Positions 1-64,000 of a stretch of DNA of 64,000 nucleotides are shown piece by piece (position 1 is the first letter of the stretch; each line of letters begins with the position of its first letter). Both the position numbers and the translations under genes were made by a program. Under the pieces are notes generated by a model. That model did no database searches, was not told the origin of the DNA, and saw only the letters and a program-made list of their open reading frames with translations. The stretch comes from Oceanipulchritudo coccoides (GTDB lineage: Bacteria; Verrucomicrobiota; Verrucomicrobiia; Opitutales; Oceanipulchritudinaceae): assembly GCF_010500615.1 (NCBI RefSeq), contig NZ_JAAGNX010000001.1, forward strand, positions 1,131,531 to 1,195,530. The letters run 5' to 3'.

Positions 1-1
1 G

Positions 2-883
2 AACGATCCCGATGGCCTGGAGTGGTCGAATGGTCCGAATTCCTACCAGTCCTTCGAAGAGGTTGCCCGCGACTTCTATGCAGCTATTCCCGACCGTTTG
101 CGTGACCGGATAGGACCGGAGTTCAATTTCAATCCGCGCTTCGTCACGGTTGACGGGCAGGTTAGCTGGGAAAGTGATGGGATCACCAACCTGTCTTCCC
201 TTAGCGATGTAGTCTCGGAAGGCTATGAGATTGAAGTGGTTTACAATCCAACACGCAATTGGCGCATTGCCCTCAATGTTGCCCAGGCCGAAGCGGTCAG
301 GGCCAATATTGCCGCTCTCGAACTCCAGTTTGTTGATGAGTTCTTCGCCAACGTGGATTCAATTCGTGATGGAGAATTGTACAACTTCGTGCGCAACCCT
401 GGTTCCAGTTACGACCCCTGGCGGCAACAGTACCTGGGTGAAACGGTTTACGGCCTTCGCGCGGACGCTGCCCAGTCGGGTACGGCCACTCCGGAAATCC
501 GTGAATGGCGGGCCAACATGGTCACCCGGTACGAATTCTCCGACGGGTTCCTTGATGGATTCAGAATTGGCGGTGCTATTCGCTGGCAGGACAAGGCTGC
601 TCTCGGTTATCCGACGATCAGGGACGAGAACAACCAGCAGATTGCCGATCTCGCGAACCCATACTACAGCGACGATGACACCTTTGTTGATTTGTCTCTC
701 GGTTATCGTCGGGACATCAAGGTCTTCGGCATGGATGTCACCTGGAACATCAACCTGAACGTGCGGAATATCTTCGCCGATGACGAGTTGGTTCCGGTCA
801 AGATCAATCCCGACGGTTCGTATGGCACGGTTCGTGTCCCGCCCGAGCGGACTTGGAACCTGACCAACTCCTTCGTGTTCTAA
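2..883 (+). CDS. TonB-dependent receptor, C-terminal part (cut by window edge)
   Basis: This is the last ~293 residues of an outer-membrane TonB-dependent receptor. The frame is open to the left edge of the window, so the ATG-like starts inside it are not the real start. The segment has alternating aromatic and polar strands typical of the last barrel strands, such as the stretches around GFRIGGAIRW and FVDLSLGYRR, and it ends in a terminal Phe (NSFVF), as expected for BAM-assembled barrels. A strong terminator follows the stop. It lies next to a hybrid two-component regulator and secreted beta-helix proteins, so the likely job is uptake of a polysaccharide-derived oligomer. The substrate cannot be read from this fragment and no SusD-like partner is visible. 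Confidence 0.85.
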   Translation, partial: NDPDGLEWSNGPNSYQSFEEVARDFYAAIPDRLRDRIGPEFNFNPRFVTVDGQVSWESDGITNLSSLSDVVSEGYEIEVVYNPTRNWRIALNVAQAEAVRANIAALELQFVDEFFANVDSIRDGELYNFVRNPGSSYDPWRQQYLGETVYGLRADAAQSGTATPEIREWRANMVTRYEFSDGFLDGFRIGGAIRWQDKAALGYPTIRDENNQQIADLANPYYSDDDTFVDLSLGYRRDIKVFGMDVTWNINLNVRNIFADDELVPVKINPDGSYGTVRVPPERTWNLTNSFVF

Positions 884-933
884 GTTGAGGGCTATTCCCC
901 CTCACTGGCATTTACATTCAATTGCCCACAGAT

Positions 934-962
934 GGACCCGGTTTTCGGACCGGGTCCTTTTT
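934..962 (+). terminator. Rho-independent terminator after the TonB receptor
   Basis: A perfect 9-bp stem (GGACCCGGT / ACCGGGTCC, 934-942 and 949-957) with a 6-base loop is followed directly by five T residues. It sits between two convergent genes and probably ends the receptor transcript. Confidence 0.9.
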
Positions 963-995
963 GTGTGGCGGTCTCGCTGGCGGTGCCGTCCAGCG

Positions 996-3900
996 TTAAT
1001 TCCGGGCGGTTTCTTCCTCCTGCGAATCAATGCCCCCCTTTTTGCGGGCAAATGCGGATGGCGAGCATTTGTATTCATCCTTGAATACACGGCTGAAATA
1101 ACCGGCATCGGAAAAGCCCACATCGTACGCAATTTCGGAGACGGGCTTGCCTCCCTCGGCAAGCCAGAGGGCGGCCCGGCGGAGCCGCTTTGTACGGATA
1201 AAGGCGGCCGGGCTCAGGTCGGTCAGGTTGCTGAACTTGCGATAGAAGGCACTACGGCTGAAGCCCATTTTTTCAGCGAGGGTATTCACGTCGAACTGCT
1301 CTTCCGACATGTGCTCCTCGACCAGTGTCTCGGTCTTTTCCACGAAGACCTTATCCTCTCCGGAAAGGCCTGCGAGGCGGTGATCATCGACAAACTGTTC
1401 GCGGACCCGTTCGCGAGAGCGCTTTTGTGTGGAAAGGAGATTCCGGATCTTCAGGCGGAGGATCTCCGGCGAGACAGGCTTTGTAATGAAATCGTCAGCA
1501 CCGCTATTGAAGGCCTTGAGCCTGTGTTCTTCCGAGCGGAGGGCAGTCAACAGAATGACCGGAATGTGGGAGGTGTGGGGATCCTTCTTGAGAACACGAC
1601 AGGTTTCAAAGCCGTCCTTCCCGGGCATGACAATGTCCGAGATAACAATATCGGGAATGAGTTCCTGTGCCTTGGCAAACCCTTCGTCACCGTTGGTCGC
1701 CATTTCGATTTGGAAGGCCCCTCTCAATTCTCCGCCAATAAATTCGCGCAGGTCGTGGTTGTCCTCAATGAGCAGGATGACACTTTGATCCTGTTCTGCA
1801 GTCACAGCAGGGGCGACGTGGTCCGACGATGAGACAGGTTGGGTGTTCAGGGCGTCTTGCGTTTTCTTCCTGCCGGGGAGCGGGAAGCTGATCTGGAAGC
1901 AGCTACCCGGGCGCTCCTTGTCATGCGGATTGACAGGACTGATCACGCTAACCGTACCATGGATGGCCGTCACGATCTCCTTGACGAAGGCCAGGCCGAT
2001 ACCAGAGCCCTCTTCAGTTTCATCCATGTCGGCACTCCGGTAAAACGGTTCGAAGATGGCCTCCTGCTCGGAAGTGGAAATCCCCGGTCCGTCATCTTCC
2101 ACTTCAATTTGTCCCATGGGCGGCCCGTCCGGCGTTTCCACTTCGGCCACGCGCACCGTTATGCGCCCGCCGCGTGGGGTGTACTTGACCGAATTGTTGA
2201 CCACGTTGTCGATGATCTTGTGGAACAATTCCTGATCGAAGGCAAAGACCAGTCCGGTCAAGTTAGTTTCCAGCTTCAGGGTGTGTTTCTTTTCAAGGGC
2301 CCAACCATCAAACACTGCAAGGCAGCTCCTGATGAACGGAACGAAGTCGCCCTCCTGCGGCTTGAACTCCAGTCTGTTGAGTTGGAACTTACGGAAGTCC
2401 AATAACTGATTGATGAGGAAAAGGAGGCGCTGGCTATTTGATTTGATAAGGGAGAGAAAGTGCTGGTGCCGGCTGTCGCTGATCTCGTTCTGAAGTCGCT
2501 CCACCGGCCCGAGAATCAGGCTCAAGGGGGTTTTTATTTCATGGGAAAGGTGGGTGAACACCCGCATTTTCACCTGCTCGATTTCAAGCATGTGCTTGAC
2601 GCGTTGACGGATGAAGAAAACAACCACCGAGATAAGGAAAAGAATACCGGCCACCAGGGAAGCAACGAACCAGGCCTGTTGCCAGAGCGGAAGGACAACG
2701 GTGAACTCCGCCCGCAATGGAGTCGGATCAACGTTGAAGTCGCTGTCGCGGGATACGACTTCAATTACATGTTTGCCCCCTTTTAACTCATTGAGGGTCA
2801 CTTCCGTGGATGCTGTGAACGGGGACCAATCCCCTCCATCCACACGATGAGAGAATTGCAGTTTGTTGGCTGGAGTTCTCGACCACGCATCCACACCCTT
2901 CCAGCTGAATTGGAGGCTGGTATTCCGTTGAAGTTCGGAAGGGGGTGTGATCCACAATGTATCAGGCGCCTGGTTGTCGGGGACATACTGTACTGTCCGG
3001 AATCCCCTTTTCTTGTCTTCCGCGTAGGGCTCCGTGCGTTGTCCGCGATAATACCAGTCGACATGGGTACGGTTAATCCAGATGGAACCATCCTTCCCTT
3101 GAACCACCCGGCCGGATCCGCGATGCAGCCCTTCCACAATTCCCATGAATGGGGCCCAGAGTTGTCCATCAAAGCGAAAGTGTCCTTCACGAGTCGTTGC
3201 AACCGGGTCTGTCCCATTCAGGGTTATGACAAAAGAGGTGAGGGAGCTTTCCAGCCCATCCGCTTCCGTGAATTGTTTCCACTCTCCATTGCTGAACCGG
3301 TAGATTCCCTGGGACCAGACCGCACACCAGAGGTCCCCGGCTGCATCGACGGCAATCTGGTCAATCCACTTTTGCCGAAGCTCGTCTGGAAGTTCCACAG
3401 GTGCTGCGCCGGATCGGGTATTTTGAAAAATTCCATTTTCGCTGCTGTAGACGCTTTCCCCATTTCCCCTGACAAGGCTCCAATTGCGGAATTGAAAAGG
3501 AGGGGACTGCAAGTGCTTGGAAACATAGGTTCCATCTTTCTGCCGGCTGATAACGACAATTCCGCCTTGGTAGTCGGGAAACTCTTCTTCCATCTGGGCA
3601 CATCCCAGCCAGATATCGCCGTTGGGCTGTTTCAGGGCCGCCAAATGGGCAAATGACAGGGCGACCTCGGGAAAGCGATAAACTTCCCATTTCTGGCCAT
3701 TGTAGACTGATATGACCGCTTCGCGCTGATCAGAACCGGCGAGAATCCAATCTCCGCTTGGGTGGACCAACAGCGTCCCTGGATGGGAAACGCCGGTTTC
3801 ATCGGATGTATGAAAGATGCCATTCCGGGATTCCTGTGACAGCTGTACGACATCATTGTTTATGGAAATGAAGAGCTGGTCTCCTTCCAAGGTTTGATCC

Positions 3901-4976
3901 TGGAAATGCAGGCCATTGAAGGAGTATCCGCTAGTCTGACCATAATCGATCCGGACGTTCATGCCGCCTTCCTCGATTATGCTGACTGCACCGCTGGTAT
4001 CCTGAACCATTGTCGAACGGGCACCCGGAAGCGGATATTCCGGACTGTGATACACTTTCCATTCTTCGTTTTTAAGGATGTGCAGGGAACCCCGGCTTGA
4101 AATCCAGATGGCCCCGTCAGGTGTCTCCAAAATCGAGAAGTCAAAGTTGTCCCCCCCAATACGGGAAAGGTTTACCGACTCCCATTCCCCTGTTTCGGGG
4201 TCATAGAAGCTGGCCGGCAAGTTGTGGTGATTATTGATCTGCCATATCCGGCCATCGCTGGCGCGCATCAGACTGGCGGCGAGAATCTCGTGCTGCATTC
4301 CCGGTTTCTTGAGAATCCAATCTCCCACGGGGGCAAGATTGCCTTCAACGAGCGGGCATTCCCAGACTTCGCCCCGGGGCAGGGTGGATATCCACAGGCT
4401 TTGCTTGTTGGGTCCTTCACAAACACTCATCACTGCGCTACGCCAAGGGGTGATCTCACACTCTGCTGTGGCTGGATCAAGCCGTGCCAACCCGCTTCTG
4501 AGGCCAATCCACAGGATTCCATCAGAGGTTTCGGCAATGTTATCCCGCACCCGGCGGTGAAGCCCTTCGTCCGCCACCTTTATCCAGGCTGATCCATCAA
4601 AGAGGTAAATTGCCCCGGTTGTCACCACGCAGTAATGGGCCCGGGAACTGATGAAAAAAGCACTGATGAACTGATCTTCAATATCTTCAGGGAGCGCTTC
4701 TTGTTGCCAAGTGCGTCCATCATAGAAGTGCAATTCGTTGGGACTGTAAATGGCCCCAAGTCTCCCGTCCGGGGTCATCGCGACAATTTCAAGCGCTTGC
4801 CCATCAAGGCCTTTGATTCGCTGCCAGCGCCAGGATTCCGTCAACGGATCCACGCGGTAGCTGTCGAGGCTGCGCACTTCGGTCCCGTTGAGCGGGCTCA
4901 TGACAAAGCAACCAATAATTAAGGTGAGTTTCCGCCAGAGGGGGGTTGAGAATAGGGGCGAATTCGGGAAATTCAT
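996..4976 (-). CDS. Hybrid two-component system regulator (sensor kinase, receiver and AraC domain in one chain)
   Basis: This 1326-residue inner-membrane protein combines all steps of a two-component system. Residues ~30-660 are a periplasmic sensor of beta-propeller (Reg_prop-type) repeats, with recurring D/NG-x-I/LW motifs such as DGILWIG, DGRIWQ, DGAIWIS and NGDIWLG. A Y_Y_Y-type beta-sandwich follows at ~685-760 and one membrane helix at ~765-789. The cytoplasmic part has a HisKA domain (phospho-His ~812 in HLSHEIKTPL), an ATPase with N-box and DDGPGIS/GSGIGLAF motifs, a receiver (phospho-Asp ~1114, Lys ~1166) and a C-terminal AraC-type double HTH (~1224-1319). I chose the ATG at 4976 because a signal-like hydrophobic stretch follows it; a TTG at 5024 would add 16 residues. 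In this family the regulator usually binds an oligosaccharide and activates the adjacent saccharide locus. Confidence 0.93.
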   Translation of the reverse strand: MNFPNSPLFSTPLWRKLTLIIGCFVMSPLNGTEVRSLDSYRVDPLTESWRWQRIKGLDGQALEIVAMTPDGRLGAIYSPNELHFYDGRTWQQEALPEDIEDQFISAFFISSRAHYCVVTTGAIYLFDGSAWIKVADEGLHRRVRDNIAETSDGILWIGLRSGLARLDPATAECEITPWRSAVMSVCEGPNKQSLWISTLPRGEVWECPLVEGNLAPVGDWILKKPGMQHEILAASLMRASDGRIWQINNHHNLPASFYDPETGEWESVNLSRIGGDNFDFSILETPDGAIWISSRGSLHILKNEEWKVYHSPEYPLPGARSTMVQDTSGAVSIIEEGGMNVRIDYGQTSGYSFNGLHFQDQTLEGDQLFISINNDVVQLSQESRNGIFHTSDETGVSHPGTLLVHPSGDWILAGSDQREAVISVYNGQKWEVYRFPEVALSFAHLAALKQPNGDIWLGCAQMEEEFPDYQGGIVVISRQKDGTYVSKHLQSPPFQFRNWSLVRGNGESVYSSENGIFQNTRSGAAPVELPDELRQKWIDQIAVDAAGDLWCAVWSQGIYRFSNGEWKQFTEADGLESSLTSFVITLNGTDPVATTREGHFRFDGQLWAPFMGIVEGLHRGSGRVVQGKDGSIWINRTHVDWYYRGQRTEPYAEDKKRGFRTVQYVPDNQAPDTLWITPPSELQRNTSLQFSWKGVDAWSRTPANKLQFSHRVDGGDWSPFTASTEVTLNELKGGKHVIEVVSRDSDFNVDPTPLRAEFTVVLPLWQQAWFVASLVAGILFLISVVVFFIRQRVKHMLEIEQVKMRVFTHLSHEIKTPLSLILGPVERLQNEISDSRHQHFLSLIKSNSQRLLFLINQLLDFRKFQLNRLEFKPQEGDFVPFIRSCLAVFDGWALEKKHTLKLETNLTGLVFAFDQELFHKIIDNVVNNSVKYTPRGGRITVRVAEVETPDGPPMGQIEVEDDGPGISTSEQEAIFEPFYRSADMDETEEGSGIGLAFVKEIVTAIHGTVSVISPVNPHDKERPGSCFQISFPLPGRKKTQDALNTQPVSSSDHVAPAVTAEQDQSVILLIEDNHDLREFIGGELRGAFQIEMATNGDEGFAKAQELIPDIVISDIVMPGKDGFETCRVLKKDPHTSHIPVILLTALRSEEHRLKAFNSGADDFITKPVSPEILRLKIRNLLSTQKRSRERVREQFVDDHRLAGLSGEDKVFVEKTETLVEEHMSEEQFDVNTLAEKMGFSRSAFYRKFSNLTDLSPAAFIRTKRLRRAALWLAEGGKPVSEIAYDVGFSDAGYFSRVFKDEYKCSPSAFARKKGGIDSQEEETARN

Positions 4977-5099
4977 GGGGTGATAGGGGAGTCGTAAGAC
5001 TGAATCAGCTAAGTTTTTGGTCAATTCAAATTCAGTCTCGTTCCGCTCACAATGCAGTCACGGGTTTGCGGACTGCAAAACAGGTAAAATGCTCCCTGT

Positions 5100-5161
5100 G
5101 GGACAAAATTCCAAGGGGTTAGGTACAAAATTACAGCCCGTTTTTCGAATTGATCTGATAA
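5100..5161 (+). promoter_or_regulatory. Candidate operator and activator-dependent promoter of the modular-protein operon
   Basis: GGGACAA at 5100-5106 and GTACAAAATT at 5123-5132 are separated by 16 bases. The same two half-sites with the same spacing occur at 14311-14343. A -10-like TGATAA lies at 5156-5161 with no good -35, as expected for an activator-dependent promoter. The pitch between half-sites is about two helical turns, as expected for an AraC-type dimer, so the adjacent hybrid regulator is the likely binder. The binding itself is inference. Confidence 0.5.
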
Positions 5162-5264
5162 AATTCAGCTATCTGCAATGGATTTAGTCCTTGCACCCCT
5201 CATCGGCTTCAGCCGGTGACAGTTATCTCAACCCCATCGTCTAAAACCTCATTCACAAAATCCC

Positions 5265-6833
5265 ATGACCTTGAATTCAAACTCACTCCTTCGCGGTCGC
5301 CTGACCTTGGCGGCCCTTTCCGTCCTTGCCGTTTCGATTCCCCTTCAAGCCAAGGTTGTCAGCCTGAACTTTGCTGAAAGTGTCGCTGATAACGATGCAC
5401 AAAATATTGATATTGATGAAACCTATGGAGTAGGTGACCTATTCGGTATTCAGACAACCGTTGGCAACTGGAGCAACACCGGCGCCAATAGCCTCACCAG
5501 CCTCCAGGACAAGGACGGGGCAGCGACCGCTGTCAATTACACCGGTACGCAGCCGGCCGGCAAAGGCGCTTTTGGAGCCCCTTATGCCGACACTCCTCTC
5601 AACAGGGGATTTGTCGTCTACACAGGCACTGCCAACCCGGTCACCACCGCCTTCTCCGGCCTCAACACCACCTTCCCCACCGGCTACTACGCGGTGGTCT
5701 ATCTGACAGGGTTCATAGGCAACACTGGCGCCTCGATCACCAACGGAACAGATACCTATTACTACCAGACCCCCAATCCTGCTTCGCTCCCGGATCCTCT
5801 TGTCCAGACGACCCAGACCACGGACTTGGGAGACGGTCTCAACCCCGAGGCACAATATGCGGTCTTTGGCAGTTCCGGCTCACCCTTGACCGCGGACGCC
5901 ATCACCTTCACGATTGATGCGTTATACGGTGGCGGGGCTGGCGTGGGCGGTGTTCAATTGGTTGGCGTCAATGGAAATGTTGTCAGCCTCAACATCGTGT
6001 TAAACACACCAAATGCTCAAACCGTCATCGGGGACTTTGGCCTCGGTACGATATTCGGGGTTGATACAACGGTCGCCAACTGGACCAATAGCAACGCGTC
6101 CAGCAGGACAGACCTCAAGGACAGCGATGGCGTGGCCACAACCATTGATTACAGCGGGACCCAACCAAACGACAAGGCTACCTTTAACCCCGCCTATGAT
6201 TTTACGCCACTGAAGGCGGGGTACGATGTATATTCAGCGGGTAGCGCCGTGTTGACAGCGACCTTCACGGATGTGGCGGAGAATTTCCCCAACGGCTACT
6301 ACGCCATTGTCTACCTGACTGGTTACAACTCAAACGACGGAGCCGCGATCACGGTTGGATTTGACGACATCGCTATCGACAGCACTTTAGTCAACGGTAG
6401 CAACGAGTTCGTGATCGACTTCACTGCAACACCATCAAGCGATTACGAAGTGAAGAAATCAACTGTCCTGAGTGGTTTCAGCTCCCTTGCCTCCCAGCTC
6501 ATCGTGACCACCGATGGAAGCGGGGTAGGGCAGGCCACCGTCCCGTCCAGTGAGTTGTCGGATCCGAAACAATTCTTCAATCTTGAGGACTCCACGGACA
6601 TCTTCTATTACCGGAATATTGCCTCCCCGGTTGCTCCGGTCACTTTTGTCCAGACATCCCAGGCGACGGACCTCGGCGCTGACCTCAATCCGGAGGCGCA
6701 ATACGCGATCTTTGGTAGCGACACTTCACCGTTGTTCGCCGATTCCATCACCTTCACCTTAACGGCCCTCTATGGAGGAGGAGCCGGTCTTGGCGGAGTA
6801 CAGTTGGTTGGGCTGCCGGATCCTGGGCCTTAA
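5265..6833 (+). CDS. Secreted protein with two copies of an unrecognised ~200-residue domain
   Basis: The protein has 522 residues with a clear signal peptide (cleavage near IPLQA-KVV). After it come two copies of one domain, at ~29-238 and ~241-520. Each starts V(V)SLN(F/I)..., contains VGNW/VANW, then a GYYA(V/I)VYLTG motif, and ends with the near-identical sequences NPEAQYA(V/I)FGS and LYGGGAG(V/L)GGVQLVG. The same domain forms the N-terminal part of the next two genes. I do not recognise it as a named family; it has the look of a beta-rich binding module. The second copy carries a 77-residue in-frame insertion (residues ~366-442). The gene is first in a four-gene run, downstream of the candidate operator. 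There is no Shine-Dalgarno before the ATG. A role in binding an extracellular polysaccharide is inference from context. Confidence 0.7.
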   Translation: MTLNSNSLLRGRLTLAALSVLAVSIPLQAKVVSLNFAESVADNDAQNIDIDETYGVGDLFGIQTTVGNWSNTGANSLTSLQDKDGAATAVNYTGTQPAGKGAFGAPYADTPLNRGFVVYTGTANPVTTAFSGLNTTFPTGYYAVVYLTGFIGNTGASITNGTDTYYYQTPNPASLPDPLVQTTQTTDLGDGLNPEAQYAVFGSSGSPLTADAITFTIDALYGGGAGVGGVQLVGVNGNVVSLNIVLNTPNAQTVIGDFGLGTIFGVDTTVANWTNSNASSRTDLKDSDGVATTIDYSGTQPNDKATFNPAYDFTPLKAGYDVYSAGSAVLTATFTDVAENFPNGYYAIVYLTGYNSNDGAAITVGFDDIAIDSTLVNGSNEFVIDFTATPSSDYEVKKSTVLSGFSSLASQLIVTTDGSGVGQATVPSSELSDPKQFFNLEDSTDIFYYRNIASPVAPVTFVQTSQATDLGADLNPEAQYAIFGSDTSPLFADSITFTLTALYGGGAGLGGVQLVGLPDPGP

Positions 6834-6875
6834 GACTTTATTCTCTTTAAATTCCACCTTAGTTATTAATCAGGA

Positions 6876-6899
6876 CCGGGATGGCATCCGCCATCCCGG
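6876..6899 (+). terminator. Strong intergenic hairpin (partial terminator or mRNA-processing hairpin)
   Basis: A perfect 10-bp stem (CCGGGATGGC / GCCATCCCGG) with a 4-base loop lies between the first and second modular genes. Only a mixed CTTCCTT tract follows, so full termination is doubtful. It could reduce downstream expression or stabilise the upstream message. Confidence 0.55.
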
Positions 6900-6941
6900 C
6901 TTCCTTACAAACCAAAGCCCTCCAAATCATTACCACGAAAC

Positions 6942-7982
6942 ATGAAAACAAAACATTCAATCCTAAGTCTATCATCCATCTGTCTTCTGTTCATGATCGG
7001 CCAGGTCCTGCAGGCCCAGATCATCAGTGTGAACATCTCCTTCAATAATACCGGCAACACGGCCATTGACGGGGAAGAGACCTTCGGCGTGGCTGCCCTC
7101 GATACGGTAGTCGGTGGCTGGAACAACATTGGTTGGACCTTTGAAAACCTGCTCCTGTCTGACGGGACTGAATCGCCGGTCAACCTTGAAGTTGGGTTTT
7201 TCAACGACCGCAACTACTTCGGCCCAGGGTACATCAATACACCCCTGAATTACGGGGCGCCGCATTACGCTGCGACCAATGATGACCCGGGAACCAACCT
7301 CACTTTCAATAACCTCCGGGATGTTTTCCCTGAGGGGTATTATATCATCGCATATGTTTCCGGGTTTGCCGCCAATCCCGGGGAGGGGTTTGTCACGGAC
7401 GGGCGGACCAGCTATTACTTCACCCCGCCCACCGACAACAAGACTGTCCTGACACCGGAGAACATCCTCCGGACCACGGTGACTCAAGATCCGGGATCAG
7501 GAAATTTCCCTGAGGCCCATTATGCCGTCTTCGGGAGCAAGGAAGCGCCGATCTTCTTTCCCTTCATCACAATTCGCGTCGACACGGTTGATGGCGGCGC
7601 GGTCTCCATTTGCGGCGTGCAAATCGTCTCGGCCAGCGACGTCGTCGTCAAGACCGACTGGGCCGGCTACACAATTGATCCTGACGGCTATGTCGACACA
7701 GGCGATGCCTTCATGGGATTGCTGAACTACGGGACTGATCCGGCCGGCATGATGGGCTGGCTCTACTCAGTGGATGTTGGCGAGTGGCTCTATATCCCGG
7801 AAGCCGAGGTGGTTCCTGGAACTGGTGGCTGGGCCTACATGAATGACCCATCTGAGCTCCAGCTCACTGATTGGGGACAGGGCTGGTACTTCTCGTACGC
7901 CCTGAACACATGGGTGTTTGCTCCTGGCGAAACTCTCGCTTCAAGTCCGGCATGGGTTTATGCCGTGGACATGAGCATGTAA
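6942..7982 (+). CDS. Secreted two-module protein (shared N-terminal domain plus Trp/Tyr-rich C-terminal domain)
   Basis: The protein has 346 residues with a signal peptide (cleavage near LQA-QII). Residues ~26-232 are one copy of the domain that is duplicated in the previous gene, recognisable by ISVNISFN, VVGGWNN, GYYIIAYVSGF and EAHYAVFGS. Residues ~237-346 are a Trp/Tyr-rich module with DPDGYVDTG, WLYSVDVGEWLYIPE and W(V)FAPG...AWVYAVDM. This C-terminal module returns in the next gene, where a beta-helix domain separates the two. Here nothing lies between them, so the protein looks like a binding or anchoring companion without a catalytic domain. The function is unknown. The start ATG has no Shine-Dalgarno sequence. 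Confidence 0.7.
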   Translation: MKTKHSILSLSSICLLFMIGQVLQAQIISVNISFNNTGNTAIDGEETFGVAALDTVVGGWNNIGWTFENLLLSDGTESPVNLEVGFFNDRNYFGPGYINTPLNYGAPHYAATNDDPGTNLTFNNLRDVFPEGYYIIAYVSGFAANPGEGFVTDGRTSYYFTPPTDNKTVLTPENILRTTVTQDPGSGNFPEAHYAVFGSKEAPIFFPFITIRVDTVDGGAVSICGVQIVSASDVVVKTDWAGYTIDPDGYVDTGDAFMGLLNYGTDPAGMMGWLYSVDVGEWLYIPEAEVVPGTGGWAYMNDPSELQLTDWGQGWYFSYALNTWVFAPGETLASSPAWVYAVDMSM

Positions 7983-8018
7983 GCGGGAACCCGCGTCATC
8001 AAATAGATCGGTTATTCC

Positions 8019-10745
8019 ATGTCAAAGTTCCCCCTTTCGCCGCACGTCCGGCTGGTCGTGCTCATTGCCTGTACTCTCCTGAATCCCTGTTTTGCGCGGA
8101 TTGTCAGTATAAACTTTGCCATTGAAGGTACCGGTAATACGGCCATTGACGGTGAGGAAAGTTTCGGTGTTCCTGCTCTTGAAACAGTTGTCGGGAACTG
8201 GAACAATCTGGATAGCTCCTTCGGTCTGAAGCGGGATAATGGCCAGAGCAGTACCGTTGGGTTGACCCTTGATTCCTCGAGCGGGTTCAATTACTTCGGG
8301 GCCAGCTACATCAACACTCCCCTGAACTACGGACTGCAGTACTATGCGGCCACACCCGAGAATCCTTCTGTCATCCTTAATAACCTGCAGCAGGAGTTTC
8401 CTGAAGGGTATTATGTGATTGTCTACCTAAGCGGTTTCAAAAGCAACACAAGCGCCTCGGTCTCCAACGGCGCAACAACCTACTATTATCAAACAGCGGA
8501 TCCACTACCGGTTGATTTTGGCCCGGAGAGTATGGTTCTGGCCACCCTCACCAGCGAACCGGCAGCCGGGCAGGCGCCCGTCGCCAACTACGCTCTTTTT
8601 GGCAGCCCTGAAAACCCACTCACTGCGGACACGGCAAGCTTTTCAATGAAGCAGCTCAGTGGCGGTGGAGCAGGTCTGGGCGGGTTCCAGATTGTTTCTG
8701 TCGGTGATGTGGGAGGCGGAGGGCCCAATGAGGCGACTTGGACCAATCCTGCGGAGGGCGATTACTTCCTTGATGCGGAAGACGGGAACGATCTCAACGA
8801 CGGTACTTCACCTGAAACGGCATGGCGGACTCTCGGAAAGCTGAACACGGTCGACTTCGGACCGGGTGATGTGATTCTCTTCAAGGCGGGAAGCGTCTTT
8901 ACGGGCAGTTTTTTCCTCATTGGGGATGGCACTCCAGAGGAACCCATTGTCCTTGGGGCTTATGGAACGGGTCCCAAGCCGCGACTGGAGGGTGGGCCAA
9001 ACGATTCCGAAGTCATTTTCCTCACGGGCAACAGCGGGGTTGAATTTCGCGATCTGGAAATTTCAAACTACCATCCAACCGGCTCAATTGCGAACCGCTT
9101 TGGCATCCGTCTCGTTGCCCCGGCAAGGACCGGTGAGATGAAGCACCTGCACTTCCATGGGCTTGATTTCACATGGATCAAGGGGAGTGGCGACGAGCAT
9201 GAGTCGCGGGCAATTGATGCCGATACAACCAGCGACGATTTGGCCAAACCGTATACGCGTTGGAACGGATTCATCGTTGAGGACTGCTTCTTTTCGAACA
9301 TTGACGGACGGGCGGTCCAGCTCAACGACCGTAGCGGAAGCCTCTCTGATTTTAAACTTCGCGGCCTTGAGTATTATCCGACGATTGGATTTCTCTTTCA
9401 AAACAACACCGGTATCAACATCCACCGCAATCTCTTGCAACTGGGCGGGACCAAGGACGCTTTGATCCAGCACAACTACATGAGCGGAACAATTGAGGGT
9501 AGTGCCTTCTGGCCCTTCGATGCCGAGGGAACGGTTGTCCAGTTCAACGACTTCCGCCATCTCCGGAATCCTTTGGCAGACAGCTACATATGTCACTTTG
9601 ACTATAATTGTATCGATTCTCTCATGCAGTATAACTTTGGATACGATGTCGATGGTGGCCTGATTGAGATTATTGTCTTTTCCCAGTATAATTTTTTCCA
9701 GGAGAATGCCGTGGCTCGATATAATATCGGTATTGATGTCGGCTTCCGGAACAAGGAGAACGGTGCCGGGATCATGTTCTCCGGGCGGGTCACAGGCTCG
9801 AAGGTCTATAACAACACCATCGTCAACACAGATCTGCATTCCAACTACAAGGCCATCGCGGTCAACAACTGGGGTGGGGAATGGCCGAACAACAACACCG
9901 TGCAGAATAATATTTTCTACGCGGCGGGGAATCCTGTCACTTTTGACGACATGTCCTACCTTGAAGAGCGCGGCAATGTCCTGAGCCATAACCTGTACTT
10001 CGGGAACATCACCGTTCCCCAAGAGGACCTCGCCCCGCTAAATGTCGACCCGCTGATGTCCAATCCCGGTGGCTTGGATCCCGCTGATGTGAAGCTCCTT
10101 CCCAACTCACCAGCCATTGCTGCCGGGACAGTCATCGCTGCCAACGGGGGGCGTGACTTTTATGACAATCCAATCGCGGCGGACCTTGTTCCCACGATAG
10201 GTGCCCACGAATTCCAGACGGAGGGCCAGGGCCGCTTTGCCGGTTACAAGATCGGTGAGGAAGGATACATCAATACCGGGATGCGCTTCATGGGATTGCT
10301 TTGGGTCGGACCTCAATCCGTGGACGCTAACTGGATCTACAGCGTGGCCGCAAACCAATGGCTGTACATGCCGGAAGATTTTGTTTTGCCGGGTGCGGGC
10401 GCATGGTTCTTTTCCTCCAACACGGCAGCCTTCGAACCACGTGACGTCCGGGGACAGTGGTTCTATTCACAAGTCCTCGACACCTGGGTTTTTAGCTTCA
10501 GCGAAACTGCTGGCACCGGCCCTGCGTGGATCTATGCCTTGGATACAGGCTTCCAGCAGACTTTCCTGGCGCAGGCCTTTGTCGATGAGAATCGCCGTCG
10601 CCGCGAAATGAAGGCGCGTGGAGAAGTATTTTACGGGCCGGTTCAGTTCCGTCGGGAAGTGTGGATGCAGATCATGCTCAGTCAGGCCAAACGCAAGTCG
10701 CAGTTGTCATTTCCCGGAACAATAGCTTTACCTGACCCCTCTTAA
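8019..10745 (+). CDS. Secreted right-handed beta-helix protein with N-terminal shared domain and C-terminal Trp/Tyr module
   Basis: The protein has 908 residues with a signal peptide (cleavage near CFA-RIV). Residues ~28-230 are the shared SINF-type domain (VSINFAIEG, VVGNWNN, GYYVIVYLSGF). Residues ~245-735 form a right-handed parallel beta-helix that opens with DYFLDAEDGNDLNDGTSPE, the usual entry of secreted beta-helix enzymes. It contains the motif FDYNCIDSLMQYN and a conserved NNWGGEWP. Residues ~740-850 are the Trp/Tyr-rich module of the previous gene (NWIYSVAANQWLYMPE), and a charged tail of ~55 residues follows. Beta-helix proteins in saccharide loci are often lyases or glycosidases, but no catalytic motif is certain here. 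It is co-directional with, and only 36 bp from, the previous gene. Confidence 0.75.
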   Translation: MSKFPLSPHVRLVVLIACTLLNPCFARIVSINFAIEGTGNTAIDGEESFGVPALETVVGNWNNLDSSFGLKRDNGQSSTVGLTLDSSSGFNYFGASYINTPLNYGLQYYAATPENPSVILNNLQQEFPEGYYVIVYLSGFKSNTSASVSNGATTYYYQTADPLPVDFGPESMVLATLTSEPAAGQAPVANYALFGSPENPLTADTASFSMKQLSGGGAGLGGFQIVSVGDVGGGGPNEATWTNPAEGDYFLDAEDGNDLNDGTSPETAWRTLGKLNTVDFGPGDVILFKAGSVFTGSFFLIGDGTPEEPIVLGAYGTGPKPRLEGGPNDSEVIFLTGNSGVEFRDLEISNYHPTGSIANRFGIRLVAPARTGEMKHLHFHGLDFTWIKGSGDEHESRAIDADTTSDDLAKPYTRWNGFIVEDCFFSNIDGRAVQLNDRSGSLSDFKLRGLEYYPTIGFLFQNNTGINIHRNLLQLGGTKDALIQHNYMSGTIEGSAFWPFDAEGTVVQFNDFRHLRNPLADSYICHFDYNCIDSLMQYNFGYDVDGGLIEIIVFSQYNFFQENAVARYNIGIDVGFRNKENGAGIMFSGRVTGSKVYNNTIVNTDLHSNYKAIAVNNWGGEWPNNNTVQNNIFYAAGNPVTFDDMSYLEERGNVLSHNLYFGNITVPQEDLAPLNVDPLMSNPGGLDPADVKLLPNSPAIAAGTVIAANGGRDFYDNPIAADLVPTIGAHEFQTEGQGRFAGYKIGEEGYINTGMRFMGLLWVGPQSVDANWIYSVAANQWLYMPEDFVLPGAGAWFFSSNTAAFEPRDVRGQWFYSQVLDTWVFSFSETAGTGPAWIYALDTGFQQTFLAQAFVDENRRRREMKARGEVFYGPVQFRREVWMQIMLSQAKRKSQLSFPGTIALPDPS

Positions 10746-10763
10746 CCTCCCCACGATTTACCC

Positions 10764-13652
10764 ATGATTACCTCCCTCAATCTTCAACGCCCGTTGTCTT
10801 TCCTTGGCCTCGTGCTTTTCATGCAACTGACTCCGCTTTCAGCAGCCACTTACTACCTTGATGCAGATGGCGGCAATGATCTGAACCTTGGGACCTCACC
10901 CGCTCAGGCGTGGGCCACCTTGGACGAGGTCAACAGCAGGACCTTCCTGCCCGGTGACCAGATACTTCTTCAGGCTGGGGACACCTTTAATGGGAAAATC
11001 TATCTTGACGGGGACAGTGGTTCTGCGGGCAACCCGATCATCATTGCTTCCTACGACAGTGGACCCGCACCGGTCATCAACGCCTCGGGATACTTGGCCG
11101 GTGTTCATCTCGAGGATACCGCGCATGTCGAGGTGCGTGACCTGGAAATCACAGGCGACGGGGGTGCCATGGTCGATGGCTCACCAGAGGATGATCGCTA
11201 CGGGGTTTTCATGAGCCGTACGGGTACCAACGGCGTTCAGGAGATCCTAATAGACAATCTCTACATCCACCACATCTACCCCAGTATCGGGACTCCAAAC
11301 GAGGGGGCCACCCCAACAACGTACACCGGATTTGGCATTGCCATAAGCGGTGGTGACGCATCCGTTTCCGGAAATATCGTTGTCAGCAACTGCGCCATTG
11401 AAAATGTTGGTCACAAGGCAATCCAGATGCGGGATATCCGGTTTGTCGAAATTCTCGACAATGTCATGACCGATATTGGAGGACCGGCCATTCAGCCCAG
11501 TCGGGTCGACGATCTGGTTGTGCGCGGCAATGTCGTGGATGGCTCAGGCGTGTTTATTGATTCGCGCATGCATGGCCGCGGGAGCGGCATCTGGCCGTTC
11601 GCCAGCGACCGGGTACTGATTGAGAAGAACACCTTCAAGGGAGCGCGCGGTCGGGCGGATTCATGCGGGATGCACATCGACTTCAATTGCAACGACGTTG
11701 TTGTGCAGTACAACCTCAGCATCGACAACGCTGGAGGCTTCATCGAGATCCTTGGCAACAACAACAATTGTTCCTACCGCTACAATATCAGCATTAATGA
11801 TGGCTGGCGGGTGAAGGGCGCTCTCGACCAAGGCACAATTGCCAATCATCAGGACGGTAATATTATCTGGACGAGCGGCTATGTCGGTTCGGGGAATCCC
11901 CTGAACGGCCCGTTTAACAGCTACCTCTACAACAACACGATTTACGTGGATGGTTCCATTACGGGGAAGTTTAATATCAATGATTCCACCGACGGATTAC
12001 TGATAGCCAACAACATCTTTTATGTCCTCGGACCAACAGCTGATGTCACGGGAGATAACGCGGACGACTATACGCAGGCAATGGCTGATCGCGTTGTCTG
12101 GATGAACAACCTTTACCAGCGGACGAACATCGTCCCCACTTTCAATCTCGACTTGTTCACTGAGACAGCTCCCTTAATCGGGAATCCTTTGTTTGCCAAT
12201 ACCGGCGGACTTACCGCCGCTGACTACATTCCCTCATCAACCTCCCTCGTCGAGGATCAGGGGATCCTCATCACGCCAATCACAGGTGATCCCGTCGGCC
12301 TGGCAATTGGTCTTGATGTAGCCACTGATTATTTTGGAAATCCCGTGGTCGGCTTACCCGACATGGGGGCAATCGAGATTGGGGGCACACCGTTTCCTCT
12401 CCCGCCGGCGGCTTTTGACAGTGTCCCGACGGCACTGGATTCATATTCTGTCCAGATGACCTCCATTGAGGGTCCGTTCAACACGGAATACTATTTCACC
12501 GAGACAAGTGGCAACTTGGGCGGAGATGATTCCGGCTGGCAGTCCTCACCTGTTTACACGGATACCGGCCTCCTGCCCAATACCGCTTATGCCTACACTG
12601 TCACGATGCGGGATGCCCTCGATGTGGCCGGCACAGCAAGCGCTGTGGGATTTGTCCTGACCCTGGAGAGTAGTCCGTATGGGGAATCCCCTGTTGTCCT
12701 GTCGGAAGATTTCTCGACCAATCCCAACCCGGCAAATACCGCTGCCCCTTATCCCTCGGAAACCTGGCACCAGTCGGATATGTCGAACTGGAGAAGCGAA
12801 GACAACGGCCAGACCTTGTCCGTCAATTCATCCAACGGCGGTTTGCGCACGGGATTCGGGTATGACGAGATTGTCACGCGTTGGTTTTCTACCCGCACAT
12901 GGGACACATCAAAGGACTATCGCTTTAGCGGGGACTGGGAAATTGCAGCGGTCCTTGATGTGCATGTCGGCCTGATTGTCGGGATAGGGGAGTTTGATCC
13001 TGTATCAGGTGACTTGATACAGCGTATCAAGGAAGTCACTATCGGTGATCTAACTTCTCCTGCCGCAGGCCAGACAGGATCGTTCATCCTCGACCTGTCC
13101 TCAGCTGAGCTTGTCTCAGCCGGGGTTAGCGAGACCAGCCTGGTCGGTGTATTCTTCCATCACGACGATGATGGAACGCTCTTCAATGAGGGGCCTTCGC
13201 TTCGGAATGATGTCTACGTGGTGGATGACTTGTTACTTGTCGTGCTAGGCGTTCTTGAAGATTTAGACGGCGACGGGATTGCCGATGTGGACGAACCGGG
13301 CCTTGGCCTCAACCCCGGGAATACCGGCGATGGCGCTGAAGATCTGGATGGAGACGGTAGAAGCAATTTTTCAGAATACCTGACCGGTAACATCCTGAAT
13401 GATGGCAGTGATTTCTTTTCGCCGGATTTTTCCATCAATGCGGGAGTCCCCGAATTGCGTATTCCGGGATCAAATGTTTTGGACGGGCGGCTATACATTC
13501 TTGAGCACGCCACGAATCTTGGGGCTTCGAACCCCTGGACCGCGGTTGATGCTGTCCTTGGATCCAGCGCTAACCCGGGAACGGATATTGTTTTTCAGCA
13601 CCCCCTTGTCGGGAATCGTTCATTCTTCCGGGTGCGCGTCCAATGGGAGTGA
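10764..13652 (+). CDS. Secreted multidomain right-handed beta-helix protein with Ca-binding and C-terminal sorting-like module
   Basis: The protein has 962 residues with a signal peptide (cleavage near LSA-ATY). The beta-helix domain (~28-545) begins YYLDADGGNDLNLGTSP and carries IDFNCNDVVVQYN...DNAGGF, the signature of its two paralogues. It is followed by a fibronectin-III-like segment (~550-635) and a jelly-roll-like region (~645-830). A Ca-binding repeat stretch with two DxDGDG motifs (DLDGDGIADVDE and DLDGDGRSNFSEY) comes next, then a C-terminal beta module ending FFRVRVQWE, similar to terminal modules common in verrucomicrobial secreted proteins. It starts 18 bp after the previous gene, so it is probably in the same operon. 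Its 3' end overlaps the convergent gene by 33 bp. The substrate and the chemistry are not visible; polysaccharide processing is inferred. Confidence 0.75.
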   Translation: MITSLNLQRPLSFLGLVLFMQLTPLSAATYYLDADGGNDLNLGTSPAQAWATLDEVNSRTFLPGDQILLQAGDTFNGKIYLDGDSGSAGNPIIIASYDSGPAPVINASGYLAGVHLEDTAHVEVRDLEITGDGGAMVDGSPEDDRYGVFMSRTGTNGVQEILIDNLYIHHIYPSIGTPNEGATPTTYTGFGIAISGGDASVSGNIVVSNCAIENVGHKAIQMRDIRFVEILDNVMTDIGGPAIQPSRVDDLVVRGNVVDGSGVFIDSRMHGRGSGIWPFASDRVLIEKNTFKGARGRADSCGMHIDFNCNDVVVQYNLSIDNAGGFIEILGNNNNCSYRYNISINDGWRVKGALDQGTIANHQDGNIIWTSGYVGSGNPLNGPFNSYLYNNTIYVDGSITGKFNINDSTDGLLIANNIFYVLGPTADVTGDNADDYTQAMADRVVWMNNLYQRTNIVPTFNLDLFTETAPLIGNPLFANTGGLTAADYIPSSTSLVEDQGILITPITGDPVGLAIGLDVATDYFGNPVVGLPDMGAIEIGGTPFPLPPAAFDSVPTALDSYSVQMTSIEGPFNTEYYFTETSGNLGGDDSGWQSSPVYTDTGLLPNTAYAYTVTMRDALDVAGTASAVGFVLTLESSPYGESPVVLSEDFSTNPNPANTAAPYPSETWHQSDMSNWRSEDNGQTLSVNSSNGGLRTGFGYDEIVTRWFSTRTWDTSKDYRFSGDWEIAAVLDVHVGLIVGIGEFDPVSGDLIQRIKEVTIGDLTSPAAGQTGSFILDLSSAELVSAGVSETSLVGVFFHHDDDGTLFNEGPSLRNDVYVVDDLLLVVLGVLEDLDGDGIADVDEPGLGLNPGNTGDGAEDLDGDGRSNFSEYLTGNILNDGSDFFSPDFSINAGVPELRIPGSNVLDGRLYILEHATNLGASNPWTAVDAVLGSSANPGTDIVFQHPLVGNRSFFRVRVQWE

Positions 13653-14240
13653 ATTTTCATCACCTTCTAATCCTATCCAATCCACAACCAGGGAAAATGG
13701 GCCGGGATTCCCATCAGCCAGCAAGAAGGCGATTTGCCGGATGGAGGAGAGATCCAGGGGTGGACCATTAAGAAAATTGCCCCGGAAGCTGGGAACAAAT
13801 GAGGAAAACGGGATTGATATTTCTGTCCACTCATCTGCCTCAGTTGGAAAAGTGGCACGGTAGGCAATTCGGGAACCGCGGAAACGGGCATCTGTTGCGA
13901 TACGGAATTGAAAGTCGCGCCCGTCCCCTTTGACGCGAAGCCGTACACCTGTGTACTTGGTCAGGTCGGACTGCTCAATTCGTGAGTAAATCTGTGCAAA
14001 TCCCCCATTGTTTTCGAGGGAAAGCTCACCGGAAAATTGGAGATGCCCCTCTTTGATTTCGCCCCAGCCACTCGAGACGCCTCCCATGACACCATCATTC
14101 TGGGCGAACCATGCGGGTTCCCCGGATGGCTTGTCAAAATCACGAAGGATTTTCATGGGTGAGCTGGAAGCGGCATTCATGGACAGGCAAAGGAAGGAAG
14201 TGCTGATGGTGATAGCTTGGATGAGGGACTTGTATAACAT
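13620..14240 (-). CDS. CIA30-family (complex I intermediate-associated protein 30 fold) secreted protein
   Basis: The protein has 206 residues from the ATG at 14240, chosen because a signal peptide (SLIQAITISTSFLCLSMNA) follows directly; the open frame runs 33 codons further up without a good start. The mature part has the CIA30/galactose-binding-like pattern: NDGVMGGVS, GFAQIYSR, GVRLRVKGDGR, WTEISIPFSSF and IRQIAFLLAD. Bacterial CIA30 proteins are widespread and mostly uncharacterised. It is divergent from the beta-helix gene at 14406 and shares its upstream region, including the candidate operator, so co-regulation is possible. Its 3' end overlaps the end of the preceding convergent gene. 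Confidence 0.75.
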   Translation of the reverse strand: MLYKSLIQAITISTSFLCLSMNAASSSPMKILRDFDKPSGEPAWFAQNDGVMGGVSSGWGEIKEGHLQFSGELSLENNGGFAQIYSRIEQSDLTKYTGVRLRVKGDGRDFQFRIATDARFRGSRIAYRATFPTEADEWTEISIPFSSFVPSFRGNFLNGPPLDLSSIRQIAFLLADGNPGPFSLVVDWIGLEGDENSLPLDAHPEE

Positions 14241-14310
14241 TGTATAAATTGGCACATCCGGTGAGCTGACGCAAACGCTAGCGAGTTTTCCCGACCTCCT
14301 CGGTGGAAAA

Positions 14311-14374
14311 GGGACAAGTCGCCATACATTTTGGTACAAAATTCAGAAGACAATCGCTTGCGGGGTGGTATAAT
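14311..14374 (+). promoter_or_regulatory. Second copy of the candidate operator plus TATAAT box
   Basis: GGGACAA at 14311-14317 and GTACAAAATT at 14334-14343 are separated by 16 bases, matching the site at 5100-5132 in both halves and spacing. A consensus TATAAT lies at 14369-14374, 35 bases from the start of the second half-site (33 for TGATAA at the other promoter), with no good -35. If this -10 is used, transcription begins near 14381. Confidence 0.55.
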
Positions 14375-14405
14375 GATGCTTGTGACCGCTTGTCCCTCTT
14401 TTATT

Positions 14406-15971
14406 GTGAACATCAAGAATTTGAAAACATTTCTGCAAGTAACCATGGGTTTCCTGTTTCTGGCGGGTCCCTTAGACGCGGGGAAAGATGCCGTATCCAC
14501 GGTTTGTTCCAGCCTTTCAGTGGCGGGCCAATCCTACTATATTGATTCCCGGAAAGGCAGCGATGCCAACAGCGGCACCGCTCCGCATGAAGCATGGGCG
14601 ACACTCTCCAAGGTCAACTCAATGGGGTTTCAACCAGGTGACCGTATTCTATTTCGCTCCGGATCGGAATGGAATGGACGTCTCGTCCCGAAAGGCAGCG
14701 GAACGGCGGAAGAGCCAATTGTCATCGACCGCTATGGTGAGGGGAAACTGCCCGCAATTCATGGGCTGGGTAAGTGGGAGTCTGCTGTCCTGCTGGAAAA
14801 TATCGAGTACTGGGAAGTCAGGAACCTGGAAATTACCAACAAGGGACCAAGGCGCAAACCAGGCCGTCGGGGTCTGGTCGTCAGGGCTTTGAATATGGGG
14901 GATTGCCGGGGGATTCACCTGAAGGGACTGGTTATCCGCGATGTGAACGGCAGCTTGGTCAAAAGAGACGGCGCGGGCAGCGCTATCCTCATCCACAATG
15001 GGGGAAAGCAGGTGCCGACCCGTTTCATTGATCTACTGATCGAGGATTGCCACCTGTATCGCTGCGAACGCAACGGGATCAATTTTCGCGGGAACTCCCG
15101 CAGGAGCGAATGGCATCCGAGTTTGAAGGTGGTTATCCGCAATAACCTCCTTGAACAAATTCCCGGAGACGGGATTGTGCCGATCGGATGTGATGGAGCC
15201 TTGGTGGAGTATAATGTCATGCGGGATTGCCCCGATACACTCCCGTTTGGGGATGCCGCTGCGGGCATCTGGCCATGGAGCTCGGACAACACCCTCATCC
15301 AGTTCAACGAGGTCAGTGATCACAACGCGAAGTGGGACGGACAGGGATTTGATGCCGACTACAATTGTATCGGAACGGTCATTCAGTACAACTACTCCCA
15401 CGATAATGCGGGTGGATTCCTGCTCATCTGCAACAAGGGTGATAGCCTTGGTGGGGATATCAACGTCGGTACGGAGGATACGGTGGTCCGGTACAACCTG
15501 AGCATCAATGATGGTATTCGTGAATATCCGACCAAGCGCCAGGGCTGGTTTTCACCGGCCATCCATATCTCGGGACCCTGCAAAAATACCCGCATCCACA
15601 ACAATTTGATCATCATTCCGGAAAAGCGCATGCCTGAGATTGATTCCACAGTTGTTCATTTCCATAACTGGGGCGGGTCATGGCCGGTGGATACGCACTT
15701 CGAAAAGAACATCTTCATCTCCCCAAATTCACGCGGGTTCCAATCGGGCGGGGATAAGCGCACGGTGTATTCGCAAAATTGCTACATTGGGAATTTTGAC
15801 TCGTTGCCTGACGATCCCACGGGTGTTCTGGACGCCTCCTCAGCACCCGGGGAAACGGCATGGGGAGATGACTTTCAGGTGTTGAAAGCGTTTCTCCAGA
15901 CGAAGCAGTTGCCGAAATTGGATGAATCCATCCCAGTCCCGCCACTCTTCAGGGAGCTGTTCGGGGAATAG
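14406..15971 (+). CDS. Secreted right-handed beta-helix protein
   Basis: The protein has ~521 residues and belongs to the same beta-helix family as the genes at 8019 and 10764. It opens SYYIDSRKGSDANSGTAP, has a GDRILFRSGSEW...G motif, GIWPWSSDNTLIQFN, DADYNCIGTVIQYN...DNAGGF and HNWGGSWP. It is a single domain without the accessory modules of its paralogues. The start is uncertain: the frame extends to a TTG at 14331 with ATGs at 14373, 14376 and 14445. I use the GTG at 14406 because it gives a clean signal peptide (NIKNLKTFLQVTMGFLFLAG) and lies downstream of the predicted transcription start. It is probably part of the same saccharide regulon, given the shared operator. A lyase or glycosidase role is inference. 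Confidence 0.75.
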   Translation: MNIKNLKTFLQVTMGFLFLAGPLDAGKDAVSTVCSSLSVAGQSYYIDSRKGSDANSGTAPHEAWATLSKVNSMGFQPGDRILFRSGSEWNGRLVPKGSGTAEEPIVIDRYGEGKLPAIHGLGKWESAVLLENIEYWEVRNLEITNKGPRRKPGRRGLVVRALNMGDCRGIHLKGLVIRDVNGSLVKRDGAGSAILIHNGGKQVPTRFIDLLIEDCHLYRCERNGINFRGNSRRSEWHPSLKVVIRNNLLEQIPGDGIVPIGCDGALVEYNVMRDCPDTLPFGDAAAGIWPWSSDNTLIQFNEVSDHNAKWDGQGFDADYNCIGTVIQYNYSHDNAGGFLLICNKGDSLGGDINVGTEDTVVRYNLSINDGIREYPTKRQGWFSPAIHISGPCKNTRIHNNLIIIPEKRMPEIDSTVVHFHNWGGSWPVDTHFEKNIFISPNSRGFQSGGDKRTVYSQNCYIGNFDSLPDDPTGVLDASSAPGETAWGDDFQVLKAFLQTKQLPKLDESIPVPPLFRELFGE

Positions 15972-16047
15972 GAGCGGAGGCTTTTCTGGAATCCGCCGTT
16001 ATGGAGTGAGCCTTATCCCGAAGGAGGTCGCATTAGACCTACATGAA

Positions 16048-17487
16048 TCAAGAGGCTTGCTGTGCCGCAGCGGCTTTCATGCGGTTCTGCTTCTTCATGA
16101 CAAGGAACATGGAAATGCCGCCGATTACACCGAATCCAGCCATGATGGCATACCAGAATGTCCAGCCGTATTGATCCTTGGTGGCATCCAAGACGCGACC
16201 AGTTATGATCAGCGAAAGAGCACCACCGTAATACTGGAAGGAGTCAATCACGCCCGCTGCAAACCCCGCCATTTTCTTGCCGCCGATATCCATGGGGGCC
16301 GCCGCACCGACAATCGAGTGGGTCGAGTTCGCGGTCAGGGCGATCAGGATTAGAATGACACAGCCTGCGATGATTCCGCCGGTTGTTGGTCCAACCAGGC
16401 CCTTCAGGAGAATTATGGCTGCCGCACCGATGACAACAGCTTCCAGGAAATACAGGAACATGGCCACAGGGGAGCGGAATCCCTTGAAGAATTTATCGGA
16501 AACCCAGCCCGAGGCCAATGACCCGAACACGGCCATGATCGGCATCAGGGCGAGTGTTGCCACGACAATTAGCGGCACATTTGTTTTCATGTCCATACCA
16601 AGCTGTTCCTGGAAGTACAGGACAGCCAGATGGTCGGAGCTTGATCGAACCGCACCAGTACAGGCGTAGGCGACTGCATAGAACCAGACGAGCGGGTGAG
16701 TAAAAATAGTTTTAAAGGATTCTGCGAGCGATGTCGTTGTACCTGCTGAATTATCGATTTCATCTTCAATGACGCCGGGATAGCCCGCTTCCTCCGGGGA
16801 TTGCTTGGCGACAAGGGACATGAAGATGACCGCACACGCTGTGAAAATCGGCGGAAGGAGAAAGAGGGCGCGCCAGTTGCCTTCGGCAAAAACAATGAAT
16901 CCCAGCGAGACACCATTTAAAATGGCCGGACCCAGCTTTGAAATAGAGACCTGCCCCAGCTGGATCATGAATCCAAAAATCCCGGCAAATGTTCCGCGTT
17001 CAGTCCGGTGGAACCAGGCTGCATTGACTTTGACCATGCCAGGTGCACCGAATGACTGGAACCATCCGTTGAGCAACCAGATCAGCGAGATGGCAAGGAA
17101 GGCAGGATCCAAGCCGCTAAACAGTCCGATTTTTAAGAGGACGTTGCCAATACCGGTAATGGAGGCCAGTCCAAATGTGAGGCTGATGAGGATGGTTCCA
17201 ACCGCGCCGATTTGCATCGATCGTTTGCCGCCGATACGATCGCACAGCAGGCCGTTGACCAGTTGGCCGGTACCATAAGTGAGCGACCAGATAGCCATGA
17301 GATCCGCAATCTGGGTAATTGAAAACCCGAATTCCTCCTGCATGCCCGGTGTGGCAAAGCGGAAATTGTAGCGACACATGTAATATGTCGCATACATGAG
17401 GCCGAGTGAAAACCAGTTTATCCCGCGTCTTGCACGGAAACCCTTGGGATGATGCGCTACAAATACATGTTTCTTTTCTGATGCCAT
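16048..17487 (-). CDS. MFS permease of the organophosphate:Pi antiporter (OPA) / sugar-acid type
   Basis: The protein has 479 residues with about 12 membrane helices. The N-terminal helix contains YYMCRYNF, close to the Y(L/M)CR(K/Y)NF motif of GlpT/UhpT-type carriers. The cytoplasmic loop between helices 2 and 3 has the MFS motif in the form GLLCDRIGGKRSM, and a large hydrophilic loop (~215-245) separates the halves. OPA members move phosphorylated sugars or glycerol-3-phosphate in exchange for phosphate; relatives in saccharide loci carry uronates or oligosaccharides. At the end of a polysaccharide locus, import of a processed sugar product across the inner membrane is the most likely role. 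The substrate is not determinable from sequence. Confidence 0.85.
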   Translation of the reverse strand: MASEKKHVFVAHHPKGFRARRGINWFSLGLMYATYYMCRYNFRFATPGMQEEFGFSITQIADLMAIWSLTYGTGQLVNGLLCDRIGGKRSMQIGAVGTILISLTFGLASITGIGNVLLKIGLFSGLDPAFLAISLIWLLNGWFQSFGAPGMVKVNAAWFHRTERGTFAGIFGFMIQLGQVSISKLGPAILNGVSLGFIVFAEGNWRALFLLPPIFTACAVIFMSLVAKQSPEEAGYPGVIEDEIDNSAGTTTSLAESFKTIFTHPLVWFYAVAYACTGAVRSSSDHLAVLYFQEQLGMDMKTNVPLIVVATLALMPIMAVFGSLASGWVSDKFFKGFRSPVAMFLYFLEAVVIGAAAIILLKGLVGPTTGGIIAGCVILILIALTANSTHSIVGAAAPMDIGGKKMAGFAAGVIDSFQYYGGALSLIITGRVLDATKDQYGWTFWYAIMAGFGVIGGISMFLVMKKQNRMKAAAAQQAS

Positions 17488-17745
17488 TGATTACCCGGTA
17501 TTTAGATTGAATCGGTGACACTAACACATCTCGTACATTCTACAAGGCAGATAAATTGGAGGAATGAATTCACCGGCTTCCTTTTTTTGCTCTATAAAGC
17601 CTACGACTTTTTGAGGAAAGTTGATGACAACTTGGGGCAAGTAAAAGGCCATCCGATCCTTAGATCGAATGGCCTTCGTGAAATTAATGATACAATTTTC
17701 AAAAGTCTTCAAAGTCGCCAGACTTTTAAGTTGATGACTGGCAAG
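17488..17745. other. Gene-poor stretch with one long inverted repeat
   Basis: No convincing gene lies here; the short open frames of 60-80 codons overlap each other on both strands and have no recognisable features. At 17645-17676 there is a 14-bp near-perfect inverted repeat (AAGGCCATCCGATC and its complement with one mismatch) around a 4-base loop, followed on the minus strand by TTTTA. It could act as a weak terminator. The permease promoter should lie at 17488-17560. Confidence 0.5.
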
Positions 17746-17767
17746 TGGTAGGCGGTCGGGGACTCGA
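17746..17767. repeat. Displaced tRNA-Lys 3'-end copy (att-like site)
   Basis: This 22-bp stretch is identical to 19480-19501, running from the CCA end through the acceptor stem into the T-loop of tRNA-Lys. Identity stops sharply on both sides. Such a copy is the usual footprint of a site-specific recombinase acting on a tRNA 3' end. Confidence 0.7.
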
Positions 17768-17825
17768 CTGATTCAAGGGGCGTATCTTCTTGAGGTCCCT
17801 AACCATCTTTCGTCATGGACTAGGA

Positions 17826-18959
17826 CTACAAGAGTGAGGCTATATTTGTGCTCAGTGGCACTGCTTCAATTCCATCAGCAAGGGAATGTCGGCGCTCCCC
17901 CGGGTAAACGACGTAGAGCTGTTTGAGCTGCAGGTCTTTTTTGGCAATGCTCATGGATCGGCTCCGCCTCGGGGCATCCTTGCGTTTGATTTCAAAACCG
18001 ACGTGATGTTGAGGCAGATAAAGATCCAGCTCGGATCCATTGTGAACGGCATAGAAGTAGGCGTCTTCGCCCGGAAGTTGTCTTAGGATCTGCTCCAGCG
18101 CGAAACCCTCCCAGGAAGCACCCAGTTTAGGGCAGGCAACTAATTCCTCGTGATTTCGGATTCCCTGCAAAGTATGAAACAATCCGCTATCGCAAAGATA
18201 GACTTTTGGCGATTTTACCAATCGCTTGCCTACATTGACGAACCACGGTTCCAAACGACGGACCATGTAGGTTTGCTCGAGGGCATTAAGATAATTGTGC
18301 GCGGTTTGTGGACTGACACCCAGTGCAGAGGCTATCTCACTGCCATTGAAAATTTGCCCGTGGTAGTGTGACAACATGCGCCAAAAGCGCCCGATGGCCG
18401 TCGGTGAAATACGAAATCCGAGTTGGGCGATGTCACGCTCGACAAATGTGCGGATGAATTGGCGTCGCCATTCGTAGCTGTCACCTTCTTCATCCGCCAG
18501 AAACGAACGCGGTAAGCCTCCGCGCAACCAAAGCCGGTGTTGCTCATTTGTGGAAACTTCCGCCAGGTCGAAGCCTGCCATCTCAATGATCTCGATCCGC
18601 CCCGCAAGGGATTCGGCGGATTGACGCGATAGCTCCGGAGATGCGCTTCCAAGTATCAGGAACCGGGCTTTGCTTGACTTCCGGTCAGCCAGTACGCGCA
18701 GCACCGGAAAGAGTTCGGGACGACGCTGCGCTTCATCGATCACAATTAGTCCTTCCAGGGGGGAAAGGGTCGCCATCGGATCTTCCATCGCCTCCGCTAC
18801 GAAGGGATCCTCCATATCGAAATAGCCGGATTCTCCTTCCTCCAGGAATTCACGGGCAATCGTGGTCTTCCCGCATTGACGGGGGCCGATTAATGCCACA
18901 ACAGGATTACGCGCCAGTGCCCGTTTAATGCGTTTTCTATACTGTGGGCGTGGTACCAT
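17826..18959 (-). CDS. AAA family ATPase with C-terminal DUF4143
   Basis: The protein has 377 residues from the ATG at 18959; a TTG at 18995 would add 12 residues. The N-terminal AAA_14-type ATPase has Walker A GPRQCGKTT and Walker B LIVIDEAQRRPELFPVL, then the sensor-like sequence FLILGSASPEL. The DUF4143 half has VERDIAQLGFRISP, a winged-helix-like region (ALGVSPQTAHNYLNALEQTY), KSPKVYLCDSGLFHTL and a nuclease-like end (GSELDLYLPQHHVGFEIKRK). The family is very common, spreads by horizontal transfer and has no well-established function. Here it is the only intact gene in the tRNA-bounded island. The xxELDLxxxxxxxxFEIK pattern is compatible with a PD-(D/E)XK fold; this is inference. Confidence 0.85.
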   Translation of the reverse strand: MVPRPQYRKRIKRALARNPVVALIGPRQCGKTTIAREFLEEGESGYFDMEDPFVAEAMEDPMATLSPLEGLIVIDEAQRRPELFPVLRVLADRKSSKARFLILGSASPELSRQSAESLAGRIEIIEMAGFDLAEVSTNEQHRLWLRGGLPRSFLADEEGDSYEWRRQFIRTFVERDIAQLGFRISPTAIGRFWRMLSHYHGQIFNGSEIASALGVSPQTAHNYLNALEQTYMVRRLEPWFVNVGKRLVKSPKVYLCDSGLFHTLQGIRNHEELVACPKLGASWEGFALEQILRQLPGEDAYFYAVHNGSELDLYLPQHHVGFEIKRKDAPRRSRSMSIAKKDLQLKQLYVVYPGERRHSLADGIEAVPLSTNIASLL

Positions 18960-19024
18960 AACGTGAAATATTCCAAATAAATTTGAAAATTTCAAGTTTA
19001 AAAGGTCAATCCGCGTTCAAATGA

Positions 19025-19424
19025 TGCCTCTCAGGACAAGATTGGCCTGAATCGCGTGCCATCGACACCCCGGATGGGAACGATCCATTTGTGCGTCAAT
19101 TGATGGAACAGGAAAACGCCATGCTGAATCCTGATGAGTGGGGAGTCTATCTGGCTCCCATCATCCAGTCTCAGCTGAATCCACCACAGGATCCCGATGC
19201 AATGACGGATCAGGAAATCCAGTGTTATCTTCCACGGATTGTCCACATATTGGCTGAACATCATGTTTGCCTGACGAATTCAAATCACTTGGATGACCGC
19301 CAGTTGTATCAGCATATTCTGGATGAAGTCATTCAGAAGCCGGTTGGTGTCGGACCAAATCCGGTTGGAGACCCTGGAAGAGTCCTTCCGTGATGAACCC
19401 TTGCCGGTGTACAAGGACGCGTGA
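19025..19424 (+). pseudogene. Frameshifted small gene, unknown family
   Basis: An open frame from ~19025 (GTG at 19091) encodes an acidic, helix-rich sequence (MTDQEIQCYLPRIVHILAEH, LDDRQLYQHILDEVIQ). It loses sense after ~19340, where the plus-one frame continues naturally as RLVSDQIRLETLEESFRDE and stops at 19422-19424. One extra base in the stretch around 19337-19345 would explain this. The full product would be about 130 residues. No start codon with a ribosome-binding site is seen and the N-terminus may be truncated. I do not recognise the family. It lies inside the tRNA-bounded island, next to its right end. A sequencing error cannot be excluded. Confidence 0.5.
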
Positions 19425-19479
19425 TGTTGCGATTCTCCTTTTTGAATGGCTGTGCCATGAGCAAGCGAAGCGCGTCGAT

Positions 19480-19555
19480 TGGTAGGCGGTCGGGGACTCG
19501 AACCCCGGACCAAGAGATTAAAAGTCTCCTGCTCTACCAACTGAGCTAACCGCCC
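19480..19555 (-). tRNA. tRNA-Lys (anticodon UUU)
   Basis: Read on the minus strand, all arms form: acceptor GGGCGGT with ACCGCCT (one G-U pair at the end), a D-arm with AGCTCAGTTGGTAGAGC, an anticodon stem GGAGA/TCTCT around loop CTTTTAA with anticodon TTT, and a T-arm CGGGG-TTCGAGT-CCCCG. CCA is encoded at 19480-19482. Its 3' end is repeated at 17746-17767. Confidence 0.96.
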
Positions 19556-19590
19556 GAAAAAAACTCACCTTGAACAGCCTCAGACCAGTT

Positions 19591-19655
19591 GTCGAGGGGA
19601 ACCCCGGACCAACCCCGACAAGTCGGGGCTGCTCTACCAACTGAGCTAACCGCCC
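19591..19655 (-). pseudogene. tRNA-Lys pseudogene with replaced anticodon arm
   Basis: The 5' acceptor strand, D-arm and adjoining bases (28 bp) and a 14-bp part of the variable/T-stem region are identical to the neighbouring tRNA-Lys. The anticodon arm is instead the perfect palindrome CCCCGAC-AA-GTCGGGG (plus strand), the T-loop is shortened, and the 3' acceptor strand is missing. It cannot fold into a working tRNA. It begins 35 bp upstream of the real gene. Confidence 0.7.
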
Positions 19656-19791
19656 GCATTGAGAAAGGGAAAAGGCAATTGTTGGAGGTGGGGAAGGCAA
19701 GAAAAAAGAGGGTGGTTTGCATCCAAATAGGGAATTGGGACGTATAAGGGGTATGGAGACTTCAGTTTGCGCCCTGGGGAGGGTCGAGCCC

Positions 19792-20415
19792 ATGGATCCT
19801 GACCAGCGGATTGCCGCTGAGGTGATCAACGGGAATCATCAGGCCTACAACCAGCTTATTGAGCGATATTGGGGCCGGATATTTGCCCGGGTTTACAACC
19901 TGCTTGGGAATCGCGAAGATGCTGAGGAAGTGACTCAGGATGCCTTTTCGCGGGCCTTGGAGAACCTTCCCAATTTCCGATGGGAGGCGAGTTTTTCGAC
20001 TTGGCTGTACCAGATCGCCAGCAACCTTGCCCGGAACCGCTACTGGTACTGGAAGCGGCGTGGCCGGGGCAGCGATGTCCATATGGAGGCCCCTCTCAAC
20101 GAGGAGGGCTTGACCCTGCAGGATCTGATTCCCGACACCTCCGCTGATCCAGCTGACCGGATGCGCTGGCAGGAGTTTCACGGGGCTGTGAACGCGCAGC
20201 TGGATAGCCTGCCCGACAGGCATCGGGAGATCATGGAGTTGCGGCTCCTGGACGAACTGAGTTATGAGGAGATTAGTAAACTCCTGGAAGTCCCAGTTGG
20301 CACGGTGAAAAGCCGTATTGCCCGGGCTCGGTTTTATCTGACAAAAGGCTTGGGCATCAAGAAGGGCGAAAACGTGCAGGCCTATGCTCACGAGCTGGCC
20401 CGCGGGCGTCAGTGA
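19792..20415 (+). CDS. ECF-type RNA polymerase sigma factor
   Basis: The protein has 207 residues from the ATG at 19792, chosen because GGGGAGGG lies at the right distance upstream; the frame extends further to a TTG at 19717. Region 2 includes YNLLGNREDAEEVTQDAFSR and FSTWLYQIASNLARNRYWYW. Region 4 includes LPDRHREIMELRLLDELSYE and EEISKLLEVPVGTVKSRIARAR, the helix-turn-helix that contacts the -35. This is the standard two-region ECF layout, close to the RpoE/SigW type. No anti-sigma gene follows; only an intergenic inverted-repeat element and the end of ruvA on the other strand. Its trigger and target genes are therefore unknown. Confidence 0.93.
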   Translation: MDPDQRIAAEVINGNHQAYNQLIERYWGRIFARVYNLLGNREDAEEVTQDAFSRALENLPNFRWEASFSTWLYQIASNLARNRYWYWKRRGRGSDVHMEAPLNEEGLTLQDLIPDTSADPADRMRWQEFHGAVNAQLDSLPDRHREIMELRLLDELSYEEISKLLEVPVGTVKSRIARARFYLTKGLGIKKGENVQAYAHELARGRQ

Positions 20416-20452
20416 GCTGACTGCATTTCATTGCGTCAGGCTGGTCAATTTC

Positions 20453-20544
20453 ACCACGGATTACCCTCTTTCGCTACGCTTCGGCGGGCACCGTTTGGAT
20501 TTAGAGGATCAGGGAAGTCGCTCTACATCCGTGAGATCCGTGGT
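20453..20544. repeat. Intergenic 92-bp element with terminal inverted repeats
   Basis: ACCACGGAT at 20453-20461 and ATCCGTGGT at 20536-20544 form a perfect 9-bp terminal inverted repeat. The inside has no coding potential. It lies between the convergent sigma factor and ruvA genes and could be a small non-autonomous repeat. Confidence 0.4.
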
Positions 20545-20561
20545 TACTTTAAATGCCTCCC

Positions 20562-21191
20562 TTAGCCCGTCTTCAGGGCCATTTTGATGAGCGCGTCGGT
20601 CGTGGCCTCGCTGCCAAGTGCCTGGCTCGCTTTGCGGACAGCCTGATCGGCTGCGTCCATCTTGTACCCGAGGGTCATCAGGGCCTGGATGGCGTCAGAG
20701 AAGGCGGCGGCTTGGTTGCTTCCGTCTGCTTCCGGGCTAACCGGTGATCCGGATGAAGGGGTGACGGTTACAGCTTTGCCGGATCCCGGACCCAGCTTAT
20801 CCTTCAACTCGATGCAGACTCGCTCAGCCGTCTTTTTGCCGATGCCCGGGCACTTCGCGAGGAGGGCTGCATCACCCCGAGAAATGGCGTCCTGAAGCAT
20901 CTGAAAGGAGAGACGGCTCATCAGATTGAGGGCAATCTTGGGACCGATTCCGCTGACCTTACTGGTGACCAGATGGAAAAAGTCGCGCTCTTCCCGTGTG
21001 GCAAATCCGTAGAGGGCCTGACTGTCCTCCCGGTAGACCGGATGGATCTGGAGGCGAACCGATTTTCCGATTCCGGGAATCTTTTCCGATGTCGTAACGG
21101 GAACGTCAATGCGGTACCCGATTCCCTGACAGTTCAGGATTACCTGCAGCGGTGTGGCGCTTTCAACAACTCCTTCAATAAAACTGATCAT
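20562..21191 (-). CDS. ruvA: Holliday junction branch migration protein RuvA
   Basis: The protein has 209 residues from the ATG at 21191, which overlaps the dapB stop by three bases. RuvA forms tetramers on Holliday junctions and loads the RuvB motor. Domain I is an OB-fold (MISFIEGVVES, LNCQGIGYRIDVP). Domain II carries two helix-hairpin-helix motifs (VSGIGPKIALNLMSRL, CPGIGKKTAERVCIELKDKL). A linker rich in Gly, Ser and Pro leads to domain III (~160-209), which binds RuvB (DAIQALMTLGYK). Length and layout are normal. It is the last gene of dapA-dapB-ruvA, and ruvB and ruvC are not in the window. Confidence 0.96.
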   Translation of the reverse strand: MISFIEGVVESATPLQVILNCQGIGYRIDVPVTTSEKIPGIGKSVRLQIHPVYREDSQALYGFATREERDFFHLVTSKVSGIGPKIALNLMSRLSFQMLQDAISRGDAALLAKCPGIGKKTAERVCIELKDKLGPGSGKAVTVTPSSGSPVSPEADGSNQAAAFSDAIQALMTLGYKMDAADQAVRKASQALGSEATTDALIKMALKTG

Positions 21192-21946
21192 GCCTTCAAC
21201 GCTCCGGGTTGGGTGAGTCCAAGAACATCCCGCATTGAATAGAGTCCCGGTTTCTGGCTGGCAACCCAATGGGCTGCACGGTAGGCACCCGTGGCGAATA
21301 TGCGCCGGTCGCTGGCCCGGTGGGTCAGCTCGATCCGGTCGTGATCACCGAATAAAAAGACCGTGTGTTCACCAACCACTTCGCCGCCACGAAGGGCGTG
21401 CAGGCCAATTTCACCATCAGGACGGGCACCTGTTTCGCCGTCGCGACCACTGCAGCGAATTGCGCTGGAGAAGTCCGGAGTGGCCTCAATCGCCTCCGCC
21501 AGGTTCAACGCGGTTCCGCTTGGGGCATCCTTCTTGTGCTTGTGATGGACCTCCATTATTTCCGGCTGGTAGCGATCGCCCAATACACGCGCGGAAAGTT
21601 CCGTGAGGTGGAAGAGCAGATTGACCCCGACGGAATAGTTCCCCGCCCAGACGACCGGGATGGACTTTGTTGCCTCGAGGATTTGTTCACGCTCCTCGTC
21701 CGTGTGACCGGTTGTACCGATAACAAGCGGGATGTCCTGCGTCGCACATATTCCGGCAAGCTCCGCAGTGGCGGAATGAAAGCTGAAATCAATTGCGACC
21801 TGACAGTTGTCAATCCCTTCACCAAGAGCATCACCGGCATCCCTTTGGGCTCCCACACGGGCATTTTCCGATTCAGCAATGGATAACAAAGTTTGTCCCA
21901 TGCGGCCTTTGTATCCGCAAATCAATACAGTTAATGGAGTGCTCAT
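21188..21946 (-). CDS. dapB: 4-hydroxy-tetrahydrodipicolinate reductase
   Basis: The protein has 252 residues. It catalyses the NAD(P)H-dependent reduction of hydroxy-tetrahydrodipicolinate to tetrahydrodipicolinate in the lysine/diaminopimelate pathway. The N-terminal nucleotide-binding motif is unusual in form but recognisable (LICGYKGRMGQ), followed by AIDFSFHSAT, IGTTGH and the catalytic signature EVHHKHKKDAPSGTAL with its His pair and Lys. It overlaps dapA upstream by four bases and ruvA downstream by three, so the three are almost certainly co-transcribed and translationally coupled. Confidence 0.96.
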   Translation of the reverse strand: MSTPLTVLICGYKGRMGQTLLSIAESENARVGAQRDAGDALGEGIDNCQVAIDFSFHSATAELAGICATQDIPLVIGTTGHTDEEREQILEATKSIPVVWAGNYSVGVNLLFHLTELSARVLGDRYQPEIMEVHHKHKKDAPSGTALNLAEAIEATPDFSSAIRCSGRDGETGARPDGEIGLHALRGGEVVGEHTVFLFGDHDRIELTHRASDRRIFATGAYRAAHWVASQKPGLYSMRDVLGLTQPGALKA

Positions 21947-22845
21947 GCGCTGATATAGTTGAGGGCTAGAAGATGATCCCGGATGATTCCGCGGCTTGCT
22001 TCCGGCATGCGGACGAGCGGCAACCGCATGGCGGGGGAAGGGATTCGTCCCGCTTGAAAGAGGACTTCCTTGATCGTGACAGGATTCCCTTCAAGGAAAA
22101 CGAGCTCGGTGAGCAGCAATTCCCAGTCCTTGGCGAGGGCCTTGGCCTTTCCAGTATCCCCGGCAAGGCAGGCTTCCGTCAATTGGCTGATCACCTCGGG
22201 TGAAATATTGGAAGCCACGCTGATGACGCCTTCTGCGCCCGCTTCGATAAAGGGAATGATCAATCCGTCATCACCGCTGAGGACGGTGACTTCCGGGCAG
22301 GCCGCCTTCAAGGCGCGCACCTTCTCGACCTGTCCGCCGGCCTCCTTGATGGCACAGATATTCGGGCAGGCCTTTGACAGGCGGGACACCGTCTCCACCT
22401 CAATCTCAATTCCACACCGTCCCGGAATGGAATACAGGATGATCGGCTTCCTTGTGGAATCGGCGATTGCCTTGAAGTGTTGGAATAGTCCCTCCTGGCT
22501 CGGCTTGTTGTAGTAGGGGGCGACCTGCAGAAACGCATCAGCGCCGAGCCGATCGGCTTCGCCCGTCAAGTAAAGGGCCTCCGTTGTGCTGTTGGCGCCC
22601 GTTCCGGCGATTACAGGGATACGCCCGGCGGCCGCTTTCACGACTGCTCCGATGACCTCAAGGTGCTCCGCATTGTCCAGGGTGGGGGACTCGCCGGTTG
22701 TCCCAGTCGGGACAATCCCTTGCGCGCCGCCGGACACCTGCGCTTCCACTAGGGCACTGAGAGAATTCCAGTCGATGGAGCCATCTTCCTTCATCGGAGT
22801 GACCAAGGCGGTGTAGACGCCACGAAATGATTGCGTTTCTGACAT
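21943..22845 (-). CDS. dapA: 4-hydroxy-tetrahydrodipicolinate synthase
   Basis: The protein has 300 residues from the ATG at 22845 (the frame extends 19 codons further without support). It condenses pyruvate with aspartate-semialdehyde, the first committed step to diaminopimelate and lysine. It is a TIM barrel with the Schiff-base Lys in CAIKEAGG, the catalytic Tyr in VAPYYNKPSQEG, GTTGESPTL for the substrate pocket and YSIPGRCG. It is the first gene of dapA-dapB-ruvA and is divergent from pilT, with 70 bp between them for both promoters. Confidence 0.96.
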   Translation of the reverse strand: MSETQSFRGVYTALVTPMKEDGSIDWNSLSALVEAQVSGGAQGIVPTGTTGESPTLDNAEHLEVIGAVVKAAAGRIPVIAGTGANSTTEALYLTGEADRLGADAFLQVAPYYNKPSQEGLFQHFKAIADSTRKPIILYSIPGRCGIEIEVETVSRLSKACPNICAIKEAGGQVEKVRALKAACPEVTVLSGDDGLIIPFIEAGAEGVISVASNISPEVISQLTEACLAGDTGKAKALAKDWELLLTELVFLEGNPVTIKEVLFQAGRIPSPAMRLPLVRMPEASRGIIRDHLLALNYISA

Positions 22846-22915
22846 ATTTAGGGTTTTATAAATTGAAATTGCCACCGTAGGTGGGGCCGTTCTATATTTC
22901 AAATGCTAATTTGCC

Positions 22916-24019
22916 ATGTCAGACACACTGGAACTATTTAACAACCTGCTACAGCTCGCCGTTGATAATGGAGCGAGTGATGTGCATATCAAAACGAACA
23001 AGCCAGCCCTGCTGCGCATCAACGGCCATTTGGAGCCGGTGGATATGGATCCCCTCGCGGTGAACCAGATCCTCGCCTTTATTGAGGACTCCTGTCCGCC
23101 GCAATTTGTTGAGCGCTGGGGCACCGACAACCAGGTCGATTACAGCTACCGTCTTGTCGACGTCGGCCGATTCCGTGTCAACGCGTTTTACCAGCGTGGA
23201 ACGCCCAGCATCGTCTTCCGCTACGTGAAGGACAAGCCACCGACATTCGAGCAACTGAATCTTGATGAAAAACTCTTTGTAGACCTGTGTCAGCAGCCCG
23301 ATGGAATCATGTTGATTTGCGGTCCGACCGGTTGCGGCAAAAGCTCCTCCCTCGCTGCCATGTTGAACTGGATCAACAACAACATGGACAAGCATATTGT
23401 CACTTTGGAGGACCCGATTGAGTTCACCTATTCCGATATCAAGTCCAGTTTTGACCAGCGCGAGGTGGGGATTGACACACCTTCCTTCGAGCAGGGAATG
23501 AAGACTGTTCTGCGTCAGGATCCAGATATGATCCTCATCGGGGAAATGCGGGACTGCGACACTTTCAACACGGCCCTTACAGCTGCTGAGACGGGTCACT
23601 ATGTCTTTGGTACCTTGCACAGCAGCAGTGCCCAACAATCCATTCAACGGCTTTTTGAGTATTATCCGCCAACACAGCATGCCGGCCTGCGGCGTCAGGT
23701 GGCGGGCTCTGTCAGGGCTACCATCACGCAGCGCCTTGTGCCTGCACTCGATGGAAATGGACGTCTTCCCATTCTTGAATGCCTGATTCTTGATTCCCTC
23801 GCCCGGACTGTTATTGAAGAAGGGAAATTCGAGAAGATTCCGGCCGTTGTCGAGGCGGGTAAGGATACGGGGAGCCGGTCCTTCAATCAGGATTTGTTCC
23901 GCTTGATCAAAGACGGCAAGATCAGCCGCAACACGGGTCTGAGAGTCTCTCCAAATCCAAAGGCGCTTGAGATGAACCTGAAGGGGATTTTCCTCTCTGA
24001 AGGCGGAATTGTCGAGTAG
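22916..24019 (+). CDS. Type IV pilus retraction ATPase (PilT/PilU family)
   Basis: The protein has 367 residues. It is a hexameric cytoplasmic ATPase that depolymerises type IV pili during twitching. It has an N-terminal PAS-like domain (~1-100, GASDVHIKTNKPALLRINGHL), Walker A GPTGCGKSSS, an Asp box (VTLEDPIEFTY), Walker B in the form MILIGEMRDCDTF and the His box (ETGHYVFGTLHSSSA). The C-terminal end (NQDLFRLIKDGKI) resembles PilT and PilU alike, so I do not choose between them. No other pilus gene is nearby. The start ATG lies close to the divergent dapA promoter. Confidence 0.93.
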   Translation: MSDTLELFNNLLQLAVDNGASDVHIKTNKPALLRINGHLEPVDMDPLAVNQILAFIEDSCPPQFVERWGTDNQVDYSYRLVDVGRFRVNAFYQRGTPSIVFRYVKDKPPTFEQLNLDEKLFVDLCQQPDGIMLICGPTGCGKSSSLAAMLNWINNNMDKHIVTLEDPIEFTYSDIKSSFDQREVGIDTPSFEQGMKTVLRQDPDMILIGEMRDCDTFNTALTAAETGHYVFGTLHSSSAQQSIQRLFEYYPPTQHAGLRRQVAGSVRATITQRLVPALDGNGRLPILECLILDSLARTVIEEGKFEKIPAVVEAGKDTGSRSFNQDLFRLIKDGKISRNTGLRVSPNPKALEMNLKGIFLSEGGIVE

Positions 24020-24021
24020 CC

Positions 24022-24810
24022 TTAAAGCGGGATAAACACTTCAAGCACGGCGAAGGTCTCTAGCCCCTGGGTCAGGGGAATCAAGTGGTGCTCAAATTGC
24101 TTCCAGGAACCGTCATTGAGCAGCAATGGCCTTTTACGACTGGAGTGAGTATTGAGTAGAGCCGCTTGGTATTCTTTGTGCCACGAGGCGAGATCCTCCG
24201 GTTTTGCCAGCTTGTCAACTGCTCCAGTTGTATTGAATGGTCCGAACCATTCCTTCATGACCTGGCTGCTCAGTAAGATAATCCCTTCGGGCCCCCTGAC
24301 CCAGAAAGCCACGGGTGCCGATCGAACAAGCGCATCGATGAGGGTTTCCGATCCCCGGAAGAGATCAAGGAGCTGATAGCGCTCCTGCGTCTTCCGGGTT
24401 GTGCCGACCATCTCAACCGGGTTTCCTTCGGCATCGCTTTGGTGGACAAAGCCCGCTTGCTCGACCCAGACCCAGTCTCCGGTGACGTCCATGAAGCGGT
24501 GCTCGCAGCGCCAGATTCTTTCAGGTGACTTAAGGGCAATCTCAAGGGATTGTTGGACCTCGAGCAGATCTTCAGGATGGATACGATCCCACCAGAATTG
24601 TTCGCTGTGCTCCATGTCCTCATGCGGGTAGCCGAGGATGCACTCGCCAGCAGCATGGATCTTCAGGCGCTTTCTTCTCAAATTCCATGCCCACCATACT
24701 TGCTCAGCATATTTCAGGGCTGTATCGGCCTGAATTTTCAGGTTTTCTGCCTCAGCCAGGGTTGAAGCCAACCGTTCCTCCAGAAATTCACGTGATCCTT
24801 GATCGCTCAT
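24022..24810 (-). CDS. PAS-domain protein without output domain
   Basis: The protein has 262 residues from the ATG at 24810, which has GGAG five bases upstream. A short coiled-coil N-terminus (ERLASTLAEAENLKIQAD) leads into a PAS_3-type domain (~35-145: GYPHEDMEHSEQFWWDRIHPED, with W-rich core and FMDVTGDWVWVEQAG). A second PAS-like domain follows (~155-260: LIDALVRSAPVAFWVRGPEG). There is no kinase, cyclase or methyl-accepting domain, so the protein may act by protein-protein contact. It ends two bases from the pilT stop on the other strand; a link to pilus control is only positional. Confidence 0.7.
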   Translation of the reverse strand: MSDQGSREFLEERLASTLAEAENLKIQADTALKYAEQVWWAWNLRRKRLKIHAAGECILGYPHEDMEHSEQFWWDRIHPEDLLEVQQSLEIALKSPERIWRCEHRFMDVTGDWVWVEQAGFVHQSDAEGNPVEMVGTTRKTQERYQLLDLFRGSETLIDALVRSAPVAFWVRGPEGIILLSSQVMKEWFGPFNTTGAVDKLAKPEDLASWHKEYQAALLNTHSSRKRPLLLNDGSWKQFEHHLIPLTQGLETFAVLEVFIPL

Positions 24811-24899
24811 ATCCACTCCGCTAGTGAGGCTTCAGGATGGTCCTTTTCAAGCCCCCGGACAAGCGAAATATTCTTGTAGGGCCCAAACCGGTGAACCGA

Positions 24900-25709
24900 T
24901 CAGTCCGTAAAGGCGATAAAGGGAAGGTCCTGACGACTTTGTGCGATCAGCTCATATTCCCGGTCCTGAAAAATAATCGCCTCCTCATCCGGGTAAAAGA
25001 TGAAGTTCAATTCCGTTAAAAAGGCCATGCGTCCCATTTCACTAACCGGTTTGTATGTGCCCGAATGAACAAGCTCGAGAATGTAGCGCTGCTGCCCGCT
25101 TCGCTTGATGTCGTAATAGGAGAAAGTGCTGTCAATATTGAGCTCAATGAGCATAGCTCCATCCCACATGCCGGTGGCGTAAATCCCGCTGTAATCCTCA
25201 ATGGCACTGGCGGATGCGATGGGGTCGTTGAGCTCGATTATCGCGGGCTTCTGGACAAAACCTGTCTCCTTTGAAAAATGCCTGGAGACAAATACAAGGA
25301 CGACACCCAGTCCCAGAAGAACCAGTAACAGCGTGATGCATTGCATGACCAGGCTGGGAGTCCATTCGAAGGGCGTCGCTTCAATCGAGACGGTGAAGTA
25401 TTGTTCCACATAATCCTTCAGGTCCTTGTCCGGAATGGTCACATTCTGGTAGTTTGGATCCTGCGGGTTGGACAAGAGCAGGTCGTTTTCGTTGACGTGG
25501 ACTTCCAGATAGCGGTCTCCGCCGGTTAGAATGAGGAGACATTCTGCACCGGTCCGGTTACGCTTGCGCACACGCTTGGCGATAAGCCTGAGCTCAGCCG
25601 GATTCAAGCGTCCGCGGTCAATTCGCCGACGGTTATTGATATCGAGCCCCCAGTTCTCATTGAGGCCTTCTGTCCACAATTCAATTTTCGCTATGACGGG
25701 CGATCCCAT
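24900..25709 (-). CDS. Single-pass membrane protein of unknown function
   Basis: The protein has 269 residues and I do not recognise the family. Residues ~1-115 are a soluble, charged domain (RRRIDRGRLNPAELRLIAKRV...). A membrane helix (MQCITLLLVLLGLGVVLVFV) lies at ~122-142. The C-terminal part (~165-260) has an alternating beta pattern around SGIYATGMWDGAMLIELN and FSYYDIKRSGQQRY, which looks like a lipocalin-like or repeat-free beta-barrel fold. There is no signal peptide, so the first domain is probably cytoplasmic and the second periplasmic. It lies alone between a PAS protein and a radical-SAM gene. Confidence 0.6.
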   Translation of the reverse strand: MGSPVIAKIELWTEGLNENWGLDINNRRRIDRGRLNPAELRLIAKRVRKRNRTGAECLLILTGGDRYLEVHVNENDLLLSNPQDPNYQNVTIPDKDLKDYVEQYFTVSIEATPFEWTPSLVMQCITLLLVLLGLGVVLVFVSRHFSKETGFVQKPAIIELNDPIASASAIEDYSGIYATGMWDGAMLIELNIDSTFSYYDIKRSGQQRYILELVHSGTYKPVSEMGRMAFLTELNFIFYPDEEAIIFQDREYELIAQSRQDLPFIAFTD

Positions 25710-25886
25710 GAGTATGCATTAGGACAAAGCCGCATGGTTTGTCCAGTCTGTAAGGATTACAGGTTAAATCTTTTTAAAGTGTGGCTCAGGCGGTTTGAGG
25801 ATGGAATTGGCCGGAATAATTTTTTTCTTGTTACCATAACCAAATCTGATACTAGATTGACCGTCAAATAAGGATATTTACTAAAG

Positions 25887-26642
25887 ATGGAAATTGGGAG
25901 TATTGAACGATCTGAGGCAGACGCCTTCACGGATAAGCGGAGCGCTGTTATTTATGTCAGGGGATGTAATCTCAGATGCTCCTATTGCGGGTATGCCAGT
26001 CTTCTTGGAAGCTGCGATGGCAATGGTACCTATGATTGGGACCATGCACGGAAGTATTTGAAAAAACGCCTCGACCGCCTGGACGCTGTTGTTTTCAGCG
26101 GGGGTGAACCGACGATGCAAGAGGATCTTCGGGACTGTATCGCGGAAGTCCGGGAAATGGGGCTGAAGGTAAAACTCGATACCAATGGCACCTTTCCGGA
26201 GGTGATCCGTGATTTACTGGCCCAAAATCTCCTCGATTATGTGGCAATGGATGTAAAGGCCCCGCTGGAAAACTATGCCAGCCTTGTTGGGCGCCGGATT
26301 GATACGGAAGCGATCCGCACCAGCATCTGGCTGGTCAAGCAGTCCGGAGTTCCGCATGAGTTCAAGACGACCGTGGTTCCGGGCTTGCACACCACCCGGG
26401 AACTGAAAGCCATTTCCGAACTGATTCATGGAGCAGACAAGTACGTCGTTCAGGATTTTATCTCCGTGAATCCTCTGCGGGGAGAATTGAAGGGCCGCCC
26501 GGCATTTCCCCACAAGCCGTTGCAGGACATCCGCGCCTATGTGGAAAAGCGGGTAAAGACTTATGAGATCCGGCACTCCGAGGAAGCCAAAGTGATGCCG
26601 GTTGCGCGCCGCCGCCGCCGTTCCGCACCAGCGGCAGTCTAG
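25887..26642 (+). CDS. Radical SAM activating enzyme, anaerobic ribonucleotide reductase activase-like
   Basis: The protein has 251 residues. The radical SAM cluster motif is CNLRCSYC (CX3CX2C), followed by the SAM-binding sequence VVFSGGEPTMQEDL and KLDTNGTFP. It resembles the NrdG2-like group that installs a glycyl radical on class III ribonucleotide reductase (NrdD) or a related enzyme. No NrdD or other glycyl-radical partner is in the window, so the partner is unknown. The tail ends with a run of Arg residues (VARRRRRSAPA), which is unusual. A candidate promoter (TTGACC near 25857) precedes it. Its stop overlaps the end of birA by four bases. Confidence 0.8.
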   Translation: MEIGSIERSEADAFTDKRSAVIYVRGCNLRCSYCGYASLLGSCDGNGTYDWDHARKYLKKRLDRLDAVVFSGGEPTMQEDLRDCIAEVREMGLKVKLDTNGTFPEVIRDLLAQNLLDYVAMDVKAPLENYASLVGRRIDTEAIRTSIWLVKQSGVPHEFKTTVVPGLHTTRELKAISELIHGADKYVVQDFISVNPLRGELKGRPAFPHKPLQDIRAYVEKRVKTYEIRHSEEAKVMPVARRRRRSAPAAV

Positions 26643-27616
26643 CTTTTCCTGAGGCTCACCTCTCCGCTGTGAAGGATAGCGATTGAGCCGTCCTCGCGTT
26701 CCACCCTGAGCGATCCGTTCCGGGTAATTCCAACAGCTGTTCCCTCTGCTTGTTCCGTGCTGATCCCTTGTCCTCTGAGGAAGTCGAATTCCGGCCAGAG
26801 GTGGGCCAGTTCATCCGCATAATCCTCGTTCAGGTAGTCCTGAATGGCGTCTGACAGATGATGAACAATCCGGTGGGCAATTCGGGAAAGGTTCAATGGT
26901 TGCCCGAGATTCATGCTGAGGGAGCTCGCGATAGAATGCAGTTCCTCGGGAAAATCCGTTTCAGATGTATTCACATTGAGACCCAGGCCGAAGACCAGAT
27001 CCCGTGTGAATTCCGAGTCCACACGCGCCTCGGTCAGCATTCCGGCAATTTTCCGTCCATGAATAAGCAAGTCGTTGGGCCACTTGATCTGCACCGGCAA
27101 AGAATAGGTATCACGGAGGAGTTGGCAGAGGCGCAAGCCGAGCCAGAGGGTGATTGTTTGCAGCCGACTGGGGGGCAGACTGGGCCGCAAGGCTATCGAA
27201 AGGTAGAGGTTTTTATGTTGTGGGCTGTGCCAGTTGCGACCGCGTCGGCCACGACCGGCGGTCTGGCAATCCGCCACGACAAAAAAGGGCGTGGGCCGGC
27301 CTGAGGAGAGTTCCCTTTCGGCCACGGTATTTGTACTGTCAACTTCCCCGAGGGCGATATGGTCTTCGAAAAAACTGCACGGTTGAATTGCCAGCAATGC
27401 CTCGAAAAGGACCGGGTGGAAAGCAACCGGTTCACGGGTGAGTTGATACCCTTTGTTGCGGATTGCGGAAAACGTGAACCCTGAGGTCTTCAGGTGTTCG
27501 AGGTGCTTGTGAACGCTGACCCGCGAAAGCTGCAGCTCCTCGGCAATGGAGGCACCTGAGACAAATTGCCCGTTTGCGCGCAGGAAAGGAATGAGAACCC
27601 GTGTATCGAGATCCAT
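26639..27616 (-). CDS. birA: Bifunctional biotin-protein ligase / biotin operon repressor
   Basis: The protein has 325 residues from the ATG at 27616, four bases after the nadC stop; the open frame continues upstream through nadC but lacks support. An N-terminal winged helix (SGASIAEELQLSRVSVHKHLEHL) gives it DNA-binding potential. The ligase core has the biotinyl-AMP motif GRGRRGRNWHSP, KWPNDLLIHGRKIAGMLTEA and GLGLNVN, and there is a C-terminal SH3-like domain. It biotinylates the acetyl-CoA carboxylase carrier protein. The HTH suggests that it may also repress biotin genes, but no operator is seen here. It is the last gene of proA-nadC-birA. Confidence 0.94.
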   Translation of the reverse strand: MDLDTRVLIPFLRANGQFVSGASIAEELQLSRVSVHKHLEHLKTSGFTFSAIRNKGYQLTREPVAFHPVLFEALLAIQPCSFFEDHIALGEVDSTNTVAERELSSGRPTPFFVVADCQTAGRGRRGRNWHSPQHKNLYLSIALRPSLPPSRLQTITLWLGLRLCQLLRDTYSLPVQIKWPNDLLIHGRKIAGMLTEARVDSEFTRDLVFGLGLNVNTSETDFPEELHSIASSLSMNLGQPLNLSRIAHRIVHHLSDAIQDYLNEDYADELAHLWPEFDFLRGQGISTEQAEGTAVGITRNGSLRVEREDGSIAILHSGEVSLRKS

Positions 27617-27620
27617 AAGA

Positions 27621-28547
27621 TCAGTTCCAATCCAGCCCGATGTCCATCCATTGGGCCTTGTGAACGGTTGCCCCGGTAGAGATAAAATCGACACCAACCT
27701 GTCCGAGTGCCGGCAAATCCTCAAGCGTGATGCCTCCGCTGGCTTCTGTGGCGGCCTTGTTTGCAATCAAGGAAACGGCCTCGGCCAGCTCGGAGAGAGA
27801 AAAGTTGTCGAGGAGAATGTTCTCAATCCCCGCGTCCAGTGCGGGCAGGATTTGGTCGATTGAATCGACTTCCAGTTCGATTATCATTTCAGGGTAGCTG
27901 CCGCGATATGAGTTAACAAGCTCCGCAAGCTTCTTCCCGCCCGTGGCGCCAGCGGCAGCGAGATGGTTGTCCTTGAGCATGACCCGGTCAAAGAGGCCCA
28001 TCCGGTGGTTGAATCCGCCGCCACAGGCAACGGCGTACTTCTCGAGCACCCGGTACCCCGGAGTCGTTTTCCGGGTATCAAGCAAGCGGGTGGGTGAGGA
28101 CCCGAGGGCCTTCACATAAAGTTGTGTCAGCGTTGCCACCCCGGAAAGGCGTTGGAGGAAATTGAGTAGCACACGCTCGGCTTCAAGAATAACCCGGGCA
28201 GGACCTTCGATAGTGCCTAACTGTGTGCCACGGGAACACTCCTTTCCATCGGTCAGGGCCGGCTTGAAGGAGGCGCCTGCGCCATAGGCATCGAGGATCG
28301 GCTGGACAATCGGCAAGCCACAGGAGACAAGGTCATTTCTCGCAATAAGGCGGGCTGTTGCCTGCTCACTACCTTTTGGCAGTAGCCTGCTCGTGATATC
28401 GCCCGTCTGCTCCGGCGGCTCGGCAAGCCCCCAGCCCTCGAGGTCTTCATTACGGGCGATCGAAATGAGAGTTGTCACAGCAGCGGGATCGATCTCTTCC
28501 CACTTTAACTGTTTGGCAATTCGGTTGGCGATGAGCGGTGCGCTCAT
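27621..28547 (-). CDS. nadC: Nicotinate-nucleotide pyrophosphorylase (carboxylating)
   Basis: The protein has 308 residues. It converts quinolinate and PRPP to nicotinate mononucleotide with loss of CO2 in de novo NAD synthesis. Typical motifs are GDITSRLLP, LDTRKTTPGYRVLEKYAV, GGGFNHRMGLFDRVMLKDNHL and VEVDS-like IELEVDSIDQ near the C-terminus, with the PRPP/phosphate site in GGI/STGA. It overlaps proA by four bases and is followed directly by birA, so it is the middle gene of an operon. nadA and nadB are not nearby. Confidence 0.96.
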   Translation of the reverse strand: MSAPLIANRIAKQLKWEEIDPAAVTTLISIARNEDLEGWGLAEPPEQTGDITSRLLPKGSEQATARLIARNDLVSCGLPIVQPILDAYGAGASFKPALTDGKECSRGTQLGTIEGPARVILEAERVLLNFLQRLSGVATLTQLYVKALGSSPTRLLDTRKTTPGYRVLEKYAVACGGGFNHRMGLFDRVMLKDNHLAAAGATGGKKLAELVNSYRGSYPEMIIELEVDSIDQILPALDAGIENILLDNFSLSELAEAVSLIANKAATEASGGITLEDLPALGQVGVDFISTGATVHKAQWMDIGLDWN

Positions 28548-29827
28548 TTGATTTCCCCGTGTCCCTTGATGAGGTACTTATAAGTCGTCAACTCATTCAG
28601 TCCCATCGGGCCTCGCGCGTGGAGGCGATCGGTCGAGATGCCAATTTCCGCTCCCAGGCCAAATTCAAATCCGTCTGTGAAGCGCGTGGAAACATTCCAA
28701 TAGACCGTTGCGGAATCGACTTCGTTCTGGAATTTTGCTGCTGCCGCTTCATTGGTTGTAATGATGGCATCACTGTGTCCGGAACCGTAGGTGTTCACAA
28801 ACTGGATTGCCTCATCAAGCGAGTCGACCGTCTTGACCGAGAGGATCTTGTCCACGTATTCCGTGTGGTAATCTTCTTCTGTGGCCATGGTGTAGCGATT
28901 TCCACCAAATGATTTCAGGGCTTCTGCCGCACGCTCATCAACCCGCAGCTCCACGCCGTTGTTTTTCAAGACCTTTGCAACTTCCGGAAAGACCGACTGC
29001 AGGAGATCCTGGTGCACAATCAGGTTTTCCGCGGCGTTGCAGACGCTTGGCCGCTGGCATTTGGCGTTTACAGTGACACTGACGGCTGTCTTCTGGTCGA
29101 TTTCTGTATCCAGATAAACATTACAAACGCCCTTGTAATGCTTGATCACCGGCATCCGCGCATTTTCCGCGACAAAGCGAATGAGGCCTTCGCCCCCGCG
29201 TGGGATCAGGCAATGGATGCAATCATCCGCCTTGAGAAGGACATTGAGGGCATTGCGGTCGACTGTCGGGATCAACTGGACGGCATGCAGCGGCAGGCCT
29301 GTTTCCGAAAAGGCCTTCTCAATGACTTGGGCCAATGCCATATTGCTGTGAAAGGCTTCCCGGCCTCCACGAAGAATGGTCGCATTCCCGCTTTTCAGGC
29401 AGAGGACGGCGCAATCAATTGTCACATTGGGACGGGATTCATAAATGATCCCGATGACGCCAATTGGTACGCGGACCTTTTCAATGCTGAAACCCTTCTG
29501 GTGCTTGCGCGTTTCGAGGATTTTCCCGACCGGGTCGGGTAGGGCAGCGACTTGGCGTGCGCCCTCAGCCATCCCTTGAATACGCTCGGGAGTGAGCCGT
29601 AAGCGATCCAGCATGGCATCGGAGAGCCCAAGGGATTGGCCGGTTTCCAGATCCTTGGCATTGGCCCCCATTAAAAGTGGTTGTGTCTGTGGAGCTTCCA
29701 GCAATTCGGCAATGCGTACCAAGGCCGCGTTTTTCTGCCCGGTAGAATACGCTGCCAACTGGCGCGAGGCGGCCAAGGCCTGTTCGGCGATCTGCCGGAT
29801 CTGCTTGTCTACATCCATTTCACTCAT
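28544..29827 (-). CDS. proA: Glutamate-5-semialdehyde dehydrogenase (gamma-glutamyl phosphate reductase)
   Basis: The protein has 427 residues. It reduces gamma-glutamyl phosphate to glutamate-5-semialdehyde in proline synthesis. It is an aldehyde dehydrogenase superfamily member with the catalytic Cys in CQRPSVCNAAENLIVH, VPIGVIGIIYESRPNVTIDC, LIPRGGEGL and the C-terminal signature FTDGFEFGLGAEIGISTDRL. Length is normal. It is the first gene of proA-nadC-birA, overlapping nadC by four bases; proB is not adjacent. Confidence 0.96.
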   Translation of the reverse strand: MSEMDVDKQIRQIAEQALAASRQLAAYSTGQKNAALVRIAELLEAPQTQPLLMGANAKDLETGQSLGLSDAMLDRLRLTPERIQGMAEGARQVAALPDPVGKILETRKHQKGFSIEKVRVPIGVIGIIYESRPNVTIDCAVLCLKSGNATILRGGREAFHSNMALAQVIEKAFSETGLPLHAVQLIPTVDRNALNVLLKADDCIHCLIPRGGEGLIRFVAENARMPVIKHYKGVCNVYLDTEIDQKTAVSVTVNAKCQRPSVCNAAENLIVHQDLLQSVFPEVAKVLKNNGVELRVDERAAEALKSFGGNRYTMATEEDYHTEYVDKILSVKTVDSLDEAIQFVNTYGSGHSDAIITTNEAAAAKFQNEVDSATVYWNVSTRFTDGFEFGLGAEIGISTDRLHARGPMGLNELTTYKYLIKGHGEIK

Positions 29828-29873
29828 GATAAGCGGTTTTTGCCGGAATCCCGGGCGTATGGCAAGCGACAGA

Positions 29874-30860
29874 TCAGGATATATCCTTCATTACCTGTTC
29901 CCATTTCTCATCCGGTAACTCGGCCCCGATGACTTGAACAATTTCTGCGCCCAGCCGTGCACCCCATGCCGCGCACACCTCGAGGGGTTTCCCGTGAAGC
30001 CAGCCGGCAAGGAATCCCGCTGCCCAGAAATCACCGGCGCCTGTTGTATCGATGGCCTTGACGCCCGGTACGGCCGGCGCGTGGATGGTCTCGGTTCCCT
30101 TGGCAATCCATGCGCCGTCAGCACCAGCCTTCACAACGGCGAGCTCACACAAGCCCGCCAGCTCGACTGCATAGTTCTCCAGTGTGTCGGGACCGCCATG
30201 AAAGGCCGCCGCCTCATCTTCATTTGCAAAGACCAGATCAACATATTCCTTAAGGAGCTCCGGAAGGGATGAGCCAGCCGCCTTCACAACCTCGAAGGAG
30301 GCCAAATCAAGGGAAATTGTGCAATTGGCCTCCTTGGCAGACTTGAGCACAGCCTTCATCAAGTCTGGATTAAAGAGTAGATAGCCCTCAACGTGGGCAT
30401 GTGAGCAACCGATAAAATCGGCGGGAGTGATTTCCTCCGGGGTCAGGGTCGCTGCCGCGCCCAGATCTGTGCGCAAGGTGCGTTGCGAATCCGGGGTAAT
30501 AAGGGAAAGACAACGGCCATTGGGGATTGTCCCGATCTTGAAGCGGGTATCATCGCCGCCTAATGCCTTCAGGCGTTCGCGGTAGAACGTGCCTCCTGCA
30601 TCGTTGCCGGTCTTGCCCACGAAAGTTGTCCGGATTCCCATTCTGGCTGCCGCAAAAATGGTATTTCCAGACGAGCCCCCCGGGGCTTCCTCGAAGGGTG
30701 CGGGTAGCTGGGCCATCCATTTTCCGATCGTTTCGCCGTCTGTGAGGACCATTCCTCCTTTTTCGCCACCGATTCTCTCAAGGAACGACTCTGGGATTCG
30801 GGCCAGAACATCAATTATCGGGGATCCGACCCCTACCAATTCGAAGGACGTATTTAACAT
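29874..30860 (-). CDS. PfkB-family carbohydrate/nucleoside kinase
   Basis: The protein has 328 residues. It phosphorylates a sugar or nucleoside using ATP. It has the two PfkB signatures: GGSSGNTIFAAARMG with the substrate-binding GD motif at the front (GVGSPIIDVLAR), and DTTGAGDFWAAGFLAGWL carrying the catalytic Asp and anion hole. The overall pattern (LELASFEVV, VFANEDEAAAFHG) resembles adenosine-kinase-like and ribokinase-like members in this family. The exact substrate cannot be fixed; a 2-keto-3-deoxygluconate kinase role would link it to the uronate genes 27 kb away, but I see no direct support. Confidence 0.88.
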   Translation of the reverse strand: MLNTSFELVGVGSPIIDVLARIPESFLERIGGEKGGMVLTDGETIGKWMAQLPAPFEEAPGGSSGNTIFAAARMGIRTTFVGKTGNDAGGTFYRERLKALGGDDTRFKIGTIPNGRCLSLITPDSQRTLRTDLGAAATLTPEEITPADFIGCSHAHVEGYLLFNPDLMKAVLKSAKEANCTISLDLASFEVVKAAGSSLPELLKEYVDLVFANEDEAAAFHGGPDTLENYAVELAGLCELAVVKAGADGAWIAKGTETIHAPAVPGVKAIDTTGAGDFWAAGFLAGWLHGKPLEVCAAWGARLGAEIVQVIGAELPDEKWEQVMKDIS

Positions 30861-30914
30861 GTCGCTGACTGTAAGAGATTTTTCCCGGATTACCAGTATG
30901 CAATTGCCGAAACT

Positions 30915-32480
30915 CTAGACTTTCAGGCAAACGCCTCCTCGTCGCGGGTCTCCCATGCCGTCCAGTTCGCCGGATTTTGTGCAGACGACGGAGTGAGCCC
31001 CTCCAAAATACAGGTTTGGAATGCTGTGGGCAACCAAGGGCCATCCGAATTCCTCCATGATGGGTCCCAAGGCGTGCATGGCGTCTGTCTCAGCGTGGAG
31101 CTCGTTGTTCTCCCAGTGCAGGCGCGGTGCCCGGACAGCCTCTTCAAGCGAACTTCCACGATCAAGGAGGTGACGAAGAATCTGGAGCAAAGTGGAGCGA
31201 ATCCTGTTGGAGCCTCCAGAGCCCGTTGCCAGACGCCTCCCGTCCGGAAGGCGGGCCAAAAGGGGGGCCATCATCGAGGAAAGGCGGGAATTCGTCCGCC
31301 AGGTTCCGAGCCCTTCAGGTTGGAGATCCTCCTCGCCCAGCATATTGTTGAGCATGAAGCCGGTTCCGGGGAGGATCACCGCCGATCCGGCCCCGTTGCT
31401 GGTTGTCATGGAAATTTCATTACCCCACTTGTCCATGACCGAAAGCTGGGTTGTCCCGTCGGCGCGGGTTTGCGGTAGGGCATGCGGGAGCAGGTTTTCC
31501 ACCGCACTTGTCAGGGCCGGGTTGCTCGCGATGGCCTTGTTGAGTCTGGCTTTTTCCGCCTTTGAAAGTTGCCCGCAGCCTTGGCCACTGCGCATCAGGC
31601 TCATCACCTTGAGTGGTTCAATCCATTGATTCCAGTCCTTGAATTGGCTGAACGGGTAGGGCGTGATGGTTGCGGGCTCGTGCAAGGAAAGGCCGACGGC
31701 AATGAGGGTTCCTCCCATGGAGGGAGGCGGGTTCAACCAGATTGATGCGCCGTTACGCGTAATTTCGAGGGGCTCCCGGATGTGCACCTGGTAGTCGAGA
31801 AAGTCCTCACGTGTCAGGTGCCCGCCGCTGGTCTGGCTCAACTCGGCCGCCATCCGGCCGATATCGCCTTCGTAAAACCAGCGTGAGCCCTCCTTGACGA
31901 GCATTTCGAGGAATGGCCCCATTTCCTTATTCTGAAAGAGCTCCTGTTCCTTTAGACAAGTCCCCGGGTGCGACCGTGACTCAAAAAGGGCCTTTGCTTC
32001 CGGCGTAGATAAATACAGGGCTGTAACCACCTGCAAGAGCTCGGCCGCATGGGAGGTGATCGTCAGCCCCTTCCGGCTCAGGTCAATTGCCGGAGCGGCA
32101 CATTCGCCGAAGGGCAATTTGCCGAGGTCCTGGTGGATTTTCAGCATGCCCGCGACGCAACCGGGCGTGGCAATGGTGCCTGCTCCCAAATGAAAAACCT
32201 GTCGTGTTGACCCGAAGTCCGCCTCAAGGGGAATGGCCTTTGCCTCGGGATTGCGGATGCCCGGTGTTTGCGTGAAGAAATCGTACAACCGCGGAGAACC
32301 TGACTCAGGTGACACCATGGCAAATCCTCCTCCGCCCGGTGAAGTGAGGACGGGTTCAGCCAGGCAGGAGGCGAGCCAACCGGACACTGCGGCGTCAAAA
32401 GCGTTGCCGCCTGACTTCAAGGCGTGTGCAGCGGCCTCAGCGGTCAGTGGATGTCCTGCGGCAATGATGGAACCCTTCAT
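30915..32480 (-). CDS. Gamma-glutamyltransferase family protein
   Basis: The protein has 521 residues from the ATG at 32480; a GTG 16 codons upstream is possible. It is an Ntn-hydrolase that is processed into two subunits and transfers or hydrolyses gamma-glutamyl groups, for instance from glutathione. Motifs are HPLTAEAAAHALKSGGNAFD at the N-terminus, PGGGGFAMV and the predicted cleavage/nucleophile site TTQLSVMDKWGNEIS, followed by GFMLNNMLGEED. There is no signal peptide, whereas many homologues are periplasmic; the location is therefore uncertain. It lies alone between a PfkB kinase and a divergent mscS. Confidence 0.88.
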   Translation of the reverse strand: MKGSIIAAGHPLTAEAAAHALKSGGNAFDAAVSGWLASCLAEPVLTSPGGGGFAMVSPESGSPRLYDFFTQTPGIRNPEAKAIPLEADFGSTRQVFHLGAGTIATPGCVAGMLKIHQDLGKLPFGECAAPAIDLSRKGLTITSHAAELLQVVTALYLSTPEAKALFESRSHPGTCLKEQELFQNKEMGPFLEMLVKEGSRWFYEGDIGRMAAELSQTSGGHLTREDFLDYQVHIREPLEITRNGASIWLNPPPSMGGTLIAVGLSLHEPATITPYPFSQFKDWNQWIEPLKVMSLMRSGQGCGQLSKAEKARLNKAIASNPALTSAVENLLPHALPQTRADGTTQLSVMDKWGNEISMTTSNGAGSAVILPGTGFMLNNMLGEEDLQPEGLGTWRTNSRLSSMMAPLLARLPDGRRLATGSGGSNRIRSTLLQILRHLLDRGSSLEEAVRAPRLHWENNELHAETDAMHALGPIMEEFGWPLVAHSIPNLYFGGAHSVVCTKSGELDGMGDPRRGGVCLKV

Positions 32481-32570
32481 CTTGAGTCCAGTTTGCGGAA
32501 AACGGTGGTTCTGTGAATACAAATTCACCCCCTGTTCTTTTGCAGTTGATGCGAGCCCTTTCCCTCCTTA

Positions 32571-33467
32571 ATGATGCGTTCTATGGTTATGGAAGGGTTC
32601 TGGACTGGTGCAATCGAGGTGGGTTCGGTGAGTTTTACTCCCGTCTCCGTAATTTTTGGAACAGTTCTCCTGATTGTTGCCCTGATTCTACAGCGAGTCC
32701 TCTACGGGATCCTCACGCGCCGCTTTTTCCCAAGATTCAAGATCCACCCGGGCCTCGGCAATGCCTACGCGACCCTGATCGGCTACACTTTCCTGACTCT
32801 CTGTTTCTTTCTGATCCTTCCGGTTACCTTTAACGGGCTTAACTGGGCTACGCTTTCGGTTATCCTTGGCGCCATCTCCTTTGGGGTTGGTTTTGGATTG
32901 CGCAATATCGCGGATAACTTTGTCAGCGGCCTGATCATTCTTCTTGAGCGTCCGGTACGGGTTGGCGACCGGGTGACAATCGACGATGTGAGCGGTGTCG
33001 TCACTTCGATCCGGGCGCGCAGCGCAACCATCCGGACCAACGACAACATTGAGGTCATTGTGCCCAATTCCCGCTTTATCTCCGCTTCTGTCATCAATTG
33101 GAGCCACAGCGATAACCGTGTACGCTTCCGCGTGCCGGTGGGGGTGCATTACAATAGCGACGTGTTCCATGTGAAGGAAGTCCTTGAAAAGGCTGTCACG
33201 GATCATCCCCACGTCCTGAGTGATCCTGCACCCAGTGCAAAGTTTGTGGAATTCGGGGATTCCTCCCTGAACTTTGAGGTGTGGGTATGGACAGTTGAGT
33301 GGACCCTGCGCCCCTCCGCCTTCAAGAGTGAGATCAATTACATTGTCTGGAAGGCGCTCAAGGATGCGAATATTGAAATTCCCTATCCCCAGCGCGATAT
33401 TTACATCAAGGAAATCAAGTCCGGGTCTGATATATTGAGCCCCGGTGACGGAAAGATCGACTTATGA
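32571..33467 (+). CDS. Small-conductance mechanosensitive channel (MscS family)
   Basis: The protein has 298 residues. It is an inner-membrane heptameric channel that opens under tension to release osmolytes. There are three predicted membrane helices (~20-40, ~65-85 and ~92-115); the third holds the pore motif in the form GAISFGVGFGLRNIADNFVS. The beta domain follows with ERPVRVGDRVTIDDVSGVV and the cytoplasmic cage includes VPNSRFISASVINWSHSD. The length is that of a minimal MscS. Its stop overlaps the start of the next gene by four bases. Confidence 0.93.
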   Translation: MMRSMVMEGFWTGAIEVGSVSFTPVSVIFGTVLLIVALILQRVLYGILTRRFFPRFKIHPGLGNAYATLIGYTFLTLCFFLILPVTFNGLNWATLSVILGAISFGVGFGLRNIADNFVSGLIILLERPVRVGDRVTIDDVSGVVTSIRARSATIRTNDNIEVIVPNSRFISASVINWSHSDNRVRFRVPVGVHYNSDVFHVKEVLEKAVTDHPHVLSDPAPSAKFVEFGDSSLNFEVWVWTVEWTLRPSAFKSEINYIVWKALKDANIEIPYPQRDIYIKEIKSGSDILSPGDGKIDL

Positions 33468-34846
33468 AACGCAAGCAGTTGAGCGCGGTTGCTCTTGGAC
33501 TGGCCTGGATGGCCTCGCTCGGAGCGGTCTTTATACTGGGAATTTTATCTGCCTTTGCCTTTCATCTGGCTCCGGGCGGTGGAGCTGACTCACAAGGAGA
33601 CCTCACGCTGGACCAGCGTGACATGGTCCTGATCATTGAGCGATTTACAGGGGAAGAGGTTGATGTGGCGGAGCTCCTTTCCGTTGCCGGAGACGAGCCG
33701 GTTCCCCCGCAGCTTGAACAATCCCTCAGGGCCATCATGCGGGAAAGCGATCCGGATTTTCGACAGATGGCGACAGCGCGTTTGCTGGGAGGACTTCCGG
33801 CCCGGCGCGTCATGGCGGTGATTCGCTTCCTGCAGGAAATTAGACAAAGCCCCGCGCGGAACCAGATTCTGCGTGAGTTCCTTGAATCATGGGGTAATTC
33901 CGACGGCCGGAGCGCCATTGCCTTCGCTACCTCCCTGAGCGCTCCGCGTGAACGACAACTGGCGACCGGTGCAGTCCTCCGCGGGTGGAGCCAGGCACGT
34001 CCATCCGATGCATGGAACTGGGTCATTGAGCGAGAGGGGAAGACAAGGCGGGCTGAGCGCTGGCTTGAGCTTATTCTTTCGAATCTTGGCCGTACGGACC
34101 GTGGGGCGGCCCTTGCTTTGCTGGAGAAATCCCCATCCGGTGATTTTCAGACCCAGATGTCCCTCGTTGTTCTCGAGCAGATTTTGCGGACGGAATCCCC
34201 GCGCGAGGCCCTGCGTTGGCTGGGCGAGTTGCCGGAAGGATCGGCTGGGGCCGCTGCCGGTTTTCTTGCCCAAAGCTGGTCGGTGACAGAGCCTGCCGCG
34301 GCGGCAGAGTGGCTTTACAAGTCTTTCCCAAGTGAATTGGAGGGGCTTGAAAACGTGGTCCGCGAATGGACATACAGTTATCCTGAGGCTGCTGCTGATT
34401 GGGTCTGGGATGAATTTTCGGGCAATCTACGGCGCGCCTTGATGGATGTCCTTGCAGATGAATGGGTGGCCAACGACGGCCCGGTCCCGCTTGCCGAATG
34501 GCTGAATACGCATGGTCCTGATCCGGCCCTCGATGGTGCGATTGAGAGCATCGTTCTCATGACGGCCAACCTGGATCCGGCAACGGCCCTTGTCTGGGCA
34601 CAATCCATCGTTGATCCGGATGCCCGGAGCATGTTGGAAATCATGGTTGGGCGGCAATGGATACGGATGGATCCAGACAGCGCGGCGGATTCTCTGCCGG
34701 TCCTTCTGGAAAGCGAGTCCGCCCGTGCGGCTTTACTCGAACCGGAGGTTTCCTATGAGCCAGCCTACGAGGAGGTCGACGATACGCGCGTGGATGAGAG
34801 TGCAGTTCCTTTCGAAGACGAGGAAGGATTGCCCCCGCTTCAATAG
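33464..34846 (+). CDS. Membrane-anchored helical-repeat protein of unknown function
   Basis: The protein has 460 residues. Residues ~7-35 are an uncleaved-type membrane anchor (GLAWMASLGAVFILGILSAF). The rest is almost all helix, built from repeats of ~30-35 residues with the pattern (D/E)P.(A)A..W(L/V) (SARPSDAWNWVIERE, TEPAAAAEWLYKSFP, YPEAAADWVWDEF, DPATALVWAQSIVD, DPDSAADSL). The C-terminus is acidic (EEVDDTRVDE). Similar repeats occur in uncharacterised planctomycete and verrucomicrobial proteins. It is translationally coupled to mscS, so a role near that channel is conceivable. The last seven bases overlap the convergent rhodanese gene. Confidence 0.6.
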   Translation: MKRKQLSAVALGLAWMASLGAVFILGILSAFAFHLAPGGGADSQGDLTLDQRDMVLIIERFTGEEVDVAELLSVAGDEPVPPQLEQSLRAIMRESDPDFRQMATARLLGGLPARRVMAVIRFLQEIRQSPARNQILREFLESWGNSDGRSAIAFATSLSAPRERQLATGAVLRGWSQARPSDAWNWVIEREGKTRRAERWLELILSNLGRTDRGAALALLEKSPSGDFQTQMSLVVLEQILRTESPREALRWLGELPEGSAGAAAGFLAQSWSVTEPAAAAEWLYKSFPSELEGLENVVREWTYSYPEAAADWVWDEFSGNLRRALMDVLADEWVANDGPVPLAEWLNTHGPDPALDGAIESIVLMTANLDPATALVWAQSIVDPDARSMLEIMVGRQWIRMDPDSAADSLPVLLESESARAALLEPEVSYEPAYEEVDDTRVDESAVPFEDEEGLPPLQ

Positions 34847-35208
34847 CGCGGGACCTCCGGATCGATTTCCCGGGACCAGGAATCAATTCCGCCCTTCATG
34901 CTCTGGACTTTTTGAAAGCCGCGCTCACGAAGAAATAACGTGACCCGATGGCTGCGCATCCCGTGGTGACAATAGACGAGAATATGTTGATCACGTGGGA
35001 GGGATTCCCACTGGAATGGGATTTCGCCCGTGGGGATATGAAGTCCCTCACCAAGGTTGCAATAGTCCCGCTCATTTTGCTCACGGACATCCAGGAGCAG
35101 GGGAGGTGATTCCCCGGAAAGGCAGGCGGAAGCCGCCTGAACATCCACTTCCACGGGGTAGGATGAATTAGGGGAATCTGTGTTTTCTGTAAAACCTTCA
35201 GGCACCAT
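34840..35208 (-). CDS. Rhodanese-like domain protein
   Basis: The protein has 122 residues from the ATG at 35208; a TTG four codons upstream is less likely. It is a single rhodanese domain with LLLDVREQNERDYCNL and the active-site loop VYCHHGMRSHRV, where Cys is the sulfur carrier. It resembles GlpE-type small rhodaneses. The substrate is unknown. It stands alone on its strand. Confidence 0.9.
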   Translation of the reverse strand: MVPEGFTENTDSPNSSYPVEVDVQAASACLSGESPPLLLDVREQNERDYCNLGEGLHIPTGEIPFQWESLPRDQHILVYCHHGMRSHRVTLFLRERGFQKVQSMKGGIDSWSREIDPEVPRY

Positions 35209-35314
35209 TTGAAAGGTCAATAAGAGGCATTTCCGAATTTGATCAACTCACGATTTGAAAATTTGCTTCTGACTTACCGTTGTCTTTTGCCGGATTGTCC
35301 TCCAGCTTGACCGT

Positions 35315-36409
35315 ATGAGTAAAGGAAATCGATACGTTGTCATTATGGCCGGAGGGAGAGGTGAACGTTTCTGGCCGCAGAGCCGTTTGCGCCGCCCCAA
35401 ACACTTGCTCCCGATCGTCGGCGAGTTGCCCATGCTTACCCAGACAATTAATCGATTGGGCAGTGTTGTTCCTCCTGAGAATGTCCTCATCGTGACAAAT
35501 CTCGAGCAACGGGAGGCTGTTTTGGAAATTTGCCCGATGGTGCCCGCGGAAAATGTGGTGGCTGAACCGGTCGGTCGGGACACCGCAGCTGCAGTTGGCT
35601 TGTCGACAGTGCTCGTTGCCGCGCGCGACCCCGGGGCAAGCTTTGCCATGCTTCCGGCTGACCATGTGATCCACGACAGTGCCGGCTTTCAATCAATCCT
35701 GAGGACAGCTTTTGCCGCCGCCGAGGCTGAAGAAGCATTAGTCACGGTCGGAATCAAGCCGGAGTATCCAGCGACTGGATACGGATATATCCAACGCGGG
35801 GAAATTGCTGGGACAATCGATGAGCGACCCATTCACAAGGTGGTCGCCTTCAAGGAAAAGCCCGATGAGGAGACAGCCAGCAAATACATTAAATCAGGCG
35901 ACTATGCATGGAATGCCGGTATGTTTTTCTGGCAGGTGCCAGTGATTTCGCGAGAATTTGAGACCCATACCCCTGGCCTTTGGAAGGCTCTTGGAAAAAT
36001 CCGTGCTGCTCTGGATGCCGGGCAGGATTTGGGCACCTTGCTTGCCGAGCATTATCCGAACCTTGAAAAGATTTCCGTCGATTATGCGATCATGGAAAAG
36101 GCCCAATCAGTCCGGGTCGTGGGCTCGGCATTCGATTGGGATGATGTGGGCGAATGGCCTGCCGTTGAGCGTCATCACGAAAAGGACGACAATGATAATG
36201 TGACCAAGGGTTCGGTAGTGACCCTCGATTGCAAGGGGAACATTGTCATGTCCGATCCAAGCCATACGGTGGCCTTGATCGGGGTTGAGGACTTAATTAT
36301 CGTCCGCACGGAGGATGCCACCCTCGTCTGCCCGAAGAGCAAGGCCCAGGATATCAAGCAACTCGTCAAGAGCCTTGGAGAAGACGATCAATACAAGCAC
36401 TTGCTGTAG
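35315..36409 (+). CDS. Mannose-1-phosphate guanylyltransferase
   Basis: The protein has 364 residues. It makes GDP-mannose from mannose-1-phosphate and GTP, a precursor of surface polysaccharide and glycoproteins. The nucleotidyltransferase motif is MAGGRGERFWPQSRLRRPKH, followed by EPVGRDTAAAVGL, FKEKPDEETASKY, WNAGMFFW and the hallmark FDWDDVGEWPA. It lacks the C-terminal phosphomannose isomerase domain of bifunctional forms. No other GDP-sugar gene is adjacent; the following gene is a radical SAM protein 11 bp away. Confidence 0.93.
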   Translation: MSKGNRYVVIMAGGRGERFWPQSRLRRPKHLLPIVGELPMLTQTINRLGSVVPPENVLIVTNLEQREAVLEICPMVPAENVVAEPVGRDTAAAVGLSTVLVAARDPGASFAMLPADHVIHDSAGFQSILRTAFAAAEAEEALVTVGIKPEYPATGYGYIQRGEIAGTIDERPIHKVVAFKEKPDEETASKYIKSGDYAWNAGMFFWQVPVISREFETHTPGLWKALGKIRAALDAGQDLGTLLAEHYPNLEKISVDYAIMEKAQSVRVVGSAFDWDDVGEWPAVERHHEKDDNDNVTKGSVVTLDCKGNIVMSDPSHTVALIGVEDLIIVRTEDATLVCPKSKAQDIKQLVKSLGEDDQYKHLL

Positions 36410-36420
36410 ATACTGAACAA

Positions 36421-37356
36421 TTGAACTCGGTGGCATCACCTCTTGGTTATCGCAAGTTAAAGAACTACTGGGAGGCCCGTTTTGGCGGACGTGTCCAGAA
36501 GGTAAGTTTGCATGCAGGCCTGACTTGCCCGAACCGCGACGGGACAATTGGTGTTGGGGGTTGCTACTACTGTTCCAATGAGGCCTTTACGCCGGGTTAT
36601 TGTCATTCGGGGGATACGATTGAGGAGCAGATTAAACAGGGCGTTGAGTTCCAGTCACGACGGTATCCGCGGGCGGTGGGATTCCTGGGATATCTGCAGG
36701 CCTATACCAATACGCACGGGCCGATGGATGAACTGGTCAGGATTTATGAGAGTGTCCTGGAAAATCCATTGTTGATCGGCATGGTTATCGGGACCCGCCC
36801 GGACTGTCTTCCACAGGCCCTTCTGGACTGGCTCTCCGAGGCCTCCAAACAAAAACCGGTCTATATCGAGTTGGGAATTGAATCCTTTTCCGATGAAATC
36901 CTCAACCGGATGAACCGGGGTCACTCCTTCACACAGGCAGCAAAAGCGGTTGAGCGTGTAGTTGCTTGTGGACTACCTGTTGGAGGACACTTTCTTGTTG
37001 GATTCCCGGGAGAGCCTTGGAAACAGTTTTTTGATTCTGTTGAGCTGTTGAACAAGTTGCCTCTCCACAGTGTGAAGGTCCATCAGTTGCATGTCTTCCG
37101 GAACACGCCGCTTGCTGAGTGGTATGAGAAAGAGCCCGAGGCCTTTCTCTTTCCGTCGCGTGAGGATTACTTTAACAAGGCTGCAGACTGGCTGGCCGGG
37201 CTACGGCCTGATCTGTATGTCGACAGGGTCTTCGGGGATGTGCCCCTGAAATATGTCCTCAATCCATCATGGGGCGTACGCCTTGATCAGCTGGTCAGGG
37301 AGTTTGATGCGTTTCTGTCCGCAAAAAACATTTTCCAGGGCTGTCGCTACGAATAG
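36421..37356 (+). CDS. Radical SAM protein of the YhcC/TIGR01212 type
   Basis: The protein has 311 residues; the start is a TTG at 36421, with a GTG three codons later as the alternative. It has the family's unusual, extended cluster motif CPNRDGTIGVGGCYYC (three Cys), then YIELGIESFSDEILNRMNRGH and VGGHFLVGFPGEP. Members such as E. coli YhcC are widespread and without firm function; tRNA or metabolite modification has been suggested. It lies 11 bp downstream of the guanylyltransferase and may share its transcript. Confidence 0.87.
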   Translation: MNSVASPLGYRKLKNYWEARFGGRVQKVSLHAGLTCPNRDGTIGVGGCYYCSNEAFTPGYCHSGDTIEEQIKQGVEFQSRRYPRAVGFLGYLQAYTNTHGPMDELVRIYESVLENPLLIGMVIGTRPDCLPQALLDWLSEASKQKPVYIELGIESFSDEILNRMNRGHSFTQAAKAVERVVACGLPVGGHFLVGFPGEPWKQFFDSVELLNKLPLHSVKVHQLHVFRNTPLAEWYEKEPEAFLFPSREDYFNKAADWLAGLRPDLYVDRVFGDVPLKYVLNPSWGVRLDQLVREFDAFLSAKNIFQGCRYE

Positions 37357-37359
37357 GAA

Positions 37360-37953
37360 TCAGTCGGCGGATTCGTAAACGTAGTTCAAGGTTTGGGACC
37401 ATCCGTCACTGGTTTTCCATCTTTCGAGGACCAGATTGGTTCCTCCTTCATACTTGTACTCAATTGATCCAACCGTTTCCCCGTTTTTCTGGATGGAACC
37501 GGAAACCCGCTTACCCGCCCTGTCGAAAGCAAATTGAATCGTGCCCGTAAACCATCCCTTGTATCCCTCGCAGAGCATGAGGGCGGCATTGCCCTGCCCG
37601 TCATACTCATAGACGGCTCTGCCGCTGACTCCGCTTGAGTCTGTGAACAACTCATCGGTCAGCTTGCCGGATTTGTCATAGTTAAATAACTCCTCCGAAG
37701 TCTCCCCGTCGCTGTATTTGCGGAACTTTCGGACCATCCGCCCGGATGAGTCGAACTCATGCAAATTGACGGATGAACGCTGGCCGGTAATCAATTGATA
37801 GAGGGCTTTGGTGATCTGCCCGTTGGCATTATGAATGAAGCGAGTGGAGGCCAGCTCGCCAGAGCTATTGGTGTAGTTCAGGCAATAAGGCCTTACTTCG
37901 GAAGGTGCGAATGTATTGTAGTAGGGGACGAGTAGAATTGCCAGATTTGCCAT
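37360..37953 (-). CDS. Small protein with YD/RHS-like beta repeats
   Basis: The protein has 197 residues and I do not recognise a named family. From ~25 on it has repeats of ~20 residues with a Y/F..(D/N)..G(R/K/Q) core: FIHNANGQITKALY, HEFDSSGRMVRKFRKY, FNYDKSGKLTDEL, YEYDGQGNAALML and FAFDRAGKRVSGS. This is similar to YD repeats or MORN-like beta meanders, but the protein is much too short for a toxin. There is no signal peptide. It sits between the radical SAM gene (convergent) and metH (upstream, 50 bp). Confidence 0.6.
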   Translation of the reverse strand: MANLAILLVPYYNTFAPSEVRPYCLNYTNSSGELASTRFIHNANGQITKALYQLITGQRSSVNLHEFDSSGRMVRKFRKYSDGETSEELFNYDKSGKLTDELFTDSSGVSGRAVYEYDGQGNAALMLCEGYKGWFTGTIQFAFDRAGKRVSGSIQKNGETVGSIEYKYEGGTNLVLERWKTSDGWSQTLNYVYESAD

Positions 37954-38003
37954 GTGAATTGAGTGTTAGGCAATTTTTCTGGAAAAGGCAATCAAGCTCT
38001 GAC

Positions 38004-41000
38004 TCACAAGTTGGGCGCCAACCAGCGCTCCATCTCCTCGCTTGGAGCACCCTTCAATAGCGAATACGCCTCAAGTTGATCCCGGCCAATGCGGCCCACA
38101 TTGAAATACTTTGCTTCAGGATGGGCAAAGTAGAGACCAGAAACCGATCCTGCGGGGCTCATGGCAAAATTTTCGGTGAGGGTGATTCCCGCCTTTTCCT
38201 CAACCTTCAGCAAATTGAAGAGAATACGCTTTTCAGTATGGTCCGGAGTGGCCGGGTAACCAGCGGCAGGACGGATTCCCCGGTACTTTTCAGCAATGAG
38301 GTCCTCATTGGTCAGGTTTTCGTTTTCTCCGAAACCCCACTGCTTGCGAACCTGGCAGTGAAGCCACTCGGCAAATGCCTCCGCAAGCCGGTCGCCAATG
38401 GCCTTGATGAGGATGGCCGTGTAATCGTCGTGCTTTGCCTCATATTGCTTGGCCAGCTCATCCACTTCCTCCCCGGAGGTCACCGCGAAGGCGCCCATGT
38501 AATCGATGCGGCCGCTTTCATAGGGAGCGATGAAATCACTACAACTGAGATAGTGGGCGCCTTCACCTTTTATTTTTTCCTTTTGCTGGCGCAGGAAATG
38601 AAAACGCGTCAGGACTTCCGAGCGGTTCTCGTCCGGATAAAGCTCCACCATCTGCCCGCGTGAGTTTGCTGGCCAGAGGCCGAAGACTCCCTTTGGAGAA
38701 AGCCGTTTGTTTTCAATCAAATCCTTGAGGACTCGCTGGCCATCGTTGAAGAGCTTGGTCGCTTCCTCGCCGTATTTGTCGCTGCTGAGAATCTTTGGAT
38801 AAACGCCTTTCAATTCCCAAGCCCAGAAAAACGGGGACCAGTCAATGTATGGGACCAGTTCCTCGACGGAAACCGCATCAATGACTTGCAGGCCGGTCTT
38901 TTCCGGCTTCGGGATATCGACTTCCGACCAGGCAAACTCGGGTGCTTTCGCTACTGCCTCAGCGAGTGGGAGCAAGCGAGCACTTTGCTTACGGCTTTTT
39001 TCGTAACGCTCCCGATGCTTGATGTTTTCGGCCTTGGCATCCTCAACAGCCGCCTTGCGTGTCTCAGGATTGAGGAATTTGGAGCACACGCTGACCACGC
39101 GTGAGGCATCCGGCACATGGACGACTGCCCCCTTGTATTCAGGATCAATCTTCACACCTGTGTGGGCCTTCGATGTTGTCGCTCCGCCAATCAGCAGGGG
39201 AATGTCGATTCCCTCACGGGTAAAGGTTTGTGCGTTGTGGACCATCTCATCGAGTGAAGGCGTAATCAAGCCACTCAAGCCGACTATATCGGCGTCGACT
39301 TCCTTGATCTTGGCGATTATCTGCTCGCAGGGGATCATCACGCCCATGTCATGGACGTTGTAGTTGTTGCAGGCCAGGACGACGCCGACAATGTTCTTCC
39401 CAATGTCATGCACATCGCCTTTAACAGTCGCTAGAACAATTTCCCCGGCGGAATCCTTTTCAGGATTGTAGGCTTCACCGCTGATCTCTGATTCTGCTTT
39501 CAACTTTGCGTTTCTCTCAGCCTTCTCCTTCTCCATGAAGGGAGTCAGCCAGGCTACAGCCCGCTTCATCACCCGCGCGCTTTTGACGACCTGCGGGAGG
39601 AACATTTTTCCTTCACCAAATAGGTCGCCGACAATCCGCATGCCATCCATGAGAGGTCCCTCGATGACTTCGAGTGGACGATTGAATGACTTACGCGCTT
39701 CTTCCGTGTCTTCCTCGATAAAGTCAACCACACCGTGGCGGATTGCGTAAGCGAGGCGCTCGTTCAGGGGTTGCTTCCTCCATGCCAGCCGGTCTGACTC
39801 GGCCACAGCCTCTTTTTTGCCCTTGTAGGATTCAGCAAGGGTAATGAGCGCATCCGTTGCTCCCTCGTGCCGGTTGAAGAGGACATCCTCAATCTTGTCC
39901 CGCAGTTCCGTATCGATATCCTCGTACACTGCCAGCATCCCAGCATTGACAATCCCCATGTCGAGGCCGGCCTGGATGGCGTGGTAAAGGAAGACACTAT
40001 GCATGGCTTCACGGACAATATTGTTACCCCGAAATGAGAATGAAATATTCGATACACCTCCGCTTACCCGGGCGTGGGGGCAGAGCTGCTTGATCTGTCG
40101 CGTGGCCTCGATGAAGTTTACCGCATAATTGTTGTGCTCCTGGATCCCGGTTGCCACGGTAAGGATGTTCGGGTCGAAAATGATATCTGCCGGATTGAAA
40201 TCCAGTTTCAGGGTGAGCAGGTCGTAAGCGCGCTTGCAGATCCGGACCTTGTCTTCAGTCGTTGCGGCCTGGCCGTTTTCGTCAAATGCCATTACCACGA
40301 CTGCCGCTCCGTAACGCTGCACAAGTCCGGCCTGCCTGAGGAATTCCTTTTCGCCTTCCTTCAGGCTGATTGAATTCACAACGCCTTTTCCCTGGAGGCA
40401 TTGCAGGCCCACTTCGATGACCGACCATTTGGACGAGTCGACCATGATCGGAACACGGCAAATGTCCGGTTCCGCGGCCAGCAGGTTTAAATAGTTGCGC
40501 ATGCATTCCTCGGAATCCAGGAGACCTTCGTCAAAATTCACATCCAGCATGTTGGCACCGTTCTCCACTTGCTGGCGGGCAACCTCCAAGGCATCATCAA
40601 ATTGGTCTTCCTTGATCAGCTTACGGAAACGGGGTGACCCGGTCACATTGGTCCGTTCCCCGACAACAAAGAAGGAAGCTGGCCGGCCCTCGATCTTGAT
40701 CGCTTCCAATCCGCTGTAGCGCGATGCCACCTGCACGGGGTGGACTTTCCGGGCAGGAAATTCATTCATCCGACGGGCAATCTCAGCGATGTGCGCAGGG
40801 GTCGATCCACAGCAACCCCCCACAATATTCAGCCAGCCTTCCCTGGCAAAACCAGCAAGGACAGATGCCATGTGCTCAGGCGTGTCATCATATTCACCAA
40901 AGGCATTTGGCAGACCGGCGTTGGGATAGCAACTGATGTGAGTATCGGCAATCCGGGACAACTCATCAACATAGGGAGCCATTTCCTTCGCCCCAAGGGC

Positions 41001-41747
41001 GCAATTGATTCCCACGGATATCGGTTTCGCGTGCGCAATGCTGTTCCAGAACCCCTCGATGGTTTGCCCGGATAGGGTACGGCCGGAAGCATCAGTTATC
41101 GTCACGGAGATCATGACTGGCCAACGCTGGCCGCGATCGTCAAAGAGCTCTTCAAGAGCAAAGACTGCCGCCTTGGCATTCAATGTATCGAAAATTGTTT
41201 CGATCAGAAAGACATCCACGCCCCCGTCGGCCAGACCCTCGGCCTGTTCACGATATGCTTTCCTGAGCTGGTCGAAGGTGACCCCCCGATATCCAGGATT
41301 ATTCACATCAGGTGACAGGGAGGCCGTCCGGTTAGTGGGGCCTATCCCGCCCGCGACAAAGACCGGCTTTCCTGCGTTTGCGGCGCTGTATTTTTCTGCG
41401 GCCCGCCGCGCAAGCTTTGCCGCCTCCTCATTGATCAGCTTGGAGTCGGCCTCCAATCCGTAATCGGCTTGGGATATCGCATTCGCATTGAAGGTGTTTG
41501 TCTCGATTATATCCGCTCCGGCTTCCAGAAAGCCGGTGTGGATCTCCTCAATAATTTCCGGTCGGGTCAGGACCAGAATATCGTTGTTTCCCTTCAAATC
41601 TTTCCCATGCCCGGCATAGCGCTCTCCACGAAAGGCGGCCTCGTCCAGCTTGTACCCCTGGATCTGCGTCCCCATGGCTCCGTCAAGAATCACAATTCGC
41701 TCATCCATGAGGGCTTTCAGGCGCTTTTCCGTCTCTTTGATTGTCAT
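38004..41747 (-). CDS. metH: Cobalamin-dependent methionine synthase
   Basis: The protein has 1247 residues. It methylates homocysteine using methyl-tetrahydrofolate through bound cobalamin. The homocysteine domain (~1-340) has the zinc Cys ligands C249 (GINCALGA) and C312/C313 ([10 protein letters not shown]). The pterin-binding domain follows (~360-620: [20 protein letters not shown]). The cobalamin-binding domain (~665-910) has the His-on motif [17 protein letters not shown]. The C-terminal SAM-binding activation domain (~920-1247) has RFHFLRQ and PGYPATPDH-type sequence ([15 protein letters not shown]). All four modules are present at normal length. It is divergent from tgt by 83 bp and no riboswitch is visible in that gap. 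Confidence 0.97.
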
Positions 41748-41830
41748 AACATCATCATATCCTGATTATATGATGGGTTGTCAAGAACAGGGATGCTTGC
41801 CAAGGGGAAAAAGCGATGTGAAGGTGCGGC

Positions 41831-42976
41831 ATGGACTCAGGATATGAGATATTGGCAGTGGATGCGGGGAGCTCTGCGCGTCGCGGGTGTCTGAAAACGC
41901 TCCACGGGAGCGTGGAGACGCCGATTTTCATGCCGGTGGGAACGCAGGGCACGGTAAAAGGGCTTTTGCCGGACCAGTTGACTACGTTGGGGGCACAAAT
42001 CATCCTTGGAAACACCTACCATCTTAATTTGCGGCCGACCTCGGAACTGATATCCGAGCTTGGAGGGCTGCACAAATTCATGCGCTGGAGCGGCCCGATC
42101 CTGACGGACAGTGGGGGGTTCCAGGTCTTCAGCCTGGCAAAACTGCGCAAGATCCGCGACGAGGGAATCCGCTTTCAATCGCATTTGGACGGGCGTGAAG
42201 TAATCCTGACCCCGAAACGGGTGATTGATATTCAAGCGAACCTTGGTTCAGACATTGCCATGGTCCTGGATGAGTGTCCACCGGCCGAGGCCACCCGCAA
42301 GGCTTGTGAGGCTGCGGTCGAGCGGACAATTCGCTGGGCCCGGGAGGCCCGGGCCTATGCCGGAGAGACTGGATTCCTTGAAAAAGGCCACCATGTATTC
42401 GGGATTGTCCAGGGCTCACGGCATAAGGATTTGCGGCAGCAGTGCGCAGCTGCGTTGATTGAAATGGATTTTCCGGGCTATGCCATTGGCGGGGTGAGCG
42501 TGGGCGAACCGGAGGAAGAGATGATGCCGCAGGTCACGATGTGCACGGAAGTCCTTCCGGCCGATAAGCCCCGCTATGTAATGGGCGTGGGAACCCCACC
42601 GCAGTTGCTCAAAATGATTGCTGCAGGGGCGGACATGTTCGATTGCGTCATGCCTACACGGGAGGCCCGGCATGGAATCGCCTTCACGGAAGATGGAAAA
42701 TTAAACCTTAGGAACAACCGTTTCCGGGATGACAACAAACCCCTGATGGAGCGCTTCTGTGACTTGGAAACGGGACAGTTTACAAGGGCCTATATTCGCC
42801 ATTTAATCATTGCCGGAGAGATCCTGGGGAGCGTCTTGCTGACTATGCACAATGTTCGCTTCTATCTCGACCTGATGCGTCAGGCCCGCGAACACATTGA
42901 AGCAGGAGACTATGCCCGCTGGCACCAATCGTGGATTGAACGCTATCTTGCGGGGAAAAAGGAAATTCCGGAATAA
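41831..42976 (+). CDS. tgt: tRNA-guanine transglycosylase lacking the usual zinc ligands
   Basis: The protein has 381 residues. It exchanges guanine 34 of GUN-anticodon tRNAs for preQ1 on the way to queuosine. Recognisable motifs are MPVGTQGTVKGLL, LTDSGGFQVFSL, GGVSVGEPEEE, VMGVGTPPQLL and the catalytic Asp in FDCVMPTREARHG. The zinc site, normally CxCx2C followed by His in bacterial Tgt, is lost: the corresponding stretch around residue 304-321 reads PLMERFCDLETGQFTRAY, with a single out-of-register Cys310. The following His in YIRHL is kept. No other queuosine gene is nearby. The ATG at 41831 is well placed. Confidence 0.93.
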   Translation: MDSGYEILAVDAGSSARRGCLKTLHGSVETPIFMPVGTQGTVKGLLPDQLTTLGAQIILGNTYHLNLRPTSELISELGGLHKFMRWSGPILTDSGGFQVFSLAKLRKIRDEGIRFQSHLDGREVILTPKRVIDIQANLGSDIAMVLDECPPAEATRKACEAAVERTIRWAREARAYAGETGFLEKGHHVFGIVQGSRHKDLRQQCAAALIEMDFPGYAIGGVSVGEPEEEMMPQVTMCTEVLPADKPRYVMGVGTPPQLLKMIAAGADMFDCVMPTREARHGIAFTEDGKLNLRNNRFRDDNKPLMERFCDLETGQFTRAYIRHLIIAGEILGSVLLTMHNVRFYLDLMRQAREHIEAGDYARWHQSWIERYLAGKKEIPE

Positions 42977-43097
42977 TTTAATCGACCCTCCCATTGACCG
43001 TCCCTCTGTCTTAATTTCTTTTTCCTGAAATCCTCCCATTTCAGTGTGGCTTTCGGTTGCCATTGGGCCCGCGAGTCGCCAACTTCTCCCTTTTCCC

Positions 43098-46000
43098 ATG
43101 ATTTCCAAGGTATTAAAACGATTTTCCGGTAGCCACTACCGCCGATTCATAAAGAAGGCCCAGCCCATTGTTGAGCGCATCAACAAGCTTGAGCTTGAGT
43201 ACCAATCGCTCAGCGATGCGCAGCTTCAGGCCAAGACCGACGAGTTTCGCAAGCGTTACAAGGAAGGTGAGACACTGGATGATTTGCTTCCAGAGGCATT
43301 TGCCACGGTCAAGAACGCCGCCCGCCGGCTTTGTGGCCAGGAGATCGAGTATGTCGGCACCAAGGACACCTGGAATATGGTGCATTTTGATGTCCAGCTG
43401 ATCGGCGGGATGTGCCTGCACCAGAATTCAATTGCTGAAATGGCAACCGGGGAGGGAAAGACCCTTGTTGCGACCCTTCCGCTCTACCTGAACAGCCTTG
43501 CCGGTCGCGGCGCGCAGCTGGTCACCGTGAATGAGTATCTTGCTCAACGTGATGCCGAATGGATGGGACACATCTACAAGTTTCTCGGCCTGACCGTGGG
43601 TGTCATCAAGGGCGGACACCAGCAGGACAATGATGAGAAACGGGCTGCCTACAATTGTGACATCACCTACGGGACAGCCAGTGAATTTGGCTTTGATTAT
43701 CTCCGCGACAACGGCATGGCCATGAGTCGTGAGGCACAGGTGCAGAACGATCACTTTTTCTGCATTATTGACGAAGTTGACTCCATCCTGATTGATGAGG
43801 CAAGGACGCCCTTGATCATTTCCGGGCCGGTCGAGGACGACTCATCTGCTCCATTTCTTGCCCTGAGGCCACAGGTTGAAAAGTTGGCCAAGGAACAAAA
43901 GCGTCTTTGCAACAAGCTGGTCAGTGACGCGAAAGCGATCATGGAAAACCCGGATGTGGACCATGCGGAGGGCTTGTACAAGATGCTGCAGGTCAAGCAG
44001 GGCATGCCCAAGAACAAGATTCTTCTGCGACTTCTTGAGGTAGGCAAAATCCGCAAGGAGTTTGATGCCTATGACCTTGAGATGTCGGCTGATTATAACA
44101 AAAAGCAGGCCTATGCGCTCAAGGAGGAGCTTTTCTTCTCGGTCGATGAAAAGCAGCGCAGCAGCGATTTAACGGAACGCGGTCGGATGCTCCTGCGCCC
44201 TGACAATCCGGATGCTTTCGTGCTTCCGGACCTTCCCACGATGTACATGGAGATCGACAACCGGGAAGATCTTGAGCCAAAGGAAAAGGCCAAGCTGAAG
44301 GCGCAAGAGCAGACACAGTTTGAGCAAATCAGTGAGGAGATCCACATCATCGGGCAGCTCTTGAGAGCTTTCAGCCTGTACGAGCGCGATGTCGAGTATG
44401 TCGTGCAAGACGGCAAGGTGATGATTGTCGATGAAAACACGGGCCGTGTGATGCCCGGTCGCCGCTGGTCCGATGGGTTGCACCAGGCTGTTGAAGCAAA
44501 GGAAGGGGTGAAGATTGAAAAAGAGTCAAAGACCTACGCGACGATCACCCTCCAGAATTATTTTCGTTTGTATGAAAAGCTCGCCGGGATGACTGGTACA
44601 GCTGAGACAGAAGCCAACGAATTCAAGGATATCTATAACCTCAATGTGATGGTTATTCCCACAAACCAGCCAAATATCCGGATTGATGAGAACGACATCA
44701 TCTACAAGACGCGGCGCGAGAAATACAATGCGGTAATTGATGAGATCACGCAGGCCCATGAACGGGGTCAACCATGTCTTGTGGGGACCGTTTCCGTTGA
44801 TTCGTCCGAGGTGCTTAGCCGCATGCTGAAGCGGGCCAAGATTCCCCACAGTGTTCTCAATGCAAAATATCATGCCCAAGAGGCGGAGATCATTACCCGC
44901 GCGGGTCATCGTGGAGCTGTTACAATTGCCACCAACATGGCGGGTCGCGGAACAGATATCAAGTTGGGCGAGGGGATCGCTGATTTGGGTGGTCTTTATG
45001 TCATCGGAACAGAACGACATACTTCAAGGCGGATTGACCGCCAGTTGCGCGGCCGTTGTGCCCGTCAGGGCGACCCCGGCAAGAGCCGGTCATTTCTTTC
45101 CCTGGAAGATGAATTGATGCGTCTCTACAGTCAGGGGAGCGCCGGCAAACTTCTTGAGAGCTCCTTCGAGGAAGGCGAGCCCCTTGAGCACCGCTGGCTC
45201 AATCCGATGATTGAGCGCGCGCAGAAAACGGTTGAGCAGCATCACTACTCAATCCGTAAGCGTTTGCTGCAGTACGATGATGTCGGTTCAAAGCAGCGTG
45301 AAGTGATCTACGCGTTGCGCAATGAGGCGATTACTTCCGATACGCCCAAGACCCTTATTTTCGAGCTCATCGAGGAGGAACTTGAATCCCGCGCTGAAGA
45401 ATTTGGTGTAATGGTTGCCAAATCCGGAGAGAACGAGAAGGAGATCAAGGATTACTACACCTGGCTGATGCAGACTTTCCCGATTCGCCTGAAAATTGAC
45501 GACCTCAAGGGAATCGAAGGGCCGGATATTCTTAAAAAGACCCTCGAGAGAATTGAGGAAGCTTATCAACTGAAGGAAGAGGCCGAAGAACCCGAGGCGC
45601 TGCGCCGCCTTGAGCGGATTGTCCTGATCAGCAACATTGATCGCCATTATCAAAACCATCTCACTGAGATGGAGGACCTGCGTCAGAGCGTTGGTCTGCG
45701 TGGATACGGGCAAAAAGATCCGCTGGTCGAATACAAGAACGAAGCCTTTGTTTATTTTGATGAAATGCTGGGCCGGGTACGCGGGGACATTTGCTCCAGC
45801 ATATTCCGGAGCGTGACCAATGTCCGTGCATTTGAATCCATGGTGGCGCGGCTGCGAGACCGCGCCCGCGAACAAGGACCGACTGGTCCAGATGGCGAGC
45901 AGCCGCAGCTGGCTGGCCAGGGGGGCACTCCCGGCGGAGGTGGCTCTGTGCAGCTTCCCAAGGTCAAGAAGGCACCGGTCCGGATTGCCAACGAGCCCGG

Positions 46001-46112
46001 CCGCAATGAGATGGTCGTGATCCAGCGAGGTCCCGAAAAGCAGGAGATGAAGTGGAAGAAAGCCGAACGGTTGGTCAAGGAAGACGGTTGGCAGCTGGTT
46101 GGCAAAGCCTGA
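43098..46112 (+). CDS. secA: Preprotein translocase ATPase SecA
   Basis: The protein has 1004 residues from the ATG at 43098; an in-frame start at 43044 is less likely. It drives export through SecYEG. Motifs are the Walker A in ATGEGKTLVATLPLYL, the Walker B region IDEVDSILIDEARTPLIIS, GRVMPGRRWSDGLHQAVEAK, TNMAGRGTDIKLG, QLRGRCARQGDPG and the HWD/IRF regions near ~850. An acidic/charged insertion occurs in NBD1 (residues ~280-400). The C-terminal zinc finger (CxCx8CH/C) is absent, and the tail is a basic, Cys-free segment ending QEMKWKKAERLVKEDGWQL. The 3' end overlaps lnt by 61 bp. Confidence 0.97.
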   Translation: MISKVLKRFSGSHYRRFIKKAQPIVERINKLELEYQSLSDAQLQAKTDEFRKRYKEGETLDDLLPEAFATVKNAARRLCGQEIEYVGTKDTWNMVHFDVQLIGGMCLHQNSIAEMATGEGKTLVATLPLYLNSLAGRGAQLVTVNEYLAQRDAEWMGHIYKFLGLTVGVIKGGHQQDNDEKRAAYNCDITYGTASEFGFDYLRDNGMAMSREAQVQNDHFFCIIDEVDSILIDEARTPLIISGPVEDDSSAPFLALRPQVEKLAKEQKRLCNKLVSDAKAIMENPDVDHAEGLYKMLQVKQGMPKNKILLRLLEVGKIRKEFDAYDLEMSADYNKKQAYALKEELFFSVDEKQRSSDLTERGRMLLRPDNPDAFVLPDLPTMYMEIDNREDLEPKEKAKLKAQEQTQFEQISEEIHIIGQLLRAFSLYERDVEYVVQDGKVMIVDENTGRVMPGRRWSDGLHQAVEAKEGVKIEKESKTYATITLQNYFRLYEKLAGMTGTAETEANEFKDIYNLNVMVIPTNQPNIRIDENDIIYKTRREKYNAVIDEITQAHERGQPCLVGTVSVDSSEVLSRMLKRAKIPHSVLNAKYHAQEAEIITRAGHRGAVTIATNMAGRGTDIKLGEGIADLGGLYVIGTERHTSRRIDRQLRGRCARQGDPGKSRSFLSLEDELMRLYSQGSAGKLLESSFEEGEPLEHRWLNPMIERAQKTVEQHHYSIRKRLLQYDDVGSKQREVIYALRNEAITSDTPKTLIFELIEEELESRAEEFGVMVAKSGENEKEIKDYYTWLMQTFPIRLKIDDLKGIEGPDILKKTLERIEEAYQLKEEAEEPEALRRLERIVLISNIDRHYQNHLTEMEDLRQSVGLRGYGQKDPLVEYKNEAFVYFDEMLGRVRGDICSSIFRSVTNVRAFESMVARLRDRAREQGPTGPDGEQPQLAGQGGTPGGGGSVQLPKVKKAPVRIANEPGRNEMVVIQRGPEKQEMKWKKAERLVKEDGWQLVGKA

Positions 46113-47770
46113 TTGCCTGTCTTTTGAGTGCGGGGCTTTATGTCCTCGCATTTCCATCAGGCAACGTGCCGGAAACCGCATATGTATTTGCGGTCCCACT
46201 ACTTTTGCTCGGACTATTCACCCGCCCCGCAAAACGGGAGGGATGGATGATCCTGTTCTCGGGCTGGATCGGCTGGGCAATCCTCCTGATCTGGCTTAAG
46301 AATGTGACTTCCCACCTGGAGATGGCGCTGGCACCCGTGCTGGGTTGGCTGGCAGTCATTGGACTCTCCGGTATAATGGCAATATTCTGGTGGGTCTGGT
46401 TTGCCGGATCCCTTCGCCTCGTGCGCAGCTCGGTTGAGAAATCCCTTCTTGCCCGCCTCGGCGCTGTCCTCGCCCTTGCTGGATTCTGGGTTTTTCTTGA
46501 GTGGGTGCGCTGTGTCCTTTTTACCGGTTTTCCCTGGCTTCCTCTTTCGGTGAGCCAGTGGCAACGACCACTGCTTCTACAAATCACCTCGGTGACTGGT
46601 GGATACGGATTGTCCTTTGTCCTGGTCGCTTTCAATGCCGGACTGGCCTTTTACCTGCACAGCTTGTGGTACAGTCGGCGGGAAAAATGGTGGCGACGCT
46701 TTTCCTTCGAATTCTATTTGGCTCTCTTTCTTCTTTTTGGGGCTATCGGATTTGGATTATACTCATCCGGGGCAGGGCACCGTGAGCGTATTGCGGGTCC
46801 CAAAGTCGCTTTCACTCAGCCCAATGTGGGCGCTTTCGAGAAGTGGGATCAAGCCCTTATTCAGGACAACCTGAGGGATCTTGAAGATCTCACAACCTAT
46901 GCGTCCTATCTTGGGGCGGAGCTTGTGCTCTGGCCGGAAGCCCCAACCCCGGCACCCGTCAAAGGCGACCCGCGAATGCAGAATTGGGTGGAGCAACTGG
47001 CCCGCAAGACTGGACTTCCCATGCTCATCGGAAATATTGCTGTTGAGGATGACCCGGCATCTTTCGCGCCTCGCGCCTACAACAGCATCTTCAAGGTGGA
47101 TCCGGTGACCGGCGTGGACATTGAGAGTTACTATTCAAAGCGCCACTTGGTCCCGTTCGGGGAGTATGTGCCTTTTGCGGGATACTTACCATTCCTCAGG
47201 AAGATCATCCCCGTTCCACTGGATTTTTATCCGGGTAATTCCGATCTGCCTATTGAATTTGGCTCTTCCAAAACCACTTTCGGTGAAGCAGGACTTCTGG
47301 TTTGTTACGAAGACATCTTCCCGCAGTATGCACGTAAGAACACCCTCGCCGGGGCGGACTGGCACTTTGTCGCGACAAACAATGGGTGGTTTGGCGAAGG
47401 ATCTGCAGGATGGCAGCATGCGGCACACTCGGTCCTGCGGGCCGTTGAGACCCGGCGTCCAGTTGTCCGTTGTGGCAATGCTGGCTGGAGTGGCTGGATT
47501 GATGAGTTTGGCCATATCCGTCATGTCATGCTGGATGACAAGCAGTCGATTTACTTCCAAGGAGTGGAAGTGGTCGGGCTCACAATGAATCGCTGGTGGT
47601 CCGGGCGCTTGTCCCCCTATGTGCAGTTGGGTGACTGGTTTGTCGGGCTGGCCAGTTTTGTTTTTGGACTGGGTCTGTTGTTTATCCGCATTGCAGGCCC
47701 GCGTCATGCTCCGGTGACGGTATACAATCGGCGCGGACTGATGTCGGGATTACGGTTGAACGATAAATGA
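46052..47770 (+). CDS. lnt: Apolipoprotein N-acyltransferase
   Basis: The protein has 572 residues. It is an inner-membrane nitrilase-type enzyme that adds the third acyl chain to lipoproteins. The N-terminal ~230 residues hold about seven membrane helices. The catalytic domain has the Glu in LVLWPEAPTP, the Lys in YSKRHLVPFGEYVP and the Cys in LVCYEDIFPQ, and a last helix (~535-555). The GTG at 46052 has AGGAG five bases upstream; it lies 61 bp inside the end of secA in another frame. A TTG at 46088 is the alternative. It is followed by tag 9 bp later. Confidence 0.95.
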   Translation: MEESRTVGQGRRLAAGWQSLIACLLSAGLYVLAFPSGNVPETAYVFAVPLLLLGLFTRPAKREGWMILFSGWIGWAILLIWLKNVTSHLEMALAPVLGWLAVIGLSGIMAIFWWVWFAGSLRLVRSSVEKSLLARLGAVLALAGFWVFLEWVRCVLFTGFPWLPLSVSQWQRPLLLQITSVTGGYGLSFVLVAFNAGLAFYLHSLWYSRREKWWRRFSFEFYLALFLLFGAIGFGLYSSGAGHRERIAGPKVAFTQPNVGAFEKWDQALIQDNLRDLEDLTTYASYLGAELVLWPEAPTPAPVKGDPRMQNWVEQLARKTGLPMLIGNIAVEDDPASFAPRAYNSIFKVDPVTGVDIESYYSKRHLVPFGEYVPFAGYLPFLRKIIPVPLDFYPGNSDLPIEFGSSKTTFGEAGLLVCYEDIFPQYARKNTLAGADWHFVATNNGWFGEGSAGWQHAAHSVLRAVETRRPVVRCGNAGWSGWIDEFGHIRHVMLDDKQSIYFQGVEVVGLTMNRWWSGRLSPYVQLGDWFVGLASFVFGLGLLFIRIAGPRHAPVTVYNRRGLMSGLRLNDK

Positions 47771-47779
47771 GGATAGAGG

Positions 47780-48373
47780 ATGAAACGGTGTGACTGGTGT
47801 CATGGAAACTCCTTGTATGAGGAATATCACGACAAGGAATGGGGCGTACCGGTTTACGATGATCAAAAGCTGTTTGAGTTCATCATTCTCGAGGGTGCGC
47901 AAGCCGGCCTGTCATGGCTGACAATCCTGAAGCGCCGGGAGAATTACCGGAGTGCATTTGCAGGGTTTGATCCGGAAAAGGTGGCCAGTTTCACGGAAAG
48001 GGACCAGGAACGCCTTCGCTCGGATGAGGGAATCATCAGGAACCGTCTTAAAATTTCGAGTGCTATCAGCAATGCCCGTTGTTTCCTTGAGATTTGCGAG
48101 GAACATGGGAGTTTTTCCCAGTATATCTGGAAATTTGTAGATGGAAGACCACTACAAAACAGGTTTAGCCGAATGTCCGATCTACCTGCCTCGACCCCGA
48201 TCTCGGATACGATCAGCAAGGAAATGAAGCGTTACGGGTTCAAGTTCTTCGGGACTACAATCTGCTACGCTCACATGCAGGCCACCGGTATGGTGAACGA
48301 CCATATTGTCGATTGTCCACGCCATCGTGCTTGCGCGAAGCTTGCCGGGAAGAATCCCTGGGTAAATGACTAG
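47780..48373 (+). CDS. tag: DNA-3-methyladenine glycosylase I
   Basis: The protein has 197 residues. It removes 3-methyladenine from alkylated DNA. The zinc ligands of the family are kept (KRCDWCHGN for the first Cys, EEYHDKEWG for the first His, and NDHIVDCPRH for the last pair). The substrate pocket is recognisable in GLSWLTILKRRENYRSAF and GFKFFGTTICYAHMQATG. It lies 9 bp downstream of lnt, probably on the same transcript, and its stop overlaps the convergent protease gene by four bases. Confidence 0.96.
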   Translation: MKRCDWCHGNSLYEEYHDKEWGVPVYDDQKLFEFIILEGAQAGLSWLTILKRRENYRSAFAGFDPEKVASFTERDQERLRSDEGIIRNRLKISSAISNARCFLEICEEHGSFSQYIWKFVDGRPLQNRFSRMSDLPASTPISDTISKEMKRYGFKFFGTTICYAHMQATGMVNDHIVDCPRHRACAKLAGKNPWVND

Positions 48374-50913
48374 GGCGTGTTTTCAGTTGGAGCAGGCGTT
48401 TCATCCTGCTTGCTGGCAACACTGAGGATCACCTTTGCCGGATCGATCGGGTTTTGGATTTCCGCCCAATCCCGGACAATGCGGAGGCTTTCACGGAGAG
48501 GAACATCAAGCTTCGGTCGTTCAAGAAGAACGTCTGGATCCACTTCGACCATCTTCGTGAAGAAGGCTGGCATGGCTTCCAGCATGGCTGTCTCGTCCAG
48601 ATCAGCACCAAGAACATCCCGGAAAGGATCGAGCACATCAAATCCAGAAGCCCGATCGGTATTTTTGAAGCGGGTGAGAATTTCCGACATTTGGTCCGTC
48701 GTGAAGGATTGGTCATAGGCCTCGCTTAAAACTGCCGCAATGGCTTCGCTTTCCTTGATTGCCGCATCGTAATCAAAGTATTCAACCCAGATCTCGTGAA
48801 TTTTCTCATCCTCTGGGCTCTTGTAATAGAAGACCTTCTGGTAGAATTGGTTTTCGCGGTCCTGACCGTTGGGTAAAGGCGTACTGGCCAGCTTGGCCTG
48901 ATGAGCTTTTTCCTTTTTCTCGGTGAGGTCGAGGTCGACGCTCTTGGCCACATACTTTAATTCGCGGCTCAGCGAATCGCGCGTATCATCAAAGTAGTCG
49001 CGCTTGCTCTCGAGCTCTTCCTTTTCTGCCCGGCGTTTTTCCAGATTAAGGGAGACACTTTTCCGGTCATGCCGTTCCTTGTACCAGGCGATATTTTCCT
49101 TCAGGTAGGCAAATTCCTCGGATTCTGCCTGTCGTGCTTCAGAGATGGATTTCACCGATTCCAGAATATCCGGCCGGGCAATGGCAAAGTCGGCATTCTT
49201 CCGTTCTGGAAGCTGGTAAGTAATCGGCTCGATCTGGTCCCATGAAAGTGCGTTATCGAGGTCTGCCTCACCGTCAAAAAGAAACATGTTGGCGGAGGGC
49301 AGGGGAATGTCTGAAAGGACACCCCGGTTTTGTGTGGAATCACCGTTGGGCAGATAAAACTGCTGCACTGTGATCTTTACAGTTCCCACCTCAAGAGGAT
49401 GTCCCATCGGCAGACGTTGCATCGCGCTACGCAAATCAATCGGTGCCTGAACCGTACCTTTGCCATGTGTAGACTCGTCACCGACAACAATTGCGCGGCC
49501 AAGACTCTGGAGCGCTCCAGCAACAATTTCACTGGCGGAGGCGCTGGCACGAGAGACAAGGACAACAAGCGGTCCGTCCCATGCGACCTTGTTATTGCGG
49601 TCCCAATCTTCCTCAATTTCGCCATTGAAGGTTCTCTTCATGACTACCGGACCTTCGGAAATAAACAGGCCTGTGAGTTTCACTGCCTCATCAAGACGGC
49701 CGCCGCCATTTCTTCGAAGATCGAGAACAAGACCATCCACTCCTTCATCTTTAAATTTTCCAATCAATTGTTCCACATCCTTGGAGGTGCTGATGCTATC
49801 CTTTCCGAAGGCACCTTCGCCATAGAAAGAAGGCAGCTCAATCACTCCAACCTTGCGTGTATCACCGGACTCATCCGGGAGCTCATACAGGTCTCCCGTC
49901 GCCAGGTTTGCCGTCAACTCGACCTTCTCGCGAATCAGGGGAACAATTTTCCGCTTAGCTGAATGTGCAGGGATAACCGTCAGGCGGACTTCTGTCCCGG
50001 TTTCGCCCCGGATTTGCTGAACAATTTTGCGGAGCTTCATGTCCACCACGTCAACTGGTTCCTCTTCTCCTTGCGCAACGGCAATAATTTTGTCGCCCGG
50101 GTGCAGGTTGCCGCTCATTTCAGCTGGACCGCCGGGGATTAGGCTTTCAATCACGCAATATCCATCCACATCCCGCAATTGTGCACCGATGCCGACCAGT
50201 GCATTACTGATCTGGATATCAAATTCCTGGGCAGAATCCCATGAGAAGAAATTGCTGTGTGGATCGTATAATTGTGCCAGGGACGTTATGAAAGTTTCCT
50301 GTACGTTGTGCACTTCAATTTCATCAAGGAACTTTTTCATTCGGTCGTACCGCTTGGAAATCTTCTCGATGGCCAGTTCCATGGGCTCATCCTCAAGAAG
50401 CTCCATGATCAGCTCATGGGTCAACCGGTCTTCCCATAAGCGATCGGCTTCCTCGACGCTGGCTGGCCATTCCACCTCTGAACGATCGGTCAGGTAAAGT
50501 TCATCCGATTCAAAATCAAAGGGTTCTTGCAGACGCTCCTGAATCCAGGCAATGCGCTCGGAAATTCGCTCGTAGTATGTATTAAAGATTTCAAAAGCCG
50601 GGTAGAGATCGCCGATGTAGAGATAGGACGATTTCAGGCTGCTGCCAAACCGCTCGACCGTAAAATCAACATCCTCCTGAAGGAAAAACATCCGGGACCG
50701 GTCGAGGTCGTCCATGTAGCCTTTCAATAGTTCCTCGGTATCAATGTCCGAGAAGCTGGTCTGCTTGTAATGGTAGCGCTGGATCAGGTCGATCGCGTAG
50801 ACAGTTTCCTTTTTGAGCTGATCCCGTTCGCGCTTGTCGATGGTAATTGGGCCGGAATACAGGGAAGAGGCCAGTACACTCAGGATCAGGCAAGGAATTA
50901 TGGCTCGTATCAT
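48370..50913 (-). CDS. prc: Tail-specific periplasmic protease (Prc/CtpA, S41 family)
   Basis: The protein has 847 residues with a signal peptide (cleavage near SSLYSG). It degrades or trims periplasmic and outer-membrane-targeted proteins at their C-termini. After an N-terminal helical domain (~25-220) come a PDZ domain (~230-320: VGIGAQLRDVDGYCVIESLIPGGPAE) and the S41 core with VLDLRRNGGG, VSRASASASEIVAG carrying the Ser and, ~25 residues on, DESTHGKGTVQ with the Lys. A long C-terminal DUF3340-type segment (from ~600) is rich in charged coiled-coil residues. The length and order match E. coli Prc-like proteins, which are larger than CtpA. Confidence 0.95.
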   Translation of the reverse strand: MIRAIIPCLILSVLASSLYSGPITIDKRERDQLKKETVYAIDLIQRYHYKQTSFSDIDTEELLKGYMDDLDRSRMFFLQEDVDFTVERFGSSLKSSYLYIGDLYPAFEIFNTYYERISERIAWIQERLQEPFDFESDELYLTDRSEVEWPASVEEADRLWEDRLTHELIMELLEDEPMELAIEKISKRYDRMKKFLDEIEVHNVQETFITSLAQLYDPHSNFFSWDSAQEFDIQISNALVGIGAQLRDVDGYCVIESLIPGGPAEMSGNLHPGDKIIAVAQGEEEPVDVVDMKLRKIVQQIRGETGTEVRLTVIPAHSAKRKIVPLIREKVELTANLATGDLYELPDESGDTRKVGVIELPSFYGEGAFGKDSISTSKDVEQLIGKFKDEGVDGLVLDLRRNGGGRLDEAVKLTGLFISEGPVVMKRTFNGEIEEDWDRNNKVAWDGPLVVLVSRASASASEIVAGALQSLGRAIVVGDESTHGKGTVQAPIDLRSAMQRLPMGHPLEVGTVKITVQQFYLPNGDSTQNRGVLSDIPLPSANMFLFDGEADLDNALSWDQIEPITYQLPERKNADFAIARPDILESVKSISEARQAESEEFAYLKENIAWYKERHDRKSVSLNLEKRRAEKEELESKRDYFDDTRDSLSRELKYVAKSVDLDLTEKKEKAHQAKLASTPLPNGQDRENQFYQKVFYYKSPEDEKIHEIWVEYFDYDAAIKESEAIAAVLSEAYDQSFTTDQMSEILTRFKNTDRASGFDVLDPFRDVLGADLDETAMLEAMPAFFTKMVEVDPDVLLERPKLDVPLRESLRIVRDWAEIQNPIDPAKVILSVASKQDETPAPTENTP

Positions 50914-51053
50914 ATATTGTAATGTAAAAATGAGAAGTCGGGGGAATGCAAGAGATTCACGATCAACGGAAAGAGGATTAATTGGGAGGTTTATTCCGTA
51001 TTCAAGGGGTTTGACGCGGCAAAACTGGGTTTGTTCAACTTTCTAACAGTATT

Positions 51054-53363
51054 TTAACCGCGAAGCCACTTCTTATCAAGATCCTCATCTGTCACGATCG
51101 CCTCGCATGGCTGCAGATATTCCGGTAGCAGGTCCTGATAATCCGGTTCCATGAAGCGCTTTCCATGGAGGAGCACGCGAGCACGCTGATCCGGCGACCG
51201 GACGAGCCGACCCAGAGCCTGGCTTATTTTTCTCAGTCCCGGGATGAGGTAAACGGCATGAAAGCGTGATGTGGAATTTCCCGTGGCGAGGGCTTCCCTG
51301 GCTTTCTGGAGGCCATTGACCTCAGGCAGGGCTGGTCCGACTACGATGGCTTGGCTGACCCGTCCCCCCAAGGCGTCTATTCCCTCACTGAAGCGACTCC
51401 CCAAAACAAGGAATAGGACATCATTAAAGAGAAGAGCCGATTCCAAGAACTCGTTTTGTTTCTCAAGGTTCAAGTCGCGTGGCTGGAGCTCACAACGAAG
51501 ACTTGAAAACAGGTAGCTCATCCGCTCGAGCACTTTCCTCGCATATTGATAGCTCGGGAAAAAGGCGACCGTACACCCCTTGCCTGAGAGGGCACTTTCT
51601 CCAATGGTCCGGGTCGTCGTGTCAAGAAACCTATCGCGCTGGCGAAAGCGGGTATCGACCCGTGCATCGACCATAATTTCAAAGCAACCTTCCAGCCAGG
51701 GACTGGTCCCGAGAATTTGCCTTGCTTCCTTGTCTCGGGCGATCCCGATGGCCTTCTTGAATGAATCCCACGGGCGAAGGGTGGCCGACATTAAAATGGT
51801 CTGGCGGAAGCGGCCCAGCGTTTGCCGGATTTGTGTGGAGGCATCCAGACAGGCAAGCTCAATGCATCCCTTTGCCGGGGAATAGGTGTGGTATGGCAGA
51901 TCTGGCTGATCCCAGTCGGTCTGCAACTGTGACAATTGAAAGAGCCAATCAAGGCTTTCCGGGGAAATTTCGTTCTCGAAGAAGTGGCATTCGTGCAGGG
52001 CGGTGGAAGCTTCACGGATCAGGCCGATGAGATCGGCCTCCACGGGCGGGTCGAGGCAATCGCAGGTTGACTGCTTCTTGACCAGTGATTGCAGGATATC
52101 GAGGATGCGCGGCAACTTACCGGGAAACTGTGCCATCTGGACCTCCGTCAGGACATGCCCGAGCTCATTCGCATTGAAACGATAGGAACGGCTTCCGGCC
52201 GCCCGGTCCGGCAGATTATGTGCCTCGTCAATGATGAGAAGCGTCTTGTTGGGCGAAAAAGTGGGGATTCCTTCAAGGACCTGAGCGACACGCGGATCAA
52301 AGAGATAATTGAAGTCGGCAATCCAGACATCCGCATAGGGAAGAAGGAACCGGGAAATGGCCCATGGTGGTATTCCGTGCCGCTGGCCCAGCAAGCGCAC
52401 GTTCTCAAGGTCAAGAACCCCGTCTGCGAGGAGGCCGGGCGCGGACAAACCCGAGTCGGACCAGCGCTCCATTATTTCCCGCCGTGAGAGGGATCGCTCA
52501 AACTCGGCATCCAGCTCGTGATCCTTGCGACTGCGCAAGGCATGGATGGTCAGGTCCGGCATTTCCTCCTTGAAGGCGAGCAACTGGTTCAGCAGGGGCG
52601 AATGGCCGGTGTTTTTGCCCGTCATGACGATGATCCGCTCGGCATCCCCGCGGGCCAGACTGAGCAGCGCCTGTTCAAGGACCAGTCCCGTTTTTCCGAA
52701 TCCTGTCGGGGCTTCAAATAGAATCGGGAGCGGCTGGTCCAGGGCGACTGCCAGTTGTTCCCGGGCATCCGGTTGGCCGGGTCGCCATGCTGGAAAGGGT
52801 GAGGGGACCTCAAGCCGCCTGAGCCTGCTGAAGTGACTGCGGCGCTCCTCAAGAATCGCCGCGACTGCCTGGAGATGCCGGTGCAGGTTTTTGAAGTCAT
52901 CATCACCAAGGGCAACGCTCTGGGTAAAGGCCGATTGGATATCAAGGAAAACAAGCTCAGTTTCAGGGAACTCACTTTTCCTTCCCAAAAGAAAGGCATA
53001 GAGCATCGCCTGATGAAAGTGCTGGGGATAGGTCTCCCTGAGGATGCTGTCCTCTGAAGGCAGTGTTGTCGCGACTGTCTTGATCTCCCGGATGACGGGT
53101 TTTCCCGGTCCTGGGCGGATCTGGTCGATACGTCCCTTTAACTCAAATCGCCAACCCTCCTGGAGAATGTTGCCCGAGACGGATTGCTCGAAGAGCCAGC
53201 CAGCTTCCGTCTGTTCAGCACGTTCCCGCAAAACGCCATGCCAATGGCTGCCCAGTTCGGCGCGCCATTTACCCGCCAGCTCGTCGCCGGCAGAGATCAG
53301 CGAAAAGCGGGCCAGCTCACCAACCGAAAGTTTAAGGGTCCTGTTCTGCCAATCCCAATGCAT
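51054..53363 (-). CDS. PD-(D/E)XK nuclease fused to XPD/DinG-like helicase without Fe-S cysteines
   Basis: The protein has 769 residues. The N-terminal ~180 residues look like a PD-(D/E)XK nuclease of the Cas4/AddB kind: D80 (GRIDQI), E93-x-K95 (IREIKT) and Q118 (QAMLYAFLLG). The helicase has Walker A EAPTGFGKTG (K224), DEAH at 379-382 (LLIIDEAHNLPD), ILMSATLRPWDSF, and the motif VI region QALGRLVRSP. In XPD/DinG proteins four Cys between Walker A and DEAH hold an iron-sulfur cluster, but here residues 225-378 contain no Cys, and the usual CPYE-like segment reads IPPWAIS. The fold of the XPD arch is otherwise recognisable (ADVWIADFNYLFDP). The role is probably DNA repair or recombination, but its substrate is unknown. 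Confidence 0.85.
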   Translation of the reverse strand: MHWDWQNRTLKLSVGELARFSLISAGDELAGKWRAELGSHWHGVLRERAEQTEAGWLFEQSVSGNILQEGWRFELKGRIDQIRPGPGKPVIREIKTVATTLPSEDSILRETYPQHFHQAMLYAFLLGRKSEFPETELVFLDIQSAFTQSVALGDDDFKNLHRHLQAVAAILEERRSHFSRLRRLEVPSPFPAWRPGQPDAREQLAVALDQPLPILFEAPTGFGKTGLVLEQALLSLARGDAERIIVMTGKNTGHSPLLNQLLAFKEEMPDLTIHALRSRKDHELDAEFERSLSRREIMERWSDSGLSAPGLLADGVLDLENVRLLGQRHGIPPWAISRFLLPYADVWIADFNYLFDPRVAQVLEGIPTFSPNKTLLIIDEAHNLPDRAAGSRSYRFNANELGHVLTEVQMAQFPGKLPRILDILQSLVKKQSTCDCLDPPVEADLIGLIREASTALHECHFFENEISPESLDWLFQLSQLQTDWDQPDLPYHTYSPAKGCIELACLDASTQIRQTLGRFRQTILMSATLRPWDSFKKAIGIARDKEARQILGTSPWLEGCFEIMVDARVDTRFRQRDRFLDTTTRTIGESALSGKGCTVAFFPSYQYARKVLERMSYLFSSLRCELQPRDLNLEKQNEFLESALLFNDVLFLVLGSRFSEGIDALGGRVSQAIVVGPALPEVNGLQKAREALATGNSTSRFHAVYLIPGLRKISQALGRLVRSPDQRARVLLHGKRFMEPDYQDLLPEYLQPCEAIVTDEDLDKKWLRG

Positions 53364-53404
53364 TGGTTCCTACCATTGTTTTCGCCATTGCCCCGACAAG
53401 CCAA

Positions 53405-54220
53405 ATGCATCATTTGATGAATATGTTTAATTTCCGGCTAGTATATATTTTCCTCTTTGCGCTTTGTTTAAGTCCGCTCGGCCTGTCTGCATTGTACGAG
53501 GGTCAGAGCATGGAGGACGTTGTTGCTGAATTGGGTACCCCAAACGGGAAGCGAACCTCTCCCGGTCGTGAAGTCTGGGTCTATTCCGGGGACATCACGC
53601 TTGAGTTTTTGGATGGCCACCTCTCGAGGGCCAAAGGGACTTTCATGGAGCGCGCACCTGATATGCCTGCCCCGGAAGCCGTGCCAGATAGTGAGCCAGA
53701 AGCTGAAGCCGCTTCTCTCCAGACCGTGGAAAAGAAGCCTCCTGCGGAAACGAAGGCCGGTGAGCTCGACAAGGAAATCGAGCAATTCTCGGAAGGGCTG
53801 CCCGAGTTACCTAAAGAGCTGGATGGATTCATGGACGACGAGGACGAAGAAGTCCCGGCCAGCACCTCGATTCTCCGCAATATTCTTCTCTGGGCGGTCC
53901 CGGTCTTCCTGGGATTTATCTTTCTCCTGATCGCGTTGAAGATTGTCGGGGTTGAGGCCACCAAATCAGCGGTTCTATTCATCGCAGTCGCTGATCAGGC
54001 CGTGATGCACGGTGTGCAATGGCTTTTTCTTGATTTACTTGGGTTCCCCACCGCGCTCCATGCGGATGCCCTTGCCTCCTTTGTCGTGATGCTGATCCTG
54101 GTCAACAAAATGACCTATGCCAAGCAGTTGCCGGTGGCCATCAAGGTGGTCATCATGTCAAAGGTCGCGGGCCTTGTTGCCTGGTATTTTCTGCTACTCT
54201 TTCTCCTGCACAACCTTTGA
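53405..54220 (+). CDS. Membrane protein with SmpA/BamE-like N-terminal domain
   Basis: The protein has 271 residues from the ATG at 53405; ATGs at 53417 and 53423 are also possible. A signal peptide (RLVYIFLFALCLSPLGLSAL) is followed by a short BamE/SmpA-like domain (~28-75: LYEGQSMEDVVAELGTPNG, VWVYSGDITLEFLDGHL). An acidic, Pro-rich linker (~80-150) leads to a membrane region of about four helices (~160-271). It lacks the lipobox Cys of BamE. I do not know its function. It is divergent from the helicase by 41 bp, and its 3' end overlaps the convergent cytochrome gene by 27 bp. Confidence 0.65.
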   Translation: MHHLMNMFNFRLVYIFLFALCLSPLGLSALYEGQSMEDVVAELGTPNGKRTSPGREVWVYSGDITLEFLDGHLSRAKGTFMERAPDMPAPEAVPDSEPEAEAASLQTVEKKPPAETKAGELDKEIEQFSEGLPELPKELDGFMDDEDEEVPASTSILRNILLWAVPVFLGFIFLLIALKIVGVEATKSAVLFIAVADQAVMHGVQWLFLDLLGFPTALHADALASFVVMLILVNKMTYAKQLPVAIKVVIMSKVAGLVAWYFLLLFLLHNL

Positions 54221-55681
54221 GACCTGTTCGTGGAATTTGACCACGGTCTGCGAGAGGCCCCACCAGCCGTATTTGAAGGCGGCGAAGTCCTGCCCGTTCA
54301 TGGCGGAGGCGTAGCGCGCCGCGTTTGCGTTGATCAGCCACTGCTTGACCCACTGGTGCTCAAGGGACTCGTCAAATGGATTGGCCGGATCCGCTAATCC
54401 GAGATCCCATGCCTGTTGCATGAGCCCGTTGGTCTTTATGACCATTTCGTCGATTTCCGCGACAGCCAGATCAAATTGCTCGAAGTGGCCGTTGACCCAG
54501 TCTGTTGAGTGGCAGGCTCTGCAAACGGCGCTCATCATCGCCTGTCGCTTGTCCATTTCATCCGGGGAGATGAGTCCGGTTTTTGCATGAACACCTGTGA
54601 AGGTGACCGGCATTGGCTGTCCATCGTCATTGAGGAGGGTAGTTGTCAAGCCGTGTGCGGGTTGTGGATGACTGGTTACGAGCCCGAATATCCTCAGCCA
54701 GAGCCGCGAACCAAAGTCATGCGTCCGGTTGGCGATGACTTCATCCCCGCTGGGATCTGTGACAAGTGCGTTATGGCAAACCGAACAGCTTGGGGCATTG
54801 AAATCCTCACCAGCTTTCCAGGGAACCGCATCCCAATTGTAGTGACTGGTCTCGGACAGGAGGATGTTGCCATGCTTGCTTTCCTTCCAGACATCCCATG
54901 CAGGAACATCGGGTTCGACATGGCATTGTGCGCAGGTGTAGGGCTTGCGCGCCACCTCAATTGAGAAACCGTGTCGTGGATGGCAAGCTGTGCAGGCCCC
55001 GCGTGAGCCATCGGGATTAATTCGTCCGACACCTTGGTTAGGCCAGTTGGCAATGTTCGGAATTTCAATTTCACCAAAATCGGTATCAATTGTTTTCAGG
55101 CCATCCACAGTCAGGACTGTGCCGTGGCAGGCATAGCAGCTTTCACCGGCGGTATGGGCCGATGGCGGAAGGCTTTGTACTCCCGATTCATCAATGACTT
55201 TCATCCCGATGACTTCGGTTTCCAAGGCATGGTAAACGGGGTTGTCGCGGAGGTTGGCAATGGCGTGTGCCTTCTTCGATTCATTATACTCATGCTGTTC
55301 ATCGGGATGGCAGGTCGCGCAGTCTTTTGGGGAGACCACCAGATTGATCGTGTAACCAAAGTGCTCGAAGGCATCGGCATGATCCCCGGTGTTTAATCCA
55401 TGACATTCGTAGCAACCAATTGTTGAGGAGGCCATGTTCTCGGGGACGGTTCCTGCTGATATACGTCGTTCCAGCGGGTCTTTTCCCATGGCTTCCATCG
55501 GGGAGAACCGGGCATGCCGGCTCCGCTGCCAATCCCCCACAATTCCCGGGGTGGCCATCTCATGACACATGAGGCATTCTTCTGTCTCCGGGCTCATTTC
55601 CGCGGAAAGGAGCGCCGCGGTGGTGAGAAGGGTCAATCCGCTTAACAGCAATATTTTGGGGGCAATACGATTTGTTTTCAT
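54194..55681 (-). CDS. Periplasmic octahaem cytochrome c of the hydroxylamine oxidoreductase-like type
   Basis: The protein has 495 residues with a signal peptide (cleavage near LLSA-EMS). There are exactly eight CXXCH haem sites, at residues 36, 90, 121, 182, 230, 250, 299 and 387. This count, the spacing and the long helical C-terminus (~400-495) match the HAO/octahaem nitrite-reductase superfamily. In HAO the active haem is cross-linked to a Tyr from a neighbouring chain; whether such a Tyr exists here cannot be decided by reading, although the C-terminal segment has Tyr residues. Family members oxidise hydroxylamine or hydrazine, or reduce nitrite. No NapC/NrfH-type partner and no Ccm gene are in the window, so the electron donor or acceptor is unknown. 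Confidence 0.82.
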   Translation of the reverse strand: MKTNRIAPKILLLSGLTLLTTAALLSAEMSPETEECLMCHEMATPGIVGDWQRSRHARFSPMEAMGKDPLERRISAGTVPENMASSTIGCYECHGLNTGDHADAFEHFGYTINLVVSPKDCATCHPDEQHEYNESKKAHAIANLRDNPVYHALETEVIGMKVIDESGVQSLPPSAHTAGESCYACHGTVLTVDGLKTIDTDFGEIEIPNIANWPNQGVGRINPDGSRGACTACHPRHGFSIEVARKPYTCAQCHVEPDVPAWDVWKESKHGNILLSETSHYNWDAVPWKAGEDFNAPSCSVCHNALVTDPSGDEVIANRTHDFGSRLWLRIFGLVTSHPQPAHGLTTTLLNDDGQPMPVTFTGVHAKTGLISPDEMDKRQAMMSAVCRACHSTDWVNGHFEQFDLAVAEIDEMVIKTNGLMQQAWDLGLADPANPFDESLEHQWVKQWLINANAARYASAMNGQDFAAFKYGWWGLSQTVVKFHEQVSKVVQEKE

Positions 55682-55820
55682 GGTTTCAAAAGCTTTGGTC
55701 CGCTTTCGGTTCTAGAAAACGGCGCAGGCTTGGTCAACGATTGGCCGGCATCTATTAATCAATGTTGGATTGTTCATTAGCTCGACTTGCGGAATGGCAA
55801 CTCTCGGTTAGAATCGAATT

Positions 55821-56423
55821 ATGAACACATTCACAGCCATTCGCGAACGACGCGCCATCAAGCATTATGACCCGGATCACGTCATGTCAGACGAGGAGAT
55901 CCACGAACTCATGGAGTTGACCATGCAGTCTCCCACGGCCTTCAATATCCAGCATTGGCGATTGATCGTGGTGAAGAATCCGGAAATCCGGAAGCAGATC
56001 CGGGAGGCCGCCTGGGATCAGGCTCAAGTAACAGACGCCTCCCTCCTTGTGATTCTCTGTGCCAATAAGAGTGCTTGGAAAGACCAACCGGAAAAATATT
56101 GGGTGAACGCGCCAAAGCCGGTTCAGGACTTCCTCGTTCCGGCAATCGGGCAGTACTATGAAAACCGCGAACAGGTTCAGCGGGACGAATGCATGCGCTC
56201 CTGCGGGATTGCCGGCCAGACAATGATGTTGGCGGCAAAGGCTATGGGCTATGATAGCTGTCCGATGGACGGGTTTGATTTTGATAAGGTGGGAGAAATC
56301 ATAAATCTTCCGGAAGATCACTTGATCAGCTTTATGATCGCTGTTGGAAAGGGTATCCAACCCGCATGGCCCAAGCCGGGCCAGCTGGCCTACGATACTG
56401 TAGTCCGTACGGACAGCTTCTAG
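55821..56423 (+). CDS. Nitroreductase-family FMN oxidoreductase
   Basis: The protein has 200 residues. The fold is recognisable from FTAIRERRAIKHYDPDH (FMN phosphate contacts), SPTAFNIQHWRLIVVKN, the central WVNAPKPVQ loop, MRSCGIAGQTMMLAAKAMGYDSCPMDGFD and the final GKGIQPAWPK. Such proteins reduce nitro compounds, quinones or flavins with NAD(P)H; the substrate is not fixed by the sequence. It stands alone, with the tandem repeat element directly after its stop. Confidence 0.9.
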   Translation: MNTFTAIRERRAIKHYDPDHVMSDEEIHELMELTMQSPTAFNIQHWRLIVVKNPEIRKQIREAAWDQAQVTDASLLVILCANKSAWKDQPEKYWVNAPKPVQDFLVPAIGQYYENREQVQRDECMRSCGIAGQTMMLAAKAMGYDSCPMDGFDFDKVGEIINLPEDHLISFMIAVGKGIQPAWPKPGQLAYDTVVRTDSF

Positions 56424-56430
56424 GAACAAT

Positions 56431-56494
56431 GAGTCGGGCCTTCAGGCCCGGTTGTATGGACCGGCGCTAAAGCGCCGACTCTAATTAGGCGTGG
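56431..56494. repeat. Branched-hairpin repeat, copy 1
   Basis: A 64-bp unit with an outer stem GAGTCGG/CCGACTC enclosing two hairpins, GGGCC-TTCA-GGCCC and CGGCGCT-AA-AGCGCCG, followed by CTAATTAGGCGTGG. It is nearly identical to copy 2 at 56513-56576 and may serve as a terminator for the nitroreductase transcript. Confidence 0.8.
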
Positions 56495-56512
56495 ATTGCT
56501 TGTCGGGACCCT

Positions 56513-56576
56513 GAGTCGGGCCTTCAGGCCCGGTAGTATGGACCGGCGCTGAAGCGCCGACTCTAATTAGGCGTGG
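56513..56576. repeat. Branched-hairpin repeat, copy 2, running into the eda 3' end
   Basis: Same 64-bp unit as copy 1, with only two or three differences. Its last 14 bases encode the final residues and stop codon of the KDPG aldolase gene on the minus strand, so the repeat and the gene end overlap. Confidence 0.8.
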
Positions 56577-57195
56577 CTAGCTTAATAGCTGCACGTGTCA
56601 GAGTCTTGATCTGCTCAAAATCCCCGTCAGCGACGAGCTTCTGGTCCACAAACCAGCTCCCGCCTATTGCTCTGGTGATCTTCAGATCCAGATACGGCTG
56701 GGCATTGGCGGCATTGATCCCGCCCGTTGGGACAAACTGGACGCTGGTGTGTCCGTAGGGACCTGCCAGTGCCTTGAGCATCTTCACACCGCCCGCGGCT
56801 TCCGCAGGGAAAAATTTGAGGAGTTTCAGGCCCATCGAAAGGCCCCGTTCGACTTCGCCGGGAGTAATGACGCCCGGGATCATCTGGAAGTCCAGGGACT
56901 GTGCCTTCTCGATCACCTCCGGGTTCAGACCGGGGGATACACCGAAGGTCACTCCCATCTCAACCAGCTCCGGCAGAACCGTTGCATCAAGGATGGTTCC
57001 GGCGCCGATGGTCATTTCGGGAAACTCCTTGCAAATGGCCCGCATCGCCTCGAGGGCGCAATCCGTCCGGAGGGTGACTTCAATATGGGGCAATCCTGCC
57101 TCCATCAGAGCCTCCGCCAGTGGAAGTGCACTCGACAGGCTCGGGATGACCGCAACAGGGACTAATCGGGATTTGGTAATAGATTCTAAACTCAT
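56563..57195 (-). CDS. eda: KDPG/KHG aldolase
   Basis: The protein has 210 residues. It cleaves 2-keto-3-deoxy-6-phosphogluconate to pyruvate and glyceraldehyde-3-phosphate, the last step of uronate and Entner-Doudoroff catabolism. It is a TIM barrel with HIEVTLRTDCALEAM (catalytic Glu), IGAGTILD, PGVITPGEVE, the Schiff-base Lys in LLKFFPAEAAGG and FVPTGGINAANA. The last residues (ATPN) are encoded by a repeat unit. It is divergent from a cupin-type regulator and near a GH88 gene, in line with a uronate pathway. Confidence 0.95.
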   Translation of the reverse strand: MSLESITKSRLVPVAVIPSLSSALPLAEALMEAGLPHIEVTLRTDCALEAMRAICKEFPEMTIGAGTILDATVLPELVEMGVTFGVSPGLNPEVIEKAQSLDFQMIPGVITPGEVERGLSMGLKLLKFFPAEAAGGVKMLKALAGPYGHTSVQFVPTGGINAANAQPYLDLKITRAIGGSWFVDQKLVADGDFEQIKTLTRAAIKLATPN

Positions 57196-57219
57196 TTTTG
57201 CCTAATAGTTAAAAAATAG

Positions 57220-57249
57220 TTGATTTTTTGTTGTTTACGCAAATAATAT
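57220..57249 (+). promoter_or_regulatory. Promoter of the cupin-regulator / GH88 operon
   Basis: TTGATT (57220-57225) and TAATAT (57244-57249) are 18 bp apart, with the start codon of the regulator gene 18 bases beyond the -10. The opposite strand holds TTGACG at 57260-57255 and TAAACA at 57237-57232 (17 bp apart) as a candidate eda promoter, so the two promoters interleave and could be controlled together by the regulator. Confidence 0.5.
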
Positions 57250-57267
57250 GGAATCGTCAATTAAATT

Positions 57268-57822
57268 ATGGCAGAAAACTCCTCAGTAAGTGCGCTCTCC
57301 GGCATGTTCGATTTTTCAATCCTGCGTGAAATTCGCAAGCGGGAAGGATTGACCCTGGATGAAGTGGCCAGTCGGTCTGGTCTGAGCATAGCCGTTATTT
57401 CCCGGATCGAACGCAACCAGACCAGCGCGGAGCTGGAGACGCTCTACAAACTGGGGCGAGTTTTTGGGATGAGCGCGACCGACCTTCTTGCCCTGACTGA
57501 GTCGAGGATGGCCCACCGGAAGGTGGAAGATAGTTACCAGAGTGATGGCTTTCAATTCAGGGTCGTACGCTATGCAAACCACTCATGTTTCCTTGGCGAG
57601 GCAAAGGCTGGAGCCCGGATCCGCAAACCGGAGATTCACCATGACGACCATGAAACCTGCTGGGTCATCGAGGGTCGCCTGCGGGTGGAACTTCCCCACG
57701 AGACAGTTGAGCTGGGTGCGGGAGAAAGCCTGCAGTTCGACGCCATTCAGGAACATTCCTACGAGGCCGTTGAGGACAGTCGCTTAATTCTGGTTCACGT
57801 GAAAAAGCGCAAAAGATATTAG
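57268..57822 (+). CDS. XRE-family transcriptional regulator with C-terminal cupin domain
   Basis: The protein has 184 residues. The N-terminal HTH (~16-75) reads LREIRKREGLTLDEVASRSG and LSIAVISRIERNQT. The C-terminal cupin (~100-180) has HHDDHETCWVIEGRLRVELP, GAGESLQFDAIQEHSY and conserved His residues that may bind a metal or small effector. Such regulators usually repress their own operon and adjacent catabolic genes until an inducer binds. It is the first gene of the rightward operon with GH88, isomerase, oxidoreductase and SDR, and it is divergent from eda. Confidence 0.88.
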   Translation: MAENSSVSALSGMFDFSILREIRKREGLTLDEVASRSGLSIAVISRIERNQTSAELETLYKLGRVFGMSATDLLALTESRMAHRKVEDSYQSDGFQFRVVRYANHSCFLGEAKAGARIRKPEIHHDDHETCWVIEGRLRVELPHETVELGAGESLQFDAIQEHSYEAVEDSRLILVHVKKRKRY

Positions 57823-57856
57823 GGCGAGGGACAATTGTAGGAGGATTTTTATCACA

Positions 57857-59245
57857 ATGAAAATTAAGAATGAATTAACGGCATCGGATTTGAAGGGAAA
57901 GCTTGAGCGCTTCTGGCAAGTCTCCGGAAAAAAGATTAACCGTATTGCTGAAGAGTATAATACATCAAAGGGATCGCCGGTATATACCTGGGCGGGCAAG
58001 TACACAACCCGTGGATGGACTGAATGGACGCAGGGCTTCCAGTACGGAAGCGCAATCCTCCAGTTTGATGCCACAGGTGATGAATCCTTTCTCGAGCTTG
58101 GGCGCAAGGACACGGTGGAAAAGATGGCCCCGCATGTAAGCCACTTTGGCGTGCATGATCACGGATTCAATAATGTCAGCACCTACGGGAATCTGCTTCG
58201 CCTCATGAACGAGGGAAGTATTCCCGAGAACAAGTGGGAGCGCGATTTCTATGAGCTCGCCTTGAAAGTCTCCGGAGCAGTGCAGGCCAAGCGCTGGGCG
58301 ACAACCGCAGATGGTCCCGGGTATATGTATTCCTTCAACGGCCCTCACTCCCTGTTTGTGGATACTATCCGTACTTGCCGCGCTCTGGTCGTGAGTGATC
58401 GTCTGGGTCATTCCCTGATGGAGGACAACGACAAGTCGGTCAGCCTGCTCGGTCGAATGATTGAGCATGCCCGGTCAACGGCGAAGTATTCGATTTATTA
58501 CGGCGAGGGTCGCGACGCTTACGACGAATGGGGTCGCACAACCCACGAGGCGATTTTCAACCGCAACGACGGCAACTTCCGCTGTCCCAACGCGCAACAG
58601 GGGTTCAGTGGGTTCACCACGTGGACTCGCGGTCTGTCATGGGCCATGGTCGGGTTCCCGGAAGAGCTGGAATTTATCGAGACGGTCAGCGACGAGGAGC
58701 TGAAACCATATGGCGGCCGAGCAGAGATCGAGGCAATCTTTCTCAAGGCAGCCAAGGCCACTTGTGACTGGTTTATCAAGAATACGGCTCTGGACGGGAT
58801 TCCTTATTGGGACGGCGGGGCACCTGAACTGTATCAACTGGGTGACTACACTTCTCGGAAGTCCGAACCATACAATGACTTTGAGCCGGTGGACAGCACA
58901 GCCTCGGCGATCGGGGCACAGGGGCTTCTCCGTCTCGGGCGTTATCTGGGCACGGAAACAGAAGAGGGGGCCCGCTATTTCCAAGCCGGATTGACCTCGT
59001 TCGAAACGATGCTTGAGGAGCCGTACCTGAGTCTGGAAGAAGACCACCATGGCCTTCTTCTTCACAGTATTTATCATCGTCCAAACGGATGGGATTACAT
59101 CCCCGAGGGTCAGAAGATCCCCTGTGGTGAATCCAGTATGTGGGGCGATTATCACATTCGAGAGCTGGCGCTGTACGTTCAGAGGTTAATTGAGGAAAAG
59201 CCCTACTACACTTTCTTTAACTGTGTGAAAGGATTGAAGAAATGA
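57857..59245 (+). CDS. Unsaturated glucuronyl hydrolase, glycoside hydrolase family 88
   Basis: The protein has 462 residues with no signal peptide, so it acts in the cytoplasm. GH88 enzymes remove the 4,5-unsaturated uronic acid left at the non-reducing end by polysaccharide lyases. The (alpha/alpha)6 barrel is recognisable in the central motifs WTEWTQGFQYGSAIL, HDHGFNNVS (with the Asp in the HDxGF position), TRGLSWAMVGF and PVDSTASAIGAQGLLRL. A ribosome-binding site AGGAGG lies 14-15 bases before the ATG at 57857. Its stop overlaps the next gene by four bases. It is the clearest sign that the organism degrades a uronate-containing polysaccharide via lyases. Confidence 0.92.
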   Translation: MKIKNELTASDLKGKLERFWQVSGKKINRIAEEYNTSKGSPVYTWAGKYTTRGWTEWTQGFQYGSAILQFDATGDESFLELGRKDTVEKMAPHVSHFGVHDHGFNNVSTYGNLLRLMNEGSIPENKWERDFYELALKVSGAVQAKRWATTADGPGYMYSFNGPHSLFVDTIRTCRALVVSDRLGHSLMEDNDKSVSLLGRMIEHARSTAKYSIYYGEGRDAYDEWGRTTHEAIFNRNDGNFRCPNAQQGFSGFTTWTRGLSWAMVGFPEELEFIETVSDEELKPYGGRAEIEAIFLKAAKATCDWFIKNTALDGIPYWDGGAPELYQLGDYTSRKSEPYNDFEPVDSTASAIGAQGLLRLGRYLGTETEEGARYFQAGLTSFETMLEEPYLSLEEDHHGLLLHSIYHRPNGWDYIPEGQKIPCGESSMWGDYHIRELALYVQRLIEEKPYYTFFNCVKGLKK

Positions 59246-60075
59246 GCGCAAAAACTATCGAGGACTTATCCAAGTGTGCGGTTCACACGATCACGACCAA
59301 GCCATGGGCCATTGAGACAGCGATTGATCAATATGCCAAAGCTGGATTCGGCGGAATAACTGTCTGGCGCGACGCCATGAAAGGGCGGGATATCGACCTT
59401 GTCCGGCAACATATCAAGGATGCTGGGTTGAAAACCGCGGCCTTGGTACGGGGCGGTTTTTTCTGCTACGGAAATCCTGAAGACCGCATGAAAGCTTTCG
59501 CCGATAACCGGCTGGCAATTCGCGAAGCGGAAACCCTTGGCGCCCCAATGGTGGTACTGGTCTGTGGTGCGCGCCCTGGCCAGAGCCTTGAGGAAAGCCG
59601 TAAGCAGATCCGTGAGGGAATTGAGACGGTGCTTCCGCATGCTGAAGCCAGCGGCGTGACTCTGGCCATCGAGCCGCTTCATCCGATGTATGCGGATGAC
59701 CGTTCGGCGATCAACACCTTACGAAGCGCCAATGAGCTGGCCGAGTATTTCAATTCCGATTACGTTGGGATTGCCGTTGATGTGTATCACCTCTGGTGGG
59801 ATCCGGACCTTGAGAAGGAAATCAAGCGTTGTGGAAAAAAGGGCAATCTTTCCGCCTTCCATGTCTGCGACTGGCGCACACCCACTGAGGACCTGCTGCT
59901 TGACCGCGGGCTGATGGGTGAAGGCTGTATCGATATTCCCACTATTCGTGGATGGGTCGAGGCTGCCGGTTTTGATGGATTCAACGAGGTTGAAATTTTC
60001 AGTAAGCGCCGCTGGGAGTCCGACCAGTCAGAGTGGCTCAACGATATCAAGGCCGCCTACCTGAAACACGTCTAA
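59242..60075 (+). CDS. TIM-barrel sugar isomerase/epimerase-like protein
   Basis: The protein has 277 residues of the xylose-isomerase-like TIM-barrel family. The metal ligands of the family are visible as Glu in LAIEPLHPMYADD, Asp in VDVYHLWWDPD, His in FHVCDWRTP and Glu in NEVEIFSKRRW. Members are isomerases, epimerases or endonuclease IV; this one has no DNA-binding loops, so a sugar or sugar-acid substrate is likely. It is translationally coupled to GH88 and precedes a Gfo/Idh oxidoreductase. No KduI homologue is in the locus, so it may take that step, but this is inference. Confidence 0.85.
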   Translation: MSAKTIEDLSKCAVHTITTKPWAIETAIDQYAKAGFGGITVWRDAMKGRDIDLVRQHIKDAGLKTAALVRGGFFCYGNPEDRMKAFADNRLAIREAETLGAPMVVLVCGARPGQSLEESRKQIREGIETVLPHAEASGVTLAIEPLHPMYADDRSAINTLRSANELAEYFNSDYVGIAVDVYHLWWDPDLEKEIKRCGKKGNLSAFHVCDWRTPTEDLLLDRGLMGEGCIDIPTIRGWVEAAGFDGFNEVEIFSKRRWESDQSEWLNDIKAAYLKHV

Positions 60076-60112
60076 TCCCTGAATTTAGAACAACAGCAAA
60101 TCAAACGTAATT

Positions 60113-61258
60113 ATGAAGACACACACTGTAGGAATTATCATGAACGGCGTGACCGGCCGTATGGGAACAAACCAGCACCTGATGCGGTCGATCGTCGAGA
60201 TCATCAAGCAAGGCGGCGTGCATCTGGGTCCAAATGAGACCATCATGCCTGATCCGATCCTTGTTGGTCGCAATGAGAACAAGTTGAAAAAACTCTGCAA
60301 GCAAAGCGGTGTCGAAAAATACACGACAGATCTCGACAGCGTCCTTAAGGATCCGTCCTATACGATTTACTTCGATGCACAGACCACCGGCCGTCGGGCG
60401 GATGCAGTCAAGAAGGCAGCGGAAGCAGGCAAGCACGTCTATTGTGAAAAGCCGACAGCCGTTAATGCTAAAGTCGCTTTGGAAATTGCCGACTTCTGTG
60501 AGAAGGCCGGTGTCAAGAACGGTGTGGTGCAGGACAAGCTCTGGCTGCCCGGGATGATGAAGCTACAGCGGCTCAAGGAGCAGGGCTTTTTCGGCAAGAT
60601 CCTTTCGGTCCGTGGCGAATTCGGTTACTGGGTCTTCGAAGGCCACAACATTCCCGCCCAGCGTCCGAGCTGGAATTACCGCAAGGAGGATGACGGGGGA
60701 ATGATTGTCGATATGCTTTGTCATTGGCGCTACGTCCTGGACAACCTGTTTGGTGAGGTGAAGGCCGTGAGCTGCCTCGGCGCAACGCACATCCCCGAGC
60801 GTATCGATGAGGATGGCAAACCCTACAAGTGTACAGCCGATGACGCGGCCTATGCGACCTTTGAACTCGAAGGGGACATTATCGCTCATTTCAACAGCAG
60901 CTGGGTGACACGGGTTGACCGGGATGACCTGCTTACACTTCATGTTGACGGAACGCACGGTAGCGCGGTCGCCGGCTTGCGCGGTTGCAAGATTCAACAC
61001 TATGGAAGCACACCGAAGCCGATTTGGAATCCGGACATCGATCAGCCGATTGATTTTCGTGGTGGCTGGCAGGAGGTGCCGGAGCAGGAGAGCTACGACA
61101 ATGCCTTCAAGGTCCAGTGGGAAATGTTTCTCAAGCACGTTGTCGTCGATGCGCCGTTCCGCTGGAGTCTTCGCGAAGGGGCCAAGGGTGTCCAACTCGC
61201 CGAGCTTGGTCTTGAAAGCTGGGCCAAGCGCCAGTGGCTCAAGGTCCCGAAACTGTAA
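60113..61258 (+). CDS. Gfo/Idh/MocA-family oxidoreductase
   Basis: The protein has 381 residues. The N-terminal Rossmann fold is present in an unusual form ([20 protein letters not shown]), followed by the family's catalytic Lys in [12 protein letters not shown] and a C-terminal beta-sheet domain with [18 protein letters not shown]. It oxidises or reduces a sugar or sugar-acid at the expense of NAD(P). The genomic partner is the TIM-barrel isomerase 38 bp upstream; such pairs are common in carbohydrate loci. A longer N-terminus than usual is present between the first two strands ([14 protein letters not shown]). Confidence 0.88.
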
Positions 61259-61268
61259 TTTGAAATTT

Positions 61269-61346
61269 AACTACAAATTGCACGAATTGAACGAATTCAA
61301 TTTTGGTTTGGATTCTCTTAGCATGCTATTCGCGCGATTCGTAGTT
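61269..61346. repeat. Intergenic imperfect inverted-repeat element upstream of the SDR gene
   Basis: AACTACAAATTGCACGAAT (61269-61287) and the reverse complement of 61328-61346 match at 15 of 19 positions. Further short palindromes (GAATTC and related) lie inside. There is no coding potential. It occupies nearly the whole gap before the SDR gene. Confidence 0.45.
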
Positions 61347-61351
61347 TTAAA

Positions 61352-62143
61352 ATGAACCATGATAAAACGATGAGTAAACAAGTAGCATTGGTGACCGGCG
61401 GGAGCCGGGGAATTGGATTCGGGATTGCCCGCCAACTGGCCGGGCAAGGCTTCGATCTTGCAATCAACGGGATGCGTCCGGAGGCGCAGGTGCAGGAGGC
61501 TCTTGATGAGCTTCGGACACTTGGCGCGGAAGTCATTTATGTACCGGGTGACATCGGTGATGGCGCGGCCCGGAAGCAGATGATTGACTCTGTGCGGGAT
61601 CAGTTCGGCGCCTTGAATTGGCTGGTCAACAATGCCGGGGTTGCTCCGAAACAACGACTCGATCTTCTGGATACTACCGAGGACAGTTTTGATTTTGTGG
61701 TCGGGACCAATCTGCGCGGAGCCTTTTTCCTCAGCCAACTGGCTGCCAATTGGCTGGTTGAACAGAAGCAGGCCAATGCCGGATTCAAAGGTGGAATCAT
61801 CAATGTTTCCTCCATCTCGGCGACCGTGGTTTCCATTAACCGTGGCGAATACTGTATTGCCAAGGCGGGATTGAGCATGGCAACGCAGCTCTTCGCAACT
61901 CGCCTGGGTGAATTTGATCTGCCCGTTTATGAGGTGCGTCCGGGAGTGACGAAGACTGACATGACTTCCGGTGTGACGGACAAATACGACAAGCTGATCG
62001 AGGATGGCTTGTGCGTGACCCGCCGCTGGGGCTTTCCGGATGATATCGGAAAGGCTGTTGGTTCATTGGCCCGCGGAGATTTTCCTTATTCAACCGGCCA
62101 GGTTATCATGGTGGACGGTGGGTTGACCATTCCGCGCCTTTAA
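61352..62143 (+). CDS. Short-chain dehydrogenase/reductase (3-ketoacyl-ACP reductase-like, probably sugar acid)
   Basis: The protein has 263 residues; the ATG at 61370 (MSKQVALV) is an alternative start. The cofactor motif is TGGSRGIGFGIA, followed by NNAGVAP, the catalytic Ser in NVSSISA, the Tyr-x3-Lys in GEYCIAKAG, and RPGVTKTDM. Annotation pipelines usually name it FabG-like, but its context after GH88, an isomerase and a Gfo/Idh oxidoreductase points to sugar-acid reduction or oxidation, a KduD-like role. It lies 93 bp from the previous gene, separated by a repeat element, so co-transcription is possible but not certain. Confidence 0.85.
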   Translation: MNHDKTMSKQVALVTGGSRGIGFGIARQLAGQGFDLAINGMRPEAQVQEALDELRTLGAEVIYVPGDIGDGAARKQMIDSVRDQFGALNWLVNNAGVAPKQRLDLLDTTEDSFDFVVGTNLRGAFFLSQLAANWLVEQKQANAGFKGGIINVSSISATVVSINRGEYCIAKAGLSMATQLFATRLGEFDLPVYEVRPGVTKTDMTSGVTDKYDKLIEDGLCVTRRWGFPDDIGKAVGSLARGDFPYSTGQVIMVDGGLTIPRL

Positions 62144-62221
62144 AGAAGCAGGCCGGCCACCTCAATTAAGGCACTTAAGTGAATTGAGTGCCCTCGGTTC
62201 CTGATGGGAGACTGACGCACG

Positions 62222-62956
62222 ATGGAGTGGGGCAGTCGTGGCAAATCCCTTTGGAAGCGGCTTCTGGATATTGTTTTTCCAAGGACCTGTGTCCAGTGTG
62301 GGCGTTACCTTGAAGAGTGCGGGGAAGTCCGTTTCACCTGCCGCGCGTGCTTTGAGGCATACAAATTCACAAAGGAGCCCCTTTGCGATCAGTGTGGCGT
62401 GCCTTTCTACGGTAAGATCGCCCAGTCCCGCAAATGTGCCGGCTGCGAATCCGCGCCACCGGTTTTCCGGCAGGCGCGATCGATATTCCTGTACCGTGAT
62501 ACTGGGGCGCGCGTGGTGCACTGCCTGAAGTATGAAAAGGGGAGTTGGCTCCAACCGGAAATTACCGCTCTCGTCCGGGCCGATCTGCGCTGGAAGGCCT
62601 ATTTTGAGGATGCCATCCTGGTCCCTGTGCCGCTGCACTTCCGGAAACTGCAGTCGCGGGGCTACAATCAGGCCGAGGTCATCGCCCGTGCAATCTGCGA
62701 GGCCGTTCCTTCCGCCTGTATTAATGCATGTCTGCGGAGGGTCCGCGCCACCCCCAGCCAGACCTTCCTCAGTCGGGAGCAGCGGAAGCACAACATGAGC
62801 GGGGCCTTCTCCTGCGTGAACCCACCGGAAATCATGGGTAGGATTATTGTTGTGGATGACGTTCTGACCACAGGAGCCACCCTTAATGCAGCCGTACAAG
62901 CGCTCAATATGGTCGGTTTGGAGGATATTTATGCCTTTACGCTCGCCCATGGTTGA
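62222..62956 (+). CDS. ComF-family phosphoribosyltransferase-like protein
   Basis: The protein has 244 residues. An N-terminal double zinc finger has CVQCGRYLEEC, CRACF, CDQCGVPFY and CAGCES. The phosphoribosyltransferase-like domain follows with LVPVPLHFRKLQSRGYNQAE, TPSQTFLSREQRKHNMSGAF and the PRPP-binding loop VVDDVLTTGATL. ComF-like proteins are linked to DNA uptake in competent species and occur widely; the exact reaction is not known. It precedes accD by 33 bp. Confidence 0.9.
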   Translation: MEWGSRGKSLWKRLLDIVFPRTCVQCGRYLEECGEVRFTCRACFEAYKFTKEPLCDQCGVPFYGKIAQSRKCAGCESAPPVFRQARSIFLYRDTGARVVHCLKYEKGSWLQPEITALVRADLRWKAYFEDAILVPVPLHFRKLQSRGYNQAEVIARAICEAVPSACINACLRRVRATPSQTFLSREQRKHNMSGAFSCVNPPEIMGRIIVVDDVLTTGATLNAAVQALNMVGLEDIYAFTLAHG

Positions 62957-62989
62957 GTTTAGCTCCCCATTTACTGAATTTTCCGTATT

Positions 62990-63865
62990 ATGCCTTTCTT
63001 TTCAAAACCGACATACTCGACCATTTCACCGGTCAAGAAGAAGGATATTCCCAAGGACCTGTATACCCGTTGTCCGAAATCCGGCGAGCTGGTATACACC
63101 AAGGAGCTTGAAAAAAACTTGATGGTGGTGCCGAAGAGTGGATTTCATTTTCCATTGGACGCTGCTACCCGCATTGAGTCGTTGATCGACGAGGGAACCT
63201 GGAAAGAGTTCGATGACGAGCTGGAGTCCAAGGATCTCCTCAAATTCAAGGATACCAAGGCCTACGCTGACCGGTTGAAGACCTACAAGAAAAAGACCGG
63301 GCTGAATGATGCCATTGTCTGTGGTCTCGGAGAAATGGGCGGTATTCCGGTGAGCCTTTCGGTCATGGATTTTCGTTTTGGAGGGGCCTCGATGGGATCT
63401 GTCGTGGGCGAGAAAATTGCCCGTGCGGTGGAACGCGCAATCGAGGAATCCTGCCCTGTGATAATTGTTGCCGCCTCGGGTGGTGCCCGGATGCAGGAAG
63501 GCATTTACAGTCTCATGCAAATGGCCAAGACCAGTGCTGCGTTGGCGCGGCTCAAACAAGCTGGTTTGCCCTTTATCTCGGTCTTGACCAATCCCACAAC
63601 GGGCGGGGTGACTGCCAGTTTCGCGACCCTCGGAGATCTCATCCTGGCCGAGCCGGAAGCCTTGATCTGCTTTGCCGGACCGCGTGTCATCAAGGAGGGA
63701 ACCAATGAGGAACTGCCAGCCGGATTTCAGCGCACGGAATTTCTTTTGGATCGCGGCCTGATCGACCAGATCGTCCCCCGCGGGGAAATGCGGGAACGGC
63801 TCATCTATTTCCTGAGCGTGCTCTTTCTTAGAAAAGAGATTCCTTCAGAAGAAGAGGCTTCCTAA
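62990..63865 (+). CDS. accD: Acetyl-CoA carboxylase carboxyltransferase subunit beta with degenerate zinc ribbon
   Basis: The protein has 291 residues. Together with AccA it moves CO2 from carboxybiotin to acetyl-CoA in fatty acid synthesis. The crotonase-like core is intact: [46 protein letters not shown] and the [15 protein letters not shown] end. The N-terminal zinc ribbon is not: where AccD has CxxC...CxxC, this protein has C28, S31, V47 and S50 (CPKSG and VVPKSG), so only one of four ligands remains. A birA gene is elsewhere in the window. folC follows 30 bp downstream. Confidence 0.95.
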
Positions 63866-63895
63866 GCCGGTTCGCTCACATCCAGGCACTTCTTC

Positions 63896-64000
63896 ATGAA
63901 CCAGACGCTGGATTCTTACGAGGCGGTTCGTTCCTACCTGTATGGCTTGAAGCATCGGGGCGCCCTGTACGGAATTGACCGGATGCGGGAATTTGTTGCC
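63896..64000 (+). CDS. folC: Folylpolyglutamate synthase, N-terminal fragment (cut by window edge)
   Basis: The first 35 residues are visible from the ATG at 63896. They read SYEAVRSYLYGLK, then GALYGIDRMREFV, matching the N-terminal helix pattern of FolC/dihydrofolate synthase (YxxAxxYLxxL...GLxRM). It follows accD by 30 bp, a common gene order in bacteria. The ATP-binding motifs lie outside the window, so the identification rests on the pattern and the neighbour. Confidence 0.75.
   Translation, partial: MNQTLDSYEAVRSYLYGLKHRGALYGIDRMREFVA

Follow-up and report, generated by a model that had tools for sequence, protein, structure and literature searches.

A candidate direct-repeat operator of a hybrid two-component regulator at a saccharide locus of Verrucomicrobiota

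Class II sites of the AraC family, such as araI, consist of direct-repeat half-sites two turns apart, of which the promoter-proximal one lies beside the -35 region. Direct repeats of two conserved sites, at a mean distance of 21 bp (two helix turns), are also the form of the motifs described for the hybrid two-component regulators (HTCSs) of Bacteroides thetaiotaomicron, in a paper that called these regulators unique to Bacteroidetes (Ravcheev et al., 2013, PMC3878776), and a SHIP motif has been linked in a later account to phosphorylation-dependent release of the HTCS DNA-binding domain (PMC11253607). Members of the Verrucomicrobiota have been reported to consume sulfated polysaccharides (PMC8857213), and no HTCS operator was found reported for this phylum in the literature searched. 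Here we analyse a stretch of 64,000 nucleotides from the genome of Oceanipulchritudo coccoides (hereafter the window, to which all plain coordinates refer), in which a two-part sequence had been predicted to serve as a shared operator at two promoters.

The regulator and its saccharide locus

The proposed operator-binding protein is encoded on the minus strand at 996-4976, in an open frame that could start further upstream, at 5024. Its Pfam matches comprise, in order, a Reg_prop sensor (9.8e-9), HisKA (2.8e-13), HATPase_c (1.2e-23), a receiver (Response_reg, 3.8e-22) and an AraC-type HTH_18 domain (5.9e-22), all of them above the Pfam cut-offs. Phospho-acceptor motifs are found at positions 809 (HLSHEIKTPL, His) and 1109 (DIVISDIVMPGKDG, Asp) of the protein, which also carries SDIVMPG, SHIP, FSRSAFYRKF and FSDAGYFSRVFKDE, the last two being what we take to be the recognition helices of the AraC domain. 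A TonB receptor flanks the gene on one side and GH136-like genes on the other, pointing to a locus for carbohydrate uptake and breakdown, and in domains, phospho-acceptor motifs and setting the predicted protein corresponds to an HTCS.

The TonB-dependent receptor reaches into the window with its 3' end (1-883, plus strand; whole gene at G000:C1:1128997-1132413, where G000 is the own genome); its Plug match (7.7e-5) falls just under the Pfam cut-off, and TonB-siderophore receptor models also match in part. On the other side, a four-gene run on the plus strand is headed by a gene for a 522-aa protein (5265-6833), the start codon of which lies 165 bases from the start of the first operator copy. 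This protein has paralogues, a signal-like N-terminus by eye and two copies of an unnamed domain, the second of which shows identities of 46% and 62% in two stretches; no match to it was found in Pfam or NCBIfam, and the predicted structure of the N-terminal domain (mean pLDDT 65.3, a middling value) gave 0 PDB matches at E <= 0.001. The same N-terminal domain recurs in a 346-aa protein (6942-7982, plus strand) and in a 908-aa protein (8019-10745, plus strand), in the latter together with a GH136-like stretch that is 32% identical to the protein at 14406 over query residues 40-472 and gives a partial match, far under the cut-off, to the NCBIfam model LnbX (8e-12). A 962-aa GH136-like beta-helix protein (10764-13652, plus strand; Pfam Beta_helix 2.3e-10) has a partial LnbX match of 2.5e-10 and is 38% identical to the 14406 protein.

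The latter (14406-15971, plus strand) is a GH136-like, or lacto-N-biosidase-like, beta-helix protein matching PDB entry 6kqs (E=8.7e-36), and its DGQGFDAD stretch corresponds in the alignment to DGQAWDAD of 5gqc, so that the acidic pair is kept; both the GH136 family number and the role of the acidic residues in DGQGFDAD are presumed here. With the lacto-N-biosidase model LnbX it scores 91 bits, where the cut-off is 2500, which does not make it an equivalent of LnbX, and we therefore use the label GH136-like only. Judged by eye, its start is likely GTG at 14406 or ATG at 14445; TTG at 14331 was rejected as a start codon, as it falls inside the second operator copy.

The paired element and its promoter register

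A pattern search of the window places GGGACAA-N16-GTACAAAATT exactly at 5100 and 14311, about 9 kb apart, and the two copies thus stand precisely where the original prediction had put them. Operator 1 (GGGACAAAATTCCAAGGGGTTAGGTACAAAATT, 5100-5132, plus strand) is composed of the half-sites GGGACAAAATT (5100-5110) and GGTACAAAATT (5122-5132), and operator 2 (GGGACAAGTCGCCATACATTTTGGTACAAAATT, 14311-14343, plus strand) of GGGACAAGTCG (14311-14321) and, again, GGTACAAAATT (14333-14343); the two also share a G at offset 22. As the halves are identical at 10 of 11 bases in operator 1 and at 6 of 11 in operator 2, the element appears to read better as a direct repeat of approximately GRNACAAAATY. 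The predicted layout of two halves is retained in this reading, with the pitch, given before as about 23, corrected to 22 bp.

With up to three mismatches to the original pattern, the window contains operators 1 and 2 only, and its shuffles gave a mean of 0.10 matches and never (0 of 100) two or more, which bears out the expectation that a chance match is improbable. The same tolerance applied to the 3.52-Mb genome returned ten matches, two exact and eight with exactly three mismatches, as against five for the reversed control of the pattern; no position in this genome besides 5100 and 14311 had fewer than three. Six of the ten lie within predicted ORFs, a number close to that of the control, and were dropped as background. 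In a leave-one-out calculation, 0 of 348,000 positions scored as high as operator 1, other sites aside. Chance as the source of the repeat pair is rejected by the window shuffles, the genome scan and the control for the refined pattern given below.

The -10-like boxes had been proposed as TGATAA and TATAAT. The second is found at 14369-14374 (plus strand), at offset 58 from the start of operator 2; for operator 1, TGATAA (5156-5161) is better replaced by TAAAAT (5159-5164, plus strand, offset 59), since TANNNT begins 58-60 bases after the start of the other sites. This register is seen in all seven sites examined, and in five of the five that were found without using the -10 (four in the own genome, one in the relative G015); the chance of TANNNT at that offset is 0.04 per intergenic position and about 1e-7 for five, for an offset window that was picked post hoc. 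From the start of the second half-site to the -10 there are 36-38 bases. With regard to the -35, which had been described as missing from both promoters, it is absent at operator 1, where no hexamer 15-19 bases before the -10 matches TTGACA at more than two of six positions, and poor at operator 2, where the best match reaches four of six (AAGACA, spacing 16). Since the receptor site described below likewise has a four-of-six match at acceptable spacing, the absence of a -35 is not a clean feature of the sites, which range from two to four of six; at least four of six is attained at 3900 of 20,000 random window positions.

Sites elsewhere in the genome and in relatives

Three sites were added from the own genome, each intergenic and upstream of a gene linked to carbohydrates or uptake. 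Two of them agree with the expectation of further copies at other saccharide genes: C1:271594, before a related beta-helix gene, and C2:809891, before TonB_C, sulfatase and sulfatase-maturation genes. The copy anticipated upstream of the TonB receptor also exists, although in degenerate form, outside the window at G000:C1:1128824-1128856, with GGGACGTTTTT as its second half, three mismatches to the search pattern and TATGAT at offset 60. A refined pattern, which was fitted after the sites had been seen, matches the own genome five times, at the five proposed sites only (control 0), and in keeping with the prediction is not scattered over unrelated genes or coding regions. The pitch is 22 in all five and in G015, and the two halves of a site have 6-10 of 11 bases in common. 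When the -10 was included in leave-one-out scoring, five of six omitted sites outranked all positions outside known sites; C1:271594 was beaten once even so, by C2:809913, which was rejected as a separate site, being a register-shifted match beside C2:809891. By the operator score alone, two other positions equal the receptor site, and the same holds for C1:271594. The own genome has seven AraC-type domains at E <= 1e-5, the next best being 41% identical to that of the HTCS. No strong repeat of such a kind was seen at its two other HTCS loci, and we therefore claim no general rule for all HTCSs of this genome.

Among 372 genomes from the order to which the window belongs, nine, one of them the own genome, have homologues of the HTCS at E <= 1e-200. 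In G015, a site adjoins an HTCS of 57% identity in which FSRSAFYRKF and FSDAGYFSRVFKDE are unchanged; it is the one site seen there, in spite of more related genes in that genome, and at up to two mismatches G015 has three matches (control 0), the two others being inside predicted ORFs. In G372, GGGAC-N17-GGGAC with TAGAAT at offset 58 precedes a 38.7%-identical receptor beside a 46%-identical HTCS. The model that picked out this site takes the -10 into account; its halves agree at 5 of 11 bases, by operator score alone it reaches 7.2 as against 10.3 for another position of the same stretch, and the pattern searches of G372 do not recover it, the 29 matches at up to three mismatches (control 16) including none on the HTCS contig C66; the one viewed in context, L099, is inside an ORF. 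Taken together, the sequences point to conservation of the putative operator with the orthologous regulator, clear in G015 and weaker in G372.

Near the 48%-identical HTCS of G106, on a contig that ends before the DNA-binding domain, the scan showed no site; a loose repeat from this genome (L071, at 2323, pitch about 21) was left out, its TATGCT lying some 4-6 bases out of register by hand count. At up to two mismatches, G106, G047, G090, G043 and G023 gave 3, 5, 2, 1 and 5 matches against 2, 7, 2, 4 and 2 for the controls (16 vs 17 in total; genomic context viewed for G106 alone). At up to one mismatch in 89 genomes (the own and 88 relatives), three of the 87 besides G000 and G015 had a match and three of 87 a control match. 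Of nine background matches in relatives whose context was viewed, six are inside predicted ORFs and three outside (L123, L058, L063). A scan of named genomes with an alignment of three HTCSs gave 17 loci, of which six were scanned for the site (L070-L075) and the three of Opitutales type (L070-L072) followed further.

Predicted operator function and comparison with known systems

The repeats, the -10 register, the locations of the sites and their conservation with the regulator can be read from the DNA, and we consider it highly probable that these sites serve as operator for the HTCS encoded at 996-4976, a predicted activator of a partly scattered regulon. The neighbouring hybrid regulator, acting as an AraC-type dimer, had been named as the candidate, and it gains support from the site beside its G015 orthologue, which has the same recognition-helix letters, and from a geometry that agrees with published HTCS motifs. 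For binding, phosphorylation, activation and ligand we infer the following scheme. A dimer of the AraC-type domains would contact two half-sites of the ideal form GRNACAAAATY, spaced by 22 bp on one face of the DNA, with the downstream half-site ending a few bases before the expected place of the -35. Because this half-site lies just before the -35 place, with TANNNT at 58-60 and -35 matches of two to four of six, the HTCS would probably be a class II-type activator, compensating for the poor -35. Once the periplasmic sensor encounters an oligosaccharide, the receiver would be phosphorylated and the DNA-binding domain released, turning on a regulon that would comprise both groups of beta-helix/GH136-like genes in the window, the adjacent TonB receptor, the distant beta-helix gene, and the distant run with a TonB-like protein, a sulfatase and a sulfatase-maturation-type protein.

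The sites could instead be a true operator of another regulator, either a different AraC-type protein or a global sugar regulator, with the HTCS as a mere neighbour: four more AraC-type domain matches (E <= 1e-5, one in a frame with a stop) occur outside the three HTCSs, and two of the five own-genome sites are distant from the HTCS gene. The site beside the orthologous HTCS in G015 and its weaker form near that of G372, the background level of the pattern in the remaining genomes (3/87 vs control 3/87) and the resemblance of the 22-bp direct repeat to published HTCS motifs make this unlikely. That the similarity is a remnant of joint duplication of promoter and gene, with no present function, would suit the three of five sites that precede related beta-helix or same-domain genes, yet appears very improbable, as the spacers have diverged across sites with half-site cores and -10 kept, and the receptor, TonB_C and sulfatase genes come from other families. 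Least credible is a reading of the repeats not as an activator site but as core promoter elements for an alternative sigma factor, a near-fixed distance to the -10 and poor -35 matches notwithstanding, since a half-site starting 36-38 bases before the -10 is too far away for a -35, expected about 23 bases before it, and the first half-site would be left without a role.

With the sites read as the HTCS operator, the chances seem evenly balanced that the two-turn direct-repeat code of HTCS operators extends beyond Bacteroidota to Verrucomicrobiota, where the spacing would be unchanged and the -10 distance near-fixed, and where one HTCS would control a scattered regulon to which its own receptor, a TonB-like protein and a sulfatase with its maturation-type partner belong. 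If true, HTCS regulons would be readable from sequence across Verrucomicrobiota, and the shared spacing rule would allow prediction of sugar-responsive promoters in uncultured relatives. For a hybrid regulator of this phylum, the analysis yields a concrete candidate operator and a candidate five-site regulon.

As at araI, direct-repeat half-sites lie two turns apart with the proximal one near the -35 region; unlike in the araI system, a hybrid kinase carrying a receiver takes the place of the cytoplasmic sugar-binding protein as regulator. Like the HTCS described in PMC11253607, the protein at 996-4976 has SHIP in its receiver, a match that concerns the SHIP letters alone. Transport here falls to a TonB receptor, and no gene scanned with Pfam gave a SusD match, in contrast to the B. 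thetaiotaomicron HTCS systems as presented in PMC3878776. The motifs described in that paper and the element reported here are alike in being direct repeats upstream of polysaccharide genes, with an AraC-type HTCS nearby, and differ in that the latter belongs to the Verrucomicrobiota, has a half-site of approximately GRNACAAAATY and a pitch of 22, and is found at two of its five sites far from the regulator.

Direct-repeat sites in the O. coccoides genome

Perfect copies of GGGACAA-N16-GTACAAAATT occur at 5100-5132 (operator 1) and 14311-14343 (operator 2), both exactly as described in the original prediction. With up to three mismatches these were the only matches in the window (shuffle mean 0.10), and none of 100 shuffles held two or more, in keeping with the claim that such a pair is unlikely by chance in 64 kb. 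Operator 1 consists of the same half-site twice in the same direction, GGGACAAAATT at 5100 and GGTACAAAATT at 5122, with a pitch of 22. Just upstream of it, at 5029-5091 (ATTCAGTCTC / AATGCAGTCAC region), another direct repeat of 22 bp is followed downstream by TAAAAT.

Across the whole genome (3.52 Mb) the same tolerance gave 10 matches versus 5 for the reversed control, two exact and eight with exactly three mismatches. Six lay within predicted open reading frames (ORFs) and four outside, at 5100, 14311, C1:271594 and C2:809913 (C1 and C2 being contigs of this genome), the last a register-shifted match adjoining a better site at C2:809891. The ORF predictions are mechanical, and at 14311 and in the relatives G015 and G372 the target's open frame extends upstream over the site; for these targets we took a later start codon as preferred, leaving the site upstream.

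The third site, GAGACAAATTATGCAGGTGAAAGGCACAAAATC at C1:271594, precedes a beta-helix gene of 1171 codons (163 bases to the start), the product of which is 43% identical at its N-terminus to that of the 5265 protein. Encoded upstream of this gene are two sulfatases, an aldose epimerase and, with Plug below cut-off, a TonB-receptor-like protein. With a relaxed second half (GRGACAA-N16-GNACAAWATY, at most one mismatch) there were four matches in the genome and none for the control. The newly revealed one, C2:809891, lies 98 bases upstream of a gene encoding a TonB_C domain (1.1e-26); next in line are genes for a sulfatase (2e-63) and a sulfatase-modifying-factor protein (1.3e-42). After the two half-sites there may come a third 22-bp step, GGGTGGATAATT (L126:9935-9946; C2:809935), which could be chance. 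The site expected upstream of the TonB receptor gene beside the hybrid two-component regulator (HTCS) was present in a scan of selected loci at up to three mismatches: GGGACAATAACCCACCTAGACTGGGACGTTTTT at C1:1128824, 173 bases before the receptor gene, the 3' end of which is at 883 in the window. Other three-mismatch matches of that scan were dropped (two more in locus L011, one in the window, two in L127), as was a register-shifted one in L126. A pattern covering all of these sites, fitted after the fact (GRGACAA-N15-GGNACRWWWTY, at most one mismatch), matched exactly the five sites genome-wide and nothing in the control. The sites lie upstream of the TonB receptor and of saccharide-type genes, as anticipated; the other two HTCS loci of this genome, scanned at the strict setting, yielded no repeat comparable to these.

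Register with the promoter

A -10-like box follows each site at nearly the same offset from the operator start: TAAAAT at 59 (5100), TATAAT at 58 (14311), TAGGAT at 60 (C1:271594) and 59 (C2:809891), TATGAT at 60 (receptor site) and TATAAT at 60 (G015). Five sites (four own, one G015) had been identified independently of the -10, and all of them have TANNNT at offset 58-60. At intergenic positions the chance of this was measured as 0.04 per site, which gives about 1e-7 for five together, a figure that somewhat overstates the case because the 58-60 window was picked after seeing the sites. When each site, that of G015 included, was left out in turn and ranked against 348,000 positions of O. coccoides DNA with known sites set aside, using operator plus generic -10 weights, five of the six outranked everything else; the exception, C1:271594, was beaten once, by the register-shifted C2:809913. 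On operator score alone two positions equalled or bettered C1:271594, and likewise two the receptor site.

The claimed absence of a -35 holds at 5100, where no hexamer placed 15-19 bases upstream of the -10 matches TTGACA at more than 2/6, and is less clear at 14311, where a poor match reaches 4/6, a level (at least 4/6) reached at 3900 of 20,000 random window positions. The remaining values are 2/6 (C1:271594), 3/6 (C2:809891), 4/6 (receptor), 2/6 (G015) and 3/6 (G372). With the last base of the proximal half-site at offset 32 and a -35 expected at about 35-42, the operator would be well placed to activate promoters whose -35 is poor.

The regulator and its relatives

The HTCS at 996-4976 (minus strand) is the proposed operator-binding protein, with binding predicted from sequence. 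It has the full domain set above Pfam cut-offs, with His, Asp and SHIP motifs present. Seven AraC-type domains were matched in the genome at E <= 1e-5, the next best being 41% identical to that of this HTCS. Its stretches FSRSAFYRKF and FSDAGYFSRVFKDE, which we read as the recognition helices of the AraC fold, are the same in G015 and nearly so in L072, the HTCS locus of G372 (FSDSGYFSRVFK), and differ in the other 14 aligned HTCSs, two of them from this genome.

In G015, of another genus in the same family, the HTCS orthologue (57% identical) and a gene of the 5265-type domain family flank GGGACAAAATTCCACCCTCATATGCACAAAATC. This site was the single G015 match to both the relaxed and the fitted pattern (control 1 for the latter). 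A similar-looking ATPase (by eye) adjoins the G015 HTCS (L037:5894-7042); near the O. coccoides locus lies a DUF4143/AAA_14 ATPase (17826-18995). L072 (Opitutaceae MAG JAEUGY010000084.1) encodes an HTCS 46% identical to ours, neighbours including a sulfatase and a GH136-like gene, and a receptor 38.7% identical to its O. coccoides counterpart. Its receptor site, GGGACGTTTTTCACGGTACGTTGGGACAG, with TAGAAT at offset 58, stands 198 bases before the likely start, shares the half-site GGGACGTTTTTC with the O. coccoides receptor site, and is the sole GGGAC-N17-GGGAC pair in 39.8 kb of G372 on both strands; it was picked up by a model whose score includes the -10, and its operator score by itself is weak. 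The relaxed pattern had no match in G372, and the fitted one a single match, inside an ORF (control 0). Over seven aligned sites G.GAC is invariant in the first half and G.AC in the second, and in the five own-genome sites and G015 the two halves of a site share 6-10 of 11 bases.

A survey of 89 genomes (our own and 88 relatives) for GGGACAA-N16-GYACAAAATY with at most one mismatch gave three matches in O. coccoides and one in G015; among the other 87, three had one match each, all overlapping predicted ORFs, and three had one control match each. The three congeners of O. coccoides had no match to this pattern at that tolerance. G026 had a single relaxed match, some 420 bases upstream of a gene resembling ribosomal protein S1 (by eye); it was taken as chance. 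G106 had none and is uninformative on the site, its contig ending before the HTCS DNA-binding domain and the genes beyond. No site enrichment was seen in G043, G047 and G090 (HTCS homologues 36-37% identical), as expected because their recognition-helix stretches differ. The assignment of the window to the Opitutales (Verrucomicrobiota) rests on the named relatives.

Target genes and comparison with Bacteroides

The protein encoded at 14406-15971 matches solved lacto-N-biosidases (6kqs, 8.7e-36), of family GH136, and DGQGFDAD is retained in it. For the 8019 and 10764 proteins the match to the lacto-N-biosidase model is partial and falls far short of the cut-off. The proteins at 6942-7982 and 8019-10745 share an alike Trp- and Tyr-rich segment towards the C-terminus (by eye). 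An unnamed domain of about 210 residues recurs N-terminally in several of the proposed targets, and seven copies align (5340-5984, 7017-7637 and 8091-8738 in the window; L034:9850-10491, L070:6220-6843, and L038:700-1416 and 1829-2470 elsewhere); the 5265 protein carries a second copy. Pfam and NCBIfam gave no match for the 5265 and 6942 proteins, and a beta-rich structure model of the domain, of middling confidence, had no significant match in the PDB. Because sulfatases and a maturation-type protein occur in the proposed regulon, its substrate is probably a sulfated polymer with galactose or hexosamine. Among nine chosen ORFs at 19762-46112, five matched housekeeping families (RuvA, DapB, DapA, MetH-type, SecA) and two had no match, which fits an end of the saccharide locus near 17.5 kb. 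At that end (16048-17487) lies an MFS transporter with partial matches, below cut-offs, to sugar-phosphate/organophosphate transporter models.

Among the literature matches listed, in a library with few subscription journals, there was no HTCS operator in the Verrucomicrobiota. By analogy with Bacteroides work (PMC11253607), release of the HTCS DNA-binding domain may be controlled by phosphorylation. In geometry the direct repeat at 22-bp pitch is close to the HTCS motifs of Bacteroides thetaiotaomicron, for which Ravcheev et al. (2013; PMC3878776) give direct repeats at a mean distance of 21 bp in 16 of 36 HTCSs and suggest a dimer arrangement spaced by two turns of the helix.
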